Assembly: GCA_024637035.1 (NCBI GenBank)
Contig: JAGXFW010000015.1
Coordinates: 1-64,000 of the forward strand
Direction: 5' to 3'
From: Actinomycetes bacterium
GTDB lineage: Bacteria; Actinomycetota; Thermoleophilia; RBG-16-64-13
DNA length: 64,000 nucleotides
A program made the translations under genes and the position numbers. This document shows, piece after piece, positions 1-64,000 of the stretch. Position 1 is the stretch's first letter; the number at the start of each line of letters is the position of its first letter. The notes beneath the pieces are model-generated. The model did not search any database and had not been told where the DNA came from. It saw only the letters and a list, made by a program, of their open reading frames with translations.

Positions 1-90
1 CTGGGAGTCGTATTCGCCCTCGTGCTCGAGCACCATGCGAACAGCCCGCTCCCGAACCTCAGTTGGATACCTCTTTGATGTGTTGTTCAT
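1..90 (-). CDS. IS3-family transposase OrfA, N-terminal 30 residues (cut by window edge)
   Basis: Reading leftwards from ATG at 90, the peptide begins MNNTSKRYPTEVRERAVRMV and runs off the window after 30 residues. The pattern K-Y-P-x-E-x-R-E-R-A-V-R-M-V is the first helix of the HTH_Tnp_1 DNA-binding domain of IS3/IS911-type OrfA proteins. OrfA binds the terminal repeats and is normally joined to the DDE-bearing OrfB by -1 frameshifting; OrfB would lie to the left. The start is supported by the upstream GAGGATGGAG. It cannot be told from this fragment whether the element is intact. Confidence 0.75.
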   Translation of the reverse strand, partial: MNNTSKRYPTEVRERAVRMVLEHEGEYDSQ

Positions 91-140
91 GACTCCATCC
101 TCTCAAAGGTTGGAGCCTCCAGGAAAGCCGGGGCGGTTCA
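1..140 (-). mobile_element. Terminal part of an IS3-family insertion sequence
   Basis: The right edge reads ...GGGGCGGTTCA at position 140; on the minus strand this is TGAACCGCCCCGG, the type of TG...CA terminus seen in many IS3-family elements. It is followed 50 bp inside by the transposase OrfA start at position 90 with a GAGGATGGAG ribosome-binding site. The rest of the element lies outside the window. The exact boundary and any target duplication cannot be confirmed because the other end is not visible. Confidence 0.75.
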
Positions 141-376
141 ACGACTTGAAAGTCTACAACTCCCACCCGGTAGGCTCAAGCACCGCCGTCGGGCTCCGTG
201 CTCGTTGGTCACGTGGTCCTGCCCCTCCCCAAGGCAGAACGGTTGCAACCCACGAGGAGACCGGTAACGTGCGACTCGGCAATCGCCCGCTCATCGAAGG
301 GCTGAGATGCGCCGAACGATCTCTAGTTGACTTTGCCGCGCACCGAGCGAACATGGTGTCAACCAAAGGAGGCACC

Positions 377-1288
377 ATGCGCACCACCGCCATCGCCTAC
401 CCGCTCGAAGACCTACAAGGCTGGGAGCGCTCCCTCATGGCCTTCCTCGTCGAGAAGGAACGGCGCTCCGGTTCCCGACGCACCGTGGAAGGATACTCCC
501 GCATGCTCCAAGACTTCTTTGGGCGCTTGGGCAAGACCCCGGATGAAGTCACCGCCCAGGATGTGTTCGTCTGGGCGCACGGCAAGGGGCTCTCGGGCCG
601 CGACCCCGCTCCCATCACCATCGGCGCCCGCATGGCCTGCGTCTCCTCCTTCTTCCGGTTCCTGCAACGCATGGAGATCGTGGATAGAAACCCCTGCGAC
701 CGACTCGAGCGACCTCGAACCACCCCCTCTCCTCCTCGCGGTCTCTCCGCTCTTGAGGTGCAGAAGCTTCTGGCCGCCGTCCCCGACACCAGAACGGGCC
801 TCCGCAACCGGGCCATCCTCTTGATGTTGCTCCTCACCGGACGCCGACGAACTGAGGTCTTCCGCCTGACCCGTGGCGACCTCTCCTTCGACAACGACGT
901 CTGCTTCTACACATATCGGGGCAAGGGTGGGAAGACCGGCCGCCGCGAGTTGCCTCAGCCCGCCGTGGCGGCGCTCAGCGCCGCGCTACGGGCACGTGAT
1001 CTCGACCTTGGGGTGATGGGCCCCACCGAGTCCTTGTGGGGCATCACCAGCGGTACGTTCTACGCGCAGCTCCAGGGGCACTTCCGAGAGGCGGAACTCC
1101 CCCCGGCTGGCGTCCACATCTTTCGTCACACCGCCGCCAAGCTTCGGCGTGACGCGGGCGAGAGTATCGAGGACGTCTCTCGCTTCTTGGACCACACGTC
1201 GCTGGCGGTCACCACTACCTACCTGCGGCGGCTCGAGGGGCAGGAGGATCGTGGGTGGGGTCGAGTGGCAGAGGCCATCGGCGTGTAG
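377..1288 (+). CDS. Tyrosine recombinase / phage-type integrase
   Basis: A 303-aa site-specific recombinase. Start chosen at ATG 377, directly after AAAGGAGG (366-372); a longer in-frame reading from 35 would cross the IS end and is unlikely. Residues 10-115 form the SAM-like core-binding domain and 120-300 the catalytic domain. Visible catalytic residues: R157 (TGRRRTE context), Lys in GKGGK (183-186), H247xxR250 (HIFRH), H273 and nucleophile Y282 (TTTYLRR). All are intact, so the enzyme should be active. It sits between an IS3 end and a HEPN-like orphan, about 1 kb from tRNA-Lys, fitting an integrated element. XerC/D-like housekeeping function is less likely given the neighbours. The 236 bp between the IS end and this gene hold no recognisable gene. 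Confidence 0.88.
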   Translation: MRTTAIAYPLEDLQGWERSLMAFLVEKERRSGSRRTVEGYSRMLQDFFGRLGKTPDEVTAQDVFVWAHGKGLSGRDPAPITIGARMACVSSFFRFLQRMEIVDRNPCDRLERPRTTPSPPRGLSALEVQKLLAAVPDTRTGLRNRAILLMLLLTGRRRTEVFRLTRGDLSFDNDVCFYTYRGKGGKTGRRELPQPAVAALSAALRARDLDLGVMGPTESLWGITSGTFYAQLQGHFREAELPPAGVHIFRHTAAKLRRDAGESIEDVSRFLDHTSLAVTTTYLRRLEGQEDRGWGRVAEAIGV

Positions 1289-1341
1289 GATAACGCCGTC
1301 ACTCACTGTCTTGTGCTTCCCGCGCATAGAAGGAGATCACG

Positions 1342-2040
1342 ATGCCAGATGAAGAGCTCAGGATTGCGGGCAAGAAGATGGCAGAGAACGCATATTACCC
1401 GTGGTCGCTCGGATCAGTAGCCCGCGCGCTCTTCTTCTTCGGACAAGCTCAGAAGGAAGAGGATCGACGGGCCCTGAGCGCAATTGCCAGCTACTACTCG
1501 CTCTTCCATCTGACTCAGTTCCTGATCTTCGCATGCCCTCAGCATCAGTCCCACGCCTTGAAGAAGAAGATTCGAAAGGGCGTTGAGAACGGGGGCGACC
1601 CTAGCCCTGAAATCTCGCATACCGCTGCCCTAGGCTTCCTCAATGCAGGGGTTTCGAAGGGTCTGTCTCCTGGTCTTCCGGCAGCAGTCGAGAAGGCGCA
1701 GGGCCTGCGAGTATTCACCAACTACGGTCCGCGGGTCTATTGGAAAGGAGACAATCACATCTACGTGGACACGTGCGCTCACAGTCCGACGGAACTGTCG
1801 CGCCTACGCGCCGAACTCCCGAGCTTGTTTCGGAGCGCCGTCGAATGGGCCTGCGACAATGGCGAAGACGGGGGAGTCTGGGTACCACAGGCCATTGAAC
1901 AGTCACAGAGCTTCTTCGTTGGCAGAGACCGCTGGTACGGGGGCTGGTGCACGGAAGCAGAGGCCAGCTCGGCGGAGTCACTCAGGGCCTCACTCGCAGA
2001 AGAAGCTCGGGGGCATGCGTTCGGGACCGCGAAAACGTAG
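1342..2040 (+). CDS. Hypothetical protein, HEPN-like N-terminal region
   Basis: 232 aa, ATG at 1342 with AGAAGGAGAT just upstream, 53 bp after the integrase. I do not recognise a named family. Residues 45-65 (ASYYSLFHLTQFLIFA) resemble the helical YYAxFH core of HEPN-fold proteins, and the first third is predicted helical. The C-terminal half is rich in Trp/Tyr/Gly with no obvious motif; there is no clear R-x4-6-H RNase motif, so RNase activity is not claimed. No signal peptide or membrane segment. As a cargo gene beside an integrase and a tRNA it may be accessory (defence or toxin-like), but no antitoxin partner is visible. Confidence 0.6.
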   Translation: MPDEELRIAGKKMAENAYYPWSLGSVARALFFFGQAQKEEDRRALSAIASYYSLFHLTQFLIFACPQHQSHALKKKIRKGVENGGDPSPEISHTAALGFLNAGVSKGLSPGLPAAVEKAQGLRVFTNYGPRVYWKGDNHIYVDTCAHSPTELSRLRAELPSLFRSAVEWACDNGEDGGVWVPQAIEQSQSFFVGRDRWYGGWCTEAEASSAESLRASLAEEARGHAFGTAKT

Positions 2041-2177
2041 TCAAGCGCAGCGGGCGCCCGTAGCTCCCAACGGGTAGACGGATTGGCGGGCGGTGACAGG
2101 CGGCAGGGGCGATCAGGGCGTGACGCCGCGGCGAGCTGCCATCTGGGGCAACCGCGACTATCCAGGACCATCCCCGA

Positions 2178-2199
2178 CGTGTACATTCCGTGTACATTC
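2178..2199. repeat. Tandem GTGTACATTC direct repeat near tRNA-Lys
   Basis: GTGTACATTC occurs twice with an 11-bp period, each copy containing the palindrome TGTACA. It lies about 80 bp from the 3' end of the tRNA-Lys gene, on the integrase side. One helical turn of spacing suits a protein-binding site such as a recombinase arm site or excisionase site. The function is inferred only. Confidence 0.4.
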
Positions 2200-2249
2200 G
2201 GCCTGAAATCGGCATTGCGAGCGTCGTCAGAGAAGTGAGAGCAAACAGC

Positions 2250-2277
2250 AAAAACCCCCGCCGAAGCAGGGGTTTTT
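2250..2277 (-). terminator. Intrinsic terminator downstream of tRNA-Lys
   Basis: AAAAACCCC ... GGGGTTTTT forms a stem of four G-C and five A-U pairs around a loop of about 10 nt, with a T-run on each strand, 4 nt beyond the tRNA 3' end. It should terminate the tRNA transcript on the minus strand and may act in both directions. Confidence 0.85.
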
Positions 2278-2280
2278 GTA

Positions 2281-2356
2281 TGGTGAGCCGTGTTGGACTC
2301 GAACCAACGACCATCGGATTAAAAGTCCGGTGCTCTACCAACTGAGCTAACGGCCC
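2281..2356 (-). tRNA. tRNA-Lys (anticodon TTT)
   Basis: The minus strand reads GGGCCGT (acceptor), TAGCTCAGTTGGTAGAGCA (D arm), CCGGACTTTTAATCCGG-type anticodon arm with anticodon TTT, GGTTCGAGTCC (T arm), then ACGGCTC, discriminator A and an encoded CCA. The acceptor stem pairs completely with one G-U. Length 76 nt. Its 3' end faces the recombinase gene, the usual arrangement for integration into a tRNA 3' end. Confidence 0.97.
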
Positions 2357-2524
2357 ACCGCAGGGGGCATTCTAGCCCAATCCCCCATCCTCTGCAACGC
2401 AGACCCGCCCGAATTCGGGTAGGCCGCACGGAGACGCAGCCAGCTCCCCGTAAGCCAGTTTGGGCGTGACGCTCGCCTGGTATCACCAGTGGTGCGGCAA
2501 GGGCCCGCTGCAACGGAGGATTGA

Positions 2525-3052
2525 GTGAACTTCTATTGGCGCCAGACGATCGTGGGTCTTCTGCGGTACGCCGCGGAACAGATACCCGAGATAACCGGCC
2601 GCAGCCTCGCGGCGGCTCGCGAACTCGATCGCACTCTCACCAGCCCCTGGCTCGAAGAGGCCTTCGCACTGTTCCAGGATGCCGCGTTGCACTCTCGGAA
2701 CCCCGTGTACGTCACTGGCGCCTTCTACTCCATGCGGGCCCTGGAAGAAGTGACCCGCTGGGAGGAGAAGGCCGGCGGACCGGTGCACCTGGTGATCGAC
2801 GAGGGTGGCGACGAATACTCCCTCCCGGGGAGCCCTGCTATCCTTCCCGCGGGAGCGTACGAAGGAGCTTCCGACGAGATGGCTCGTGGCTCCGAGACGA
2901 ACCAGCTGCAACAGAGCCACAGAGACCAGGAGATCGTCGAGGAGGCCGAGCAGGGGATCATGGAGCTGTTCGAGCGGATCCGTCAGGGCGCGACCCTCGA
3001 GGAAGCGCTGGCCCTGTTCCCTCTTGAGGGGGACGAATCGAGCCCTGACTGA
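2525..3052 (+). CDS. Hypothetical protein
   Basis: 175 aa starting at GTG 2525; CGGAGGA at 2514-2520 decides the start. I do not recognise the family. There is no signal peptide. Residues 1-85 look alpha-helical with mixed charge, the middle is Gly/Pro/Ser-rich and probably disordered, and residues 128-170 (QEIVEEAEQGIMELFERIRQ) form an amphipathic helix followed by an acidic end. It is followed after 42 bp by a His-rich protein on the same strand and the two may be co-transcribed, hinting at metal handling, but nothing in this sequence itself binds metal visibly. Confidence 0.6.
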   Translation: MNFYWRQTIVGLLRYAAEQIPEITGRSLAAARELDRTLTSPWLEEAFALFQDAALHSRNPVYVTGAFYSMRALEEVTRWEEKAGGPVHLVIDEGGDEYSLPGSPAILPAGAYEGASDEMARGSETNQLQQSHRDQEIVEEAEQGIMELFERIRQGATLEEALALFPLEGDESSPD

Positions 3053-3094
3053 AGCGCACCCTGCCCATGCACCAAGGGACACGAAAGGACACGC

Positions 3095-3430
3095 ATGTCG
3101 ACCGAGCGCGACAAGATCGTCATCCTGATCCAACACTGGATCGAACACAACGAGGGGCATCGCACGAGCTACCTCGAGTGGCGCGACAAGCTGCAAGACC
3201 AGGATCTGCCAGCCACGTTGGCGGCACTTGAGAAGGTAGCGGACCTCACCGCTCAAGCGAACGAGGCGCTCGCGCTCGCCGTCGCGGAGTTGGGCGCCAC
3301 CACCGGTGGCCACTCGCACGACCACGGCCATACGCACGACCACGGCCATACGCACGATCACGACCACTCGCACGACCACGACCATTCGCACGATCACGGC
3401 CACAGCGGAGGCCACGGGCACGAGCACTAG
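3095..3430 (+). CDS. Small protein with C-terminal His/Asp metal-binding tail
   Basis: 111 aa; ATG 3095 preceded by a purine-rich GAAAGGA. Residues 1-70 are helical (IQHWIEHNEGHRTSYLEW then a Leu/Ala-rich helix) and resemble a small domain found beside nickel/cobalt proteins (DUF8180-like, from memory). Residues 72-111 consist almost wholly of H, D, S, T and G in repeats of HDHGH/HDHDH, about 20 histidines, typical of Ni/Co/Zn storage or chaperone tails. Cytosolic: no signal peptide. Likely role is binding Ni2+, Co2+ or Zn2+; CooC, FdhD and cobalamin uptake elsewhere in the window make nickel or cobalt plausible. Function is inferred from composition. Confidence 0.65.
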   Translation: MSTERDKIVILIQHWIEHNEGHRTSYLEWRDKLQDQDLPATLAALEKVADLTAQANEALALAVAELGATTGGHSHDHGHTHDHGHTHDHDHSHDHDHSHDHGHSGGHGHEH

Positions 3431-3479
3431 TCCCGGCGTCCCGCCTTCATCCCGGAGGCGTCACCGGAAGCCTGCTCGC

Positions 3480-4442
3480 TCAGTCGTCGTACGCACTCAA
3501 GCACTCGGGACAGAGACCGTGCGAGAACTCGGCACCGGTCGCTTCGCCCAGATACGACTCGAGCGGGCGCCATCTCCCCTCGGTGTCGCGGATGGACTTG
3601 CACCCGGCGCAGATGGGCACGAACCCGGTGAGCACCTGCACCGGACGCGCGAACATGTTCCGTAGCACCAGCGCGTACAGCCCGCCGAACGCCACCAGCT
3701 TCAGCACGTGCCCGATGAAGTTCGCGACCCCATACACGTCGCTGTAGAGCGTGAACGCCAGTTCGCTGAGAATGGTGACAGCAATCACGACCGTGAGCGC
3801 CCGCAGCGAGTCGGAGTCAAGAGTCGAGCCCCGTCTGCGCAGGTGGACGAGAGCCCCGATGAAGGTGAGGCTGATGGCGTATTCCGCGCCGACCTTGAAG
3901 CCGGTGAGTCCCCGCCCCTCGACGAAGCACGTGGGGAAGAGCCCCGAGAAGACCGCGACGACCCCGATGGTCGCCACCATCCCCGTCACGACGAACATCC
4001 ACACCGCGGGCAACCGCCTGGTCAGGAAGACGGGTGCCACGACCAGAACGAGCGCCTGCAGGGCGCGCGCCACTATCCAGAGCTGAGTCGGGAGGTCCGC
4101 GTCATGGCCGGGGAACACCCCCATCCCCTTGTACGCGAGCATGTGCAAGAAGTCCACGCCGGCCACCCAGAGGAAGCCGAGGCCCAGGAAGGCGAGGAAC
4201 CCGTCCCCCGTGAGGGGAAAGAGCCGCCAGGCCGCGAGGAACAGCATCACCCCTACGATCACCGACGCTGTCTCGGCCGCACTGTGAAAGAGCAGGTAGT
4301 TCCAACGTGAGATCGCGTAGAACCCCACCGCGAGTGCCACCCCGAACGCGGCCCACAACCACAACTTCCGGTGACGGAGAAGGGCTGGACCGCCGGATCC
4401 GACCTCGATTGCGCTCTTCGCGGGCGCTTCTGCAGAACCCAT
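3480..4442 (-). CDS. MASE3-type membrane sensor protein with C-terminal four-Cys motif, no output domain
   Basis: 320 aa; start at ATG 4442 with AATAGGAG 7 nt upstream, preferred over a longer reading. Residues 30-265 form about seven or eight transmembrane helices with features of the MASE3 sensory domain (FLWVAGVDFLHMLAYKGM; a following 'PTQLWIVAR' segment). Such domains normally precede PAS, histidine kinase or GGDEF modules. Here the protein instead ends with a short module containing C278xGC281, then FSHGLC311PEC314, a four-cysteine motif known as a tail on GAF/PAS-type signalling proteins that could hold zinc or iron-sulfur. No kinase or cyclase is present, so it may sense and signal through a partner. 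Converges with the His-rich gene. Confidence 0.7.
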   Translation of the reverse strand: MGSAEAPAKSAIEVGSGGPALLRHRKLWLWAAFGVALAVGFYAISRWNYLLFHSAAETASVIVGVMLFLAAWRLFPLTGDGFLAFLGLGFLWVAGVDFLHMLAYKGMGVFPGHDADLPTQLWIVARALQALVLVVAPVFLTRRLPAVWMFVVTGMVATIGVVAVFSGLFPTCFVEGRGLTGFKVGAEYAISLTFIGALVHLRRRGSTLDSDSLRALTVVIAVTILSELAFTLYSDVYGVANFIGHVLKLVAFGGLYALVLRNMFARPVQVLTGFVPICAGCKSIRDTEGRWRPLESYLGEATGAEFSHGLCPECLSAYDD

Positions 4443-4559
4443 GCGGCTCCTATTCTGTGCTCTGGGCGGGGACGGGAGCGCCGTCCACGCCGCCTGACAC
4501 ATGTAGGGCGAGTGCAGCGCAGCTCGACTGACCGGAAGGCGCGCGCGGCGCCGGCCCGA

Positions 4560-6101
4560 TCAGTGCCTGAAGTGCCTCCGGCCCGTCACCACCATCGCCA
4601 TGCCCTTCGATTCGGCGTAGCGGGTGACGTCGTCGTCGCGCTTCGATCCGCCCGGGTGGATCACGCTCGCCGCACCCGCTTCAACGGCCACCTCTAGGGC
4701 GTCGGTGAAGGGGAAGAAGGCGTCTGAGGCCACCGCACAGCCGGCCAGCGGATGGCGGGCCTTGTCGACGGCGATACGGGCGGAGTCCACGCGGCTCATC
4801 TGACCCGCCCCCACCCCGACCGTCATCAGATCCTTCGCCAGGACGATGGCGTTCGACTTCACGTGCTTCGCGACCCGCCAGGCGAAGATCAGATCGCCCC
4901 ATTCCCCCTCGTCAGGGTGGCGACTGGTGACCACCTGCATGGTGTCGCGGCTCTCGCTGTCGGAGTCCTGCTCCTGGATCAACGCTCCGCCTTGAACGCG
5001 CTTCAAGTCGAACATACCGCGCGGATTGCGGCGGCGCTCCTCGTCGACCAGCAGACGGGTATCGGGCTTCTGCGTCAAGATCTCGAGCGCTTCTTCGACG
5101 AAAGCAGGCGCGAACAACACCTCGACGAAGTTCGCGCTGAGGGCACGAGCCAGCTGCTCGTCCACGGGACGGTTGACCACGATCACGCTTCCGAACGCCG
5201 ACGCGGGGTCACATGAGAGCGCCTTCTCGTACGCGAGCGCGATCGACTCGGCCAACGCCACCCCGCACGGGTTGTTGTGCTTGATGATCACGCAGCACGG
5301 CAGGGTGAACTCGTCGGCCAACTTGCGACCGGAATCCAGATCGAGCAGGTTGTTGAACGACAGGTGCGTGCCGTGCAGCTGGCGGATGTTGGAAAGTAGA
5401 TTCTTGCGACCATCGACATCCGAGTAGAAGGCCGCACGCTGATGGGGGTTCTCGCCGTACCGGAGATCCTGCACCTTCTTGAAGTCCCACATGACGTATG
5501 GGGGGAACTCGTCCGCCTGGGAGCTGAACCAGTTGGCGATCGCGAAGTCGTAGTGCGCGGTATGGTGGAATGCCTCCATGGCCAGGTCGCGGCGAGTGGT
5601 GGCCGAGAGGGCGCCCTCACCGGCGCGCAGTTCCTCGAGTAGATCCTCATATCGGTGCGGGTCGACGACCACGGCCACACCCTCGAAGTTCTTTGCAGCG
5701 GCGCGGACCATGGTGGGTCCACCGATGTCGATGTTCTCGATGATCTCATCGTCGCCGGCGCCCCGACGTTCGGCCACATCCTCGAAGGGATACAGATTCA
5801 CCACCACGAGGTCGATGGGCTGGATGCCCAACTCCTGGATCGCCTTCATGTGCTCGTGGTTGCGGCGATCGGCCAGGATGCCGCCATGGATCGAGGGGTG
5901 GAGGGTCTTGACCCGTCCATCCATGATCTCGGGGAATCCGGTGACTTCAGACACCTGCAGCACGGGGATCCCGGCTTCCTTGAGGAACCGGTAGGTCCCG
6001 CCGGTGGAGATCAACTCCACGCCGAGGTCCACCAGTCCACGTGCGAAAGACTCGAGATTCCACTTGTTCGAGACGGAAACCAGCGCCCGCCGTACCTTCA
6101 T
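4560..6101 (-). CDS. purH: Bifunctional AICAR formyltransferase / IMP cyclohydrolase
   Basis: 513 aa, the usual PurH size. Start ATG 6101 follows GAGGAGGGGGAG. Residues 1-200 are the MGS-like IMP cyclohydrolase domain ([38 protein letters not shown]). The rest is AICAR transformylase with the IKHNNPCG motif bearing the catalytic Lys-His, and a C-terminal [16 protein letters not shown]. It catalyses the last two steps to IMP using 10-formyl-THF. Thirteen base pairs separate it from purN upstream, so purM-purN-purH form one minus-strand unit. Confidence 0.97.
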
Positions 6102-6114
6102 CGACTCCCCCTCC

Positions 6115-6753
6115 TCACCATATGATCTCTGACGTCTCGTCGTCGTCAACACGCACCCGCCGGGACCCCTGCTCCGGCGCTGGGATCCTTCCACGTGCGA
6201 ACAGCTCGATCACTCTCGGCAACACTCGATGCTCGAGAGCGTGGATTCTAGTGCCCAGGCTCGCCGGAGTGTCGTCGTCGTGCACGCTCACGGTCTCCTG
6301 GCGGATCACCGGGCCGCTGTCCACCCCCGGGTCCACGAAGTGCACCGTCACCCCGGTCACCTTCGCGCCATACTCCAGCGCATCTTCGATACCATGCTCG
6401 CCCGGGAACGAGGGCAGGAGTGCCGGGTGCAGGTTGATCACCTGGTGCGGGAACCGCTCGAGGAAGCCGGGCGTCACCAGTCGCATATAGCCGGCGAGGA
6501 CCACCAGTTCCGCTCCCGAGGCCTCCACCGCATCGGCCATGGCCTGGTCGCGTGTCTCGCGATCCACGTACGCTTCGAGCGGGTAGACGGCAGTGGGTAT
6601 GTCGGCCCGCTCCGCCCGCTCCAGAGCCAGCGCTCCCGGCACGTCGCTCACGACCACGGCGACCTGGATGCCTGCCACCAGACCGTGGAGATGGTCGATG
6701 ATCGCCTGCAGGTTCGAGCCGCTGCCCGAGGCTAGCACGGCGATCTTGAACAA
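6115..6753 (-). CDS. purN: Phosphoribosylglycinamide formyltransferase (GART)
   Basis: 212 aa. The start is TTG at 6753, giving MFKIAVLASGSGSNLQ; GGAGGAGG lies 6 nt upstream and no ATG/GTG fits. Typical PurN motifs: N-terminal GSGSNLQAI for GAR phosphate, INLHPALLPSFPG with the catalytic Asn-x-His, and HFVDPGVDSGPVI with the catalytic Asp. It transfers the formyl group of 10-formyl-THF to GAR. The sequence continuing upstream in the same frame is not conserved and is not coding. Confidence 0.95.
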   Translation of the reverse strand: MFKIAVLASGSGSNLQAIIDHLHGLVAGIQVAVVVSDVPGALALERAERADIPTAVYPLEAYVDRETRDQAMADAVEASGAELVVLAGYMRLVTPGFLERFPHQVINLHPALLPSFPGEHGIEDALEYGAKVTGVTVHFVDPGVDSGPVIRQETVSVHDDDTPASLGTRIHALEHRVLPRVIELFARGRIPAPEQGSRRVRVDDDETSEIIW

Positions 6754-6898
6754 ACGTGGCCTCCTCCGCTCTCTCGGCGCCCCATCCCATCCCTGGGGGG
6801 CGCGGCCATAGTAACAGAGAGGGGCGAACACCGGAACCGGGACGCTCCGCCCGGGGCCCGGGACGATCCCCCCAGGCCCACCGTGCTCCGCCGGAGGT

Positions 6899-8014
6899 CT
6901 AGAACACTCCGCGCAACGAGACCCGCTGCTCGCCCTTGACGATGCTGCCGAGGTACATGCACTCCTCGCCCGCGCGCTGGATGAGCCGCGCGGCCCACTC
7001 GGCGGACTCGAACGGCACCACGACCACGTAGCCCACGCCCATGTTGAAGGTGCGGAACATCTCGGCTTCCTCGATCTCGCCCAAATGCTGGATCGCGCGG
7101 AACACCTTGGGGATCTTCCAGTTCTCGAAGTGCAGCGCGGCGGTGAGACCGTCGGGCACGACCCGGGAGAGGTTGCCCCCGATGCCGCCACCCGTGATGT
7201 GGGCCATCCCTTTGATCGGGATGCCGTGTTCGAGCAGCGACCAGATTGCGCTCACGTAGATGCGTGTGGGCTGCAGAAGGGTGTAGGCGATAGTCTCGCC
7301 GAAGTGCGGGAACTTGTCACCCATACCGCACTGGTTGGCGTCGAGCACACTCCGAACCAGCGAGAAACCGTTCGAGTGCAGGCCGCTCGACACGATGCCG
7401 ATGACGATGTCTCCGTCGGCGATCTTCGAACCGTCTATGAGGTTGTCCTTCTCCGCAACGCCCACGCAGAACCCGGCCAGATCGAACTGTTTTGGTCCGT
7501 AGAGACCCGGCATCTCCGCCGTCTCGCCACCCACAAGGGCGCACCCCGCCTGCCGACAGCCGAAGGCGATGCCCTCGACGATCGTGGCGATCTCGTCGGG
7601 GTCGAGTTTGCCCGTGGCGATGTAGTCGAGGAAGAGGAGCGGGCTTGCACCCACCGTGAGCACGTCGTTCACCGACATGGCCACGAGGTCGATGCCCACC
7701 GTGTTCAGCTTCCCCATCTCCTGGGCGATCAGGAGTTTCGTACCCACCCCGTCTGTGGCCGTGACAAGCACCGGATGCTTCATGTCGGGTGGCATCTCGT
7801 AGAGCCCGGAGAACCCGCCCAACGTCCCAAGGACGCCGGGGATGCGAGTCGAATCGGCAAGACCGCGGATGCGGCGCACCGACTCCTCGCCCGCTTCGAT
7901 GTCAACGCCCGCGGAGGCGTAGGTGAGCCCTCCGGTCACTGCTGGCCCAGGCGCGCAGACGGCCTCGCTCTGGTCGCCCGTGGGCTTCTTCGTATCGCCG
8001 CTCTCCTTGGCCAC
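6899..8014 (-). CDS. purM: Phosphoribosylformylglycinamidine cyclo-ligase (AIR synthetase)
   Basis: 371 aa from GTG 8014 with GAGGAGGG upstream. PurM-fold ATP-binding protein: residues 30-40 LTYASAGVDIEAG, TDGVGTKLL, MSVNDVLTVGASPLLFLDYIA, ALVGGETAEMPG, and C-terminal HITGGGIGGNLSRVVP and NMGVG, all hallmarks. It converts FGAM to AIR in the purine pathway. About 25 extra N-terminal residues precede the usual start. First gene of purM-purN-purH. The 5' region faces the divergent cobalamin riboswitch operon. Confidence 0.96.
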   Translation of the reverse strand: MAKESGDTKKPTGDQSEAVCAPGPAVTGGLTYASAGVDIEAGEESVRRIRGLADSTRIPGVLGTLGGFSGLYEMPPDMKHPVLVTATDGVGTKLLIAQEMGKLNTVGIDLVAMSVNDVLTVGASPLLFLDYIATGKLDPDEIATIVEGIAFGCRQAGCALVGGETAEMPGLYGPKQFDLAGFCVGVAEKDNLIDGSKIADGDIVIGIVSSGLHSNGFSLVRSVLDANQCGMGDKFPHFGETIAYTLLQPTRIYVSAIWSLLEHGIPIKGMAHITGGGIGGNLSRVVPDGLTAALHFENWKIPKVFRAIQHLGEIEEAEMFRTFNMGVGYVVVVPFESAEWAARLIQRAGEECMYLGSIVKGEQRVSLRGVF

Positions 8015-8189
8015 GTGCCCTCCTCATTGCAGCCGACCGCGAGGGGCGGCCAGCGTGGTCGTTCGCTGACATCCTAGCAGAACACCTCCCCGCTGCCCTT
8101 CGACCCGGCGCGCCCGCGGCGGCCGCGAGATCCGGGGGCGGAGCACGCCGACACCCGGCTACTCGCAGCAGAGTGGTGCACACCGGTGG

Positions 8190-8195
8190 TATAGT
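8190..8195 (+). promoter_or_regulatory. Possible -10 element for the cobalamin operon
   Basis: TATAGT lies about 18 nt before the riboswitch fold. No convincing -35 was seen at the right distance, so this is a weak assignment. Confidence 0.3.
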
Positions 8196-8212
8196 CGACG
8201 ATGACGGAAGAT

Positions 8213-8345
8213 GGAACCTTTCAGGCACGGCCCGCGAGGGTCGAAGGGGAAGCCGGTGTGAATCCGGCGCGGTCCCGCCACTGTGACCGTTCAGGTCGCG
8301 CAAGGAGATACGGCGCGGTCGACACGGGAGTCAGGACACCTGTCT
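8213..8345 (+). ncRNA. Cobalamin (B12) riboswitch
   Basis: The core at 8250-8286 (AGCCGGTGTGAATCCGGC, then GGTCCCGCCACTGTGAC) matches the conserved adenosylcobalamin-aptamer core including the B12-box-like GCCACTGT. The 3' strand GGAGTCAGGACACCTGTCT closes the fold. Downstream hairpins (CCGGCC..GGCCGG at 8413-8435; GAGCG..CGCTC at 8438-8452) before the btuF ribosome-binding site are candidates for the expression platform. It is expected to lower btuFCD expression when B12 is plentiful. The remaining 8015-8209 holds only the purM start region and a possible promoter. Confidence 0.93.
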
Positions 8346-8503
8346 GAGAGGGGGAGCAGCTCTCCGTGGAGAGGGCAGTCTCCGCCGCGTCCAACGCGCG
8401 GCGCCGAACGGTCCGGCCGATAGAACCAGCGGCCGGTGAGCGTGTCTCGCTCTCCACCATCTATCCGCAAGGATAATGTGTCGGAACCGGAGGGAGAACC
8501 ATC

Positions 8504-9490
8504 ATGAGAGCACCGTCGCGCCAACCCCGCTTCAGCCTGCTGCAAGAACCGCACGCACTCCTCGTACTGCTGGTAGTACTACTACTGACCATCGGGCTCG
8601 TTGGATGCGGTGATACCACCACGACCACCGTCGCGCCCACCACCTCCACGACCGAGGCTTCCGAAGCCACCGACGCCGGCACGTTCCCCGTGACCGTGAC
8701 CGACGACGCCGGCACCGAGGTCACCGTGACCGCCAGCCCGGAACGCATCGTCTCGACGTCGCCCGCCAACACCGAGATCCTGTTCGCTCTGGGCGCCGGC
8801 GATCGTGTCGTCGCCGTCACCTCGCTCGATGACTACCCACCGGAAGTGGCCGATATCGAGAAGATCGGCGACTTCCAGCCGAACACCGAGGCGATAATCG
8901 CCATGTCACCCGACCTCGTGGTGGGGTATTCGGGCAACGAAGAAGCCCTGCAACCGCTGGTTGACGCCGGGGTCCCGGTGCTCATGATGAACGCGGCTTC
9001 GGTGGAAGGCATCTACACTGATATCAGCACCATCGGTGCCGCAGTCGGTGTCACGGCGGCGGCCGAAACGCTGATCGCGGACCTCCGCGCCGAGATCGAA
9101 GGCATCGCCAACTCGGCCGGCGAAGCGGGCGAGAAGCCCACCGTGTTCTACGCACTCGACGACACCCTCTGGACCGTCGGCCCCGGCTCGTTCGTAGATG
9201 AGCTCATCTCGCTGGCCGGCGCCACCAACGTGGCCGCCGCAGGCCCCAACCCGTACTTCCAGTACACGCCCGAGGAACTGGTGGCCGCGGACCCCGACGC
9301 CGTGCTGCTCCCCATGACCGTCTTCAGCACTACGGAAGCGTTCTCGGCCGACCCACGGTTCGCCACGCTGCGCGCCGTGACTGAAGGCCGCGTGTACCTG
9401 ATCGATGACGCCACTGTCACCCGGCCTGGACCGCGGGTGGGCGAAGGTCTGCGCATCGTCGCTGCCGCCCTCCACCCGGACGTATTCTAG
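8504..9490 (+). CDS. btuF: Cobalamin-type ABC transporter substrate-binding lipoprotein (BtuF-like)
   Basis: 328 aa, ATG 8504 after GGAGGGAG. Residues 17-35 are a hydrophobic signal ending in the lipobox IGLVGC, so it is a membrane-anchored extracytoplasmic lipoprotein. A Thr-rich linker precedes a TroA-fold binding domain (FPVTVTDDAGTEVTV, PERIVSTSPANTEILFALGAGDRVVAVT, DLVVGYSGNEEAL). The fold is shared by B12, heme and siderophore binders; the B12 riboswitch immediately upstream makes cobalamin or a precursor the likely ligand. Followed by permease and ATPase genes in one operon. Confidence 0.9.
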   Translation: MRAPSRQPRFSLLQEPHALLVLLVVLLLTIGLVGCGDTTTTTVAPTTSTTEASEATDAGTFPVTVTDDAGTEVTVTASPERIVSTSPANTEILFALGAGDRVVAVTSLDDYPPEVADIEKIGDFQPNTEAIIAMSPDLVVGYSGNEEALQPLVDAGVPVLMMNAASVEGIYTDISTIGAAVGVTAAAETLIADLRAEIEGIANSAGEAGEKPTVFYALDDTLWTVGPGSFVDELISLAGATNVAAAGPNPYFQYTPEELVAADPDAVLLPMTVFSTTEAFSADPRFATLRAVTEGRVYLIDDATVTRPGPRVGEGLRIVAAALHPDVF

Positions 9491-9518
9491 CCGGAGGGGG
9501 AACGTTGAAGGCCCGGCG

Positions 9519-10559
9519 ATGACGGCCCACAACGCGCGGCAGCGACGCTTCCGGCTGCTGATGGTCGGGCTGGCCATCGCGCTTGTGGCCACCGTACTCA
9601 CCTCGGCGATGCTCGGCGCGGCCTCCCTCTCTCCAGGGGAGGTCGTGCGGGCAACCGTGAGCCTGTTCGCTCCCGATCGTGTGGATGCCGCCTCGTATCC
9701 CTCTTGGGCGCCCCGGTTGCTGCGCGATCTGAGACTGCCCCGCATCATCATGGCCCTCGTGGCGGGGCTGGCCCTCTCGACCGCCGGCGCGACGCTCCAG
9801 GGTGTGTTCCGGAACCCGCTCGCCGAGCCCTACCTGCTCGGCGTCTCAGCCGGGGCGGCGGTCGGCGCCACCATCGCCATCATCTGGAAGCCGCTGGCAT
9901 TCCTCGGCATCTTCGGGCTGCCCGTGTTGGCGTTCGGAGGCGCCTTGTTGGCCGCATTCCTGGTATACCGCCTGGCCACGTTCGCCGAAGAGACGTCGAG
10001 TGTCTCGCTGCTGCTCTCCGGCGTCGCGGTAGGGTCCACATTCACCGCCGTGCTGTCGCTGCTCATGGTTGCCACCCAGTACGATCTGCGCACCGTGGTG
10101 GTGTGGCTGATGGGGGGCCTGACCACCGCTTCTTGGACCAAGATCGCCGTGGCCGCGCCTTTGGTCGTGGCCGGGTTCGTGATCATGCTTGCCCACGCTC
10201 CCCGTCTGAACCTCATGCTGATGGGCGAGACCCGGGCGAAGGAGTTGGGCGTGGACGCACACGCGACGCGACGCAACCTCCTGGTGGTCGCATCGCTCAC
10301 CACTGCGGGAGCCGTAGCCTTCACGGGGCTCATCGGATTCGTGGGGCTCATGGTGCCCCACATGGTCCGCCTCATCTTGGGCCCCGACCACCGCCACGTG
10401 CTCCCGGCCGCGGGCCTCCTCGGCGCCCTGTTCCTCCTGCTCGCCGACACGCTCGCTCGCACCATACTCGACCCGGCGGAGATCCCGGTGGGCATCATCA
10501 CCGCGTTCGTGGGGGGTCCGTTCTTCCTCTATCTGCTGCGGACGCGCCGCGGAGTCTGA
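9519..10559 (+). CDS. btuC: Cobalamin ABC transporter permease (BtuC/FecCD family)
   Basis: 346 aa from ATG 9519, with TGAAGG 7 nt upstream; upstream in-frame codons overlap the btuF end and lack homology. It shows the FecCD family pattern: LRLPRIIMALVAGLALSTAGATLQGVFRNPLAEPYLLGVSAGAAVGA near residues 70-115, then a series of transmembrane helices (ten expected) and a late ITFTGLIGFVGL-like segment (AVAFTGLIGFVGLMVPHMVR) contacting the ATPase. It forms the dimeric membrane channel for B12 import. Twenty-eight base pairs after btuF and 1 bp before the ATPase. Confidence 0.92.
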   Translation: MTAHNARQRRFRLLMVGLAIALVATVLTSAMLGAASLSPGEVVRATVSLFAPDRVDAASYPSWAPRLLRDLRLPRIIMALVAGLALSTAGATLQGVFRNPLAEPYLLGVSAGAAVGATIAIIWKPLAFLGIFGLPVLAFGGALLAAFLVYRLATFAEETSSVSLLLSGVAVGSTFTAVLSLLMVATQYDLRTVVVWLMGGLTTASWTKIAVAAPLVVAGFVIMLAHAPRLNLMLMGETRAKELGVDAHATRRNLLVVASLTTAGAVAFTGLIGFVGLMVPHMVRLILGPDHRHVLPAAGLLGALFLLLADTLARTILDPAEIPVGIITAFVGGPFFLYLLRTRRGV

Positions 10560-10560
10560 C

Positions 10561-11979
10561 GTGGGCCGAGCGCTCGACACACGCGCACTCTCCGACGCCG
10601 CGCCCACGACCCCCGACGCCGCCCCACCCGCCCTCGAGGCGTGCGGCCTGCACGTACGTCGTGATGGCCGCACGCTTCTCGGCGGCATCGACCTGGTGGT
10701 GCCCACCGGAGCGTTCCTCGGCGTGCTCGGCCCGAACGGCTCCGGCAAGACCACGCTGCTGCGCTCGCTGACCGGGGCGCTGGCACTGAGCGAAGGTGAG
10801 GTGTTCATCGAGGGGCGTCCTCTCGCGAACAGCGACCTCTCGTACGTAGCTCAGCGCATCGGGATCGTGCCGCAGACCTTCACGCTCGACTTCAAGTTCA
10901 CGGTTCGAGAGGTCGTGGCCTTGGGACGCTATCCCCACCGGCGCTCGTGGAGCGGATGGGACAGCGGGGCCGACGAGACCGTCGACGCGGCCCTCGAGGC
11001 CCTCTCGATCACCGACCTGGCCGATCGTCCCGTCACCGAGATATCGGGAGGCGAGCGCCAACGGGTGCTCATCGCCCAGACCCTCGCCCAAGACACCCCC
11101 ATACTCATGCTGGACGAGCCACTCAACAACCTCGACCTGAACCACCAGTTGCAGGTGATGCAGGTGCTCGCCCGGCTCCACGCCGAAGGGCGCACGATCC
11201 TCGTCGTGGTGCACGACATCAACATGGCCGCGCAGTACTGCGCCGATCTCGTGCTGCTGTCGAACGGTCGCGTGGCGGCAGAGGGCACCCCTGAGCGTAT
11301 CCTCACGCCCGAGGTGATCCTCGACGTCTTTTCCACGCGAGTGGCCGTGCACCGCCAGGGAGGGCGTCCCTACGTGACGCCCCTGGGACTCTCCCCCCGG
11401 CGGGCGGCCGACGGGGCACTCGAGTTCCGGCTGCACCTGATCACCGGCGGGGGCGCCGGAGCGGACCTGGCCCGCGACCTCGTGCACCTCGGGTTCACGC
11501 CGAGCCTCGGGGTGGTGAGCGTGTTCGACACCGACTTCGAGGTCGCCCGGAGCCTGGATTTGAGTGTGGTGTCGGCTCCCCCGTTCCAACCGCTCACGAG
11601 AGGCGACGTGCAGGAGCACGAGGCCCTGGCCCGAGAAGCCGACTGCGTCGTGGTGGCTCCCCAGGTCTACGGCGCGGGCAACCTGGCCAACCTCGAGGTG
11701 GCCCTCGCGGCGCTCGACGCCGGGATCGCGGTCGTGGTGGTGAGACAGCCGCCCATCGAGTCCCGCGACCTCACTGAGGGCCGGGCCACCGCTCTCGAGC
11801 GCACCCTGCTTGAGAGAGGTGCGGTCGCGGTGCCGAACGCGGCCGGCGCCGTCGACCACGTCTGCGCGCTCGCCAAGGACGCAGCGGCACCGCGGCCGGC
11901 GCCCGGGCCGCTCGGCACGCCGAAGGAGCAGACGGCACTCGGGCCTCAGCCCGAGCAAGACGAAGACCAAGGCGCCTGA
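10561..11979 (+). CDS. btuD: Cobalamin ABC transporter ATPase with extra C-terminal Rossmann-like domain
   Basis: 472 aa, much longer than a usual 250-270-aa BtuD. GTG 10561 is 1 nt after the btuC stop. Residues 25-260 are the ATPase: Walker A GPNGSGKTT (57-65), Q-loop near VPQTF, signature ISGGERQR, Walker B ILMLDEP, switch His in VVHD. Residues 280-440 form a second alpha/beta domain (LEFRLHLITGGGAGADLARDL; VVVAPQVYGAGNLANLEVALAALDAGIAVVVV), Rossmann-like and without cysteine clusters. Similar tails occur on some corrinoid/iron transporter ATPases, but their role is not known to me. The final 30 residues are Pro/Glu-rich and probably disordered. It powers B12 import with BtuC and BtuF. Confidence 0.9.
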   Translation: MGRALDTRALSDAAPTTPDAAPPALEACGLHVRRDGRTLLGGIDLVVPTGAFLGVLGPNGSGKTTLLRSLTGALALSEGEVFIEGRPLANSDLSYVAQRIGIVPQTFTLDFKFTVREVVALGRYPHRRSWSGWDSGADETVDAALEALSITDLADRPVTEISGGERQRVLIAQTLAQDTPILMLDEPLNNLDLNHQLQVMQVLARLHAEGRTILVVVHDINMAAQYCADLVLLSNGRVAAEGTPERILTPEVILDVFSTRVAVHRQGGRPYVTPLGLSPRRAADGALEFRLHLITGGGAGADLARDLVHLGFTPSLGVVSVFDTDFEVARSLDLSVVSAPPFQPLTRGDVQEHEALAREADCVVVAPQVYGAGNLANLEVALAALDAGIAVVVVRQPPIESRDLTEGRATALERTLLERGAVAVPNAAGAVDHVCALAKDAAAPRPAPGPLGTPKEQTALGPQPEQDEDQGA

Positions 11980-11981
11980 AC

Positions 11982-12425
11982 ATGTGGGTGATCGTGCACA
12001 CAGTGTCCGGCCTCGCGGTCGGCGCCGCTTTGGGCCACGAGAGCGTTGGAGCTCCCTGGTGGATCGTCGTGCTCGGCGCCCTGATCGCCCACGCGCTCCT
12101 CGACGTGGTGCCGCATTGGGACTACACGCGGCAACCCCGCCTGCACTTGTGGGCGCTCGGCGACGTGGGAGCATCGCTCATCGTGTTCGTGATCGCCTGG
12201 CTGGTGTTCGACCTGCCCGGTCTCGCCCTCCTCGGAGCGGCGGTCTCGGCCGCCCCCGACCTCGACGTACTCGACGCGGTGCTCCCTGTCCGCAGGCACC
12301 GGCGCCTGTTCCCAAGTCACTGGAAGGCGTACCCGCACGGCAGGATGGGGCCGCTCGGTGGCATGCTCGTGCAGGCTGCGGTGGTGGGGATCTCCCTGCT
12401 GGCCGTGGTGTGGCTCACCCGCTAG
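11982..12425 (+). CDS. Small polytopic membrane protein, YdjM/DUF4184-like
   Basis: 147 aa; ATG 11982, 2 nt after the btuD stop, so probably translated with that operon. Four hydrophobic segments. HALLDVVPHWDY (residues 39-50) and SAAPDLDVLDAV (88-99) resemble the His/Asp motifs of the YdjM/LexA-binding membrane metal-dependent hydrolase group (HxxxDxxPHxD). Possible metal-dependent phosphatase-like membrane protein; a role in B12 metabolism is only suggested by position. Its TAG stop is part of a dispersed repeat that begins at 12422. Confidence 0.65.
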   Translation: MWVIVHTVSGLAVGAALGHESVGAPWWIVVLGALIAHALLDVVPHWDYTRQPRLHLWALGDVGASLIVFVIAWLVFDLPGLALLGAAVSAAPDLDVLDAVLPVRRHRRLFPSHWKAYPHGRMGPLGGMLVQAAVVGISLLAVVWLTR

Positions 12426-12515
12426 GAGGCTGCCGAGAAGCAAAGCTGGGAGGTTGTTCGACGGCGCCGCCCGGTGGGCTCCGGCGGCCGAGGCTTCGGT
12501 CTTCAGTAGCCCCGG
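12422..12515. repeat. CTAG-ended dispersed repeat, copy 1 (degenerate right end)
   Basis: Left end CTAGGAGGCTGCCGAGAAGC; right end GGCCGAGGCTTCGGTCTTCAGTAGCC, imperfect inverted relatives of each other and of the copies at 25.4, 44.3 and 62.9 kb. The TAG at 12423-12425 is the stop of the plus-strand gene. The copy fills the gap between two convergent genes. Confidence 0.7.
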
Positions 12516-12531
12516 AGCCGCACGCAGTGGG

Positions 12532-13701
12532 TCAGACGTCCTTCTCGTAGATGCGCCAGGTCTTGTAGCGGTGGGCCCCCATGAACTCCGCGGCGCGCAA
12601 GATCATGTGGTTCACCTCCAAGAGCAGCGAGATATCGCAGGTCTGGTATCCGTGCTCCACCCCGTACCGCTTCACATCTCGATAGAGCAGCGCGTCGATG
12701 CCCAGGCGCCGGAAGCGAGGCAGCACGCCGAAGAACATCAGACGCGCGCGGGGTATCCGGCGGCGGGTGAGAAGGAGGCGCGCCACACGGACCGGGTCCG
12801 AATCGCCATACCACTTCCACCGGGGACGCAGAGCGTAGTAGGGGTCGGGGAAGGCGCCGAAGACCGCCGCCGGTTCACCGGCGACGTAGGCGAAACGCAC
12901 GAGGCCTTCATCCAGGATCGGCCGGAGGGTGTCGGCAAGGGCGTCCGCCTCACCGTCGGTGATCGGCAAGAAGCCCCAGTTCTCCGCCCACGCCTGGTTG
13001 TAGAGTTCGACCACGAGCCTGATGTCGGCGTCGAGATCCTTGCGAGAAATGGTCCGTATGGTGATGTCGCGCCGCTGTTCCACACGGGCCGCCACCGCGT
13101 CCAGTTTGGCGGGTGAGGGAGTCCTCACGTCCACGAGGTAGGCATGGTAGTCCATGACCTTCCGCAAACCGCAGGCCTCGAGGAGCCCATCGTAGTAAGG
13201 CGGGTTGTGCGTTTGCTCCACCGTGGGGGGAGAGTCGAAACCGTCCACCAAGACACCCTGGCGCTCGTGGGTGACGTTGGAGTACTCCCCGGGGCCGCGC
13301 AGGGAGGTCATGCCGCGCTCGGCCACCCAGGCCCGCGCGCGTTCCACCAACTCCGAGGCTACCAGCACGTCGTCCACGCACTCGAAGAATCCGAACGAGC
13401 CCACGCGGCATCCGTGGTACTCGTTGAAGCGATGGTTCACCACGGCCGAGATCCGGCCGACCACCTCTCCCCCCCGGCGCGCGAGGAGATGCGTGACCTC
13501 GGCGTGTTCGTGGTATGCGTGCTCCGGCGTAAGGAGACCGGTGAGCCCGAGCAGACGGCTCCCGAGCAGATCACCGTTGAAGGGCGGCGTCCAGTACGGG
13601 TCACCTCGATAGAGTCGCCAGGGGAACCGCACGAACTCCTTGAGCCCCGCGCCACCCAGAGGGATCTCCTCCAACGTGAGGTCCCCGGTCCCAAGCCGCA
13701 C
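12532..13701 (-). CDS. GNAT-fold acyltransferase-like protein
   Basis: 389 aa, from GTG 13701 (no strong ribosome-binding site; an internal start is possible), 17 bp after purF. N-terminal region FVRFPWRLYRGDPYWTPPFNGDL and C-terminal half with LMFFGVLPRFRRLGIDALLYRDVKRYG, the acyl-CoA-binding R/QxxGxG/A-like motif of GNAT acetyltransferases. It matches the YghO-like family of large double-GNAT proteins of unknown substrate. No membrane segments. It follows purF in the purine operon but is not a known purine enzyme. Confidence 0.75.
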   Translation of the reverse strand: MRLGTGDLTLEEIPLGGAGLKEFVRFPWRLYRGDPYWTPPFNGDLLGSRLLGLTGLLTPEHAYHEHAEVTHLLARRGGEVVGRISAVVNHRFNEYHGCRVGSFGFFECVDDVLVASELVERARAWVAERGMTSLRGPGEYSNVTHERQGVLVDGFDSPPTVEQTHNPPYYDGLLEACGLRKVMDYHAYLVDVRTPSPAKLDAVAARVEQRRDITIRTISRKDLDADIRLVVELYNQAWAENWGFLPITDGEADALADTLRPILDEGLVRFAYVAGEPAAVFGAFPDPYYALRPRWKWYGDSDPVRVARLLLTRRRIPRARLMFFGVLPRFRRLGIDALLYRDVKRYGVEHGYQTCDISLLLEVNHMILRAAEFMGAHRYKTWRIYEKDV

Positions 13702-13718
13702 GTTTCGGGCCTGGGTGT

Positions 13719-15161
13719 CTACGGCCGCTGCACTCCTTCGTACCGGAACTTGGAGCGGCGCAGTTCTTCCGGCACCTCACAGGGATACTCTCCACTGAAG
13801 CACGCCGCGCAGAAACGATCCGGCTCCAGTCTCGTGGCACGCAGAAGCCCGTCGAGGGAGAGGTACGCCAAGGACGTGGCGCCCACCTCGGCGGCGATCT
13901 GGTCGACCGTGCGCTCGAAGGCGATGAACTCGTCCTGACTGGCCATGTCTATGCCGTAGAAGCAGGGGAAGACGATGGGAGGCGAGGAGATGCGCAGGTG
14001 CACCTCGGCCGCCCCGGCCTCGAAGAGCATGTTCACCAACCGGCTCGTGGTGTTGCCGCGCACGATGGAGTCGTCCACCACCACCAGCCGCCTTCCGCGG
14101 ATAGTGGAACTCAGCGGGTTCAGTTTCATGCGGATGCCCAACTTGCGCAGGTCGGCGTCGGGATTGATGAACGTGCGGCCGATATACCGGTTCTTCACCA
14201 GACCTTCACCGAACGGGATGCCGCTGCGCGACGAGTACCCGATGGCGGCCGAGTTGCCGGTGTCGGGCACCGGGATGACCAGATCGGCGTCTACCGGCGA
14301 CTCGAGGGCTAGTTCTTGGCCCATGCGGCTGCGGGCCGAGTAGAGCGTCTGGCCGCTCATCACGGAGTCCGGCCTCGCGAAGTAGATGAACTCGAATATG
14401 CAGAGGGCCTCACCCTGCCGCTCTACCACTCGCTCGAAATGGTAGCCGTCCTCGTCTATCAGCACCATCTCGCCGGGCTCGACCTCGCGCACCACCTTCG
14501 CCCCGATGATGTCGAGCGCCGAAGTCTCGCTGGCAAGGACGAAGCTGTCGTCCAGCTGACCCAGCACGAGCGGCCGCACCCCGTACGGGTCGCGAAAACC
14601 GACGACTGATGATTCCGTGAGCACCACCGCGCTGAAGGCGCCCCGCAGCCTCGGGATCACCTCACGCAGCGCATCGCGGATATCTCCCGACGGATGCTCC
14701 GCCAGCATCGCGGCAATGATCTCGGTGTCGGACGTCGAAGAGAGCACGACACCACGTGCGACCAGGTCACGGCGCAGCTCGTCGGTGTTCACCAGATTAC
14801 CGTTGTGGGCCAAGGCTATAGCCGACCCGTTGCGGTCGCGATGTATGGGTTGCGCGTTCCGCCACTCGCTCGAGCCGGTGGTCGAATAGCGCACGTGGCC
14901 GATGGCGAGTTGGCCGGTCAGACTGCGCAGAGTCTGCTCCTTGAACACCTGCGAGAGAAGCCCCATCTCTTTGTAGACGGTGAGGTGCGACTGGTCGCTC
15001 ACGGCGATGCCGGCAGACTCCTGGCCGCGGTGCTGAAGGGCGAACAGGGCAAAGAAGGTGAGCCGAGCCACATCGCGCTCAGGGGCGAAGATGGCGAAGA
15101 CGCCGCACTCATCGTGCGGCGAGTCGTCATCGAAGAAGTCCCAGTCGGGCAGGTGCTCCAC
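13719..15161 (-). CDS. purF: Amidophosphoribosyltransferase
   Basis: 480 aa, from GTG 15161. A propeptide of about 18 residues precedes Cys in HDECGVFAIF, the N-terminal nucleophile after cleavage. Residues to about 230 are the class II glutamine amidotransferase domain (LQHRGQESAGIA, RYSTTG, LAHNGNLVN). The phosphoribosyltransferase domain carries the PRPP loop RRLVVVDDSIVRGNTT. Cysteines near the C-terminus (FCAACFSGEYPC) resemble the 4Fe-4S ligands of the Bacillus-type enzyme, so oxygen-sensitive turnover is likely. Commits PRPP to purine synthesis. The start is adjacent to the purL stop. Confidence 0.96.
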   Translation of the reverse strand: MEHLPDWDFFDDDSPHDECGVFAIFAPERDVARLTFFALFALQHRGQESAGIAVSDQSHLTVYKEMGLLSQVFKEQTLRSLTGQLAIGHVRYSTTGSSEWRNAQPIHRDRNGSAIALAHNGNLVNTDELRRDLVARGVVLSSTSDTEIIAAMLAEHPSGDIRDALREVIPRLRGAFSAVVLTESSVVGFRDPYGVRPLVLGQLDDSFVLASETSALDIIGAKVVREVEPGEMVLIDEDGYHFERVVERQGEALCIFEFIYFARPDSVMSGQTLYSARSRMGQELALESPVDADLVIPVPDTGNSAAIGYSSRSGIPFGEGLVKNRYIGRTFINPDADLRKLGIRMKLNPLSSTIRGRRLVVVDDSIVRGNTTSRLVNMLFEAGAAEVHLRISSPPIVFPCFYGIDMASQDEFIAFERTVDQIAAEVGATSLAYLSLDGLLRATRLEPDRFCAACFSGEYPCEVPEELRRSKFRYEGVQRP

Positions 15162-17455
15162 TCAGCGAACCTCCAGGGCCCGCTCGAGCCCGTTGTCGTA
15201 TGCGTCACGCATCGCGGCAAGGGGCAATTCGATCTGCTCCCACCCCATGGCCATGCGAAGGGCTTCGCCGCCCACAGTCCCCAAGACCGCGTTCGGCACG
15301 CCTGCGCCCTCACACAGCTTCTGGAAGGCCCCTGAGACGGCAGGCGCCACCGTGACCACGATCCTGGTGGGCGCTTCTCCGAACAGGACGAGGTCGTGCC
15401 GCCCCGGACTCCCCGCAGCCAGATCGAGGTCGACCCGGGCGCCGATGCTTCCCGAGAGGCAGCACTCGGCGAGGGTCACCGCCAGGCCTCCATCGGAGCA
15501 ATCGTGCGCCGAGCGCAGCATGCCGTCGACGATCGCCTTCCGCACGACGCCCTGCAGGAGAACCTCGGCTTCCAGGTCCACATCGGGGATACGGCCCTCG
15601 ACGCGGCCGAACCACCGTTTCTGATACTCGGAGCCGTCCAGCACCGGCACGGCGTCGCCGAGGAGCATGATCACGTCGCCGACATCGCCGAAGGCGACCG
15701 CGCAACGGGCTTCGACATCGTCGCTCAGACCGAGCATGCCCACCACAGCCGTAGGGTAGATCGCCTGGCCGAAACTCTCGTTGTACAGGGAGACATTGCC
15801 CGAGATCACCGGCACGCCGAAGGCCTCGCAGGCTTCCGCCATACCCTCGATGGCGCGACTCAGCTGATAGGAGATCGACCCCTTCTCGGGGTTGCCGAAG
15901 TTCAGGCAGTTGGTCACCGCGATGGCTCCGCCCCGACGCACGAGACGTTGCGGGCGGCCTCGGCGACTGCGGCCTTGCCTCCTCGATACGGATCGAGGTA
16001 GGTGTGCCGACCGTTGCCGTCGGTGCACACAGCCAGCCCGCCGCCGGTCTCCTTCACCCGCAACAGGGCGGCGTCCCCGCCGGGCAGGACGACGGTGTTC
16101 AACTGCACCTGGTGGTCGTACTGCTCCCAGATCCACCGGCGCGAGGCGATGTCGGGCGCGGCCAGGAGGTCCAACATGATCTCCGCCGACGATACGTCCG
16201 GGGGCGGATACGATGCCGCGTCCACCGGAGAATCCACCTCATGAGCCGGCCGCTCGAGCTCGACCACGCACAACGGCGCGTCGGCCAGGGCGTCGGCCGG
16301 CATGTCGCCCACCATCTCGCCGTTGTGGAACACCCGCAGGTGCCCGGTGTCGGTGACCTCGCCCACGACCGTGCAGTCCAGGTCCCACCGCTCGCAGGCT
16401 GCAGCCACCTCGGGCTGATCTTCGGGGGTCACGATGGCCAGCATGCGCTCCTGGCTCTCGCTGATCATGATCTCCCAAGGCTGCATATCGGCTTCGCGAA
16501 GGGGCACCCGGTCGGTGTGGAAGTCGATACCCACGCCGCCCTTCGCCGCCATCTCGCTCGACGACGAGGTGATGCCGGCCGCCCCCAGGTCTTGCAGGGC
16601 CACGAAACGCCCCGTTTGCAGGAGCTCGAGGCACACCTCGAGCAGCTTCTTCTCGGTGAACGGATCGCCCACCTGCACCGAGGGACGCTTCTCTTCCAGT
16701 TTCTCGTCGAACTCCTGGCTGGCCAGAACGCTCGCCCCGCCGATGCCGTCGCGGCCCGTCTTCGAGCCGAAGAGCACCACGTAGTTGCCAACGCCCGCAG
16801 CCTTGCTCCTCACGATGTTCTGGTGACGCACCAGCCCCACGGTCATGGCATTCACCAGGCAGTTACCCGAGTAGGCGTCTTCGAAGTACACCTCGCCGCC
16901 CACGGTGGGCACGCCCATACAGTTGCCGTAGCCGCCGACCCCTGCTACCACGTGCTCGAAGAGGTAACGCTGCCGGTCATAGGGCGCACCGGCGAGAGTC
17001 ACCGCGGCGCCCCCCTCGGCCTGCCCCGCCGCGCCGCGCGATGCGCCGCTCAGGGCGGGACTCGGTGCGATCTCGCCGAAGCGGAGCGAATCGAGGTTGC
17101 AGATGGGACGCGCGCCCATGGCGAAGATGTCGCGCAGGATGCCGCCGACACCGGTCGCCGCGCCCTGGTAGGGCTCGACTGCGGATGGGTGGTTGTGGCT
17201 CTCGATCTTCATGGCGACCGCCAAGCCGCCGCCGATGTCGACGATACCGGCATTCTCGCCTGGGCCCTGCAGCACCCGCTCCCCATCGACGGGGAAACGC
17301 CGGAGGTGGGCACGCGAGTGCTTGTAGCCGCAGTGCTCACTCCACATGAGGGAGTACACGGCGAGCTCCACGTGGGTGGGCGCACGCCCCTGGGTCTCCT
17401 TGATCTTCTCGTACTCCCCCGCGGTCAAGCCGAGCTCGGCGTAGAGTTCGGGCAT
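15162..17455 (-). pseudogene. purL: Phosphoribosylformylglycinamidine synthase subunit PurL, interrupted by a one-base frameshift
   Basis: Two reading frames together encode a normal small PurL of about 764 aa. The N-terminal part (ATG 17455, GGGGGAG upstream) carries MWSEHCGYKHSR, GGILRDIFAMGARP, GNCMGVPTVGGEV and ends ...EAARNVSCVGAEPSR then stop. The C-terminal part resumes with AIAVTNCLNFGNPEKGS, VISGNVSLYNE and AHDCSDGGLAVTLAE. The join is near 15924, where GAG-CC-ATC lacks one base of the expected Pro codon. Everything either side is conserved, so this is either a sequencing/assembly error or a very recent mutation; no slippery heptamer is seen. With PurS and PurQ it makes FGAM. Listed as pseudogene only because of the frameshift. 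Confidence 0.9.
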
Positions 17456-17458
17456 GCC

Positions 17459-17698
17459 CTACTCCCCCGCCTTCGAGTCGTCGCCGGAGGGAACGTGGCC
17501 GGACGATTGGTCCCCGGGGCGAGTGGGATCGCCGGAGGGATCGGCGCTCTCGAGCATCTGACAATCAGGGCCCATGCCTGGGATCTCTTCTAGACCAAGC
17601 TGACTCAAGCACACGCGACAGACGCACGTGTCCGGCAGGAAACCCCGGGTGAACGTGTCCGAGTGACCACAGCGGGGGCAGATCGACGTCGCGGCCAT
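17459..17698 (-). CDS. Small zinc-ribbon protein inside the purSQL operon
   Basis: 79 aa; ATG 17698 overlaps the purQ stop (TGATG) and has GGAGGT upstream; the stop lies 3 bp before purL. Residues 1-35 carry CPRCGHSD and CVCRVC, a four-Cys zinc ribbon. The remainder is acidic and Ser/Pro/Gly-rich, probably disordered. I do not recognise a named family. The tight coupling between purQ and purL suggests it is made with the FGAM synthetase subunits and may bind them or act in regulation; that is inference from position only. Confidence 0.75.
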
Positions 17699-18420
17699 CA
17701 CCGCACCTCCATCACGTGTTCGACGAGCGAGGTGAACACCCCTCGGCCACCCACCCCGCCCACCACAGACTCACAGACTCGTTCCGGATGCGGCATGAGG
17801 CCGAGCACGTTGCCTCCCTCGTTGACGATGCCGGCCACGTTGTCCACCGCACCGTTCGGGTTGGCGTCATCGGTGACGTTCCCCTGCGCATCGCAGTAGC
17901 GGAACACCACCAGCCGGCGCTTTTCGATCTCGTGCAGACTCTCGGCACCCGCGGTCCACGCGCCTTCGTTGTGGTTCACGGGGATCTGCACGACGTCCCC
18001 CACGCTCAACGTGCGGGTGAAGGGGGTATCGGTGCGTTCCACGCGAAGATGTTGGGCTCGGCACACGAACTTGAGGCCCCGGTTGCGCAGCATGGCACCG
18101 TGCAGCATGTGAGCCTCGGTGAGGATCTGGAAGCCGTTGCAGATGCCGATGACTAGACCACCCCCATCGGCGAATGCCGCCACCTCACGCATGAGGGGGC
18201 TGAAGCGAGCGATCGCACCCGTACGCAGGTAGTCGCCGTACGAGAAGCCTCCTGGGAGGACCACCACGTCGGGAGCCTGCAGGTCGTGGTCTTTGTGCCA
18301 GAGGTAGTAGGGTTCGGCTTCCGGAAAGGTGCCAAGGGCGTGCATCGTGTCGTACTCGCAATTGGAACCGGGGAACACCACGATCCCGAACCGGACCCCC
18401 CCGGGTGCGCGTGCCGTCAC
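17698..18420 (-). CDS. purQ: Phosphoribosylformylglycinamidine synthase subunit PurQ (glutaminase)
   Basis: 240 aa. Start GTG 18420 overlaps the purS stop (GTGA), better than a longer reading. Class I glutamine amidotransferase: [37 protein letters not shown], nucleophile elbow [11 protein letters not shown], and C-terminal GLMPHPER with catalytic His/Glu neighbourhood. It supplies ammonia to PurL through the PurS bridge. Order purC, purS, purQ, zinc ribbon, purL, purF on one strand. Confidence 0.96.
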
Positions 18421-18698
18421 TCCCCTGCTCCCGCGTCGCCGCCGCTGCCGTCCACCCCGAGAAGTTCGAAGGTGTAGTCCTCGATGATGGGGTTCGCCAA
18501 CAGGCGTCTGCACATGGAGTCCACGTCGGCACGCACCGCGCTCTCGTCATCACCGTCGACGAACAACGTTATGAAACGACCCACCTGGATCTGGGTGACA
18601 CCAGAGAAGCCGAGAGCGGGCAGAGCCCGCTCGATCGTAGCGCCCTGCGGATCCAGGATGCCGGCCTTGGGTGTCACGTACACCGAAACCTTGAACAT
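18417..18698 (-). CDS. purS: Phosphoribosylformylglycinamidine synthase subunit PurS
   Basis: 93 aa from ATG 18698. MFKVSVYVTPKAGILDPQG at the N-terminus and LGFSGVTQIQVGRFITL are the PurS signature. PurS dimers bridge PurQ and PurL and shape the ammonia channel. The usual length is about 80-85; a short Gly/Asp-rich tail is added. Its stop overlaps the purQ start. Confidence 0.95.
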   Translation of the reverse strand: MFKVSVYVTPKAGILDPQGATIERALPALGFSGVTQIQVGRFITLFVDGDDESAVRADVDSMCRRLLANPIIEDYTFELLGVDGSGGDAGAGE

Positions 18699-18787
18699 GC
18701 CACTCTCCTAGCGCACTCCAACGCCCCTCGGGCGCGGACCTTGGTCGCCGTCCGCCGGTGGCGACGACGCAGGTTCATCGACCTGTC

Positions 18788-19510
18788 TTAGGCCGACTCG
18801 GGACCGGTCACGCGCCGCAGTACCTCGGCGTACGCGTCCTCGACCCCTCCTAGATCTTGACGGAAGCGGTCCTTGTCCAGCTTCTCGTTCGTGGTGGAAT
18901 CCCACAGACGGCATGTGTCGGGCGAGATCTCGTCACCCAGCCGCACCACTCCGGCCGCGTCCTTACCGAACTCGAGCTTGAAATCGACGAGGGTGATGCC
19001 ACGCGCCGAGAAGAACTCCTGGAGAAGGCTGTTCACCTGCTTGGACATGACCGTCGCTTCTGCCAGGTCTTCGGGTGAGACCACCTGAAGCTCGTCGAGA
19101 TGCGCGCTGCAGAGCAGCGGATCGCCCAAGTCGTCATCCTTGTAATAGTACTCGACGATCGGAGGGTTCTTGAGCGGGGTCCCCTCGGGGTAGCCGATGC
19201 GTTTTGAGAGTGAACCGGCAGCTATGTTGCGCACCACGAACTCCACCTGGAACATGTCGAGGCGGCGGATCAGCATGCCGGTGTCGCCCTCGAGGCCGAG
19301 CAGATGCGTCTTGACGCCCGCCTCCTCCAGCAGGGTGAACAACTGGGCCGACATGATGTTGTTGATGCGCCCCTTGTCTCCGATGGTGCCCTTCTTCTTG
19401 CCGTCGAAGGCTGTGGCGGAGTCCTTGAAATCCTGCAGATACACCTCGGGATCGTCGGTGGCGTAGACGATCTTGGCCTTGCCTTCGTACAGCTTGTCGC
19501 CTCGGATCAT
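18788..19510 (-). CDS. purC: SAICAR synthetase (phosphoribosylaminoimidazole-succinocarboxamide synthase)
   Basis: 240 aa from ATG 19510 with AGGAGAG upstream. LYEGKAKIVYATDDPEVYLQDFKDSATAFDGKK, RRLDMFQVEFVVRNIAAGSL, and VDFKLEFGKDAAGVVRLGDEISPDTCRLWD are characteristic of PurC. It joins CAIR and aspartate using ATP. An 89-bp gap separates it from purS. Confidence 0.96.
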   Translation of the reverse strand: MIRGDKLYEGKAKIVYATDDPEVYLQDFKDSATAFDGKKKGTIGDKGRINNIMSAQLFTLLEEAGVKTHLLGLEGDTGMLIRRLDMFQVEFVVRNIAAGSLSKRIGYPEGTPLKNPPIVEYYYKDDDLGDPLLCSAHLDELQVVSPEDLAEATVMSKQVNSLLQEFFSARGITLVDFKLEFGKDAAGVVRLGDEISPDTCRLWDSTTNEKLDKDRFRQDLGGVEDAYAEVLRRVTGPESA

Positions 19511-19690
19511 GTGCTCTCCTGGTGTGCCGTGCGCGCGCCGGGGGTGATGGCGGCTGTCTGGCCTTAGATTCTAGCAGGTCCCCAGGTCGACGCCCCGAGA
19601 GACTCCGCTCCGCCTCGACCTCTCGCGGTGCCTCGGCTCGAAGCGGAGCGGCCTCCTTCGGGCGGGCGAAACACGGTATCCTCGGAGACT

Positions 19691-20119
19691 ATGAAGTGGC
19701 TGTGGCCAATGGAGAGGCGCCCCCGAGGCGTCACGATAATCGCGCTGATGCTCGTCGGCCAGGCCATCGTCTGGGCGGCCACCGACACCCTGTACTTCTC
19801 GGAACTGCCTTCCCTGCGCCTCCCTGCAGCGGGCACCTCTGGCTTCATCATCGCGCTTGCGGGGCTCAACCTGGTCATCGCTGTAGGCATGCTCCTCCTG
19901 CGGTCATGGGCATGGTTGGCGGCCATGACGGTGCAGGGTATCTCGCTGGCAGGGGGATTATGGGCCTACTACCGCGGGACGCCCGACTTCATCATCATGG
20001 GCACGTCGGTCCTGGTGGTGCTCTACCTCAATCTGCGCGAGGTGCGTCGCCCGTTCGGCGTGGAGGATCTCCGCCTCCTCTGGAAGGCCGGCCTGGAGGA
20101 GACTGATGAGCTCCTCTGA
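19691..20119 (+). CDS. Small membrane protein of unknown function
   Basis: 142 aa; ATG 19691 with CGGAG just upstream. About four hydrophobic segments (TIIALMLVGQAIVWAA; FIIALAGLNLVIAVGMLLL; WLAAMTVQGISLAGGLWAY; FIIMGTSVLVVLYLNL) and a cytosolic C-terminus ending REVRRPFGVEDLRLLWKAG. It resembles general DoxX/DUF2127-like small membrane proteins but I cannot name a family. The 3' end overlaps the next gene by 14 bp, so the two are co-translated. Confidence 0.65.
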   Translation: MKWLWPMERRPRGVTIIALMLVGQAIVWAATDTLYFSELPSLRLPAAGTSGFIIALAGLNLVIAVGMLLLRSWAWLAAMTVQGISLAGGLWAYYRGTPDFIIMGTSVLVVLYLNLREVRRPFGVEDLRLLWKAGLEETDELL

Positions 20120-21992
20120 CGGCGGCAGGCCGCCGAAGGACGACGCCACGCCGTCGGAGATCGGTGGGCAGGCGAGTGGGGGGCAGCCTCCTCGCGCCGA
20201 CCTCGACCTCCTTCGCCGTTTCGAGCCACAACTCCGTTTCAACAGGGGAGAGCTGTTCTTCCCCGTCGATGTGGACACGTTCCTCACGCACGCCGACCTC
20301 AGGCTCCACCGCAAGGGGGAGGAGTCCACGGTGCTGATCCCCCGGCCGCAGGCCACCCAGGTGGCCATCGCCGGGTGCGACAAGGAGATCTACGCCGGTG
20401 CCCTGCACCTCCGCTTGATCGACCGACCACTGAACGCCCTGCAGCTGGTGCAGTTCCACGCGCGCTCCGAGCTCCGAGAGTTCCGAAAGGGCGTGACGCG
20501 CCACGCTCGAGTGGGGTTGATCGCACGACTCCTCGATGTGGCGTTCCGCATATCCCTGCTTGCCCGCGGGCGGGTGCCCGGAGGCACCGCGGCCGCGGCC
20601 GCCGTCTCATACGAATCCATGCGGGCGGTGTCTCCCTCGCCTGTGTACTACGGCAGGGTCGAGCGCACCTACGACTACACGTCGCTCCAGTACTGGTTCT
20701 TCTACGCCTACAACGATTACCGCAGCCATTTCCATGGAGCCAACGACCACGAGGGCGACTGGGAGATGGTGAGCGTGTTCCTGGGCCACGACGAGACCGG
20801 AGCCTACGTGCCGGAATGGGCGGCCTTCTCCGCCCACGACGGGAAGGGAGCCGACCTACGGCGGCGCTGGGACGACCCCGAACTCCACAAGGTCGGCGGC
20901 CATCCCATCGTCCACGTGGGCGCGGGATCGCATGCCGCCTACTTCTCGCCGGGTGAGTACATCATCCGCATGAGGATCCCGCTGCTGGCCCGTCTGGAAT
21001 CGGCTATCGCCAGCATCAGAGCGGTGTGGCGCACCGCCCTGCGTCAAGGGGGATCCCTTCGGGCCGAGCGCGACGGGCACCTCGACATAGCCTTCGTGGA
21101 CTACGCCCGGGGCGACGGACCCTCCATCGGCCCAAGCGGCGACACTCCGTGGGATGCCCGGCTGCTCGAGGAGCAACCCGCACTCCTGCACTACCCAGGT
21201 CTGTGGGGACGGTACGTCGACGACCCCATCAGAGGCGAAGACGCGCCGGCGGGCCCTCGCTTCAACCGCGACGGCTCGGTGCGCACCTCCTGGTACGACC
21301 CGGTGGGCTGGGCGGAACTCACAGCGGTGCCGTCCACCACGCGTGAGATCCCGGCCGCGCAGGCAGAGCTGGTCAGACTGAACGAAGAAGCCGCGGCCCT
21401 CAGCCCGCGGATCACCCGAGCCGAAGATGAAGCCACCAGAATCGGCGTGCGGGTGGCGGCCATGCGCGACGGGTCACCGGGCAGCCACCAACTCGCCGAA
21501 TGCGAGGACCGGCTCACCGAGGCTCGAGAGACCGTCGGTCGTCTGAGGAACTCCCTCAGCGAGACAGAGCTGCTCGCCAGGAACATCGCGACCCGAGTGG
21601 AGCGGCTGAAGCAGGGGGACCGCGGCGACCCGCGCGGCCACCTGCGCCGTCCCGACGTTCCTCAGCAACCCAACCAGCTGCGTCTGCACCGCATCGCCGA
21701 GACCTGGAGCGCGATCAGCGCGGGTCTGCTGCTGCTGGTCATCGGCACGGTGGCCATCCTCTACCACGCCGCTCTACTCCCCTTCTTCTTGCTCTTCGTC
21801 GCCTTCCTCTTCGTGGAATCACTGTTCCACCGAAGGGTGGCAGCCCTCGTTCACGGCATCGTCGTGACGCTCGCCCTGACGACTCTTGCCGTGCTCGTGT
21901 ACGAGTTCTGGTGGCAGATAGCCGTGGCCTTCGCGCTCGTGTTGGGTGCGACGATCACTTGGATCAACCTGGTGGAACTCACCCGGCGCTAG
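20106..21992 (+). CDS. Vps62-like domain protein with coiled coil and C-terminal membrane segments
   Basis: 628 aa, ATG 20106 within the end of the preceding gene. Residues 35-410 include RFEPQLRFNRGELFFPVD and YWFFYAYNDY...GANDHEGDWEMVSVFL, the HEGDWE signature of Vps62/DUF946-type proteins, followed by AAFSAHDGK and HPIVHVGAGSHAAYF, patterns of the same family. Residues 415-500 form a predicted coiled coil (AQAELVRLNEEAAAL...LRNSLSETELLARNIATRVERL). Residues about 540-625 hold three or four transmembrane helices. Function unknown; membrane-anchored with a large cytosolic domain. Its stop TAG lies at the start of a dispersed repeat. Confidence 0.65.
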   Translation: MSSSDGGRPPKDDATPSEIGGQASGGQPPRADLDLLRRFEPQLRFNRGELFFPVDVDTFLTHADLRLHRKGEESTVLIPRPQATQVAIAGCDKEIYAGALHLRLIDRPLNALQLVQFHARSELREFRKGVTRHARVGLIARLLDVAFRISLLARGRVPGGTAAAAAVSYESMRAVSPSPVYYGRVERTYDYTSLQYWFFYAYNDYRSHFHGANDHEGDWEMVSVFLGHDETGAYVPEWAAFSAHDGKGADLRRRWDDPELHKVGGHPIVHVGAGSHAAYFSPGEYIIRMRIPLLARLESAIASIRAVWRTALRQGGSLRAERDGHLDIAFVDYARGDGPSIGPSGDTPWDARLLEEQPALLHYPGLWGRYVDDPIRGEDAPAGPRFNRDGSVRTSWYDPVGWAELTAVPSTTREIPAAQAELVRLNEEAAALSPRITRAEDEATRIGVRVAAMRDGSPGSHQLAECEDRLTEARETVGRLRNSLSETELLARNIATRVERLKQGDRGDPRGHLRRPDVPQQPNQLRLHRIAETWSAISAGLLLLVIGTVAILYHAALLPFFLLFVAFLFVESLFHRRVAALVHGIVVTLALTTLAVLVYEFWWQIAVAFALVLGATITWINLVELTRR

Positions 21993-22055
21993 CGGCGCTA
22001 CGGGCTCGGCCGAGGACGCCGTATCGCGCCTCCGAGGACGCCGTATCGCGCCTAC
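21989..22055. repeat. CTAG-ended dispersed repeat, internal-segment copy with tandem duplication
   Basis: Begins CTAGCGGCGCTACGGGC at the stop of the plus-strand gene and contains CGAGGACGCCGTATCGCGCC twice in tandem (about 22010-22052). The same segment is found once inside the long copy at 62.9 kb. The right edge abuts the purB stop codon. It lies between convergent genes. Confidence 0.7.
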
Positions 22056-23353
22056 CAGTCCAGCGCCGCCACCCGTTCGAAGATGACGCCGATGTTGCCA
22101 AGCGCATGCGCGGGGTCGAAGCAAGCCTCAAGGGCGGCCGGGTCGAGCAGGGCAGTCACCTCGGCGTCGTCGGCGAGAAGCTCCTGGAACGGCCGCTTCT
22201 CTTCCCACGCGCGCATCGCGTTGCGCTGAACCAACAGGTAGGCGTCCTCGCGCTGCAGCCCGGCGCGCACCAACTCCAAGAGCACCCGCTGGCTGTGGAT
22301 CAACCCGAAGCTACGCTCCAGATTGGCGGCCATGGTCTCCGGATACACCAGCAGCCGGTCCACGAGGTCCGTGGCCTTCTTCAGCATGTAGTGCAAGAGG
22401 ACGGTGCTGTCGGGCAGGATCACGCGCTCGACACTGGAATGGCTGATGTCGCGCTCGTGCCAGAGGGGCACGTTCTCGAAAGCGGCGAGCATGTTGCCGC
22501 GGATCACGCGCGCCTGCCCGGTCAGCCGCTCCGAGATGATGGGGTTGCGCTTGTGCGGCATGGCCGAGGAGCCCTTCTGCCCCGGAGCGAAGTACTCCTC
22601 CGCCTCCAACACCTCGGTGCGCTGGTAGTGGCGCACCTGCACCGCGATCTTCTCGATGGTGGTGGCCAGAAGTGCCAGCGCGGCCATGAACTCGGCATGC
22701 CGATCACGCTGTACCACCTGCGTCGAGATCGGGTCGGCCCCAAGCCCGAGGCGCTCGGTCACCATAAGCTCCACGCGCGGATCGATGTTGGCGTACGTAC
22801 CTACCGCTCCGGAGATCTTGCCCACGGCAACCTGTTCGGTCGCCCGCTCCAGCCGCTCGAGGCCGCGGTGCACCTCGAAGGCCCACAGGCCGAGAACCAT
22901 GCCGAAGGTGATGGGCTCGGCATGGACCCCGTGACTCCGCCCGATCATGACGGTGTCCCTGTGCTCGAGTGATCGGCGTTGCAGCACGCGGCCGAACGTC
23001 CGAGTCTGTTCCGCCAGCAGCGCGCCCGAACGCTTGAGCTGCAGCGCGAGCGCCGTGTCGAGCATGTCCGATGAGGTCATCCCGAAATGGATGTACTTGC
23101 TCGCCTCACCCACGTACTCCGCCACGTTGGTCAGGAAGGCGATCACATCATGCTGTGTGGTCTGCTCGATCTCGTTCACGCGCGCCACGTCGAAGGAGGC
23201 CCTCGCCTTGATCTCCGTCAGGGCTTCGGCCGGAACCTCCCCGAGTTCCGTCCAGGCCTCACACACCGCCAACTCCACCTCCAACCACGTGGCCATGCGG
23301 GCTTCGTCGGTCCACAGGGCCGCCATCTCGGGGGTGGAGTAGCGCTCGATCAT
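22052..23353 (-). CDS. purB: Adenylosuccinate lyase
   Basis: 433 aa; ATG 23353 overlaps the purE stop (TGATG), preferred over an upstream start that reads through purE. Fumarase/aspartase superfamily: TTQHDVIAF, HFGMTSSDMLDTA, GRSHGVHAEPITFG, the signature GSSAMPHKRNPI, and HERDISHSSVERV. It cleaves SAICAR and adenylosuccinate. Last gene of purD-purE-purB. The C-terminus ends at a repeat. Confidence 0.96.
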   Translation of the reverse strand: MIERYSTPEMAALWTDEARMATWLEVELAVCEAWTELGEVPAEALTEIKARASFDVARVNEIEQTTQHDVIAFLTNVAEYVGEASKYIHFGMTSSDMLDTALALQLKRSGALLAEQTRTFGRVLQRRSLEHRDTVMIGRSHGVHAEPITFGMVLGLWAFEVHRGLERLERATEQVAVGKISGAVGTYANIDPRVELMVTERLGLGADPISTQVVQRDRHAEFMAALALLATTIEKIAVQVRHYQRTEVLEAEEYFAPGQKGSSAMPHKRNPIISERLTGQARVIRGNMLAAFENVPLWHERDISHSSVERVILPDSTVLLHYMLKKATDLVDRLLVYPETMAANLERSFGLIHSQRVLLELVRAGLQREDAYLLVQRNAMRAWEEKRPFQELLADDAEVTALLDPAALEACFDPAHALGNIGVIFERVAALDW

Positions 23354-23856
23354 CAGTCCTCCGGGTCGTCGACGATGGTCCCGCCGGCGCCCACCCAGCA
23401 GAGCCGCAGGATCTGCGATGCAAGGATGCCGGCATTGCGGGCGCCGTTGATGGCCACGCACGCCACCGGCACCCCGGAGGGCATCTGCACGATCGACAGA
23501 AGTGAGTCCATGCCCCCGAGGTCCGAGGTGCGTATGGGGACCCCGATCACGGGGAGGTCGGTGAACGCCGCTACCACGCCGGGAAGAGCCGCCGCCTTGC
23601 CGGCGCCGGCGATGATCACCTTCAGGCCTCGCGCTTCGGCCGTGACCGCGTACTCCCTTACGTCGTCGGGGTTCCGATGCGCCGAGAGCACGTTCACCTC
23701 GTACGGGATACCCCGCGCGGTCAACTCGTCGGCCGCGCCCTGCATGACGTCGGAGTCGGACGAGGATCCCATCAGGATCCCCACCAGCGGGGCGTCCATC
23801 TCGATGCCCTGGAGCATCGACTCGACGTCAGGTTCAGCTTGATACTTCTTCTCCAT
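23353..23856 (-). CDS. purE: N5-carboxyaminoimidazole ribonucleotide mutase (PurE)
   Basis: 167 aa; ATG 23856 after [50 protein letters not shown] is the PurE signature with the catalytic HRNP-type loop, then [26 protein letters not shown]. No purK is seen in the window, so it is not clear whether it acts as class I mutase or class II carboxylase; the motif AGKAAALPG differs slightly from the class I AGAAAHLPG, which leaves class II possible. Start codon of purB overlaps its stop. Confidence 0.93.
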
Positions 23857-23904
23857 CCTCCCACCCTTTCTCGGCCGACTCAGCGAGAGCCCCCGATTGC
23901 TCGC

Positions 23905-25200
23905 TCATTCGCGGATCTGTTCAGCGATCTGCGCCCGATGACCGATATCCGTGCGGTGCTGCGCTCCATCGAAGGAGATGAGGCCCACTCCCGAGTAGAC
24001 GCGCTTCCTCGCTTCGCCGAAGGAGGCGCCCACGGCGCTCACCGTGAGAACCCGACCACCCGCCGTGACCAACTCTCCCTCTCGGTTCTGAGCGGTGCCC
24101 GAGTGGAACACCTCTACCCCTTCCAACGCGGATGCGGCTTCGAGGCCGCGGATCACATCGCCGTTGGAGCTCGACTCCGGGTAGCCGTCCGAGGCCATGA
24201 CCACACCTACGCACGGACCCGGCGTCCACTCGGCCGACGCCGGCAGTTCTTCGCCGCGGGCGGCCGCCAGCAGTATCTCGAGAAGGTCCGAGCGCAGGCG
24301 CGGGATCAGCACCTGGGTCTCCGGATCCCCGAACCTACAGTTGAACTCGAGCACCTTCGGACCCGACTCGGTCAGGATGATGCCTGCGTAGAGGACCCCC
24401 CGGAACGACGTGCCCCGACGGCTCAACTCCTCGACGGTGCGGCGGATAGCCAGATCGACTATCTCTTCGTAGTCGTGCGAGTGGACACTGGGCACGGGCG
24501 AGTAGCAGCCCATCCCCCCCGTGTTGGGCCCCTTATCGCCGTCGTGGATGCGCTTGTAGTCTTGGGCCGCGGCCAGTGGCAACACCCAATCGTCGCTCAC
24601 GATGGCAAGGAGCGAAAGCTCCTCTCCCAACAAGCGCTCCTCGAGAAGCACGGTGCGTCCTGCGTCTCCGAAACGCCGATCGAGAAAACACTCGCGCAGC
24701 GCGGCGTCGGCCTCGTCGATGGTCGAGGCGACGGTGACGCCCTTTCCGGCTGCCAGACCATCGGCTTTCACCACAACGGGGGCGCCGTGCTCTTCCAGAT
24801 GCGCCCGGGCCGATCCATAGTCCGTGAACGCGGCTGCTTCACCTGTAGGGATGCCGGCGGAGGCCATCACTTCTTTGGCGAACGCCTTCGAGCCCTCCAA
24901 CAGGGCCCCGTCGGCGGAGGGGCCGAAGACGGTGAGCCCGCGCCCCCGGAAGACATCCGCGACACCGGCAACGAGCGGCGCCTCAGGGCCGACCACCGTC
25001 AGGCCTATACCCTCGCGCTCCGCGAAGTCGGCGAGACCGGTGAGGTCATCGGCCTTGATGGGCACCAGGATGGCGTCTTTGCCTATCCCCGCGTTCCCCG
25101 GCGCGCAGAATACCCGCCCTATGCCCGCGCTTCGCTTGAGTCCGGAAATCAACGCGTGTTCGCGTCCGCCGCCACCGACCACCAGCACATCAGTACGCAT
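23905..25200 (-). CDS. purD: Phosphoribosylamine-glycine ligase (GAR synthetase)
   Basis: 431 aa from ATG 25200 (GGAGGGG 9 nt upstream), giving MRTDVLVVGGGGREHALI. ATP-grasp enzyme: GPEAPLVAGVADVFRGRGLTVFGP, VVKADGLAAGKGV, RIHDGDKGPNTGGMGCYSPVP, and LEFNCRFGDPETQVLIPRL. It makes GAR from PRA and glycine. Forty-eight base pairs before purE. Confidence 0.96.
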   Translation of the reverse strand: MRTDVLVVGGGGREHALISGLKRSAGIGRVFCAPGNAGIGKDAILVPIKADDLTGLADFAEREGIGLTVVGPEAPLVAGVADVFRGRGLTVFGPSADGALLEGSKAFAKEVMASAGIPTGEAAAFTDYGSARAHLEEHGAPVVVKADGLAAGKGVTVASTIDEADAALRECFLDRRFGDAGRTVLLEERLLGEELSLLAIVSDDWVLPLAAAQDYKRIHDGDKGPNTGGMGCYSPVPSVHSHDYEEIVDLAIRRTVEELSRRGTSFRGVLYAGIILTESGPKVLEFNCRFGDPETQVLIPRLRSDLLEILLAAARGEELPASAEWTPGPCVGVVMASDGYPESSSNGDVIRGLEAASALEGVEVFHSGTAQNREGELVTAGGRVLTVSAVGASFGEARKRVYSGVGLISFDGAQHRTDIGHRAQIAEQIRE

Positions 25201-25386
25201 AGGTGCGACCCCTCCCATAGCGGCGCCTCGACCCACGGTCACGGGGACCATTGGAGAAGGCCATCGGTTCCAGCCCATTCTACTAACCCAGGCCGGTGCA
25301 GTCGACACCGCAGCAGCGATCGGCGCGATCCAACGCGATTTGCCGCTCCCGGGGAGGCGGGCACGACTCCGAGCGGTCGAGCGACC

Positions 25387-26746
<1,360 letters not shown>

Positions 26747-26786
26747 TCACGGATACACACGGCCCAGAGACCCCCACCACACGAGC

Positions 26787-28202
26787 CTATGAGTTTACAC
26801 CAGCGCGCGAGCGCATCACCGCGCGGGCGGCCACCAAACCGGAGGCCGAAGCCTGCACGAGTCCTCGCGTGACCCCCGCTCCGTCCCCGACCGCGTAGAG
26901 CCCCTCGACCCGAGTCTGCAGCCCGTCGTCCAACTTCATGCGCGACGAGTAGAACTTCACCTCGACCCCGTAGAGCAGGGTGTCACGCCCACCGACGCCT
27001 GGCAGCAGAAGGTCCATCGCCTCGAGCATCTCGAGGATGTCGCGGAGGTGCCGATACGGCAAGACGAAGCTCAAGTCGCCGGGCGTGACGCCGCCAAGCG
27101 TGGGCTCCACCACCCCCCGCGCCAACCTCTCCGGGGTCGTACGGCGTCCGTCCTGCAGATCGCCCAGCCGCTGAACGATGATGTCCTCGCCCAGGAGGTT
27201 GGCGAGTCGGGCGATAGACCTCCCATAGGTGAGAGGTTCCTTGAACGGTTCGGTGAAGCGCGTCGAGACCAGCAGAGCGAAGTTGGTGTAGGGAGTGCCG
27301 CGCCCCTTGTCCGCGTAGCTGTGGCCATTGACGGTGACCAGGTCACCGTAGCTCTCCTTGCTGACGAATCCGTGCGGGTTCATGCAGAACGTGCGCACCG
27401 GGTCGTCGAACGTGCGGCTGGTGTACAAAAGCTTCGGCTCATAGAGGTCTTCCGTGATGGCGTCGGTGACGGAGGCGGATGTTTCCACGCGAACTCCGAT
27501 GTCCACCGCGTTGTTCGTAACGGGAAGGCCCAATCGCGTGGCTTGATCAAGGAGCCACGCGGCCCCCTCACGCCCTGGAGCGACGATCAAGGCATCGCAC
27601 TCGAACTCCTGCCCGGCTTCGGTGATCACACCGGTCACACGCTTCCCGCCCGCTCCGACATCACGAGTGACGAGCGTCTGCACGGGAGTGTCGGTGAGCA
27701 CGTCTACGCGACCGTCGAGTGCGCGTCTCAGCGCGGCCATGATGTCGACGCAGCGCTCCGTCCCCATGTGACGGATAGGTGAAGAGACCAGGCGCAGCCC
27801 CGCCTTCCGCGCCCGTCCGCGCCAGAGTTCCACCGCTTCGTCATCGTCACCGTGGATCACGTCGGAAGCCCCGAACTCCCGATATACCCGGTCGACGTCG
27901 TCGATGAGACGGAGAAGCGCATCGGGCGGCAGATAGTCGCCGAGCCACCCGCCCACCTCGGGGCTGAGCGTGAGCTTCCCGTCGGAGAACGCGCCGGCTC
28001 CACCCCATCCACAGGTGATGGCGCAGGGGTCACAGTGGGCGCACCGGGCACCCTTGCGGGCGGGGCAGTTGCGCTCCGCCACGTCACATCCCTTCTCCAC
28101 GAGCAACACCCGCGCCTCGGAATGGCGGGCAAGCTCCAACGCGGCGAAGATGCCGGCCGGGCCGGCTCCCACGACGATCACATCGAAACGGTCAGCGTCC
28201 AC
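26787..28202 (-). CDS. FAD/NAD(P)-dependent oxidoreductase (COG2509-like)
   Basis: 471 aa; GTG 28202 with GGAGG upstream, overlapping pabC by 11 bp. Residues 5-40 carry the FAD-binding DVIVVGAGPAGIFAALEL. A Cys-rich insert follows (CPARKGARCAHCDPCAITCGWGGAGAFSDGKL), typical of this large uncharacterised flavoprotein family. The C-terminus has LYAVGDGAGVTRGLVQASASGLVAA, the second FAD contact. Cytosolic. The substrate is unknown; the cysteines might hold an Fe-S cluster or form disulfides. It lies between purA and folate genes. Confidence 0.8.
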   Translation of the reverse strand: MDADRFDVIVVGAGPAGIFAALELARHSEARVLLVEKGCDVAERNCPARKGARCAHCDPCAITCGWGGAGAFSDGKLTLSPEVGGWLGDYLPPDALLRLIDDVDRVYREFGASDVIHGDDDEAVELWRGRARKAGLRLVSSPIRHMGTERCVDIMAALRRALDGRVDVLTDTPVQTLVTRDVGAGGKRVTGVITEAGQEFECDALIVAPGREGAAWLLDQATRLGLPVTNNAVDIGVRVETSASVTDAITEDLYEPKLLYTSRTFDDPVRTFCMNPHGFVSKESYGDLVTVNGHSYADKGRGTPYTNFALLVSTRFTEPFKEPLTYGRSIARLANLLGEDIIVQRLGDLQDGRRTTPERLARGVVEPTLGGVTPGDLSFVLPYRHLRDILEMLEAMDLLLPGVGGRDTLLYGVEVKFYSSRMKLDDGLQTRVEGLYAVGDGAGVTRGLVQASASGLVAARAVMRSRAGVNS

Positions 28203-29124
28203 CGGACCTCCAACCAGCCGCTTCCATGACCTCGCGAGCCAAGAGACGCTCTCTCAGTCGCGCCGCTACATCCGCCGAATCCCGAAGCGGCGCGCCGTCC
28301 AAGCTCGAGGCCGCGCACACGCCGAGGAGGCTGCCGGTGAGCAGGAGCCCGCTCTCGAGGGCCTCACCCATGGGCACAGGCCGTACGCTCACCGGTATTC
28401 CCAGGGCCGAGGCTTCCTCGACCACCACTCCCAGAGTCACGCCGGGCAGCCGACCTTCGCCCCCGGGGCACGCGATGCCTCTTCCGTCCCAAGCTAGGAC
28501 ATTGCTGAACGAGCCCTCCAGCACGACGTCGGACTTTTCGTCCACTAGAAGACACTCGAAAGCAGCAGCCGCCTCGGCTCGAGCCTTCGCCGCGACGCTG
28601 ACGAGGTAGTTGCCCGACTTCAGACCCGGTAGAGGTCGCGGGCAGCCCCGTGAACTCACCAGCCGCACGCCCGCCTGGTACGCGGCCGCGGAGAGCGGTG
28701 TGGTCTCACTCACGCCGGCGATCACCCGCGGCCGCCGGCCCTCTCGAGGTGCGGTGATGCCACGCCCGCCGCCGGGTTGCTCGCCGCCGGTGACCTGCAG
28801 CCGCAGAACCCCAAGGCCTACTGGCCGCGCCGCCAACAGTGCCCGCACCCCCCCCTCGACCTCGGTGATGTCGAGCGGGATGCCGAGCTCCTCGCAGCCC
28901 GCAAGAAGCCTGTCGCGATGCCGGGTCCAGAGGCACGGCGCCCCGTCGACCACCTTGAGCGTCTCGAAGAGGCTCTCTCCGTACATGACCGCGCGGTCGA
29001 AGGCGGAGACGACAGCCTGGTCGCGCGGGACGAGTCGCCCATCGAGCAGGACCACATCCGCGAAGTCCGGGGCTCCACCCCCACCCGCGCCCCCGTCTCC
29101 AGGCGGGTCGATGCGCTCGGTCAC
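28192..29124 (-). CDS. pabC: Aminotransferase class IV, probable aminodeoxychorismate lyase
   Basis: 310 aa from GTG/ATG 29124, overlapping pabB by 4 bp. PLP fold-type IV: FDRAVMYGESLFETLKVVDG, LKSGNYLVSVAAKARAEAAAAFECLLVDEK with the PLP Lys in LKSGNY, and VLEGSFSNVLAW. Position after pabB points to 4-amino-4-deoxychorismate lyase giving p-aminobenzoate for folate. A D-amino acid or branched-chain aminotransferase cannot be excluded from motifs alone. The N-terminal Gly/Asp-rich stretch is unusual and probably disordered. Confidence 0.85.
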   Translation of the reverse strand: MTERIDPPGDGGAGGGGAPDFADVVLLDGRLVPRDQAVVSAFDRAVMYGESLFETLKVVDGAPCLWTRHRDRLLAGCEELGIPLDITEVEGGVRALLAARPVGLGVLRLQVTGGEQPGGGRGITAPREGRRPRVIAGVSETTPLSAAAYQAGVRLVSSRGCPRPLPGLKSGNYLVSVAAKARAEAAAAFECLLVDEKSDVVLEGSFSNVLAWDGRGIACPGGEGRLPGVTLGVVVEEASALGIPVSVRPVPMGEALESGLLLTGSLLGVCAASSLDGAPLRDSADVAARLRERLLAREVMEAAGWRSGGR

Positions 29125-30716
29125 GATGACGACCCCGCGCCGCCGACCCGGTGTGCGCCATCGACCCGGTCCGCGCCGCCGACCCGGCCCGCCCCCTCCG
29201 CATCGATCTCTGCCGCGCCTTGCTCGGTCAACCGCTTCGCCTGGAGCGCGGCCCGCACCATCGCCTCGGCCTTGCTCAGCGTCTCGAGGTACTCCCTTTC
29301 CGGCACCGAGTCGGCCACGATACCGCCGCCGGCCTGCGCATACAGCGCATCGCCAACGCGGACCAGCGTGCGGATCACGATGTTCGTGTCCATGTTCCCG
29401 CCGTAGCCGAGGAAGCCGAACGATCCGGTGTAGGGCCCTCGCCTCACCGTCTCCAGCTCGTCGATGATCTCCATACAGCGCACCTTCGGACAGCCGGTGA
29501 TCGTTCCCCCGGGGAACATCGCCCTCAGTAGGTCGACCGAATCCGTGCCCTCACGCAAAGAGCCCGTCACGTTGCTCACGATGTGGATCACGTGGCTGTA
29601 GCGCTCGGTGACCATGAGTTCGTCCACGTGCACGGTGCCGTATTCGCAGACCCGCCCCAGGTCGTTCCGCTCGAGATCGACCAACATGATGTGCTCGGCG
29701 CGCTCTTTCGGATCAAGGTTGAGGTTCTCGGCCAGAAGTCCATCCTCGTCGAAGTCACGCCCTCGCCGCCGCGTGCCGGCTATCGGGCGTGCATCGGCCA
29801 CCCGTCCCCGCAGGCGCACCAGGCGCTCCGGCGAACTCGAGTGCAGCTCGTATCCGGAGAGACGCAGGTAGCCGGCGAACGGTGAGGGGTTGACCTTGCG
29901 AAGCACCCGGTAGAGCAACGCCGATTCGCCCCCGTACTCGAGGCGCAGTCGCTGCGACAGGTTGGCCTGGAAGATGTCGCCCGCCCACACGTACTCCCGG
30001 GTGCGCGCCACTATCTCTTCATACTCGTCACGCGTCACGTTGGAGCCCGTCCTCAGGCTCTCTTCCCGGCTGTGTCCCTCCACCGAGAGATCGAGATGCA
30101 CACGCGGCGCCCGGGCCGCACGCGAGAGGGTCTCAGCGATGTCGTCTAACGCGGCCAGCGAATCTCCCACCGCGATGACCCGGTCATGCTCGTGATCGAA
30201 ACACAACAGCCGGGAGGGGAAGATCAGATCGACATCGGGGATACGCAGGTCGTCCACCGTGTTGTCGGGGAGCACCTCGATATATCGCCCTGCGTCGTAG
30301 GTGAAGAGCCCGTACGCGCCCACCCATTCAAGACCGTCGACCGCGGGACCGACCCAGCGAACCTGCTGAGCCTGCTCGGCCAGCATTGCGCGAACAACTA
30401 GAAACGGGTCACCGGACGATTCGGTGCGAGTCCACGCCCCCGCCTCGTCGCGTCGGGACACCACCACGCGCCCGTCCTTCGCCCACAGGTGAGCCCATGG
30501 TGCCCAGGCGAGCAACGAGCGGCGGGCGAGGCGGGGGTTGCCGCCGGCGCTGTCGAGAAGCACGACCTGTTGGTCGGGGTCCTCAGGGGGCTCCCCCGCT
30601 CCAGGCAACCCGCCCCCTCGAGGAAAGGCGCCAAGACGGTCGAGCAACTCCAGCGGACGATAGGCGTAGGGCCCGAGAGAACTCGCGCAGAGGCCCCCGT
30701 GCCCTGCCTCGGTCAC
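29121..30716 (-). CDS. pabB: Aminodeoxychorismate synthase component I (chorismate-binding)
   Basis: 531 aa from GTG 30716; the GTGA overlaps the dnaB stop. N-terminal Anth_synt_I_N region, then the chorismate-binding domain: AGDIFQANLSQRL, YLRLSGYELHSSSPERLVRL, ARPIAGTRRRG, DLERNDLGRVCEYGTV, MFPGGTITGCPKVRCMEIIDELE, QAGGGIVADSVPEREYLETLSKA. The adjacent pabC supports PabB over TrpE. No glutaminase subunit is in the window. The last 35 residues come from an 18-bp tandem repeat (RVGGAD/RVDGAH/RVGGAG) and look dispensable. Confidence 0.9.
   Translation of the reverse strand: MTEAGHGGLCASSLGPYAYRPLELLDRLGAFPRGGGLPGAGEPPEDPDQQVVLLDSAGGNPRLARRSLLAWAPWAHLWAKDGRVVVSRRDEAGAWTRTESSGDPFLVVRAMLAEQAQQVRWVGPAVDGLEWVGAYGLFTYDAGRYIEVLPDNTVDDLRIPDVDLIFPSRLLCFDHEHDRVIAVGDSLAALDDIAETLSRAARAPRVHLDLSVEGHSREESLRTGSNVTRDEYEEIVARTREYVWAGDIFQANLSQRLRLEYGGESALLYRVLRKVNPSPFAGYLRLSGYELHSSSPERLVRLRGRVADARPIAGTRRRGRDFDEDGLLAENLNLDPKERAEHIMLVDLERNDLGRVCEYGTVHVDELMVTERYSHVIHIVSNVTGSLREGTDSVDLLRAMFPGGTITGCPKVRCMEIIDELETVRRGPYTGSFGFLGYGGNMDTNIVIRTLVRVGDALYAQAGGGIVADSVPEREYLETLSKAEAMVRAALQAKRLTEQGAAEIDAEGAGRVGGADRVDGAHRVGGAGSSS
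29145..29198. repeat. Three 18-bp tandem repeats in the pabB 3' end
   Basis: Units begin GACCCGGTGTGCGCCATC, GACCCGGTCCGCGCCGCC and GACCCGGCCCGCCCCCTC. They keep frame and encode a six-residue repeat in the tail of PabB. Probably slippage with no function. Confidence 0.75.
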
Positions 30717-32116
30717 CGGTACTCCCGGGCGGGACGCTCGCCGCCGCTCTCAGGAAGTCCGTCGCCCTGCATGTCGGCGAAACGCGTGTACCGTTCGATG
30801 AACGCCAACTTGCACTCGCCGATGGGACCGTTGCGCTGCTTGCCCACGATGATCTCGGCGATACCCGTATCGACGCTGTCCTTGTTGTATACCTCGTCGC
30901 GGTAGATGAACATCACGACGTCGGCATCCTGCTCGATCGCGCCCGACTCCCGCAGGTCGGAGAGCACGGGTCGACGGTTGGTGCGTTGCTCCACTTGGCG
31001 CGACAACTGAGAGAGCGCCAGTACCGGCACATCGAGGTCCCTCGCCAAGATCTTCAGGCCCCGCGAGATGCGCGACACTTCCTGCTGCCGATTCTCCGTG
31101 CCAGCGTCGCCCATCATGAGCTGAAGGTAGTCGATCACGATCAACCCCAGGCCCTTCTCCTTGGCCTTCAATCGCCGCGACTTCGCCCGGATCTCCATCA
31201 GGTTCACGGACGCGGTGTCATCGATGAAGATGGGCGCGTTGTGCAGCGGGGTGCAGGCCGCGGTGAGCTTCGTCCACTCCCCCTGCGTGAGTTTCCCGTG
31301 GCGCAGCTTATGGCTATCGATGCGCGCCTCGGAGCACATCATGCGCTGCACTAATTCCATCTTCGACATCTCGAGGCTGAACAGGGCGACGCCTTTGCCC
31401 TGATCGACCGCCACGTTACGGGCGAAGTTCAGGGCCAGGGCCGTCTTCCCCATAGAGGGACGCCCTGCCAGGACGATCAGGTTGGCCGGCTGGAAGCCGG
31501 TGATCTTCTCGTCGAGCCGACGGAAACCGGTCTCGACGCCGCGGACCCGCCTGCCCTCCGACATGATCTTCTCGAGCTCGGCGAACTGATCGCTGATGAG
31601 TTCTCCCATAGGGCTGAACTCCGCGGACACCCGGCTTTGCGAGATGCCGAAGACCATCTGCTCCGCCCGGTCGATCAGATCGACGGGCTCCCCTTCGCGC
31701 TGGTAGCCCAGCTCCGCGATGCCGGAGCCGACCTGGATCAGCGACCTGAGCAGGTAGTTCTCTCTGACGATCTCCGCATAGTAGCGGGCGTTCGTCGCCA
31801 CAGGTACCGCCGAGACCAGCGAGTGGACGAACGCACGCCCACCCACCTCGTCGAGACACCCCGCGTTGCTGAGCGACTCGCTCACCATGATGGGGTCCAC
31901 CGGTTCGCCGCTGGCGTACAGCTGCTCGATCGCCTCGTAGATGAACTGGTGGCTGCGCCGATAGAAGTAGTTCGGGCGCAGCACCTCGGTGACACCCGCG
32001 ATCAAGTTGGGGGCGACCATGAGCGCACCAAGGACGGAAACCTCGGCATCCAGGTTCTGGGGCATCAGGTTCTGTGCCCTGTTGCCCGCGCCGCCAGGTC
32101 CGTTGTCGCTCATCAT
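30713..32116 (-). CDS. dnaB: Replicative DNA helicase
   Basis: 467 aa. Start placed at ATG 32116 after a GGGGG stretch; ATG 32113 or 32128 are alternatives. N-terminal DnaB domain (PQNLDAEVSVLGALMVAPNLI), linker, then RecA-like ATPase: Walker A AGRPSMGKTALALNFARN, LFSLEMSKMELVQRMM, Walker B LIVIDYLQLM, arginine-finger region SQLSRQVEQRTNRRPVLSDLRESGAIEQDAD. It unwinds DNA at the fork. No intein. It follows rplI as in many Gram-positive genomes. Confidence 0.96.
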   Translation of the reverse strand: MMSDNGPGGAGNRAQNLMPQNLDAEVSVLGALMVAPNLIAGVTEVLRPNYFYRRSHQFIYEAIEQLYASGEPVDPIMVSESLSNAGCLDEVGGRAFVHSLVSAVPVATNARYYAEIVRENYLLRSLIQVGSGIAELGYQREGEPVDLIDRAEQMVFGISQSRVSAEFSPMGELISDQFAELEKIMSEGRRVRGVETGFRRLDEKITGFQPANLIVLAGRPSMGKTALALNFARNVAVDQGKGVALFSLEMSKMELVQRMMCSEARIDSHKLRHGKLTQGEWTKLTAACTPLHNAPIFIDDTASVNLMEIRAKSRRLKAKEKGLGLIVIDYLQLMMGDAGTENRQQEVSRISRGLKILARDLDVPVLALSQLSRQVEQRTNRRPVLSDLRESGAIEQDADVVMFIYRDEVYNKDSVDTGIAEIIVGKQRNGPIGECKLAFIERYTRFADMQGDGLPESGGERPAREYR

Positions 32117-32159
32117 GGCCCCCAGCATCCGCCGCCCATCCCGACCCACGGGTGAGCGG

Positions 32160-32618
32160 CTACTTGGCCCCCTCCGGCGTGACGATCAGTTTCATCTCCG
32201 CCTGCTCCACACTCGCGTGTACGTCGACACGGATCGTGAACGTCCCAACGGTCTTGATGGGTTCCTCGATGTGCACGTGGCGCTTGTCGATGCGCACCTT
32301 GCGGGCGGCATAGATCGCCGTAGCCACATCCTGGTTGGTGATCGAACCGAAGAGCCGATCTGCCGTGCCGACCGGAGCCGGGATGGTGAGCACTGTCTTG
32401 CTGAGCAGGTCGCGCACTTCCTCCGCCTGCTCGGCGGCCCGACGCTCCCGCCCCTCGCGCTCGTCCTGCACCTTGCGCACGGCTTCGATACGAGCCGACG
32501 TCGCCGTCTCGGCCAACTTCCGGGGAAGAAGGAAATTCCGCGCGTAGCCATCGGCCACGCTGGCCACTTCACCCTTGTTGCCTACGTTCTCCACATCCTG
32601 CAGCAGGATGACCTCCAT
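32160..32618 (-). CDS. rplI: 50S ribosomal protein bL9
   Basis: 152 aa; begins MEVILLQDVENVGNKGEVASVADGYARNFLLPRKLA, the bL9 signature, followed by the long central helix and the C-terminal domain (IPAPVGTADRLFGSIT). Usual length. Part of rpsF-ssb-rpsR-DUF2232-rplI-dnaB; its ATG directly follows the upstream stop. Confidence 0.97.
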   Translation of the reverse strand: MEVILLQDVENVGNKGEVASVADGYARNFLLPRKLAETATSARIEAVRKVQDEREGRERRAAEQAEEVRDLLSKTVLTIPAPVGTADRLFGSITNQDVATAIYAARKVRIDKRHVHIEEPIKTVGTFTIRVDVHASVEQAEMKLIVTPEGAK

Positions 32619-33638
32619 CTACATCTCCTCCTGATCGCCCGCGCCCTCGCTACCCCTCGGGCCAACAGACCCGACGGGCGGTGTCGCGACGGCATAGCGC
32701 TTCCTATAGTCGAACCATGTATCCAACAATCCGGCCCAGCTGGTGAACTGCAGCATGAGTTGACCCACAAGTGCCGCCGTGTACATCGCGACCTTGGTGC
32801 CGCCGCCGTAACCCCTGCTTGTCGCGAACCAGTGGACCAGAGCCAGCCCTTGTATGAAGAACAAAGTCTGGAAGAACACGAAGAGATTCAACCCTACCAG
32901 TCGAACGCTCTCCGCGCCGCCCTCGAAGCGACCGGCGAAGATCAGCAATGCCAGTCCGAAAATGAAACCGTACGAGGCCGACCAATGCAACCTGAACCGC
33001 GAGAAGGCGAGGTCTCCGGCTGCCTTCTCTCCCAGGTGCGGGAACACGACCGCAACCAGAGCCAAACTCGCGCTGGCAAGCATGAGACCGGCGACCCCGA
33101 GGATCGACGGGAGCATGTACGGCAGCATCGAGAACCACTCGCGTAGTTGCACTGAAGCCTCGTCGACCACGGCCGGGTCCATACCCATCGAGACGTACAT
33201 CTGGCTGGCCGCTGCCATGGACTCATCGAGCAGCTTGCTGAACTGGTCGATGCCGAGACCCGCGATGAACCAGGTGACGGCCGTCGAAACGCCGAAGGTG
33301 AGAGCACCGCCGCCCGTGACAGCCAGCAGAGTGGTCGTGAAGCCCCACTTCCGGGCGAGCGCCACTCCCAACAACGACCCGACGAGGCCCGTGACCAACA
33401 AGGTGAGCACTCCGTTGCCGAGGCCGGTGAGCGCGGCGCTCAGAACACCGGCGCCGAACGCGGTAGCCAGCCCCACGCCCAAACCACGCCTGTACGTGAC
33501 GTAGGCGGTGGGCAACGGGAGCACCGGCATCAGGAAGATGCCAAGGAACGGGACGAACGCCGTCACGACGCTCAGCACGACGGCGAGCGCTACGGCCTTA
33601 CCCGCCTCACTGGTGGCTCCTGTTGAAAAACTACCCAT
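32619..33638 (-). CDS. DUF2232 (YybS-like) integral membrane protein
   Basis: 339 aa from ATG 33638, 47 bp after rpsR, abutting rplI. Eight or so transmembrane helices, with AVALAVVLSVVTAFVPFLGIFLMPVLPLPTAYVTYRRG at the start and LVGLNLFVFFQTLFFIQGLALVHWF near residue 270, as in YybS/DUF2232 proteins. This family sits between rpsR and rplI in many Firmicutes and Actinomycetota; its role is not established. Confidence 0.85.
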   Translation of the reverse strand: MGSFSTGATSEAGKAVALAVVLSVVTAFVPFLGIFLMPVLPLPTAYVTYRRGLGVGLATAFGAGVLSAALTGLGNGVLTLLVTGLVGSLLGVALARKWGFTTTLLAVTGGGALTFGVSTAVTWFIAGLGIDQFSKLLDESMAAASQMYVSMGMDPAVVDEASVQLREWFSMLPYMLPSILGVAGLMLASASLALVAVVFPHLGEKAAGDLAFSRFRLHWSASYGFIFGLALLIFAGRFEGGAESVRLVGLNLFVFFQTLFFIQGLALVHWFATSRGYGGGTKVAMYTAALVGQLMLQFTSWAGLLDTWFDYRKRYAVATPPVGSVGPRGSEGAGDQEEM

Positions 33639-33685
33639 TGTCTATGTGCGTGGGCCGGCCTCGACCCACACGCGTATCCCCAGCT

Positions 33686-33937
33686 CTACCGGTTGGAGTA
33701 GGGCAGCAGAGCCATCTCACGCGAACGCCTGATGGCAACGGCGAGCTGGCGCTGATGACGACGGCACGCCCCGCTGGTGCGGCGAGACTTGATCTTGGCA
33801 CGCTCGGACATGAACCGACGCAGCTGGTTGTGGTCCTTGTAGTCGACGTGCACGATCTTCTCTTTGCAGAAATAGCAGTACTTGCGCCGACGCTGGCCCG
33901 TCGTGGGCCGCGTTCGCCGCCTCTTGGCGAATGCCAC
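33686..33937 (-). CDS. rpsR: 30S ribosomal protein bS18
   Basis: 83 aa; YCYFCKEKIVHVDYKDHNQLRRFMSERAKIKSRRTSGACRRHQRQLAVAIRRSREMALLPY is bS18. Cysteines 21, 24 and 58 with nearby His indicate the zinc-binding (C+) form. bS18 pairs with bS6 on the 30S platform. ATG 33937 lies 21 bp after ssb. Confidence 0.97.
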   Translation of the reverse strand: MAFAKRRRTRPTTGQRRRKYCYFCKEKIVHVDYKDHNQLRRFMSERAKIKSRRTSGACRRHQRQLAVAIRRSREMALLPYSNR

Positions 33938-33958
33938 GTGCGTTCCTCCTGATAATGA

Positions 33959-34411
33959 CTAGAACGGGATGTCGTCCTCGTCTTCGAAATCGATGTCACG
34001 AAAGTCGGAGTCGCCTCCGGACTTGGCCGGAGCTTGGTCACGATCGGACCGTCCGCCGGAGGACGCGCCACCGCCCTCACCTTGGCCGCCGATGAACATC
34101 ACCGTATCGGCGATGATGTCGACGGTGCTCCGTTTCGAGCCGTCCTGTGCTTCCCAGGAGTCGTAGTTCAAGCGCCCGTCTACGGCCACTTGACGACCCT
34201 TGCTCAGATACTTCGCGCAGTTCTCGCCCTGAGCCCCGAAGACCTTCACGGTGAAGTAGTTGGGCTTCTCTACCCACTGCCCCGAAGCGTCCTTGGTGGA
34301 CGAGTTGACGGCGACCCCGAGGTTGCACACAGAGTTTCCACCCGAGAACTGCTTCAGCTCCGGGTCCCTCGTAAGATTCCCCACGAGTGTTACGTGGGCG
34401 ATGCCCCTCAT
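33959..34411 (-). CDS. ssb: Single-stranded DNA-binding protein
   Basis: 150 aa. OB-fold with HVTLVGNLTRDPELK, VNSSTKDASGQWVEKPNYFTVKVFGAQGENCAKYLSKGRQVAVDGRL, a Gly/Ser-rich linker, and the acidic C-terminal tip DFEDEDDIPF that recruits DNA repair and replication partners. Located between rpsF and rpsR, 3 bp after rpsF. Confidence 0.97.
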   Translation of the reverse strand: MRGIAHVTLVGNLTRDPELKQFSGGNSVCNLGVAVNSSTKDASGQWVEKPNYFTVKVFGAQGENCAKYLSKGRQVAVDGRLNYDSWEAQDGSKRSTVDIIADTVMFIGGQGEGGGASSGGRSDRDQAPAKSGGDSDFRDIDFEDEDDIPF

Positions 34412-34414
34412 GAT

Positions 34415-34765
34415 CTACTCCTCGGTGGTGGTCGCCGCAACGGGCGCGACTGGCACGACGGGCGCGACGGCCGCGACGGGGTCTTCGAGACGTATGGGCA
34501 TGTGGCGGATCACCGCGTCGGTGATCTTGAGCACACGCGTGATCTCGTCGAGTGTGGCGGGCTTGGCCTGGAAATACAGGACAGAATAGTAGCCCTCGGT
34601 CATGTGGTCGATCTCGTAGGCGAAGCGGCGCTTGCCCCAATCATCGACTTTGCCCATCACGCCCTCGTCCGCGGAGATCGTATCCTTGACGCGAGCGAGT
34701 ATCGCGGCGCGGGTCTCCTCATCGGCGTCGAAGCGCAGGATGAGCATCAGCTCGTAGCTGTTCAG
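34415..34765 (-). CDS. rpsF: 30S ribosomal protein bS6, apparent CTG start
   Basis: 116 aa if started at CTG 34765, giving the conserved bS6 beginning (M)NSYELMLILRFDADEE. GGAGGT lies 8 nt upstream of this CTG, and no ATG/GTG/TTG lies in frame at a suitable distance except the internal ATG 34747, which would remove the first conserved strand and has no ribosome-binding site. The family motif YYSVLYFQAKPATLDEITRVLKITDAVIRHMPIR is complete; an Ala/Val/Pro-rich tail follows. A CTG start is rare and could tune its expression. Confidence 0.9.
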   Translation of the reverse strand: MNSYELMLILRFDADEETRAAILARVKDTISADEGVMGKVDDWGKRRFAYEIDHMTEGYYSVLYFQAKPATLDEITRVLKITDAVIRHMPIRLEDPVAAVAPVVPVAPVAATTTEE

Positions 34766-34879
34766 TTTCGGTCACCTCCTTCGGACTGTACGGCCCCGGC
34801 CTCTCTGCCGGAGCAGGGGTGAAATATGGAGTTGTATCCCAGCGCAATGAGCGCACGGGCCGCCTGAAGCGGACCGTGC

Positions 34880-34885
34880 AGTATA
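34880..34885 (-). promoter_or_regulatory. Possible -10 box of the rpsF operon
   Basis: TATACT on the minus strand, about 115 bp before the rpsF start. The -35 is not well matched. The intervening leader holds GC-rich stems (GCCGGGGCC region) that might serve ribosomal-protein autoregulation; this is not verified. Confidence 0.35.
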
Positions 34886-34917
34886 CACGCGGCAAGGGCG
34901 CCCGTACACCATGCCTC

Positions 34918-35265
34918 TCAGCCCTCGCTCGTGCCTCTTCGCGGGTCGCTCCGCCGCGGCCCCGCCCCGGCAGCGAGACGGCTGCCGACACCGGTCGCCG
35001 CGCGCCGCGCACGCCGCGCCCGCACCTTGCGCCGGCCGCCGGGCGACGGCCGATGACGCGTGAATGCGACACGCTCCGCGGTGAGCAACTTCTCTGCCTG
35101 GACGAAGAGAGCGGCGGGCAGTTCAAGCGCGATGCCGCATGAGGCGCCGGAGGTGCCCGCCGGGCGGGGGATCACATCTACCTCGAACCCTCCCTCGAGC
35201 AGCAGGTCTTCAGCCTTCAGAACAGCCTGCGTGGTGGGGAACAACAATATGACGGTCGCTGCCAC
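34918..35265 (-). CDS. DUF3343 protein (putative Se/S carrier-like)
   Basis: 115 aa from GTG 35265, GGAG 9 nt upstream. Residues 1-75 match DUF3343: ATVILLFPTTQAVLKAEDLLLEGGFEVDVIPRPAGTSGASCGIALEL, with a single conserved Cys in SCGIAL. Family members are annotated as putative selenium/sulfur carriers because they occur with SelD/YedF-type proteins. A selenoprotein elsewhere in the window makes a selenium link plausible. The last 40 residues are an Arg-rich, low-complexity extension. Confidence 0.8.
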   Translation of the reverse strand: MAATVILLFPTTQAVLKAEDLLLEGGFEVDVIPRPAGTSGASCGIALELPAALFVQAEKLLTAERVAFTRHRPSPGGRRKVRARRARRAATGVGSRLAAGAGPRRSDPRRGTSEG

Positions 35266-35420
35266 TCGTTCGGTCTCCGTATGTGTTCCGGCTCACGATG
35301 CGGCCGCGCCGGATGGTAGTCACGATGCCTCGAGTATACCCACCCGTTCGGACAGAAGGATCCGACCGGGAAGCGGTCAGCGATCGTCTGATCGGCGTAC
35401 TGGGGCCCCGGACCGCAACA

Positions 35421-35452
35421 AGGCCGTGCCCGGCTTGAGCCGGGCACGGCCT
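35421..35452 (-). terminator. Strong hairpin downstream of the DUF4349 gene
   Basis: AGGCCGTGCCCGGC-TTGA-GCCGGGCACGGCCT, a perfect 14-bp stem with a 4-nt loop, 30 bp beyond the DUF4349 stop. There is no T-run, so it may end transcription weakly or protect the RNA 3' end. Confidence 0.75.
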
Positions 35453-35482
35453 CGCTGAAACTGGGGTGCGACGCTGTCTTGA

Positions 35483-36613
35483 CTAGCTATCCGCTCCGGA
35501 GGACGGGGGCACGCCGGGCTCGGCAGCCGAAGGCACATCGGCCTGCGTGACCGGCGCGGGAACCGTCTCTTGAGGCATGGGAGCCGTCTCTTGAACCGGT
35601 GTGGTTTGCTGGTACTGGGCGCCGTAGGCTTGTTGCGCACCATACTGATACCCGGCGTATTCGGGAGCCGGCGCTCCCTGAGTGCGGGGGAAGCGGCGCA
35701 TGATAAGCCTGACGACCTTGTACACGATCCAGCCAAGGAAGGCCAATATCGCCAGGACCGGGATCGACCCGCCCAACGCGACCAGGATCTCATTGACGCT
35801 GTCGACGAAGGCGTGCAGCGCCTCTTTGAGCGCGTCGATGAACCCCCACCCACTCGGATCCCCCACGTCCGTGCCCGTCTCGTAGATGCTCATGGCGACG
35901 GTCGAGAAGCTGGTGTGTTCGTCGAGGAAGTTGATGCGACCCTGGAGTTGTTCGATCTCCATCTGCGTCTGGGAGATCACCTGTCTCACCTGGAGGACCT
36001 CGTCGATGGTCTTCGCCCTGTCCATGAGAGCCAGCAGCGCTTTCTCCTGAGCTTTGGCGTTCTTCAGCCGAGCGCTGAGGTCCACGTACTCTTCCGTGAC
36101 GTCCTGGGTGTCGATCTCGCGGGACATCACGTCACCCAGTCCGCCGGCGTCGGTGATCGTCTGATCGAAGGCCGATTCAGGCACGCGGATCGAGATGGTC
36201 CCGCTGCGCAACGCTCCCTCTTCGCCGCTCGCCGAAGACCGCGAACTCACGAGGTATCCCCCGTACTTGTCGGCAAGCAGGAGCGCCTTGTCGAATGCGA
36301 TCTGGAACTGCCCTTCCTCTACCTCGATGAGCAGATACGCGTTGCTGATCACCATGCGTTCGAGACTCTGACCTTCACCGGTCAGATTGCCGGCCGAGGT
36401 CAGCTGCGAACTCATCGCCTCGTCGGAAGCCTTGCCATCCTGCTCGTACGGCAGCCCGGCCGGGCTGGAAGCGGCCACGGTTGTTTCCGGGCTCTCGCCG
36501 CGGTAGACGCTATCGTTCGACCCACAGCCCCACAACCCGAGCACCAGGACGAGGAGCAGCGCCACGAGCCCAGCCGACGAGCCCCGCCTCTTGAGATCAG
36601 ACATGCCTGTCAT
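35483..36613 (-). CDS. DUF4349 lipoprotein
   Basis: 376 aa; ATG 36613 after GAGGAGGAG. Signal with lipobox LGLWGC, so membrane-anchored outside. Residues 85-240 form the DUF4349 domain (LIEVEEGQFQIAFDKALLLADKYGGYLVSS, ISIRVPESAFDQTI, TQDVTEEYVDLSARLKNAKAQEKALL) with a coiled coil (VISQTQMEIEQLQGRINFLDEH). A transmembrane helix follows at about 265-290 (ILVALGGSIPVLAILAFLGWIVYKVV), then a Gln/Pro/Tyr-rich cytosolic tail. Function of the family is unknown. Confidence 0.85.
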   Translation of the reverse strand: MTGMSDLKRRGSSAGLVALLLVLVLGLWGCGSNDSVYRGESPETTVAASSPAGLPYEQDGKASDEAMSSQLTSAGNLTGEGQSLERMVISNAYLLIEVEEGQFQIAFDKALLLADKYGGYLVSSRSSASGEEGALRSGTISIRVPESAFDQTITDAGGLGDVMSREIDTQDVTEEYVDLSARLKNAKAQEKALLALMDRAKTIDEVLQVRQVISQTQMEIEQLQGRINFLDEHTSFSTVAMSIYETGTDVGDPSGWGFIDALKEALHAFVDSVNEILVALGGSIPVLAILAFLGWIVYKVVRLIMRRFPRTQGAPAPEYAGYQYGAQQAYGAQYQQTTPVQETAPMPQETVPAPVTQADVPSAAEPGVPPSSGADS

Positions 36614-36763
36614 CACGCTCCTCCTCGCGTCACGCCGTCGCGGCGGCTGCCGTTCCCGCATCTAGATGGTGACCATGGGACGATTCTACAACGACGGGCG
36701 GTTCCCTGGGCGCCGCATCAAGGGCAGGTGGTACGGATCGAGGACCGGCGGGCGTGCGACGCT

Positions 36764-37546
36764 TTACTCGTCGGAATCCAACTCGGCACGCACCGCCGCC
36801 ACGACACTCCGCACCGCTTCCACGTACTCGGGAGCGCGCTCGAAGGGCGGGGCTTCGTCAAGATCGGCCTGCCGCACGCCCGGACTGAACGGGAGCGAAC
36901 CGATGATGTGGAAACCCGTCAGCAGAGACTTCAGCTGCTCGAGCTCTTGCGTGTCCACCTTGTTCAACACGACGAACAGACGCTTGATGCCGATGTCGTC
37001 GGCGAGCCGCCTGATGGCGTCTGCGGTACGGGCGCTGCGGGCGCCGGCCTCCACGACCACGATCATCGCGTCGACGCCCTGGGCCGTGCCACGCCCGAGG
37101 TGCTCGATCCCGGCCTCCATGTCGAGTATCACCACTTCATCCCGACGTAGGAGAAGGTGACGGATCAGCGAGCGCAGCAACACCGATTCAGGGCAGACGC
37201 AGCCGCCTGCACCCTCCTTCACCGTGCCCATCACCATAAGCCGTATGCCGTCGAGAGGCACGCTGAGTTCGTCGGGGATATCGTCCACGCGAGGGTTGAT
37301 CTTGAAGAAGCCCCCCATCGTGCCTGGTGTCGAGCCGGTGCGCTCGGCTATGAGGTCTTTCATGTCGGCGATCGGCACGATGCCGCGCGCGACCTCGGCT
37401 GAGATGCCGAGGGCACTCGCCAGGTTGGCGTCGGGATCGGCGTCGACCGCCAAGACCTTATAGCCCTCCGCGGCGAACACGCGGGCCATCGTTCCCGCCA
37501 GGGTAGTCTTGCCGACGCCGCCTTTGCCCGTGACAGCGATCTTCAT
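36764..37546 (-). CDS. cooC: CooC-type nickel-insertion ATPase for carbon monoxide dehydrogenase
   Basis: 260 aa, MinD/SIMIBI ATPase. Deviant Walker A GKGGVGKTT (7-15), DADPDANL (35-42), and C116xC118 in GGCVCPES, the zinc/nickel-binding motif of CooC at the dimer interface. VVILDMEAGIEHLGRGT matches CooC rather than ParA. It matures the NiFe4S4 C-cluster of CODH, so the organism probably has CODH or CODH/ACS elsewhere; the target is not in this window. Start ATG 37546. Confidence 0.9.
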   Translation of the reverse strand: MKIAVTGKGGVGKTTLAGTMARVFAAEGYKVLAVDADPDANLASALGISAEVARGIVPIADMKDLIAERTGSTPGTMGGFFKINPRVDDIPDELSVPLDGIRLMVMGTVKEGAGGCVCPESVLLRSLIRHLLLRRDEVVILDMEAGIEHLGRGTAQGVDAMIVVVEAGARSARTADAIRRLADDIGIKRLFVVLNKVDTQELEQLKSLLTGFHIIGSLPFSPGVRQADLDEAPPFERAPEYVEAVRSVVAAVRAELDSDE

Positions 37547-37634
37547 GGGTCACAGCCTTTCTCTCGAGCCCGAGGCCCAGGAGGCCCGCGGGCGGACAGG
37601 TTCGGATCCGCGTGGCGCCTCACCCGTGGGGGTG

Positions 37635-37937
37635 TCAGCGGTCACGCCTGCTCACAATGTGCACCACGAGCGCCGAGAGCAAACCGCCCACCCCGAGTAG
37701 CGCACCCACCACTCCCGCGCCCATCAGCAGCGAGGCGGCGAGGGCCGCCTCTTGGCCCACATGCTTATCCAGCAGAGTGCCGCCCCCGATCGAGAACACG
37801 GCGGCCGCCAAGACCGATGCGGGCCACCGTACCGGAGCCCCGCCGAGAGCGTCATTGACCCGGCGCGCGGCGCCGCTCCCGACCGAGGCTATCGCCCGGT
37901 GCCAGTCACCGTATCGTCGAAGCCCGCGCCTGGCCAT
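37635..37937 (-). CDS. Small membrane protein of unknown function
   Basis: 100 aa; ATG 37937 overlaps the start side of the DUF4388 gene stop by 1-2 bp. Basic N-terminus, two transmembrane helices (WPASVLAAAVFSIGGGTLL; LAASLLMGAGVVGALLGVGGLLSALVVHIV). No recognised family. Probably co-transcribed with the upstream DUF4388 gene. Confidence 0.6.
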   Translation of the reverse strand: MARRGLRRYGDWHRAIASVGSGAARRVNDALGGAPVRWPASVLAAAVFSIGGGTLLDKHVGQEAALAASLLMGAGVVGALLGVGGLLSALVVHIVSRRDR

Positions 37938-37938
37938 C

Positions 37939-39159
37939 TCACGGGATCAGGGCACGAAGCGCCGAGATCACCTCGGCCACATCTTCCGCACTCCTGATAT
38001 TGCAGGCGACCACCGGAACGCTCGACGAGAGATCCAGCAGCGAGCGGACTTGGTCTTCGGTCACCTTCTCGTCGACCATCGAGGCATACGAGGCGACGAC
38101 GTAGGGCCGGTCGCCGATCTCCCCCATCAGCGCCACGTCTCGTCGTGACGCGACCACCGAGTCCTGCGAGTTGATGTTCACCAGGACGACGAAGCCCGAG
38201 GTCTCGAGCGCCATGCGCTTGATCACCGAGACTGGAGTACGCGACTCAGCGAAGTAGATAAGGGAGGCATCGTCATCGTCCTCGCGGATGGCGGCTGCCA
38301 GAAACACCTCCACCTCCTCACCGTCGATCTGCTCCATGCGCAGGTGATTGGACACGTCCGATGTGGACGCGGTGGTGAGGAAGGTGAGGTTGTAGATGTC
38401 GATAGGTCCTCGTAGAGCGATGGCCGTCTTCTGTCCGAGCAGCTCAAGCGTCGGGTCGCGCAGCGCGACCAGCCCGGTGCTCACCATGCCGAAGATCGTC
38501 TTGGCCGTGTTGAATCGATCGAGTCCAGAGTCCACGATGATCGTGTTGATGTCGCGACGACCGTCGGCAAAGCAGGCGATAGCCCACTCGCCGGGGGTAA
38601 GCCGCACCTCGCGCACGGTGACGGGCGCGCTGAGCGACGGCACTTTCTCGAGCGAGCCAAGGGTGCGCATGACGAGTTCCCACTCGTCCACCCGCCGGCA
38701 CCCCTCCATGATGACGCCCTCGGCGTCCATCGAGACCACCACGTCGGCCACCGGAGGTTCTTCGCCCATGACGAACTGGAATTCGGCTTCCGGCCACTTG
38801 AACAGGTTGAACACGGAGTCCTCGATCTGCTCCCTCACGTACTGCTCGAGTGCCTCCTCTGAGACCAAGCCGAGCTCCTTCAGCAGTGAGCCCAGCAATC
38901 GAGGCTTCTCCGTGGACCGCTGCTCGGCCAGTACCGCCTGGAGTTCGGAGCTCCGGAGTTTGCCCGCTCGCACAAGGCGCTCACCCAACGGTGCCCCGCT
39001 CGCGGTCGAGGTGGCGTAGTACACCTCCCCGCCCTTGAAGTAGACCTGGCCGCCCTCTTTGCCCGAAGCTACCTTGAGCGCTCCGGTCTTTGCACCCATC
39101 TTCAGCAGACGGAAGATGTCGGGAAGGCTGACGTCGCGTACGTGTCCCTGCAATTGCAT
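37939..39159 (-). CDS. DUF4388 protein with C-terminal degenerate GTPase-like domain
   Basis: 406 aa, ATG 39159. Residues 1-110 match DUF4388 (MQLQGHVRDVSLPDIFRLLKMGAKTGALKVASG...GQVYFKGGEVYYATS), a domain in PatA-like and gliding/two-component regulators. The middle part (WELVMRTLGSLEKVPS; LTPGEWAIACFADGRRDINTIIVDSGLDRFNTAKTIFGMVSTGLV) resembles the rest of such regulators. Residues about 260-406 look like a small-GTPase fold (SGFVVLVNINSQDS, RPYVVASYASMVDEKV, VVACNIRSAEDVAEVISAL) but have no P-loop, so nucleotide hydrolysis is unlikely. Possible scaffold in surface motility or signalling; inference. Confidence 0.7.
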   Translation of the reverse strand: MQLQGHVRDVSLPDIFRLLKMGAKTGALKVASGKEGGQVYFKGGEVYYATSTASGAPLGERLVRAGKLRSSELQAVLAEQRSTEKPRLLGSLLKELGLVSEEALEQYVREQIEDSVFNLFKWPEAEFQFVMGEEPPVADVVVSMDAEGVIMEGCRRVDEWELVMRTLGSLEKVPSLSAPVTVREVRLTPGEWAIACFADGRRDINTIIVDSGLDRFNTAKTIFGMVSTGLVALRDPTLELLGQKTAIALRGPIDIYNLTFLTTASTSDVSNHLRMEQIDGEEVEVFLAAAIREDDDDASLIYFAESRTPVSVIKRMALETSGFVVLVNINSQDSVVASRRDVALMGEIGDRPYVVASYASMVDEKVTEDQVRSLLDLSSSVPVVACNIRSAEDVAEVISALRALIP

Positions 39160-39160
39160 G

Positions 39161-39757
39161 TCACCTCTCCGTTTCCGGTAGCCTTCTCGCCGGCAAGAGT
39201 CGGGCGGGAACCCCGCCCACGCGGGCGCCGGCGGCGACATCCGCGTTGACAAGGCTGAGCGCCGAGACCACGGCGCCATCGCCGATGACGACGCCCGGCA
39301 GGATCGTACAGTTCGCCCCGATCATCACATCGCGGCCGATCACGACCGGCCCGGTGCGCACCTCGTCACGCAGGAACTCGTGGGCGAGGATCACCGTGTT
39401 GTAGCCGATGACGGTGTTCTCTCCCACGGAGATGAGTTCGGGGTAGAAGATGTCGAAGGTGGCACTCAGCCCCGGGGCCGCGAAGGCCCCCATCCTGATA
39501 CCGATCGCGCGATAGAGCGCGAGCTTCAAGGGCAGTGAGGGAAGGTACCTGCACAGGTAGATCACCAGGAAGTTCAAAGCGACTCGATGCAGGGGGACAC
39601 GCCGCCGCCAGTGCCACATTCCATTGACGCCGGGGGAGGGATACCGAGTCAGCCGGTGGCGTCTGGTCTGGTCGGCTCCCGGTCGCGTCTCTCCGCCTTC
39701 CAACCGCCCCTCCACCTCACCTCGCTTGACAGCGTCGGACGAACGCCAGTCTAGCAT
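39161..39757 (-). CDS. Hexapeptide-repeat acyltransferase
   Basis: 198 aa from ATG 39757; ATG 39619 is an alternative start and neither has a strong ribosome-binding site. After a Trp/Arg-rich N-terminus (MWHWRRRVPLHRVALNFLVIYLCRYLPSLPLK) come left-handed beta-helix repeats: IGYNTVILAHEFL, GPVVIGRDVMIGANCTILPGVVIGDGAVVSALSLVNADV. The LAHEF-like His fits the catalytic His. Similar to WcaF/maltose acetyltransferase-like enzymes acting on sugars or envelope lipids; the substrate is unknown. It lies 1 bp upstream of the DUF4388 gene. Confidence 0.8.
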   Translation of the reverse strand: MLDWRSSDAVKRGEVEGRLEGGETRPGADQTRRHRLTRYPSPGVNGMWHWRRRVPLHRVALNFLVIYLCRYLPSLPLKLALYRAIGIRMGAFAAPGLSATFDIFYPELISVGENTVIGYNTVILAHEFLRDEVRTGPVVIGRDVMIGANCTILPGVVIGDGAVVSALSLVNADVAAGARVGGVPARLLPARRLPETER

Positions 39758-39802
39758 GCCGCCACGCTCAACCCTGGGTTGCTTCGTGCCGATGTTCCAT
39801 TG

Positions 39803-41926
39803 ATGGATGCATCAGTAGAAACCTCATCGTCCAGCTGCACCTACCAGCCGGAACAGGGGCGGCCGTTCCAGGCGAACCACGCCCGAGCGATCACCCAATG
39901 GAGCATGCTCGCCGGCCTCCTGGCCGCGTCCGTGCTGGGCGCTGGCATGGCACTCGGTCACCGAGGTCCGTCGACGACCCCGGCACTGCTGACTCTTGCC
40001 GTCTTCTTCACCGCCCTGATACCTATCGCCCGCTTTGTCGATTCCCACACCGAGACGTGGGATGGGCGGCGGGATCGCGTCATCGCAGCCCTGGTGATGG
40101 GACTCGACCTGATCGCCGGGGGTCTGATCCTCTTCTGGACGGGCGGACCGCACTCGATCCTCGTGCTTCTCGTGCCGCTGATCCCCTTCGCCCTGCGTAT
40201 GTTCGGATCGATCTGGCACTCATTGGCATACGTCGTCGCTATCACGCTGGGACTGGTGCTCATGTCGTTCGCTCAAGCGCCCGGCTTGGATTCCGGTGCG
40301 TTACTCGTCGGCACGACGTTCGGGGATTCCGAGTCCCGTCTGACCGCCTTCATCATCCTGGCCGTGGCGGCCGCCACGATCAGCGCCGCCATCCTGGCCG
40401 AAGACATCGCGAACACGCTCGCTCGACGCGAGACGGAGGCACTCGCCTTCTCGGAGAAGATGAACCTGCGGGCCGAGAAGCTCCAGTTGCTCCAGCGCGT
40501 CGGCGGGGTGCTGTCGAGAACGACCCACGCTGACGAGGCGACCAGTCAGGCGCTCCACCACATCAACAACCACTACGACGCCGAGGCGACCATCCTCTAC
40601 TTGAAGGACCCCACCACCGGTCTTCTGGCGGCGGTCCAGTCCGCAGGCGAGAAGGGCATGGCGCAAGCCTCCAGATCCGTCCTCGCCCTCTCGACTCTCG
40701 GCAGCCTCGAAGCGCGCATATGGCCGAACGAGCTTCCCAACGGGCGCGGTACCAGCGCGTCGATGGTCGCGCCCCTCATCGTGGAGGACACCGGGTACGG
40801 CGCGCTTGAAGTGATCGCGCGAGCGGGACGCACGTTCAACAGTTCGAAGCTGGCACTGCTCGAAACGATAGCCGCCGAGCTAGCCGCCACAGTGCGTACC
40901 GCCGGCGTCTACGAGCGGACCAACGACGATCTGAGCCGCGCGACGGCCGAACTAGCGGCACTCAACACCTTCACCAAGACCGTGAGTTCCACATTCGACC
41001 TGAATACCATCACCCGGAACCTGTTGGAGACCGCCAAGAGCGTGACCCAGTCGGACGCCGGATACGTAGCACTACGGGGGGTCGGGGCCGATGAGGACAT
41101 CTCGGCGTTCATCAACTACGACGAAGCCACTAGGCGCCGTCTCCGGGCGAAGATGTGGCTCGGGTCCTCCGACACCCACAGCCGCGCTCTCCGCGGCGGC
41201 AAGGCAGTCGTGGCGAACGATACGCATGAAGGGTACGACTCACCCGGCGCGCGCCGGGAGTTTCGAGCGATGCTTTGCGTGCCGATCCTGGTGGACGGCC
41301 GGGTAGCGGGCATGATCAACTTGGAGAGCGCCGCTCCGAATACCTACTCTCCCGCCGACGTTCAGTTCATCGCCGCTCTCGCCGAATCCGCGGCCATCGC
41401 GGTGAAGAACGCTCAGCTGTACGCCACCGTGGAGCAGACGGCCGTGCGCGACGGCCTCACAGGCCTCTACAACCACTCGTACTTCCAGGAGTCCCTGGTC
41501 GAGGAACTGGACCGTGCAAAGCGTTACGCCAGAGAAGTCTCTTTGATCCTTCTTGACGTCGACGACTTCAAGCTTCACAACGATCTCTACGGCCACCAGT
41601 CGGGCGACAAGGTGCTGCGCTGTTTGGGCAAGGCGTTGCTCACGAACACGCGCCGAGCGGACACCGTGGCCAGGTACGGTGGCGAAGAGTTCGCCATCAT
41701 CATGTCGGACACGACTCACGAACACGCCGAGACAGCGGCCGAGAAGCTCCGGCGTTGGATCGAGGAAGAGCAATCCCGAGACCTGAGCGCGCCCGTCACG
41801 GTGAGTCTCGGCATGGCCACGTTCCCCGCCGACGGCGCGGCCGCCGCCGATCTCATCGAAGTCGCGGATCGCCGAATGTACCAGGCAAAGAACGCCGGGA
41901 AGAACCGCGTAGTCGCAGCTGGCTGA
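39803..41926 (+). CDS. Membrane diguanylate cyclase with two GAF domains
   Basis: 707 aa from ATG 39803 (weak start; TTG 39779 possible). Residues 30-190 contain about five or six transmembrane helices. Two GAF-type domains follow (about 215-380 and 395-545; the second has LCVPILVDGRVAGMINLES). The GGDEF domain covers about 550-707 with RDGLTGLYNH, RYGGEEF (624-630) intact and an RxxD inhibitory site (617-620) five residues before it. It should make c-di-GMP with product inhibition. Ligands of the GAF and membrane parts are unknown. It is divergent from the acyltransferase gene. Confidence 0.92.
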   Translation: MDASVETSSSSCTYQPEQGRPFQANHARAITQWSMLAGLLAASVLGAGMALGHRGPSTTPALLTLAVFFTALIPIARFVDSHTETWDGRRDRVIAALVMGLDLIAGGLILFWTGGPHSILVLLVPLIPFALRMFGSIWHSLAYVVAITLGLVLMSFAQAPGLDSGALLVGTTFGDSESRLTAFIILAVAAATISAAILAEDIANTLARRETEALAFSEKMNLRAEKLQLLQRVGGVLSRTTHADEATSQALHHINNHYDAEATILYLKDPTTGLLAAVQSAGEKGMAQASRSVLALSTLGSLEARIWPNELPNGRGTSASMVAPLIVEDTGYGALEVIARAGRTFNSSKLALLETIAAELAATVRTAGVYERTNDDLSRATAELAALNTFTKTVSSTFDLNTITRNLLETAKSVTQSDAGYVALRGVGADEDISAFINYDEATRRRLRAKMWLGSSDTHSRALRGGKAVVANDTHEGYDSPGARREFRAMLCVPILVDGRVAGMINLESAAPNTYSPADVQFIAALAESAAIAVKNAQLYATVEQTAVRDGLTGLYNHSYFQESLVEELDRAKRYAREVSLILLDVDDFKLHNDLYGHQSGDKVLRCLGKALLTNTRRADTVARYGGEEFAIIMSDTTHEHAETAAEKLRRWIEEEQSRDLSAPVTVSLGMATFPADGAAAADLIEVADRRMYQAKNAGKNRVVAAG

Positions 41927-41929
41927 TCC

Positions 41930-41946
41930 GAAGCCTGTCCGGCTTC
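41930..41946. terminator. Short hairpin between convergent genes
   Basis: GAAGCC-TGTCC-GGCTTC sits in the 18-bp gap between the cyclase stop and the DUF1786 stop. No T-run; a weak bidirectional terminator at best. Confidence 0.4.
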
Positions 41947-43030
41947 AGAGAACTCGCGCCCGGAATCCCTCGAGCAGGCCGTAGCAGCCTGTGATCATCA
42001 TGTCCCCGTGGATGGAGGTCTCGACTTCGCGCTGCGTCACGCCGGCGAATCGCGCCCGATTCGGACCGGTCACCAGCACGTCGAGCGAGCCGGGCTCCAC
42101 CGCCGCGGAGACGGGCAACACACCGTGGCCGCCGTCGGCCAGCACTGTGGCCGACTCCAGCTTTCCGGCGAGGAACTCCGTCACGTACGTGGCCATCGAG
42201 GCCCGGTCCAGGCGTCCGGTGTGGTGCTCGAACAGACCATCGATCCGCCCGTCGCGCACCACGGCCATGAGCGTGTGGCCGTTGCCGTAGTTGACAACCA
42301 CGCACGGCGCCTCGTTGGTGAGGGCGGCGCCTAACAGCGCCGCCGGACCCGTGTCCCCCACGACGATGGGCACCGCGTCGGCCGATCCAACCACGGCGGG
42401 ATCACCACTCCCTTCCGCCATGCACTGACCGGCCGCCTGCAGGCGCGTGAAGTACGTCGGGATCGACCCGAGGGCATAGAACTGATCGGCGAGCCGCCGC
42501 GATCTCTCGAAGCTCTCCACGAGTTTCTCGAAGCGGAACACGCGGTCGCTCACACCGCTTGGTGCCTCCCCATGGTCCTGCACCGCGACACCCAGTCCGT
42601 CGACCGGCTCCGTCTCCCCGAGAAGGGCCAGGGCGCGCACCAGATCGTCCAGACGGACATCGCCCGAGCGCACCACCACGGCTCCGGCGGCCGCGAGGGA
42701 ATCCGCCTCGTCCTCGCCCACTAGGACCACGCCCATCGAGACCACCTCACTCAGATCATCGCTGAATGTACGGGCGGCGTCCGGCTCGGCATAGAAAGCA
42801 AGACCCTCTGTCACGTGCGCGTCCATCGCCGACGACGACGGTCCCCCACCCATGAGACGGCCGCGCATGACCACGGGCAGACCGCGCCGCGTCGCGGCGC
42901 GGATCTCCGCCGCTACAACGCGGGTCGCGGAAGGCACTACGAGGTGAGTCTGGTTCTCGCCCCGACGGGAATCGTCGTGCAGCAAGATGTCGGAGGTGCC
43001 CATGCCCACGTCCACTACGAGTACCCGCAT
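41945..43030 (-). CDS. DUF1786 family protein (sugar kinase/HSP70/actin-like fold)
   Basis: 361 aa from ATG 43030. MRVLVVDVGMGTSDILLHDDS is the DUF1786 N-terminus, resembling the phosphate-1 motif of the ASKHA ATPase fold; later VVNYGNGHTLMAVVRDGRIDGLFEHHTG and GGHGVLP are typical. Pfam labels the family a putative pyruvate formate-lyase-activating protein, without experiment known to me. It is tightly linked here to fdhD (4 bp), suggesting a part in formate dehydrogenase or molybdo-enzyme maturation. Confidence 0.8.
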   Translation of the reverse strand: MRVLVVDVGMGTSDILLHDDSRRGENQTHLVVPSATRVVAAEIRAATRRGLPVVMRGRLMGGGPSSSAMDAHVTEGLAFYAEPDAARTFSDDLSEVVSMGVVLVGEDEADSLAAAGAVVVRSGDVRLDDLVRALALLGETEPVDGLGVAVQDHGEAPSGVSDRVFRFEKLVESFERSRRLADQFYALGSIPTYFTRLQAAGQCMAEGSGDPAVVGSADAVPIVVGDTGPAALLGAALTNEAPCVVVNYGNGHTLMAVVRDGRIDGLFEHHTGRLDRASMATYVTEFLAGKLESATVLADGGHGVLPVSAAVEPGSLDVLVTGPNRARFAGVTQREVETSIHGDMMITGCYGLLEGFRARVL

Positions 43031-43034
43031 ACCA

Positions 43035-43907
43035 CTACCCCTCGAGATCCACCCACTCGGGGAATGTGAACACGGTGAGCGTGCGTCCACGAGCCCGTCC
43101 CACCACACACAGAGAGAGGCGTTCAGCGTGCTCGAGGGCCAGACCGGTGGGAGCGCTCTTCGAGACCACCACCGGGATCGGGGTCTTCGCGATCTTGCTG
43201 ACCATCTCGGACGAGATGCGACCGGTGACCACCATGAACAAGCCGTCGAACGACGCTCCCGTCAAGAGACGACGACCGATCGCCTTGTCGACCGCGTTGT
43301 GCCGCCCGATGTCTTCTGTCATCGCGACCAAGGAGCCCGTGGTGTCGACGAGCGCCGCGGCGTGCGTTCCCCGCGTCCTGCGGTAGAGATCGCCTCCCCG
43401 ATAGACCTCGCCCACGGCCTGACGCAGGACCGAAGCGCTGACCCAGGGCCGCGACTCCGGGGGGCGCCGCGAGCCGGCAGCGAAGGCATCGAGGACGTTG
43501 CCGAAGGTGAAAGCCCGGCCGCAGCCCGATGTGAGCACCCGCTGCTCGAACAGCCGGGCGCCAAGGTCGACACCCCGGGCCTGCACGCTCACGCCCTGGG
43601 CGGTCTCCTCCAAGGATTCCACCTGGTCGGCCCGGTCGATGATGCCCTCACTGAAGAGGAACCCCACCGCCAATGCCGGGGCGTCGCCCGGCGTGGCGAG
43701 CATGGTGATGAACTCGCGACCGTTCAGGCTGATCGTCATGGGTTCTTCCCGGGGCACCTCGACCGGTGCCTCGGTCCAAGACCCGTCTTCCCACACGCGG
43801 GCCGTCACTGCCTCCACGGGGTCGGCCCGAACTAGGGCTGGCCCGGGTTCGGCCTGTACGGCATCGGGACGCGGGGGCTGCTCTGCGAGGGGTCGGTCAC
43901 TCGTCAC
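43035..43907 (-). CDS. fdhD: Formate dehydrogenase sulfurtransferase FdhD
   Basis: 290 aa; GTG 43907 with AAGGTGGCGA upstream. Motifs: REEPMTISLNGREFITMLATPGDAPALAVGFLFSEGII, TSGCGRAFTF, AALVDTTGSLVAMTEDIGRHNAVDKAIG, VTGRISSEMVSKIAKTPIPVVVSKSAPTGLALEHAERL. FdhD passes sulfur from IscS-type desulfurase to the Mo/W-bisMGD cofactor of formate dehydrogenase. Only one cysteine stands in the conserved loop (SGCG), fewer than in the E. coli protein. The enzyme itself is not in the window. Confidence 0.94.
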   Translation of the reverse strand: MTSDRPLAEQPPRPDAVQAEPGPALVRADPVEAVTARVWEDGSWTEAPVEVPREEPMTISLNGREFITMLATPGDAPALAVGFLFSEGIIDRADQVESLEETAQGVSVQARGVDLGARLFEQRVLTSGCGRAFTFGNVLDAFAAGSRRPPESRPWVSASVLRQAVGEVYRGGDLYRRTRGTHAAALVDTTGSLVAMTEDIGRHNAVDKAIGRRLLTGASFDGLFMVVTGRISSEMVSKIAKTPIPVVVSKSAPTGLALEHAERLSLCVVGRARGRTLTVFTFPEWVDLEG

Positions 43908-44069
43908 GTACTCGCCACCTTGTCCATATAGTTCACCTGGCCCGCGGGTGACGCTTGTGGGTCTTGTCCCACCGCCCCGCTCGCGTTCTCGATTCACACC
44001 CGCCCGCAGCAAAAGAGGGCCGGCCTGCGCCCGCCCCCTCCTGCGACCATCGGCTTCGCACGTGGGATC

Positions 44070-44195
44070 CTATACGTGTGGGGTCCCGCAGTGCGGCTTC
44101 TGTTGCACTATGGGTTCGCTGAGGTTCTGACCGCAATGCGGGCAGGTCTCGGCTTCATCGTCCACCTGCTTGCGACAGTTCACGCACTCGGCCAT
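44070..44195 (-). CDS. 41-aa zinc-ribbon miniprotein
   Basis: ATG 44195 follows GAGGAGGTGG at good spacing; the stop is at 44070-44072. The peptide begins MAECVNCRKQVDDEAETCPH and has C4xxC7 and C18xxC21 (ETCPHCGQNL), a complete zinc ribbon, plus a later Cys36. It is like the small zinc-ribbon (FmdB/zf-ribbon) proteins of unknown function. Strong ribosome-binding site and intact cluster make it a real gene in spite of its size. Confidence 0.75.
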   Translation of the reverse strand: MAECVNCRKQVDDEAETCPHCGQNLSEPIVQQKPHCGTPHV

Positions 44196-44304
44196 CGAAG
44201 ACCACCTCCTCGCGACGTGTTCAACGAGTATACCGCTCGCTCCACCGTGGGTAAACGCCGCCGCGAGCGCCGGTCGCGGGTCGCCTCACGGCGGGAAGAA
44301 CAGT

Positions 44305-44352
44305 CTAGGAGGCTGCTGAGAAGCGAATCGTCACCCTTCGGCAGCCTGCTAG
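44305..44352. repeat. CTAG-ended palindromic repeat, short copy at the ccdA stop
   Basis: CTAGGAGGCTGCTGAGAAGC...CTTCGGCAGCCTGCTAG, 48 bp with imperfect inverted ends. The right CTAG (44349-44352) contains the ccdA stop codon. It can form a stem-loop and may terminate transcription of ccdA. Confidence 0.75.
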
Positions 44353-45071
44353 AACTCGAACAGCTGATAGCCCGCCAGTCGCGCGGTGAGCCAGGTGAAC
44401 TGACCGCCGATCATCAGCAGACCGTAGCCCACCAGTAGGAGGCCTGAGACCACCTTGATCACGCCAAAGTGACGTTTCACCCAGGAGAAGGCGCCCATCG
44501 CGCGGGCGAAGAACAACCCGGAGAGCACGAAGGGAACAGCGAGGCCCAGAGAGTACGTTGCGAGCAGTGCGGCGCCGCCGAACGGGCTCCGACCGGTGGC
44601 TGCAAGCGTGAGGATCGAGGCGAGGATGGGTCCGACGCATGGCGTCCAACCGATCGAGAAGGCCACGCCGGCCAACCCCGCCCCCACCAATCCGCCGGGC
44701 ACCCGGTAGGGCAGCAACCGGCGCTCACGCTGGAACACGCTCAGGGGAAGAAGGCCCGAGACCAGGATTCCCATTACCACGAGCATCACACCGGATGCGA
44801 TTTGCAGGGTGCGTCTGTGCGCCAGGAGCACATCGCCCACGAACCCGGCACCCGCGCCCGCTAGTGTGAAGACGAGCGAGAAGCCCGCCACGAAGGCCAG
44901 GGTGGCGAAGAAGACGCGCCGGGTATCGACGTGCAGACGATCCAGCGACACTCCCGACACGAACGAGAGATACCCGGGCAGAAGAGGCAGGACGCAGGGG
45001 CTGAGGAAGCTGGCCGCGCCGGCCACTAGAGCCAGTCCGAAGGCTGCGAAGTTCAGCTCCTCGATGCTCAT
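44349..45071 (-). CDS. ccdA: CcdA-type cytochrome c biogenesis / thiol-disulfide transmembrane protein
   Basis: 240 aa, about six transmembrane helices. FLSPCVLPLLPGYLSFVSGVSL (residues 22-43) contains the first redox Cys, and FSIGWTPCVGPILASILTLA the second; together these are the DsbD/CcdA reductant-shuttle pair. It carries electrons from cytosolic thioredoxin to outer-face thioredoxin-like proteins. ATG 45071 overlaps the stop of the adjacent Sec-TlpA gene (ATGA), so CcdA most likely re-reduces that protein. Confidence 0.94.
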   Translation of the reverse strand: MSIEELNFAAFGLALVAGAASFLSPCVLPLLPGYLSFVSGVSLDRLHVDTRRVFFATLAFVAGFSLVFTLAGAGAGFVGDVLLAHRRTLQIASGVMLVVMGILVSGLLPLSVFQRERRLLPYRVPGGLVGAGLAGVAFSIGWTPCVGPILASILTLAATGRSPFGGAALLATYSLGLAVPFVLSGLFFARAMGAFSWVKRHFGVIKVVSGLLLVGYGLLMIGGQFTWLTARLAGYQLFEF

Positions 45072-45625
45072 CGCAGCGCCGAGGTGATCTCCTCGAGCTC
45101 GGCGGCCGTGGTCTGACCCACCTTGACGCTCGCGATCATGCCCGCAGGATCGATGAAGATGGTCGTAGGCACAGCCGAGACCCTATAGGCGTTGGCGATG
45201 GAACCGGGAGGGTCGAGAAGCACGGGAAGGTCGAATCCCCCCTGCTGCATGAAGGCCCGCACGTCGTCCTCGGCGTCCTGGATCGCGATGAGGAGGAACC
45301 CCGTGTCGTCTTTGTGTTCTCGATAGAACTTATCGAGTTCGGGCGTCTCCGCCCTGCAGGTCGGTCACCAGGTGCCCCAGAAGACGATGACGAGTGGTTT
45401 CCCCCTGAACCCGGCCAGGGAGACGTCCGCGCCGTCCATCGTGGTCCCGCTGAAATCAGCCGCGGGCTTCCGGGTGTCGACAGAACTCGGCGCGGCAGTC
45501 ACCCCAGATCCGCTGGCCCCGTCCTGCCCTCCGCACCCAAGGATCCCTGCGAGCCCCAGCAAGAGTCCGATCACGACCAGCAAAGCCATAAGGGACGTCG
45601 ATCCTCTCTTCAACCCTGCACTCAT
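45068..45625 (-). CDS. TlpA/ResA-like thioredoxin lipoprotein with in-frame UGA (probable selenocysteine, UPTC active site)
   Basis: 185 codons. ATG 45625 with GAGGGG 7 nt upstream. Lipobox LAGILGC with Cys31, then a linker and the AhpC/TlpA fold: KPAADFSGTTMDGADVSLAGFRGKPLVIVFWGTW-U-PTCRAETPELDKFYREH. The UGA (45365-45367) is codon 87, exactly the first Cys of the WCxxC active site; Cys90 is intact and the frame continues through the cis-Pro region (VSAVPTTIFID) to a normal stop. After the UGA, GGGCG-GAGA-CGCCC forms a 5-bp stem-loop with its loop 16 nt downstream, where a bacterial SECIS is expected. A sequencing error (TGC to TGA) is the alternative. Overlaps ccdA. Confidence 0.82.
45365..45367 (-). 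other. UGA codon read as selenocysteine (predicted recoding site)
   Basis: In-frame TGA between TGG and CCG at the thioredoxin active site, with the candidate SECIS stem-loop at about 45344-45357 on the minus strand (GGGCG/CGCCC, GAGA loop). The SelB and tRNA-Sec genes needed are not in this window. Confidence 0.75.
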
Positions 45626-45701
45626 GCGTATTCCCCTCACCGACTTCATGGTCGAGCCACGTAGCAGCATCGCTCCGTTGGATTCTAGCAGACCCTCACC
45701 G

Positions 45702-45719
45702 ATACCCCCAGTGGTATAC
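45702..45719. promoter_or_regulatory. CsoR/CstR-type operator-like dyad before Sec-TlpA
   Basis: ATACCCCCAGTGGTATAC, matching 16 of 18 positions with the dyad before the ferredoxin-rhodanese operon. On the minus strand it overlaps the expected -35 position of a TAGAAT -10 box at 45684-45689, about 80 bp before the thioredoxin start. It suggests the Sec-TlpA/ccdA pair has its own repressed promoter. Confidence 0.6.
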
Positions 45720-45736
45720 GGCCGGCCCTGCCGGCT

Positions 45737-46435
45737 TCAACTCGGGATCGCACACACCTTGGGACCGTCGTCGCACGACACGCTCCCGTCGAGGATCTGG
45801 ATGACCCGATCCACATCTGCCGTGGAGTCGGGGTTGTGCGTGACCATGACCACCGCATGGCCGCTGTCCGCCAAGGCCCGCAGCTGGTCGAGGATCTGGC
45901 GCCCTGTGGACGTGTCCAGACTACCCACGGGTTCGTCCGCGAGGATGATGGGCGGGTCGTTCACAACAGCTCGGGCGATCGCCACTCTGCCCTGCTCGCC
46001 GCCGGAGAGCTCTGAAGGAAGACGCCGTCCCTTTTGCTCGTCGATGCCCACTCGTGCGAGCGCCTCCAGGGCGCGCTCTCGCTTCCCGCGCTCCTTCAGG
46101 ATGGCCAGAGGCAACATGACGTTCTCCACCGCGCTGAGGTACGGCACCAGCTCGAGTTGTTGGAAGACGAAGCCGATGTACTCCCTTCGTAGATCGGCCT
46201 GGCGCTCTTGCGAGAGATCGTACACATCGATGCCGTCGATTCGCAGCGAGCCGGCCGTGGGTGGATTCATCGCGCCGAGGATGGAGAGCAGGGTGGTCTT
46301 GCCCGAGCCCGACGGTCCCATGATGGCCGCGTACTCGCCGGCCTCCACCTCGAGGGACACCTCGTGCAGGGCCACCACACGGCACCCCGCGTCGCCATAC
46401 TCCTTGCGAACGCCGTCGACCTCTATGAGGGCCAT
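45737..46435 (-). CDS. ABC transporter ATPase, LolD/MacB type
   Basis: 232 aa from ATG 46435. Walker A MGPSGSGKTTLLS, Q-loop VFQQLELVPYLSAVENV, signature LSGGEQGRVAIARA, Walker B IILADEPVGSLD, switch His VMVTHN. This is the MacB/LolD/FtsE class that works with FtsX-like permeases, two of which lie directly upstream. With the DUF2318 protein it resembles the Campylobacter jejuni Cj1660-Cj1663 set of the P19 iron locus. Probable mechanotransmission or export role in iron/heme handling outside the membrane; inferred from synteny. Confidence 0.9.
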   Translation of the reverse strand: MALIEVDGVRKEYGDAGCRVVALHEVSLEVEAGEYAAIMGPSGSGKTTLLSILGAMNPPTAGSLRIDGIDVYDLSQERQADLRREYIGFVFQQLELVPYLSAVENVMLPLAILKERGKRERALEALARVGIDEQKGRRLPSELSGGEQGRVAIARAVVNDPPIILADEPVGSLDTSTGRQILDQLRALADSGHAVVMVTHNPDSTADVDRVIQILDGSVSCDDGPKVCAIPS

Positions 46436-46505
46436 GTTCCCACTCCCGTCACTCTTGTCTCTACGGTGAGCCGAGTGGCGCGTCTGGTGCGCACGCAGCT
46501 CCTCA

Positions 46506-47663
46506 TCACACGTACTTCAACGCTGCCGCCGGATCCATCTGCGCGGCCCGCCAGGCCGGGTACACCGCGGCCGACAACCCCACGAGAAAGGCTACCGCCA
46601 CACCCGCCGCGATCAAGAGCGGATCGAAGGAGAAGCCCAACTCCGACTCGCTCATCAAGCGGGGCGCCAGCGAAGCGGCACCCAGGCCTCCCAAGACCCC
46701 GATCACAGCCGCGGAAGAACTCAGCATGGCTGACTCCAAGACTATGAGTGTGGCTATATGGCGCTGCTTGAAACCCACCGCCCGGAAGATGCCGATCTCC
46801 TTCTGGCGCTCCTGCACCGCGGTCAACATGGTGATCGTGACCACAAGTCCGGAGATCGCCACGATGAGGAGCATCACGGCAAGACCGAAACGGGCCAACG
46901 ACGAGTCGGTCTGGTTGTTGAACTCGATACTCTGCCTGACCGACGTGACCTCCGCATTGGGGAGCACCCGCGCAATATCCGCGACCAGCGCATCGACATC
47001 GGAGGTCGAGGCAGCCGTCACCTCTATGAGGTTGATCAGACCGCCCTCACCGGTCAGCGATGTGAGAGCGTCCATGCTCACTACGATCAGGTTGTCCTCT
47101 TCGTCACCCGTCTCCCACAGCAAGCCGGATACCGTGAACGGCTGCCCCCCTACGTCGACCGTGTCGCCACGCTCGAGTCCCAACTCGTTCCTCACGTTGA
47201 GACCCAGCAGGACCTCGTCAGGGGAGCCCGGAAGACTTCCTTCGACCCGCCACCAGAGCTTCACCTTCGCGCTCTCGGCGAGGTCGGTGCCCATGGCAAG
47301 GATCGTCTGCCCTTCGAGGCTCACGGGTGCGAGTCTCACCGGGACGACGGCCGCCAGCCTACCGCCCGCGCCGAGCGCCTGCACGGCCGCGAGGTCGTCG
47401 TTGGAAAGGTAGAGCACCTCCCCACTCCCGGCGGCCGAGACGCTCACGCCGCCGTATGAGAGATCCAGATCGGTGCGCGGCGGGGTCACGAGAAGATTCG
47501 AGCCGTAACGCGAGAGCCTGTCGTCCATATTCGCGCGGAGGGACAGTATCAGCGAGAGTACGAGCACGAACGCCGCCACCGCCACCGCGAGTCCGAAAGT
47601 GATGAGGGCGGCCTTGCCCTTCCGCCGCCGAAGGTTGCCGAACGCGATGTGCCGAAGCTCCAC
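46506..47663 (-). CDS. FtsX-like ABC permease (second of pair)
   Basis: 385 aa. One N-terminal transmembrane helix (ALITFGLAVAVAAFVLVLSLILSL), a large extracytoplasmic MacB_PCD-like domain (about 50-265), then three helices (GLAVMLLIVAISGLVVTITML; TLIVLESAMLSSSAAVIGVLGGLG; LLIAAGVAVAFLVGLSAAVYPAWRA). QERQKEIGIFRAVGFKQRHI is the coupling segment. ATG 47663 is 4 bp after the partner permease. Forms a heterodimer with it and with the ABC ATPase. Confidence 0.9.
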   Translation of the reverse strand: MELRHIAFGNLRRRKGKAALITFGLAVAVAAFVLVLSLILSLRANMDDRLSRYGSNLLVTPPRTDLDLSYGGVSVSAAGSGEVLYLSNDDLAAVQALGAGGRLAAVVPVRLAPVSLEGQTILAMGTDLAESAKVKLWWRVEGSLPGSPDEVLLGLNVRNELGLERGDTVDVGGQPFTVSGLLWETGDEEDNLIVVSMDALTSLTGEGGLINLIEVTAASTSDVDALVADIARVLPNAEVTSVRQSIEFNNQTDSSLARFGLAVMLLIVAISGLVVTITMLTAVQERQKEIGIFRAVGFKQRHIATLIVLESAMLSSSAAVIGVLGGLGAASLAPRLMSESELGFSFDPLLIAAGVAVAFLVGLSAAVYPAWRAAQMDPAAALKYV

Positions 47664-47667
47664 GAGG

Positions 47668-48825
47668 TCACACCCTCTTCATGGCCAGCGTGGGACTCAA
47701 GGCGGCAGCCCGCCCCGCCGGATAGAGGCTCGAGGCCAACACAACGAGAAGCGATGCCGCCAAGGCGATCGCCAGGTCGCCGGGAGAGAGCGCCACGGTC
47801 TCGCGTACCTGCGCGACCGCCTTGGCCATGGGTGCGTGCACTATCGCCGCTACCACCAGCCCCACTACTCCGCCCAACAGCGCCAGAGCGAGGTTCTCGA
47901 GCAAGATGATCTTGAAGATGTGCTGCCGCCGGTAGCCCACCGCCCTGAAGATGCCGATCTCACCGCGGCGCGCGCGCACGGACGAGAGAGTCGACACGAG
48001 GACGATCAAGCAACCCACAAGCACCATGAGCGCCGACAGCACCAGTGTGAACAGACGGAACTGGCTGATGAGGATCCTTCGCGATTCCGCCGCCTTCAGG
48101 ACGGCGGAAACCCGAGCGTAGGGCATCTCAGCGGAGATCTGAGCGTTGATATCTTCGATGGGGCACGTGGCGCACCAAGCGGACACTTCGAAGAAGCTCA
48201 CCTCGCCGGGACGCTCCCACAATCGCTGAGCCACGCCGAGGTCGAGGAAGAGGAGGTCGTCCTCCTGCGTGCCCGTGGGTTCCAACACACCCGAGACCAC
48301 GAAGCGCTCCCCGCGGACCTCGACGGAGTCACCGGGGCCCAGGCTGAGGTGCCGGGCCGCTCGATCACCCAGGAGCAGGTCAGTGGCGCCCGAGGGGGCC
48401 GTGCCCACCACGGTCCACCACTTCTTCAAGCTGAGTTCGGACGTCCAGTCGACGCCCACGCTCAGTACGCGTTGGCCACCTATCTCGGCCGACTCAACGA
48501 GTTTCGGAGCGATCAGATTGATGTTCTCGGCGTTCTTGATGCCCCGGATCACCGCGATATCGCTCATGTGCAGCGGTTCTACGTCGTAGGTGAGTCCACC
48601 TACTTGAACCCCCCCATACGACAGAGGCAACTGCTCGCTGCGCGGCACGACGACGATGTTTGCGCCATACTCGTCGACCTTGTTCTCCAGGTCGCGCTCG
48701 GCGCTTCGGGTCACGAGATAGAGGCTGGTGACCACCGCCACAGCGGCGGCGATCACCACGAACACCAGGGCGCTGCGCCACAGGTGGCGCCGCACGTTGC
48801 GGAACGCTATCGAGGAGAGCCTCAC
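47668..48825 (-). CDS. FtsX-like ABC permease (first of pair), with CxxC in the extracytoplasmic domain
   Basis: 385 aa, same architecture as its neighbour: helix at 19-38, outer MacB-type domain, three C-terminal helices, coupling motif RARRGEIGIFRAVGYRRQHI. The outer domain holds WCATCPIED, a CxxC pair not present in the partner permease; it may be a redox or metal site and a client of the Sec-thioredoxin encoded in the same cluster. ATG 48825 is 60 bp after the DUF2318 gene. Confidence 0.9.
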   Translation of the reverse strand: MRLSSIAFRNVRRHLWRSALVFVVIAAAVAVVTSLYLVTRSAERDLENKVDEYGANIVVVPRSEQLPLSYGGVQVGGLTYDVEPLHMSDIAVIRGIKNAENINLIAPKLVESAEIGGQRVLSVGVDWTSELSLKKWWTVVGTAPSGATDLLLGDRAARHLSLGPGDSVEVRGERFVVSGVLEPTGTQEDDLLFLDLGVAQRLWERPGEVSFFEVSAWCATCPIEDINAQISAEMPYARVSAVLKAAESRRILISQFRLFTLVLSALMVLVGCLIVLVSTLSSVRARRGEIGIFRAVGYRRQHIFKIILLENLALALLGGVVGLVVAAIVHAPMAKAVAQVRETVALSPGDLAIALAASLLVVLASSLYPAGRAAALSPTLAMKRV

Positions 48826-48885
48826 AGGCCTCGCCGAACCCCGCCGCAGCAGCCGCTTCGGTTTCTGGGATAGCGCAGAACGGTA

Positions 48886-49518
48886 CTAGAAGACCCTCGG
48901 CGCCCACGCCTCGAGATCAGCGTTGGGGATGAACACAGTATCGCCCCTGAGCTCCGCGGGTACTTCTTCAGGCGGGTAGGCCATGCAGCCGCCTGAGATG
49001 CCTTCCAGCGTGTCGAGATCCCAACGGGTGAAACATACATCGCACACCAGCGCGTCGCCCTCGATGTGGAAGCTGTCACCTTGGCACGGTTCGCAGAACG
49101 AGGTGGCGACTACGAGGTTGCCTTTGGGTGAGATGTAACTGAGAAGCGGCAGGGCGTTTCCGCCCGAGGACGTTACGTACCCGGCCGGCATGGGCTGCGA
49201 GCGTTCGTAGGTAAGCCCCACGATGAGACTATCCTTGAGCGCCTGCACCGGGAAGGAGAGACCTTCGGCGGTCTGCGGCGCTTCCAGCGGCACCATGGCT
49301 ACCTGGCCCGCCGGATACGACACGCCGGAGTCCACGGACGCGCCGCCTACCGACGGCGGAACCACGAAGTACTGGTATGCCGCGAAGCCCGCGAAGGTAA
49401 GCCCGAGTACCATGATGCTCACCGCGACGAACTTCCCCACCGGGAACTTACCGGCCTCTTCGAACCGTTCCCGCTTCTCCCTCAGATCGCCCTTTCGGGC
49501 CGCCTGCTTTGTCGCCAC
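48886..49518 (-). CDS. DUF2318 membrane-anchored Fe-S/heme-type protein (FtrD-like)
   Basis: 210 aa; ATG 49518 with GAGGGAGATGAAG upstream. One transmembrane helix (29-52) and an outside domain matching DUF2318: ATSFC142EPC145QGDSFHIEGDALVC159DVC162FTRWDLDTLEGISGGC178MAYPP. The two CxxC pairs and His151 are probable iron ligands. In Campylobacter and FtrABCD-type systems this domain accompanies ferrous iron uptake. First gene of the unit DUF2318-FtsX-FtsX-ABC(-TlpA-CcdA); a BlaI-type operator overlaps its promoter. Confidence 0.88.
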   Translation of the reverse strand: MATKQAARKGDLREKRERFEEAGKFPVGKFVAVSIMVLGLTFAGFAAYQYFVVPPSVGGASVDSGVSYPAGQVAMVPLEAPQTAEGLSFPVQALKDSLIVGLTYERSQPMPAGYVTSSGGNALPLLSYISPKGNLVVATSFCEPCQGDSFHIEGDALVCDVCFTRWDLDTLEGISGGCMAYPPEEVPAELRGDTVFIPNADLEAWAPRVF

Positions 49519-49564
49519 GTCTTCATCTCCCTCGAACAGGGGTGTGTATATGCTGCGGGCATAT

Positions 49565-49581
49565 TACTACAAGGCGTAGTA
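49565..49581. promoter_or_regulatory. BlaI-type operator, site A (DUF2318 operon)
   Basis: TACTAC-AAGGC-GTAGTA, a perfect 6+6 dyad with a 5-bp spacer, 47 bp before the DUF2318 start. On the minus strand it overlaps a -35-like TTGTAG, which is followed after 16 bp by a TATACA -10 box, so binding would block RNA polymerase. Confidence 0.8.
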
Positions 49582-49671
49582 GATGAACAAGGCCCACCGC
49601 CGACGCCGGTCGACCTTGTGCGTGTTGAGGGGCATCGGGCGAAGGGATGCGGACGCCCCGACCCCCCGCGT

Positions 49672-50697
49672 TCAGTCGCGAACGACAGGATCCACGCACT
49701 CGTCGTGCGAGGTCGTATCCCCGTGCAGAGCGGCAGTACCGGCCGGTGCCACTTGCAGCCCATGGCACGTCGAGCAGTCGGATCGCGAGGCCAAGGTGAC
49801 GCCGGTGAACGCGAAGGCGCTACTGGAGAAGGCGCTCACCACCACGACGAACATGAGGGCCACGGCGGCGAGTCGGCGCTTCGACGTGGCAACGCGGCTG
49901 GTGGAGAGAAGGCCGCGCACCCGCTCTCCCACGTCTCCCTCTTCGGCGAAGGCCGTAGTGACGATCTCGACACGGCTGGAGGGGGTCAGCGCGAGCAGGG
50001 ACCGCGCGAACTTCGTGAGACTCGCGGCCACGAGAAGACCGTCGCCGGTGCGGTCGCGGGCGAACTCGTCGGCCGCTCGCTCCTGCGCCTTCCGCAGACG
50101 GGCGTAGGCCATGCTCACACCGGGCACCAGGGCGAAGGTGAGAGCCAGCGTTCGAGCCACGAGCACGATGACATTGTCGCCGGCGACCGCGTGGCCCTCC
50201 TCGTGCGCGAGCACAGCGTGGAGTTCGTCCTCATCGAGGGTGGCCAGAAGGCCGGAAGAGACGATCACCTGAGGGCGCCAGAAGCCGATGGTGTACGAGA
50301 CCGGCGCCGGGTCTTCGACCACATGCACCCGTCCACGCAGGCCCGGTGGAACGGCACCGCGGAACTCCGTCGCCGAGCGCACCACATCGTGGCGTCGGCG
50401 GGTCGAGCAACCGGTCTGCCCGCATATCGCGACTCCGGCGAACAGCACGAGCCCCGCGATCACCCCGCCGATGAGGAAGGAGAACGTGGATCCGGCCCAG
50501 GGCGGGAGTGGTGTCGCGCAGCCCGCTTCCATGTCGCACGCGAGCCCCGCGTGCACGAGAAGGCCGTGTGGCAGGTACCGCAGGAAGAGCGACACGAGCA
50601 GAGCGAGCGTGGCGCCCGTCGCGGCGAGAAGAGCGGCGAGGTAGGCGTAGGTGAGCGTCCTCGGGCGCGTGCGTCCCTCAAGCAGACGACGGACCAA
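49672..50697 (-). CDS. BlaR1-like M56 zinc metallopeptidase with C-terminal CxxCH heme-c motif
   Basis: 341 aa from TTG 50697; CTG 50736, overlapping the blaI stop as CTGA, is a possible earlier start that would restore a longer first helix (TVTYALILTGPWLV). Helices at about 15-40, 72-92, 176-195 and 276-296. M56 motif H165EEGH169 with a downstream ERAADEF glutamate ligand. The outside tail (297-341) carries C308STCH312, three more His and a Cys, the signature for covalent heme c, where BlaR1 has its penicillin-binding domain. It probably senses heme availability or cytochrome c maturation and cleaves the BlaI-type repressor. Paired with blaI. Confidence 0.85.
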   Translation of the reverse strand: MVRRLLEGRTRPRTLTYAYLAALLAATGATLALLVSLFLRYLPHGLLVHAGLACDMEAGCATPLPPWAGSTFSFLIGGVIAGLVLFAGVAICGQTGCSTRRRHDVVRSATEFRGAVPPGLRGRVHVVEDPAPVSYTIGFWRPQVIVSSGLLATLDEDELHAVLAHEEGHAVAGDNVIVLVARTLALTFALVPGVSMAYARLRKAQERAADEFARDRTGDGLLVAASLTKFARSLLALTPSSRVEIVTTAFAEEGDVGERVRGLLSTSRVATSKRRLAAVALMFVVVVSAFSSSAFAFTGVTLASRSDCSTCHGLQVAPAGTAALHGDTTSHDECVDPVVRD

Positions 50698-50732
50698 CCA
50701 AGGCCCGGTGAGAATCAGAGCGTAGGTGACTG

Positions 50733-51170
50733 TCAGGCCGAAGGCAGAGATGATCGCCGCTCCCGGCGCTTCTCATCGATGATCGCCGCCAGCAGGTCGA
50801 GATCGGCTCCCTCTTCCTCTGACAGGTGCTCCACGAAGTGCGCGAGCACCGGGCGGTTGACGCCCCCGAAGAGACCCTCGACCACGCTCCGCACGACCCC
50901 GGTACAAAATGAATCCCGGGTCTCAGCAGGGCTGTAGAGATACGCTCGGCCCTGCTGACTACGGCTGAGCAGCCCTTTCTCGGCCAGTCTACCCATGACG
51001 GTCATCACCGTCGTATAGGCGATCTCACGACGCTCGGCGAGGCATTCGTGGATATCGCGAACCGAGGCGGTGCCTCGTTCCCACATGCATTCCATTATCT
51101 CGGCTTCGAGCTCGCCGAGTACCTGCCGCAGACCTTCTTGGCCCGTGTTGAGATTCACGGCTCCACCCAT
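50733..51170 (-). CDS. blaI: BlaI/MecI/CopY-family transcriptional repressor
   Basis: 145 aa from ATG 51170. Winged helix: LGELEAEIMECMWERGTASVRDIHECLAERREIAYTTVMTVMGRLAEKGLLSRSQQGRAYLYSPAETRDSF, with the YTTVMTVMxRLxxKG recognition helix. The C-terminal dimerisation helix follows. Such repressors bind short dyads and are cleaved by the paired M56 protease. Its own promoter holds the same dyad found before the ccm, DUF2318 and TPR-lgt units, so it is probably autoregulated and the regulator of all four. Confidence 0.92.
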   Translation of the reverse strand: MGGAVNLNTGQEGLRQVLGELEAEIMECMWERGTASVRDIHECLAERREIAYTTVMTVMGRLAEKGLLSRSQQGRAYLYSPAETRDSFCTGVVRSVVEGLFGGVNRPVLAHFVEHLSEEEGADLDLLAAIIDEKRRERRSSLPSA

Positions 51171-51201
51171 GCGCGACCACCCTCCCTAAGCTGTGCTCGA
51201 A

Positions 51202-51218
51202 TACTACCAGTCGTAGTA
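51202..51218. promoter_or_regulatory. BlaI-type operator, site B (blaI promoter)
   Basis: TACTAC-CAGTC-GTAGTA, 32 bp before blaI. On the minus strand it covers the spacer and -10 of a promoter TTGCGG-17 bp-TAGTAT. This fits autorepression. Confidence 0.82.
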
Positions 51219-51284
51219 GCGGCCCGCAAGCGGCCCACGGACTCTCGGCCGCGCCAGAGGAACCCGAGCCGACGACACCGCCGC

Positions 51285-51428
51285 TCACTCCCCGGTACGG
51301 AACTCTCGTTCGAGCCGGGCGATCTCGCGCCTCAGCGTGGACTGACGACGGCCGACCGCGATGATGTACCCGCCCAGGGCGACCCACACCACGGCATATC
51401 CGGCGAACAGGAAACCTAGCTCACTCAT
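51285..51428 (-). CDS. ccmD: CcmD-like small membrane protein
   Basis: 47 aa, ATG 51428, 11 bp after ccmC. MSELGFLFAGYAVVWVALGG followed by YIIAVGRRQ and an amphipathic charged tail (LRREIARLEREFRTGE), the usual CcmD plan of one transmembrane helix plus cytosolic helix. CcmD binds CcmC and CcmAB and is needed to release heme-loaded CcmE. Last gene of the ccm operon, before the blaI promoter. Confidence 0.85.
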   Translation of the reverse strand: MSELGFLFAGYAVVWVALGGYIIAVGRRQSTLRREIARLEREFRTGE

Positions 51429-51439
51429 GCAGGCGACTC

Positions 51440-52237
51440 CTAACGCAGGTGGGATAGTTGACGAAGACGATCGAGACGCGAGCCCATGTCAAGCTGGCGC
51501 ACCCGCACGATCAGGAGGTAGACGTACAGCAGAGTTATGGCGGCCAAGGAGAGCATGAGCACCGCCTCCATGGATGAGTCCAGGTTCATGCCTTCCCCCG
51601 TCACCAAGGTGGGGTGGATGGTGCGCCACCACCGGATCGACATGAAGACGATCGGCACGTCGATCCAACCCACGATGCCGAACACGGCGGAGAGTCGAGC
51701 GCGACTATGTCCCTCGGTGATGGAAGACCGCAGCATGAGATACGCCACGTAGATGAACCATAGAACCAGCGTTGTGGTGAGGCGAGGGTCCCAGGTCCAG
51801 TAGGCACCCCAGATGGGCTTGGCCCACAAGGGTCCGGTGAGGAGTGTGATCGTGGTGAACAGCACACCCAGTTCAGCGGAAGCCCCCGCGATCCGGTCGT
51901 AGCGAAGGTCCTTCTTGACCAAGTACACGATGCTACAGATGAATACGATGGTGAACGCGGGGCCCAGGGCCACCCAGGCACTCGGCATGTGGAAGTAGAA
52001 GATGCGCTGCACGTGGCCCATGACCGCCTCAGTGGGCGCCCAGATGATCGCACCGTAGAGGGCAACGAGCACGGAGAGGATGGCCACCACGCCCAAGATG
52101 TCCAGCCAGAGAGTGCGCCCGGGTTCAGGGAGAGGGGCTGCGGCTGCGGTAGTCACGCCGCCGCCGGCTCCGCCATCCGCAACGGCCGCCGTCGCGTCAG
52201 GCTGTGCGGTGCTCCCTGGAGACACGGTCGTCATCAT
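51440..52237 (-). CDS. ccmC: Cytochrome c maturation heme-handling protein CcmC
   Basis: 265 aa; ATG 52237 (or 52234) overlaps the ccmB stop. Six transmembrane helices; VQRIFYFHMPSAWVA provides one heme-axial His and the Trp-rich heme-handling motif WGAYWTWDPRLT is intact; the second conserved His (RTIHPTLV) is also present. It loads heme on to CcmE. About 40 extra Ala/Gly/Thr residues precede the first helix. Confidence 0.93.
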   Translation of the reverse strand: MMTTVSPGSTAQPDATAAVADGGAGGGVTTAAAAPLPEPGRTLWLDILGVVAILSVLVALYGAIIWAPTEAVMGHVQRIFYFHMPSAWVALGPAFTIVFICSIVYLVKKDLRYDRIAGASAELGVLFTTITLLTGPLWAKPIWGAYWTWDPRLTTTLVLWFIYVAYLMLRSSITEGHSRARLSAVFGIVGWIDVPIVFMSIRWWRTIHPTLVTGEGMNLDSSMEAVLMLSLAAITLLYVYLLIVRVRQLDMGSRLDRLRQLSHLR

Positions 52238-52911
52238 TCCTCCACTGCGTAGTCGAACAGCATGATCGCCACTGTCAGGAAGATCACATCATAGACCACC
52301 AATAATGCCAGCCACAGGCCGGCGCTGGACAGAGGATCGCCGTCGAGTATGCGCCCCGACGACTTCGCGGCGGCGAGTACCACGGGCACCATCACCGGGA
52401 AGAGCAGGATCGAGAGGATCACGTCGCGCGACTTCAACCCCACCGATACCGCCGAGAACAGCGTGCCGACCGCGGCGAAGCCGATGGTCGCCAGAACGAG
52501 GATGAGCCCAAGAGGCAGGGCCACCTGCAACAGATCGACGTTGTAGAGCACCGAGAAGAACAGGAACACCACCAAGCCCATGCTCAGGGTGAAGATGGAG
52601 TTGCCGAAGAACTTGCCGAGGTAGATCACGGAGCGGTCCACAGGGCAGAGCAGCAGACCCTGCAGGCAGTCGTTCTCCTTCTCGGCGATGAAGCTCCGGT
52701 TAAGGCCGAGGATGCCGGCGAACGTGAACGCCGCCCAGAGCACACCAGGCTTCACGAGGTTCTCTTCCCGCAGCCCCGGTTCTATGCCGAAGTTGAAGAT
52801 CAAGATGACCAGGAAGCCGAAGAGCAGCATCGAGAGGACGGTCTCCCGGGTTCGAAGCTCCCCGATGATGTCCTTGCGGGCGATGACCCAGGCTTGGCTC
52901 AGGAATCCCAT
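52234..52911 (-). CDS. ccmB: Cytochrome c maturation ABC permease CcmB
   Basis: 225 aa. Six transmembrane helices in the CcmB pattern (AWVIARKDIIGELRTRETVLSMLLFGFLVILIFNF; GILGLNRSFIAEKENDCLQGLLLCPVDRSVIYLGKFFGN). With CcmA it forms the ABC complex that releases holo-CcmE from CcmC. ATG 52911 overlaps the ccmA 3' end by 13 bp. Confidence 0.93.
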   Translation of the reverse strand: MGFLSQAWVIARKDIIGELRTRETVLSMLLFGFLVILIFNFGIEPGLREENLVKPGVLWAAFTFAGILGLNRSFIAEKENDCLQGLLLCPVDRSVIYLGKFFGNSIFTLSMGLVVFLFFSVLYNVDLLQVALPLGLILVLATIGFAAVGTLFSAVSVGLKSRDVILSILLFPVMVPVVLAAAKSSGRILDGDPLSSAGLWLALLVVYDVIFLTVAIMLFDYAVEE

Positions 52912-53669
52912 CGGAAGTCCTTGCCCACGTGATCGAAATAGGTCTGCTCGAAGCCCGCCTTGTCGAGGGTGGCCACGTTCTCTCTGAACACGAGGCGGCC
53001 GCGCACCTGGATGGCCACCTCATCGCACATCTCAAGGCCTTGCTCGAGGTTGTGCGTTGTCAAGACGAGGGTCCGCTCGCCCGTGTGGAGCGTCTTCAGC
53101 ACGTCGCGCAGCATCCTCGATGCGTGCTGATCGAGCCCGGTATAGGGCTCATCGAGGAACATGATGTCGGGGTCGTGAAGAAGCGCCCTCGCGATGGAGA
53201 GCCGCTGCTGCATGCCCCTCGAGTACGTTCGCACGAGGTCGTCACGACGACCGCTCAGACCGACCTCCTCCAAGAGAGCCGTGATCCGGTCATCGAGATC
53301 GGGCACACGGTACATGCGTCCGAAGAACGTGAGGTTCTCGTTCGCGGTGAGGTTCGGGTACAGGTAGGTGTTGTGCGAGATGACTCCTACGCGCCGGCGC
53401 AGACGATCCGCCTGACCGGGGAGCGCGCATCCTCCCACTTCGACTTCACCTTGGGTCGGCCCGATCTGGGTCGAGAGCACCCTGATCAGAGTGGTCTTGC
53501 CGGCGCCGTTCGGCCCGAACACGGTGAGGAACCGCCCGGACTCCAGCTCCAAGTCGAGCCCACGGATCGCGGGAAAGTGGTCGAAGTACTTCCACAGACC
53601 CCTCACGCGGATGGCCGGCTGCCGACCTCCGGACACTTCGCCCGCGGAAGACCCGTCCCCGCCCGTCAC
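52899..53669 (-). CDS. ccmA: Cytochrome c maturation ABC ATPase CcmA
   Basis: 256 aa from GTG 53669, 17 bp after the preceding stop; a longer reading overlaps the zinc-ribbon gene. Walker A FGPNGAGKTTLIRVL, Q-loop VISHNTYL, signature YSRGMQQRLSIARA, Walker B IMFLDEPYTGLD, switch His LTTHN. Specificity as CcmA comes from its place before ccmB and ccmC. Confidence 0.92.
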   Translation of the reverse strand: MTGGDGSSAGEVSGGRQPAIRVRGLWKYFDHFPAIRGLDLELESGRFLTVFGPNGAGKTTLIRVLSTQIGPTQGEVEVGGCALPGQADRLRRRVGVISHNTYLYPNLTANENLTFFGRMYRVPDLDDRITALLEEVGLSGRRDDLVRTYSRGMQQRLSIARALLHDPDIMFLDEPYTGLDQHASRMLRDVLKTLHTGERTLVLTTHNLEQGLEMCDEVAIQVRGRLVFRENVATLDKAGFEQTYFDHVGKDFRWDS

Positions 53670-53686
53670 GTCGACGACCTGTGCCC

Positions 53687-54292
53687 TCAGTCCCGCACCT
53701 CCGCACCACAGCCTGCGCAGAACCGATGGTTCTCGGCTATGTCGCGCCCGCACTCGTCGCAGACCACTCCGTCGGAGTGGCCCGCGCCGGCAGCGGCCGA
53801 CGCTTCCTCCAGATCCACACCGCACGAGGCGCAGAAGCGCGAGCCGGGGGGATTCTCTCGACCGCAGTCGGCGCAGGTGGCGGTGGACGCGGCTGCGCCG
53901 GACGCAGCCTTGGCCGGCTTCGCCTCCGGGGCCGCGGCCGGACGGCTTGCCGCCTGGCGCTGGGCGCCTTTGCCGCGCCGCCGTGAATTGGGTCCGTCGG
54001 CGGGGGAGCCCTTCTCCGCTCCGTCGATCGCCTCGAGGATCTCGAGGGCGTCTTCACGGTACCGCGCATCGATCTCGGCGAAGTCTTTGTCGGAGAGCTT
54101 GCCCATCTTGAAGTCGAACTCCAACTCCTTCAGAGCCGAGTACGTGGACTCCTTCTTGCGAAGCAGGTCTCCCATCTCCTCCGAGAGTTCCTGTGGCTCG
54201 GGCTCGACGTCTTGCCCGCTCGTGACCAGCGGATAGCCGACGAACGCCACCACCGATAGGGCCAGGATCACCTGGATCAGCATCTCGAACAC
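53687..54292 (-). CDS. CcmI-like membrane protein with double zinc ribbon
   Basis: 201 aa, ATG 54292. N-terminal transmembrane helix (MFEMLIQVILALSVVAFVGYPLV), a helical segment LLRKKESTYSALKELEFDFKMGKLSDKDFAEIDARYREDALEIL that resembles the start of CcmI/CycH, an Ala/Pro-rich linker, then two zinc ribbons (CADCGRENPPGSRFCASCG; CDECGRDIAENHRFCAGCG). No TPR. Position between ccmH and ccmA suggests an apocytochrome-chaperoning or assembly role; the TPR part of CcmI may be supplied by the protein at 61.0-61.7 kb. Confidence 0.75.
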   Translation of the reverse strand: MFEMLIQVILALSVVAFVGYPLVTSGQDVEPEPQELSEEMGDLLRKKESTYSALKELEFDFKMGKLSDKDFAEIDARYREDALEILEAIDGAEKGSPADGPNSRRRGKGAQRQAASRPAAAPEAKPAKAASGAAASTATCADCGRENPPGSRFCASCGVDLEEASAAAGAGHSDGVVCDECGRDIAENHRFCAGCGAEVRD

Positions 54293-54365
54293 GTTCTACA
54301 TCACTCCTTCGCGCCGGTGACCGTCGAAGCCGCTTGTCTCACGTCTGGGCGGAGCCCGCCGGGGT

Positions 54366-54938
54366 TCAATCGAAATTCCGTAGTTCGTCTTCGAGTTTGC
54401 GCTTCAACTCCTCGGGTGCGAGATCGACGTCGCGCGTCGGCACCAGTTCCGCATCCGCACCATCGCGTCGGGCCCACACTCCGATAAGGAAGTACATCGC
54501 GACAGCTCCGATGATGAGCGCCGCGAACGGCAAGACCCACGCCAAAAGGTTGAAACCTCGCTTGGTCGGCGCGGCGAGCACCTGTTCGCCGAACTCGTCG
54601 ACGTAATACTTCACGAGCGCCTCCGGCGACTGCCCGGCCTCCAACTGCTGCTTGATGTACTGCTTGGCCGGGATGCCCCAGCCGCAGTCCTGGTGGGGGC
54701 ACTCCGTGAGCACGGCGGCACACCCGCACTGGCAGGTCAGCTTATCGGACACGCTCGACACCGGCGGAACGGCGGCGAAGGCGGGCACGGCGATGAACAG
54801 CAACACTGCGAATGCGATGATCGCAGCCCCGAGCAAAGCCGCCGGCCAGGGAAACGTCGGCTGCGCGGCCACCTTGGCAACAGCCGGTTTGACGGTGGCA
54901 CGCACCACACGGCGCCTATGACGCAGACTAGATCTCAT
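54366..54938 (-). CDS. ccmH: CcmH/CycL-type thiol oxidoreductase
   Basis: 190 aa, overlapping ccmF by 11 bp. Signal/membrane helix at 33-56, then DKLTC69QC71GC73AAVLTEC80PHQDC85GWG, Cys-rich relative of the LRCxxCQ motif, the three-helix CcmH body (AKQYIKQQLEAGQSPEALVKYYVDEFGEQVLAAP) and a second transmembrane helix, then an acidic cytosolic tail (LAPEELKRKLEDELRNFD). It keeps apocytochrome CxxCH thiols reduced for heme attachment with CcmF. The CQCGC form differs from the classical LRCxxC. Confidence 0.9.
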   Translation of the reverse strand: MRSSLRHRRRVVRATVKPAVAKVAAQPTFPWPAALLGAAIIAFAVLLFIAVPAFAAVPPVSSVSDKLTCQCGCAAVLTECPHQDCGWGIPAKQYIKQQLEAGQSPEALVKYYVDEFGEQVLAAPTKRGFNLLAWVLPFAALIIGAVAMYFLIGVWARRDGADAELVPTRDVDLAPEELKRKLEDELRNFD

Positions 54939-56931
54939 GGAGCCTCACCTGTCTTTCGTAGCGAGCCGCCAGACGCTTCGCGTCGCGCTTGTCTGGCCAG
55001 ATTGCGATGATGCCGCCGAGGACCATGACGAACCCGCCGATCCACAACCAGCTCACCAGCGGGTTGATGCGAACGTCGACGTTGGCCTCGCCGGTCTCAG
55101 CCGAGTACTCGAGCAGCGACACGTACACGTCGCGGGCGAGAGTGACGTTGCGATCCACCCTGGTCCACGGCTGGTCCTTTGCGAAATAGTACTCTTTCGA
55201 CGGGGCCACGGTGCCGAGGAACCGCCCGCCTTGGGTCACGGTGAACGTGACACGACCTACGCTCTTCTCATTGGTATCGTACGAGTCGAAGCTGTCGTAC
55301 GTGACCTCGTAGCCACCTACCTCGATGGACTCGCCCTTCGTGATGGTCGCCGATAGCTCCTGCTTGAACGCGTACGATCCCGTCACTCCGAAGAGCAGGA
55401 AGATGACCCCGATGTGCACGATGTAGCCGCCGTAGCGCCTCTTGTTGCGCCAGATGAGCGAACCGAGTGCCTTGACGAGGTTCTCCCCCGTCATCTCCCG
55501 GCGTACCCATGCGCCACGGACGAACTCCATGAGGACCGTCGTCACGACGAATGCGCAGAGCGTGAAGCTGATGAGCGCATACGTATGGCGCATGCCGGTG
55601 ACGATCAGGACCGCCAGCACGACGATGGCCGCGATGGTCGGCACCATGATGTTCTTGCCGAGATTCGCCAGCGTAGCGCGACGCCAGGCGATCAAGGGGC
55701 AGATGCCCGTGATGAACATCAGGACCAACCCGATCGGCGCCATCACCTGGTCGAAGAACGGTGGGCCCACGGTCACCTTGTTGCCGGTGGCCGCCTCACT
55801 GATGATCGGGAACAACACGCCCCAGAGTACGGTGACGGCCATGCCCACCAGCAGAAGGTTGTTGAGCAAGAAGGTCGATTCACGGGAGACGAAGCTGTCG
55901 AGCTCGTTTCGAGATTTCAGCATGTCGAGACGGCTGAAAAGCAGGTTAAGCGAGAACACAAGGATCAGCCCCAAGAAGCCGAGGAAGAACGGGCCGAGGC
56001 TGCTCTGGCCGAAGCTGTGCACCGAACTGATGATGCCCGAGCGGGTGAGGAACGTGCCGAAGATGGTGAGCGAGAAAGTGAACACCACGAGCACGATGTT
56101 CCACACCTTCAGCATGTCCTTCTTCTCTTGGATCATGACGGAGTGCAGGAAGGCCGTCCCTGTGACCCAGGGCATGAAGGAGGCGTTCTCCACCGGATCC
56201 CAGGCCCAGTATCCCCCCCAGCCGAGGGTCACGTAAGCCCACCACGCCCCCATGATGTTGCCGATGGTGAGGAATATCCAGGCAAAGATGGTCCAACGCC
56301 GCGTCGAGCGGATCCAGAAGTCGCCCAGCCTGCGGGTGATGAGGGCGGCCATCGCGAAAGCGTACGGGATCGCAAAGCCAACGTAGCCCAGGTAGAGGGT
56401 CACGGGATGCACCACCATCCCCGGGTTCTCCAGCATCGGGTTCAGACCCGAGCCATTGTCGGGAAAGACACCGGCGGGCACCGTCGCGAAAGGATTCGAC
56501 CCGCGGGATACGGTCATGATGAGCGCGAAGAAGAGCGCGACGGCCATCAGGATCGAGATCACATACGGCAGGATCTCCCTGTTCTTGACCCGGTTCTGCC
56601 ACACGACCACGGCCGAGAACGCGCCCAAGATCACCAGCCACAACAGCATCGACCCCGAGTTGCCGGCCCAGAACGCCGACAGCGTGTAGAACCACGAGAG
56701 GTCGTTCGACGTGTAACTGTAGACGTACTCGTTCGTGTAGTCGCGGGTCATCAGCGCGTATACCAGCGCCGCGGAGGCCACCGCCGAGGCTGCGGCCAGC
56801 GCATACACGCTCCGCTCTGCGCTCCTCATCCAGCCGCGACTCCCGGTGCGCACCGCGACCAGCGGAGCGACCAGCCCGAAGGCCGAGACGACAACAGTTA
56901 GCAACAGCGCCGAGTAGCCGATCTGATTCAT
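54928..56931 (-). CDS. ccmF: Cytochrome c heme lyase subunit CcmF
   Basis: 667 aa from ATG 56931, about 13-15 transmembrane helices. The WWD heme motif is WGGYWAWDPVENASFMPW; axial His regions are PGMVVHPVTLYLGYVG, GTAFLHSVM and RRYGGYIVHIGVIF. The C-terminal outer domain and final helix are typical. It accepts heme from CcmE and joins it to apocytochromes together with CcmH. Confidence 0.96.
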   Translation of the reverse strand: MNQIGYSALLLTVVVSAFGLVAPLVAVRTGSRGWMRSAERSVYALAAASAVASAALVYALMTRDYTNEYVYSYTSNDLSWFYTLSAFWAGNSGSMLLWLVILGAFSAVVVWQNRVKNREILPYVISILMAVALFFALIMTVSRGSNPFATVPAGVFPDNGSGLNPMLENPGMVVHPVTLYLGYVGFAIPYAFAMAALITRRLGDFWIRSTRRWTIFAWIFLTIGNIMGAWWAYVTLGWGGYWAWDPVENASFMPWVTGTAFLHSVMIQEKKDMLKVWNIVLVVFTFSLTIFGTFLTRSGIISSVHSFGQSSLGPFFLGFLGLILVFSLNLLFSRLDMLKSRNELDSFVSRESTFLLNNLLLVGMAVTVLWGVLFPIISEAATGNKVTVGPPFFDQVMAPIGLVLMFITGICPLIAWRRATLANLGKNIMVPTIAAIVVLAVLIVTGMRHTYALISFTLCAFVVTTVLMEFVRGAWVRREMTGENLVKALGSLIWRNKRRYGGYIVHIGVIFLLFGVTGSYAFKQELSATITKGESIEVGGYEVTYDSFDSYDTNEKSVGRVTFTVTQGGRFLGTVAPSKEYYFAKDQPWTRVDRNVTLARDVYVSLLEYSAETGEANVDVRINPLVSWLWIGGFVMVLGGIIAIWPDKRDAKRLAARYERQVRLHEI

Positions 56932-57067
56932 ATAGGTCGATCCTCCGTGCCTCTCACATGCCGCCGGGATGCGGCGGCGTCAGCCAGTGATTCCAGGTGC
57001 GTGTCGCCCGGGAACCGATGCTCCCGTCAGATGCGGATCGTGGTCGAAGCGCACCCGGACGATCCGC

Positions 57068-57490
57068 CTATTTGCCGTCAGCCGCGCTCTCCTCGCTCTC
57101 GTACTTGCTCGGGCACTTCGCCATGAGAAAGTCGGCGGCGAAGGTACCGTCTTTGAGGAAGTCTCCCTCCACAACGACCTCTACAGGCTGGTTCGGGTCG
57201 TCCACGAACGTGTCGGGCACTGCACCCGTGTACTTCACGAAGAGCGTGTTCTGCGTGGCTTCCTTGTCGTAGATCTCAAACTCGATGGGCTCGCCCACTC
57301 CAGCCTTGACAAGGGTGCCGCTCACCAGGTCGCCCGCCACACGCACGTTCTCTGACTCGCCTTTGGTGGCCAGTTCCGTGACGGTGTAGTAGTACACCAT
57401 GTTCTCGCGGACCGCGAAGAAGGCCAGAGTGGCAATCGCCCCGACGATCACGATGCCGCCTACCAGGAACTTCAGCTTTTTTGATCTCAT
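57068..57490 (-). CDS. ccmE: Heme chaperone CcmE, cysteine (CxxxY) type
   Basis: 140 aa, ATG 57490. Transmembrane anchor at 8-27 and the OB-fold domain (YYYTVTELATKGESENVRVAGDLV...VVVEGDFLKDGTFAADFLMAKC126PSKY130ESE). Classical CcmE binds heme through His in HDENY; here the site is CPSKY, the CxxxY variant known from archaea and Desulfovibrio (system I*). It carries heme from CcmC to CcmF. The 136 bp to ccmF hold no other gene. Confidence 0.93.
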   Translation of the reverse strand: MRSKKLKFLVGGIVIVGAIATLAFFAVRENMVYYYTVTELATKGESENVRVAGDLVSGTLVKAGVGEPIEFEIYDKEATQNTLFVKYTGAVPDTFVDDPNQPVEVVVEGDFLKDGTFAADFLMAKCPSKYESEESAADGK

Positions 57491-57565
57491 GTGACTACCC
57501 TTTCCGGGGATGACCGCGATCGGCCGGCGATCTCGTGGGGTATTGCGAAACGAGGAGTGGAGAGC

Positions 57566-58027
57566 TCAATAGAGGACCCTTTCGAGACCTGCTCCACCGA
57601 GGACATCGGTGGTGAGTTTCTCAGCGAAGAGCTTGTCGGGGCATCTTACCAGAACCTCCACAGCCTCGAAGGGACGACCCGGCTCCATGGAACCGGTGGC
57701 CACGATGTGCTCGTACGAGCGAAGTCGATCGGGGAAAGCACCCGAGTAGGCGATGTCGAGAGTGGCTCCTGAATCATCGCGTATGGCGAATGTAGCCGTG
57801 TCGCCCACCTGGTTGAGACTCTCGGGCACCACTTGCCCACCCACACGAACGTTGGCGACCGCTCCGGCCTGTTGGAGCTCCCCCACCGTCATGTAGAAGT
57901 CGCCACCCACGGTCAGATAGAGCACCAGCCAGGCGGCAACGAATACGAGCACCACCGCACCCGCGATCATCTTCCACCTGCGCCTCGAACCGGCCACCGC
58001 CGAGGGTGCCGACACCGAATCCGTCAC
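57566..58027 (-). CDS. ccmE2: Second CcmE-like heme chaperone with CPDKL motif
   Basis: 153 aa from ATG 58027. Same plan as the neighbouring CcmE: anchor at 18-40, OB fold (FYMTVGELQQAGAVANVRVGGQVVPESL, ATLDIAYSGAFPDRL, EPGRPFEAVEVLVRC129PDKLF134AEK). The Cys is kept, but the Tyr of CxxxY is Leu133, with Phe134 next. It may be a heme carrier with a different partner, a transfer intermediate, or a non-heme paralogue. Similarity to ccmE suggests an old duplication. Confidence 0.85.
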   Translation of the reverse strand: MTDSVSAPSAVAGSRRRWKMIAGAVVLVFVAAWLVLYLTVGGDFYMTVGELQQAGAVANVRVGGQVVPESLNQVGDTATFAIRDDSGATLDIAYSGAFPDRLRSYEHIVATGSMEPGRPFEAVEVLVRCPDKLFAEKLTTDVLGGAGLERVLY

Positions 58028-58089
58028 GAGACCCGCTCCTTCACTGATCCGCCTTCACACGTCTGGCTTCAAGCTTCATGTCGTCATTC

Positions 58090-58641
58090 TCACTGCAGCG
58101 CCAGGGCGGAGGCGACCAGCTCGCCTAGGCCGTCCTCGGCCAGCGGGGCGTCGATCCCCAACCAATAGAGGTAGACACCCGACCGAAAGTAGTAGTGAAC
58201 CTGCCCCATGCCTTCGAGCCGATATGCCGGTACGTCCTGCATCTCAATCGGCATAGGCTGAGAAAAAGGTGAGTCTCCCTCCATGATGCGATCGGTCATG
58301 CGCACCATGAGGTCCTCGGCGTCGATCTCTCGCACCGACTTACTGACCCACACGGTCGCCCGCCCACCGCCCTCGTATTCGGCCACCCATGCCGCGTCGA
58401 ACCCCTCGCCGAGAGACGTGCCGTGGAGTTCCTCCACCGAGACGAGCCCTTGCTCGCCACTCAGCTCGGCCACACGAGGCAGACGGGCGAGCACCTGCGG
58501 CAGGGGCGAACCACCTGTCTCAGCTACCACGTTCGGCGCACCGGCGGGATGCGGATCGAGCACGTTGGTCCAGAAGGACCACACCCCCAGAGCCGCAACT
58601 ACTACCAGCGCGAGAGCGGTGAGCACGGGACGCGTCTTCAT
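58090..58641 (-). CDS. Membrane-anchored extracytoplasmic protein of unknown function, first gene of ccm operon
   Basis: 183 aa, ATG 58641. N-terminal signal anchor (LTALALVVVAALGVWSFW), no lipobox. The outside domain (GRATVWVSKSVREIDAEDLMVRMTDRIMEGDSPF; YRLEGMGQVHYYFRSGVYLYWLGIDAP) has an alpha/beta look but I recognise no family and see no cysteine or heme motif. It is the first gene behind the double BlaI operator and is followed after 62 bp by ccmE2, so a part in cytochrome c biogenesis is likely. Confidence 0.7.
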   Translation of the reverse strand: MKTRPVLTALALVVVAALGVWSFWTNVLDPHPAGAPNVVAETGGSPLPQVLARLPRVAELSGEQGLVSVEELHGTSLGEGFDAAWVAEYEGGGRATVWVSKSVREIDAEDLMVRMTDRIMEGDSPFSQPMPIEMQDVPAYRLEGMGQVHYYFRSGVYLYWLGIDAPLAEDGLGELVASALALQ

Positions 58642-58744
58642 ACAGGTAGTCGACCTCTGAGTGCCAACGCGGTTATCTCCAATACGAGCGCTCGAGCATG
58701 CTCGACGGCGCTTGTGAACGCGGGCGCTTTCTCCTGCGGCATCA

Positions 58745-58784
58745 TACTACGCAGCGTAGTACAAAGCAACTACGACACGTAGTA
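58745..58784. promoter_or_regulatory. Double BlaI-type operator, sites C1 and C2 (ccm operon)
   Basis: C1 (58745-58761) is TACTAC-GCAGC-GTAGTA; C2 (58768-58784) is AACTAC-GACAC-GTAGTA. Centres are 23 bp apart, about two helical turns. On the minus strand a promoter TTGCTT-17 bp-TATGAT lies across C1, about 100 bp before the first gene of the ccm operon. Confidence 0.85.
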
Positions 58785-58834
58785 GATGCTGATCACCGGC
58801 CAGGAACGTCACGACGCCGCGGGGCCGCGGGCCG

Positions 58835-59989
58835 TCAGGATTCCCGCGGATGACCGCAGGCCGGGCAGAACCGGTCCTTCTTCTGCAGTCGACCGCCGCA
58901 CTCAGTACAGAAGCGGGCAGGTCCGCCGGCGTCTCCGCTCGAACCCTGGCTGCCAGACGCGCGCGTGCCCGCCTGCCTATCCGACCGCGAAGCCTCCTTT
59001 GTGCCGCCCTTGCCCGCTCGCGCAGCGGTGCCCTTGCCGGCGGGCGCGGCCTCACGACGCCCAAACAGGCGATACGCGACCATCCCGGCCACGACGAGAA
59101 CGATGCCGGCGAGCATCAGCAGGAGCAGGTTGCTGTTCGTGGTCTGTGCCGGGTCACTTGTGCTCGAGCCTGATGAGAACGAAGGGTCGGCACTCGTCTT
59201 CGTGTACGAGACCTGCACGGCGACCATCTCACCCGCCTTGATTGCCGGGAAATCGCCGAAGAAGTAGGTCAAACCCTGCGAGTCGGTGGACGATTGCGAG
59301 AGGTCCGGGTCAGACGCGAAGGCAGACGCGCCCAGAGGTTGTTGCACGCCGAAAGAAAGGGACCCGGCATCGGCGGGAGCCTGGAACACCACGGGGAACG
59401 ACTTCTGCCCCGGGGCACCGATGCCCGGGTCGTAGTAGTACTCGAGCCGCAGTACCGGACGCTTGGGCACAGTCACGGTCACGAGATCCATCACCTCGCC
59501 CGGCGTCTGAACGGGCGCGCCGAGCGTGTAGTCGAAGCCGCCGGTCTCGGTGATCTCCGCCAGACCCGCGAGCCTCGCGCCTTTCGGGATGTAGAAGCTG
59601 AACGTGTAGGGGAACACCGTGGTGGCCGGCAGAGTCACGTCGACGAGAACCAGCACGTCGTCAGAGTCGTATTCGGGCCAGAACTGCACACCCAGCTGCG
59701 TGGCCACAAGGCCGGGGTTCACGGGTTCGTAGCCCTCAGGCGCCGGGGTGACGCCGAGTCCTCCTGCCGCTTCCCCCACAGCTGAACTCGTCTCGCCGGT
59801 CGTACCCACGGTCGATGCAGTGGTCGCCGGAGCGGTCGAATCGCCCGTCGTCGCTGAGGTCGTGGTGGTCTCCTCGGCCGCCGCCGGCCGCACCGCCACG
59901 ATCGCCAACAGGATCAGCGAGGCCGCCACCAGTATCGCGAGATACGGGACTGCGCGTTGACGTATCGGTGAAGTCATGCCGAGAACCAT
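58835..59989 (-). CDS. Secreted/membrane protein with C-terminal zinc ribbon
   Basis: 384 aa; start ATG 59989 with AGGAG 8 nt upstream. Signal peptide about 10-35, Thr/Ala-rich linker, a beta-rich outside domain (VFPYTFSFYIPKGARLAGLAEI; KRPVLRLEYYYDPGIGAPGQKSFPVVFQAP), a transmembrane helix (NLLLLMLAGIVLVVAGMVAYRLFG), then a basic linker and a cytosolic zinc ribbon FCTECGGRLQKKDRFCPACG. No family recognised for the outside domain. Last gene of TPR-lgt-this unit. Confidence 0.7.
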   Translation of the reverse strand: MVLGMTSPIRQRAVPYLAILVAASLILLAIVAVRPAAAEETTTTSATTGDSTAPATTASTVGTTGETSSAVGEAAGGLGVTPAPEGYEPVNPGLVATQLGVQFWPEYDSDDVLVLVDVTLPATTVFPYTFSFYIPKGARLAGLAEITETGGFDYTLGAPVQTPGEVMDLVTVTVPKRPVLRLEYYYDPGIGAPGQKSFPVVFQAPADAGSLSFGVQQPLGASAFASDPDLSQSSTDSQGLTYFFGDFPAIKAGEMVAVQVSYTKTSADPSFSSGSSTSDPAQTTNSNLLLLMLAGIVLVVAGMVAYRLFGRREAAPAGKGTAARAGKGGTKEASRSDRQAGTRASGSQGSSGDAGGPARFCTECGGRLQKKDRFCPACGHPRES

Positions 59990-60053
59990 CTGGACCACTC
60001 CTGAAAGTTGGTGTTTCGTTGCATTGCCGGCGACACGGCGGCCCATCTGCAGA

Positions 60054-60941
60054 CTACCGTCGCGCCCGTTTCGGCTTCTTCTTGCCCTTCGCGGCACCCA
60101 TCTTGGTGCCCGTCGTCTTGGATCCTGCCGCCTTCGAGCTGCCCGTTTTCGAGCCACTCGCCTTCGAGCCCCGGCTCTTCACAGTACTGCCGCCCACGAC
60201 GGCAAGGCCGGCCGGATGCGACTCGAGCCACCACACGCCGGCGATACCGGCCACCATGAGGGCCACGCTGATCAGCTGGGCCTGCGTGAGGCCCAGAAGC
60301 ACGTCGTCATTGGTGCGTACGAACTCCACGATGAACCGTTCGACCCCGGCCAAACCTACATACGACCAGAACAAGGCGCCGGCCCTCTTGAGTCGGGGGG
60401 CAAGCACCCACAGCAATAGGCCCACGATGATGAGCGACATGAGGCTCTCGTAGATCTGAGTGGGATGAACCAGAAGATCGGTGGGCGGAGTGCCCTGTGG
60501 GAACGACATGGCCCAGGGCAAGCTCGTGGGCACACCGTAGTCGTCGCCGTTCAGCAGACATCCCACCCGCCCGATGACATAGCCCGCAGCGAGAGCCGGA
60601 GCTGCCGCGTCGGCTATGAGAGCAGTTCGCGACTTCGACCGCACCGCGACCACCGTGCAGGCAAACGCACCCCCGAACAGCCCGCCGTACCAGATCAGGC
60701 CCGATCCGCTGAACGCCGCTTGGCTGAACTGATCGGGATGCACGATCAGATAGCGCACCTTGGCGCCTACGACGCCGCCGACGATCGCGGCGATCAGAAA
60801 GGAGTACGCGAGCTCTGGGTCTATGCCCCGACGCTTGAACTGCCAGGCGGCTACCGCTCCAGAGACCAGAAAGGCCAGTGACAACATCGCCCCGAAGGAG
60901 TGTATGGTCACCGGCCCTATGCTGAAGAGATCAGGATACAA
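60054..60941 (-). CDS. lgt: Prolipoprotein diacylglyceryl transferase
   Basis: 295 aa, seven transmembrane helices. SGLIWYGGLFGGAF, GYVIGRVGCLLNGDDYG (the Lgt signature with catalytic Arg), HPTQIYESL and GVERFIVEFVR are the conserved motifs. It transfers diacylglycerol to lipobox cysteines; at least five lipoprotein genes lie in this window. The last 45 residues are Lys/Gly/Ser repeats (SKASGSKTGSSKAAGSKTTG), an unusual basic cytosolic tail. Confidence 0.95.
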   Translation of the reverse strand: MYPDLFSIGPVTIHSFGAMLSLAFLVSGAVAAWQFKRRGIDPELAYSFLIAAIVGGVVGAKVRYLIVHPDQFSQAAFSGSGLIWYGGLFGGAFACTVVAVRSKSRTALIADAAAPALAAGYVIGRVGCLLNGDDYGVPTSLPWAMSFPQGTPPTDLLVHPTQIYESLMSLIIVGLLLWVLAPRLKRAGALFWSYVGLAGVERFIVEFVRTNDDVLLGLTQAQLISVALMVAGIAGVWWLESHPAGLAVVGGSTVKSRGSKASGSKTGSSKAAGSKTTGTKMGAAKGKKKPKRARR

Positions 60942-61007
60942 GCGCTACTCTCCCGTCGCGACCCACGTGGCCGACGAGGCTCACGAGGGCCGGCTGGTCG
61001 GAGCAGA

Positions 61008-61691
61008 TCATTGGGTGGTGGTAGCCGTGGTCCCCGTGGTCTCGGCGCCGTGCGGGCTGCTGCCCGCGGCCTCCGTCTGACCCATGAGATCGACGAACTG
61101 CTTTGCCATCTCGCCCAGCTCGCTGAGCGGGTTGACTTCCACCACCTTCGCCCAGGTTTCCTTCGCCTTGTCGCGCTGGTCCGTGGAGAAGTAGACCACC
61201 GCGAGATCGTACAGAGCCACCTGCGAGTCGGGGGACTCGGCGATGGCGGCTTCGAGCTTCTTCTGGGCCCCGGCGGTGTCGCCGTTCACGAAATCGACCA
61301 TCGCCAGGCCGGCCTTCGCCTCAGCGCTCCCTGCATCTATCGCCAGAGCTTCGTTCAGCACTCGGGTCGCGTCGTCCACGCGGTTCGCCTGCAGATACGC
61401 GTCTCCGAGCGCCAGGACCGCTGTCAGATCGGTCTTGTCGGCCTCATAGGCGGCCTCAGCTTCGGCCACGAGGGTCTCGAGAGAAGCGTCCGTACCGGTG
61501 GCACTCGAGCCGTCACCCAAGTCTGGATGTCCCTCGGGTACGGTCGCGTCAGAAGGGATTGCAGGGGCGGATCCAAGAGTGGTCGCGCTGGTCCCGCCGT
61601 CGTTCCCGCCACTGAGGTTGGGGACCACGACGATGAGGCCGACCACGACCACGGCCGCCACGATGATCGCGACAAGGTAGTTCCTGTTCAT
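61008..61691 (-). CDS. Membrane-anchored TPR protein
   Basis: 227 aa; ATG 61691 with AAGGAAG upstream. Transmembrane anchor at 5-25, Ser/Thr/Gly-rich linker, then TPR units from about residue 72 to 200 (LAEAEAAYEADKTDLTAVLALGDAYLQANRVDDATRVLNEALAIDAGSAEAKAGLA...), similar to the TPR part of CcmI/NrfG. It could hold apocytochromes for CcmF/CcmH, supported by the shared operator type. Stop is 66 bp before lgt. Confidence 0.78.
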   Translation of the reverse strand: MNRNYLVAIIVAAVVVVGLIVVVPNLSGGNDGGTSATTLGSAPAIPSDATVPEGHPDLGDGSSATGTDASLETLVAEAEAAYEADKTDLTAVLALGDAYLQANRVDDATRVLNEALAIDAGSAEAKAGLAMVDFVNGDTAGAQKKLEAAIAESPDSQVALYDLAVVYFSTDQRDKAKETWAKVVEVNPLSELGEMAKQFVDLMGQTEAAGSSPHGAETTGTTATTTQ

Positions 61692-61755
61692 CCGTGCGCT
61701 TCCTTTCGACCGTCCGATTATCCGCTGTGCCGTCACTGGAGAAGTCGAAACGGCA

Positions 61756-61772
61756 TACTACAGGATGTAGTG
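61756..61772. promoter_or_regulatory. BlaI-type operator, site D (TPR-lgt unit)
   Basis: TACTAC-AGGAT-GTAGTG, one mismatch from the perfect dyad, 65 bp before the TPR gene. On the minus strand the right half gives a TAGTAT -10-like box. It lies in a divergent region, so it might affect the ferredoxin side too. Confidence 0.72.
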
Positions 61773-61899
61773 ACGAGAACCCAGTGCCTCGCACAACGTA
61801 CTCTACACTGAGCAGACGGCGTTCACCGCAGACGGGTTCCGTCCGTGTTCCGCCCACAGTCCTTGAAAACCGGGGCCGTGTCGTCTACCATGATTTCCA

Positions 61900-61917
61900 T
61901 ATACCCCCATGGGTATA
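61900..61917. promoter_or_regulatory. CsoR/CstR-type operator-like dyad before ferredoxin-rhodanese operon
   Basis: TATACCCCCATGGGTATA, near-perfect dyad ATACCC-CCAT-GGGTAT, 20 bp before the GTG start. It resembles operators of CsoR-family repressors (copper, persulfide-sensing CstR). TATACT overlapping its right edge (61914-61919) may be the -10. No CsoR-family gene is in the window. Confidence 0.65.
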
Positions 61918-61936
61918 CTAGAGAGGAGCGCGGCGC

Positions 61937-62131
61937 GTGAGACTCGCACAGATCGACTATGCACGCTGCGAGGCTTGTTCCCCGTGCCCCGCCCGCAAGG
62001 CATGCCGCACCAAGGCGATCGTGAAGATGGGCCCGGACGAGCAGGCGATCGTCAAGCCCTCGGACTGCATGGGTTGCGGCGATTGCGTGGAGGAGTGCCC
62101 GTACGGAGCCGTTTCCATGAAGGAGTCCTGA
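61937..62131 (+). CDS. 2[4Fe-4S] ferredoxin-like protein
   Basis: 64 aa from GTG 61937 after GAGAGGAG. First cluster motif C11xxC14xxC17x5C23 (altered spacing), second C44MGCGDCVEEC54P in the classical form. Cytosolic low-potential electron carrier. Position before two rhodaneses suggests a role in sulfur or persulfide reduction. Confidence 0.88.
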   Translation: MRLAQIDYARCEACSPCPARKACRTKAIVKMGPDEQAIVKPSDCMGCGDCVEECPYGAVSMKES

Positions 62132-62175
62132 CCGATATCGGCTGCAGGACACACAGCGAACCAGGAGTCAGATAG

Positions 62176-62511
62176 ATGTTCAAGTTGTTCAGCCGTGAGC
62201 CGCAGGGGTACACCGACCTATCCCCGGCCGATGTGAACGCGCGCATAGCAGCCGGCGGTGGCGTACAGCTCATCGACGTGCGCTCTCCGGGCGAGTTCTC
62301 GCAGGGCCACATCCCCAAAGCGAAGTTGATACCGCTGAACGACCTTTCTCGCAGGCACCAAGAGCTGAAGAAGAGCGGGGACATAATCCTCTACTGCCTG
62401 AGCGCCGCTCGAAGCAAGCGCGGAGCGCGACTCCTCGTAGAACTCGGATACGAGAACGTGTACAACATGGAGGGCGGTATCAGCCGCTGGCCCTTCGACG
62501 TGAAGCGATGA
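62176..62511 (+). CDS. Rhodanese-domain sulfurtransferase (cytosolic)
   Basis: 111 aa, ATG 62176. Single rhodanese domain: VQLIDVRSPGEFSQGHIPKAKLIPLND and active-site loop YC74LSAARS. It forms a Cys-persulfide and passes sulfane sulfur. Overlaps the next gene by 4 bp (ATGA). Confidence 0.92.
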   Translation: MFKLFSREPQGYTDLSPADVNARIAAGGGVQLIDVRSPGEFSQGHIPKAKLIPLNDLSRRHQELKKSGDIILYCLSAARSKRGARLLVELGYENVYNMEGGISRWPFDVKR

Positions 62512-62906
62512 CCTCTCGCGCGGCGGCACGCCGCGCCCTCGCCGCCCTTGCCGCAGTTGTCATCGTGGGAGCGGTTGCACTGCTCGCTTCTTGCGCCGGC
62601 ACCTACACCACGATCAGCGCCGACACGGTGCGCGAACGGCTCGACTCCGGAGAGCGGGTGTTCCTGCTCGACGTTCGCACGCAGGGCGAGTTCGACTCGG
62701 GCCATATCCCAGGGGCGGTCCTGATACCGGTGCAGCAGCTGAAGTCACGCATGGCGGAAGTGCCCAACGACCGCCCGATCATCGTCTACTGCCTCACCGC
62801 GAGTAGGAGCGCCGAAGCAGCCGCGATGCTCAGCGCCGAGGGCTACAAGGACGTCTTCGACATGGCTCAAGGCATCCAAGCGTGGCGGGGAGCCGTCGAG
62901 CGCTAG
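62508..62906 (+). CDS. Rhodanese-domain lipoprotein
   Basis: 132 aa, ATG 62508. Signal helix 9-28 and lipobox LLASC29, so it is outside the membrane. Rhodanese domain with LLDVRTQGEFDSGHIPGAVLIPV and active loop YC95LTASRS. With the cytosolic rhodanese it makes an inside/outside pair for sulfane sulfur. Its TAG stop is inside the CTAG of a dispersed repeat. Confidence 0.92.
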   Translation: MTSRAAARRALAALAAVVIVGAVALLASCAGTYTTISADTVRERLDSGERVFLLDVRTQGEFDSGHIPGAVLIPVQQLKSRMAEVPNDRPIIVYCLTASRSAEAAAMLSAEGYKDVFDMAQGIQAWRGAVER

Positions 62907-63073
62907 CAGGCTGTTGAAGAATGGACGCTTCGCTGTCAGGGCGCGATGGGCACGCGTGAGGCAAGGACGAGAGGGAGCGCTCGTAGCAGCGCTACGGGCG
63001 CAACCGAGGACGCCGTATCGCGCCGTCCAGTGCGTTCTGGCGGCCAAGGCTTCGATCTTCAACAGCCTGCTAG
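62903..63073. repeat. CTAG-ended dispersed repeat, full-length copy
   Basis: 171 bp with perfect 18-bp inverted ends CTAGCAGGCTGTTGAAGA. The interior holds the segment CGAGGACGCCGTATCGCGCC shared with 22.0 kb and a right third shared with 25.4 kb. It begins at the rhodanese stop codon and lies between convergent genes. No open reading frame of note; MITE-like. Confidence 0.8.
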
Positions 63074-63128
63074 GGCCGCAGCCCGCAGGAAGCGCAGCGC
63101 TCGGCGCGTAGACCGCTGGGAAGCCGCG

Positions 63129-64000
63129 TCAGACCTTGGCCGCGTCGGTGACCAGGCGGAGCAGGCGCTCCTGCGTGAGGGGCCCCTCGGCGGAATCGTC
63201 CACCACCGGCACACCGTTCAAGACGAGTCGCGGCACGCTGAGCACGTTGTGGAGCCGCGCGACCTCTGGGAAGTCGACCACGTTCACCATGTCGGCGGTC
63301 ACAGAGGGTCCGGCCATGGCAAACAGATGGGCGAGCCGAACCAGTTCAGGGCACCGAGGACACGTGGGGGTAGTCAGCACTTCGATGTGCACCGGCGTCG
63401 TCAGCGCCGAGAGAGCCTCGACCGTGCTCGGATCCAGACGCACGACGCCCGTAGAGAGCGCCAGCACGGCGTCGAGGAACGTGCCGAACTCGTAGCCGGA
63501 AGGTGTCCCGAAGAAGCGCACGCGGGCGACCGATCCATCCGCAGCCTTCAAGAGGGTGGCCGGGATCCGTGTGACCCCCATGCTCTCGGCCTCGGCCGAT
63601 CGGGTGCGGTAGTCATGCACGACGAGCGTCAGCTTGTCCGAAAGCGCGGCGAACTCCTGCACCAACCTGAGTGCGTCGTGACACGCGTCGCACGCGGGGA
63701 TCGGCACGCCGTCGACCGAGGGGGTCTGACCGAAGTGCACGATACTGACCGGGCTCACCAGCTTCTCCCCGAGGATGCGCGCCAGGTTCTCGCGGTCGGC
63801 CGCAGCTAGAGCCGGCGGCTCCTCTGCGACAGGCGGCTCCGCCGGGACAGCCAGCTCCTCCGAGGCCGGCGGACGCGCGCTCTCGCGCAGGTACCGCAAA
63901 GCATGCAACGCCGCCACCTGACCTTCGCCCACAGCCTTTGCGATCTGATACGGCTCTCCGGTCGCGTCCCCCGCTGCGAACACCCCGGGCACCGCGGTCG
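63129..64000 (-). CDS. Thioredoxin reductase C-terminus fused to a two-domain glutaredoxin-like protein (cut by window edge)
   Basis: The visible 290 residues start inside TAVPGVFAAGDATGEPYQIAKAVGEGQVAALHALRYL, the FAD-binding C-terminal motif of thioredoxin reductase. After an Ala/Pro/Glu linker (about 40-75) come two thioredoxin folds as in protein disulfide oxidoreductases: the first with PACDAC and IPATLL (cis-Pro), the second with TPTCPRC and VPRLVLNG. So this is a single-chain reductase plus PDO. The N-terminal reductase part lies beyond 64000. It may feed CcdA/Sec-TlpA or peroxiredoxins. Confidence 0.88.
   Translation of the reverse strand, partial: TAVPGVFAAGDATGEPYQIAKAVGEGQVAALHALRYLRESARPPASEELAVPAEPPVAEEPPALAAADRENLARILGEKLVSPVSIVHFGQTPSVDGVPIPACDACHDALRLVQEFAALSDKLTLVVHDYRTRSAEAESMGVTRIPATLLKAADGSVARVRFFGTPSGYEFGTFLDAVLALSTGVVRLDPSTVEALSALTTPVHIEVLTTPTCPRCPELVRLAHLFAMAGPSVTADMVNVVDFPEVARLHNVLSVPRLVLNGVPVVDDSAEGPLTQERLLRLVTDAAKV

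Follow-up and report, generated by a model that had tools for sequence, protein, structure and literature searches.

A BlaR1-like protease with a Cys/His-rich tail and a predicted cytochrome c maturation regulon in an actinomycetotan genome

The staphylococcal systems BlaR1/BlaI and MecR1/MecI couple a BlaI-type repressor to an M56 zinc protease with an extracellular loop, EL1, between transmembrane helices TM2 and TM3 and a C-terminal part outside the membrane. One proposal for BlaR1 is that signalling starts once the ligand has displaced EL1 from the sensor domain (PMC9834060). The pair described here resembles the staphylococcal systems in all of these components. Unlike BlaR1 and MecR1, it carries a Cys/His tail of about 45 residues instead of the penicillin-binding sensor, and its predicted regulon consists of ccm, Fet and cytochrome genes, not of beta-lactamase. 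In Mycobacterium tuberculosis, the available part of one account links the BlaI protein Rv1846c to energy metabolism through the Rv1303-ATP synthase operon (PMC12565901). Our repressor is likewise an actinobacterial BlaI-type protein; however, its targets differ, and that part of the account gives no ccm link for Rv1846c. We found in the literature neither an M56 protein with a CxxCH motif nor a BlaI/BlaR1-type regulator of cytochromes. We regard the locus as a form of the BlaR1/BlaI system whose predicted regulon is new and whose signal is probably of a new kind too.

The window, that is, the whole stretch of 64,000 nucleotides that was analysed, encodes the M56 protein in an ORF at 49672-50697 on the minus strand, 341 amino acids long when counted from a TTG. 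Upstream of this TTG, at 50697, the frame stays open as far as 50772 and encodes the first transmembrane helix, ISAFGLTVTYALILTGPWLV, which translation from the TTG would omit. The true start therefore probably lies further upstream, overlapping blaI, and we place the gene at 49672..50754 (minus strand) with an uncertain 5' end. No ATG, GTG or TTG from which a full-length protein could start occurs at 50700-50772, the stretch from the end of blaI to TM1, and the same absence is seen in some orthologues. Translation therefore probably begins at a non-standard codon that overlaps the 3' end of blaI. At the other end of the gene, selenocysteine read-through of the TGA stop was considered and rejected: orthologues stop with TAG, TAA or TGA, and the sequence after the stop is unconserved.

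Three residues of the zinc-protease motif HEEGH (50191..50205, minus strand), H184, E185 and H188, are invariant in an alignment of 32 M56 proteins, as are E225 and D229 downstream. The ORF scores 38.1 bits with the Pfam Peptidase_M56 profile (cut-off 31) and 50.1 with M48. An AlphaFold model of the protein (mean pLDDT 81) was matched by Foldseek to the Staphylococcus aureus BlaR1 chains 8exr, 8exs and 8ext with probabilities of 0.99-1.00 and E values of about 0.006-0.04. With BlaR1 taken as a guide, the model suggests four transmembrane helices, EL1 between TM2 and TM3, a protease domain inside the cell and a tail after TM4. No penicillin-binding sensor domain is found in the ORF, which ends about 45 residues past TM4 and scores 16.9 bits with the blaR1_generic profile, below its cut-off of 400. 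ORF reading, Pfam and the structural comparison thus agree with what had been described from the sequence alone, an M56 protein with HEEGH and a CSTCH-containing tail but no penicillin-binding domain. Among its closest named relatives, all from uncultured actinobacteria, one carries the label Thermoleophilia.

Directly upstream of the M56 gene and in the same operon, blaI (50733..51170, minus strand) overlaps the M56 frame and encodes a BlaI-family repressor (Penicillinase_R, PF03965, 108 bits). The best NCBIfam match of this repressor is the related family CopY/TcrY (TIGR02698), at 61 bits, which is below the cut-off of 122 (121.95). CopY binds copper through C-terminal cysteines, and a BlaI without such a cysteine would not bind it in this way. 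The C-terminus of the window protein, RRERRSSLPSA, has no cysteine, so there is no C-terminal copper site of the CopY type.

A de novo dyad search in the upstream regions of 22 blaI genes, taken from this family and a sister family, returned ACTAC-N5-GTAGT in 13 of them; the full motif, which we call the BlaI box, is TACTACN5GTAGTA. Exact copies, given here without strand, are present in the window upstream of blaI-M56 (TACTACCAGTCGTAGTA, 51202..51218), between M56 and the DUF2318 operon (TACTACAAGGCGTAGTA, 49565..49581) and upstream of the ccm operon, where the box at 58745 is followed by one with a single mismatch at 58768 (58745..58784 together). Another box with one mismatch (61756..61772) precedes the TPR/CcmI-like gene at 61008-61736 on the minus strand. 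These three exact and two single-mismatch boxes compare with about 0 expected in random sequence of the same dinucleotide make-up.

The whole genome (3.57 Mb) contains 14 sites with at most one mismatch. Outside the window, one box lies ahead of both a second ccm operon and the Fer4_5 membrane protein gene divergent from it; others precede genes for a YHS-like protein, a His-rich secreted protein, a YtkA-like protein and a secreted Cys/His/Met-rich peptide of 72 amino acids. A 30-heme cytochrome c (L139:6005-9514, G000:C6) starts 37 bp after a box, and a 35-heme counterpart has the same box in a genome of the same genus (L161). Two single-mismatch sites, C6:189827 and C3:32417 (inside ccmH), lie within coding sequence and were treated as chance matches. 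Across the family, a box stands before ccm in every genome having both this M56 protein and CcmF (7/7); related genomes also have boxes before DUF2318 operons, and one genome of the same genus before a cation-efflux (CDF) transporter. From the placement of these operators, BlaI very probably controls the Ccm genes, and taken alone this part of the predicted regulon deserves high confidence. The suggestion in the sequence-only reading that ccm belongs to the BlaI regulon is supported, with exact boxes before the window ccm operon, the second ccm operon and the ccm genes of related genomes. The second ccm operon (L136, G000:C3:26000-45000) has its own CcmF, CcmH and DUF2318 protein and is divergent from the Fer4_5 membrane protein, of 698 amino acids, with the box between them.

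On the strand of blaI, the gene order is TPR/CcmI-like, Lgt-like and zinc-ribbon proteins, the ccm operon, BlaI and M56, then FetA (DUF2318), two FtsX permeases, an ABC ATPase, thioredoxin, CcdA and FdhD; Lgt, CcmA, CcmB and FdhD were named from their sequences, CcmA and CcmB also from their position. The ccm operon (51440..58641, minus strand) encodes a 183-aa protein, CcmE, CcmE, CcmF, CcmH, a zinc-ribbon protein, CcmA, CcmB and CcmC. With two copies of CcmE, the F, H, A, B and C components and the TPR/CcmI-like protein adjacent, the location of the M56 gene beside Ccm genes, already pointed out from the letters alone, is confirmed. The two CcmE paralogues are neighbours (57068-58027, minus strand). 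At 62176-62906 on the plus strand, the window encodes two tandem rhodanese-domain proteins, the second of them secreted-like.

The direct downstream neighbours of M56 on the same strand, absent from that earlier description, form a DUF2318/FtsX/FtsX/ABC/thioredoxin/CcdA operon. Its Fet-like part (45737..49518, minus strand) comprises FetA (DUF2318/FtrD-like), two MacB/FtsX permeases and an ABC ATPase, with names taken from Campylobacter jejuni, whose fetABCDE genes encode in order a DUF2318 protein, two permeases, an ATPase and a thioredoxin (PMC10783030, PMC6083913). The window operon matches the FetMP-FetABCDEF system of C. jejuni in this order; it differs in the addition of CcdA and in having a BlaI box where C. 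jejuni has a Fur box. Neither FetM nor FetP was seen in or beside this operon. The TlpA-like thioredoxin (45080..45670, minus strand, 3' end approximate) contains an in-frame TGA, WGTW(TGA)PTC, in place of the first cysteine of its CxxC. Since this TGA is kept in five relatives and the genome carries a tRNA-Sec, the thioredoxin is probably a UxxC selenoprotein that ordinary gene calling shortens; a short hairpin just past the TGA is weak (z -1.7). The CcdA/DsbD-type membrane electron carrier follows at 44349..45071 (minus strand).

The C-terminal tail of the M56 protein, FTGVTLASRSDCSTCHGLQVAPAGTAALHGDTTSHDECVDPVVRD (49675..49809, minus strand), occupies the place of the BlaR1 penicillin-binding sensor and contains CSTCH (49762..49776, minus strand) followed by HGDTTSHDEC. 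We call the tail extracytoplasmic because TM4 precedes it, by analogy with BlaR1, and because the cytoplasmic sides of TM1-2, TM3 and TM4 are Arg-rich. It is modelled with low confidence (pLDDT about 45-55). Shuffling its residues yields CxxCH in about 1% of cases; the motif is unusual, yet not extreme for a tail so rich in Cys and His, and we therefore did not rely on it alone. A pair of cysteines, Cys54 and Cys60 in CDMEAGC (50518..50538, minus strand), lies in EL1, between TM2 and TM3.

Is the CxxCH the defining element of this sensor, as had been proposed? Nine M56 proteins from eight genomes of the same family were compared. Six of the loci are syntenic, M56 lying between ccm and thioredoxin-CcdA, and in five of these six the Fet genes stand between M56 and thioredoxin-CcdA. 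The six syntenic tails read CSTCH, CSACH, CAACH, CALSH, SPACH and SPTCH, so that among these close orthologues just the His of the motif never varies; the three non-syntenic tails have CAGSAACH, a lone STCLE and a lone VCAET. Both EL1 cysteines are invariant in the six close orthologues and also present in the three more distant copies (9/9, versus 3/9 for CxxCH). In the tree, the three proteins with CxxCH group together in a single supported subclade (100/94) spanning three genomes and two genera. On these comparisons, CxxCH is a lineage-specific tail form rather than a defining feature. Lack of conservation in orthologues, which the sequence-only reading had named in advance as grounds for refuting its proposal, is thus what the family shows.

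The sequence-only reading had made the sensor a client of the pathway that it regulates: Ccm would attach heme to CSTCH, and failed attachment would shift the state of the protease and derepress ccm. The regulatory half of this proposal is supported by the boxes before ccm, and the occurrence of CxxCH in three genomes, as well as the restriction of CH-type tails within the family to genomes with CcmF, fits the other half. Chemically, heme attachment is plausible in those three genomes, since neighbouring residues matter little to Ccm, which accepts most CXXCH motifs (PMC4158909). However, the syntenic orthologues with SPACH, SPTCH and CALSH lack one or the other cysteine and yet retain their ccm boxes, and single-Cys variants are reported not to be detectably used by E. 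coli Ccm (Allen 2002, cited in PMC3420020). Since one-Cys orthologues keep the regulon and that system makes no detectable use of such variants, covalent attachment of heme to the tail cannot be the general rule. A second M56 protein in a same-family Ccm+ genome, adjoining a DUF2318 operon, has a single tail cysteine and no CH, and the tail of about 45 residues shows no evident heme-binding fold. Attachment of heme to the tail is thus not supported and appears improbable as the basis of sensing. If it occurs at all, it would be in the CxxCH subclade, an improbable case in which the sensor of the ccm regulon would itself be a ccm product reporting maturation capacity to BlaI. Ccm as an obligate partner of M56 was also rejected, given that three same-family genomes carry CcmF without this M56 protein.

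A survey of the phylum identified M56-BlaI pairs in a second actinomycetotan family (f29) and in two further genomes, with the same box ahead of blaI and of the next gene, which in the annotated loci opens a DUF2318-FtsX operon. Where the contigs of the annotated f29 loci extend far enough, genes for CcdA and two decaheme cytochromes run divergently; a box also stands immediately ahead of ccmE-ccmF in one f29 genome. The M56 proteins of this group have Cx5-6C or a single cysteine in EL1 and Cys-rich tails, for example GSCGMGPECAAMNYECCK; Met is also present in the f29 tails. CcmF occurs in all 12 f29-group genomes searched, yet the box-associated M56 tails that we read contain no CxxCH, which again speaks against heme and disposes of a general tie between CH-type tails and CcmF: it fails outside the family.

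A BlaI-M56 pair in one further relative, genome G300 (L225), with a tail reading CAKQC...DCVKDC, is followed by a box and then by genes for a DsbD_2-cupredoxin fusion, a cupredoxin, an HMA protein and a CopA-like P-type ATPase, the latter named from its sequence motifs. This pair is a long branch in the tree, and no other relative stands in a clear copper operon. CcmF is almost absent from the sister family (f6), whose M56 tails read CxxxH...CxxxHPxH, with no CxxCH in those examined, and whose boxes precede genes for a lipoprotein and a NapH-like Fer4_5 protein. We consider copper the best single ligand candidate because of the G300 operon, the Met/His/Cys-rich proteins of the regulon, the metal-efflux gene and the reported targeting of c-type cytochrome assembly by copper toxicity (Durand 2015, cited in PMC10304878), with which a copper signal would fit. 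Taken by itself, copper as the tail ligand has slightly less than an even chance. The copper-like proteins of the window's own regulon (His/Met/Cys-rich peptides, YHS-like) all fall under Pfam cut-offs.

The main rival to copper is a thiol/disulfide signal, in which the EL1 pair and the tail cysteines would be oxidised and reduced with the outside redox state, oxidation inducing CcdA, thioredoxin and Ccm. The conservation of EL1 and tail cysteines across clades, the CcdA and UxxC thioredoxin of the operon and the CcdA divergent from blaI in f29 would all be expected under such a signal, whereas the His of the tails (also Met in f29) and the CopA/HMA operon of G300 suit a metal better, and the f6 tails look metal-binding, with boxes before genes for a lipoprotein and a Fer4_5 protein. 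We regard a redox switch as rather unlikely. Alternatively, the tail could be a remnant with no sensing role, the protein sensing through its membrane part or a partner. Most sampled actinobacterial M56 proteins indeed stop soon after TM4, without a Cys-rich tail, and the tail is poorly conserved; its cysteines nevertheless persist in two clades despite fast divergence, and this possibility seems very improbable. As the tails vary greatly from clade to clade, different clades may read different ligands.

On balance, the M56 protein appears to work in the manner of BlaR1 but to sense copper or the thiol state; attached heme is the less likely signal. The compared loci share a conserved core: the operator, the BlaI-M56 pair, cysteines in EL1 and in the outside tail, and a regulon that revolves around ccm, DUF2318 and CcdA. 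In the mechanism that we propose, BlaI would bind the TACTACN5GTAGTA operators and repress the genes behind them: blaI-M56 itself, one or more ccm operons, the operon running from DUF2318 and ABC genes to (seleno)thioredoxin and CcdA, and here also the 30-heme cytochrome. Outside the membrane, the tail and the EL1 Cys pair would make up a site for a soft ligand, copper being the likeliest, or else a thiol/disulfide switch. By analogy with S. aureus BlaR1, occupancy or oxidation would alter the contact between tail and EL1, and the protease inside the cell would be released, cut BlaI and derepress the regulon. That the pair controls a ccm/Fet-type regulon and that its tail senses by non-heme means is, as a joint proposition, somewhat better than an even bet. 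A set of actinomycetotan BlaI-M56 pairs thus appears to be dedicated to cytochrome c maturation and DUF2318/Fet functions, not to antibiotic resistance. Pairs without a beta-lactam domain gain a concrete regulon, operator and sensor anatomy, the Ccm pathway gains a candidate transcriptional control, and the signal of such BlaR1-like proteins becomes directly testable.

Two types of secreted protein were encountered repeatedly next to BlaI boxes. The first is a small peptide of 70-88 amino acids rich in His, Met and Cys, such as NAHMETMGTNGHDNVPFTCTMSHEACMG (L137:5519-5737, L162, L165, L171), with a box in four genomes and a C-terminal pattern (HAEC/HEAC) like that of M56 tails; the two copies tested gave no Pfam match. 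The second comprises proteins with a WPEYD motif (L136:9474-10529, L166, L175, L265, L266, L267), which are recurrently preceded by boxes in two clades; the L136 protein ends with a zinc ribbon.
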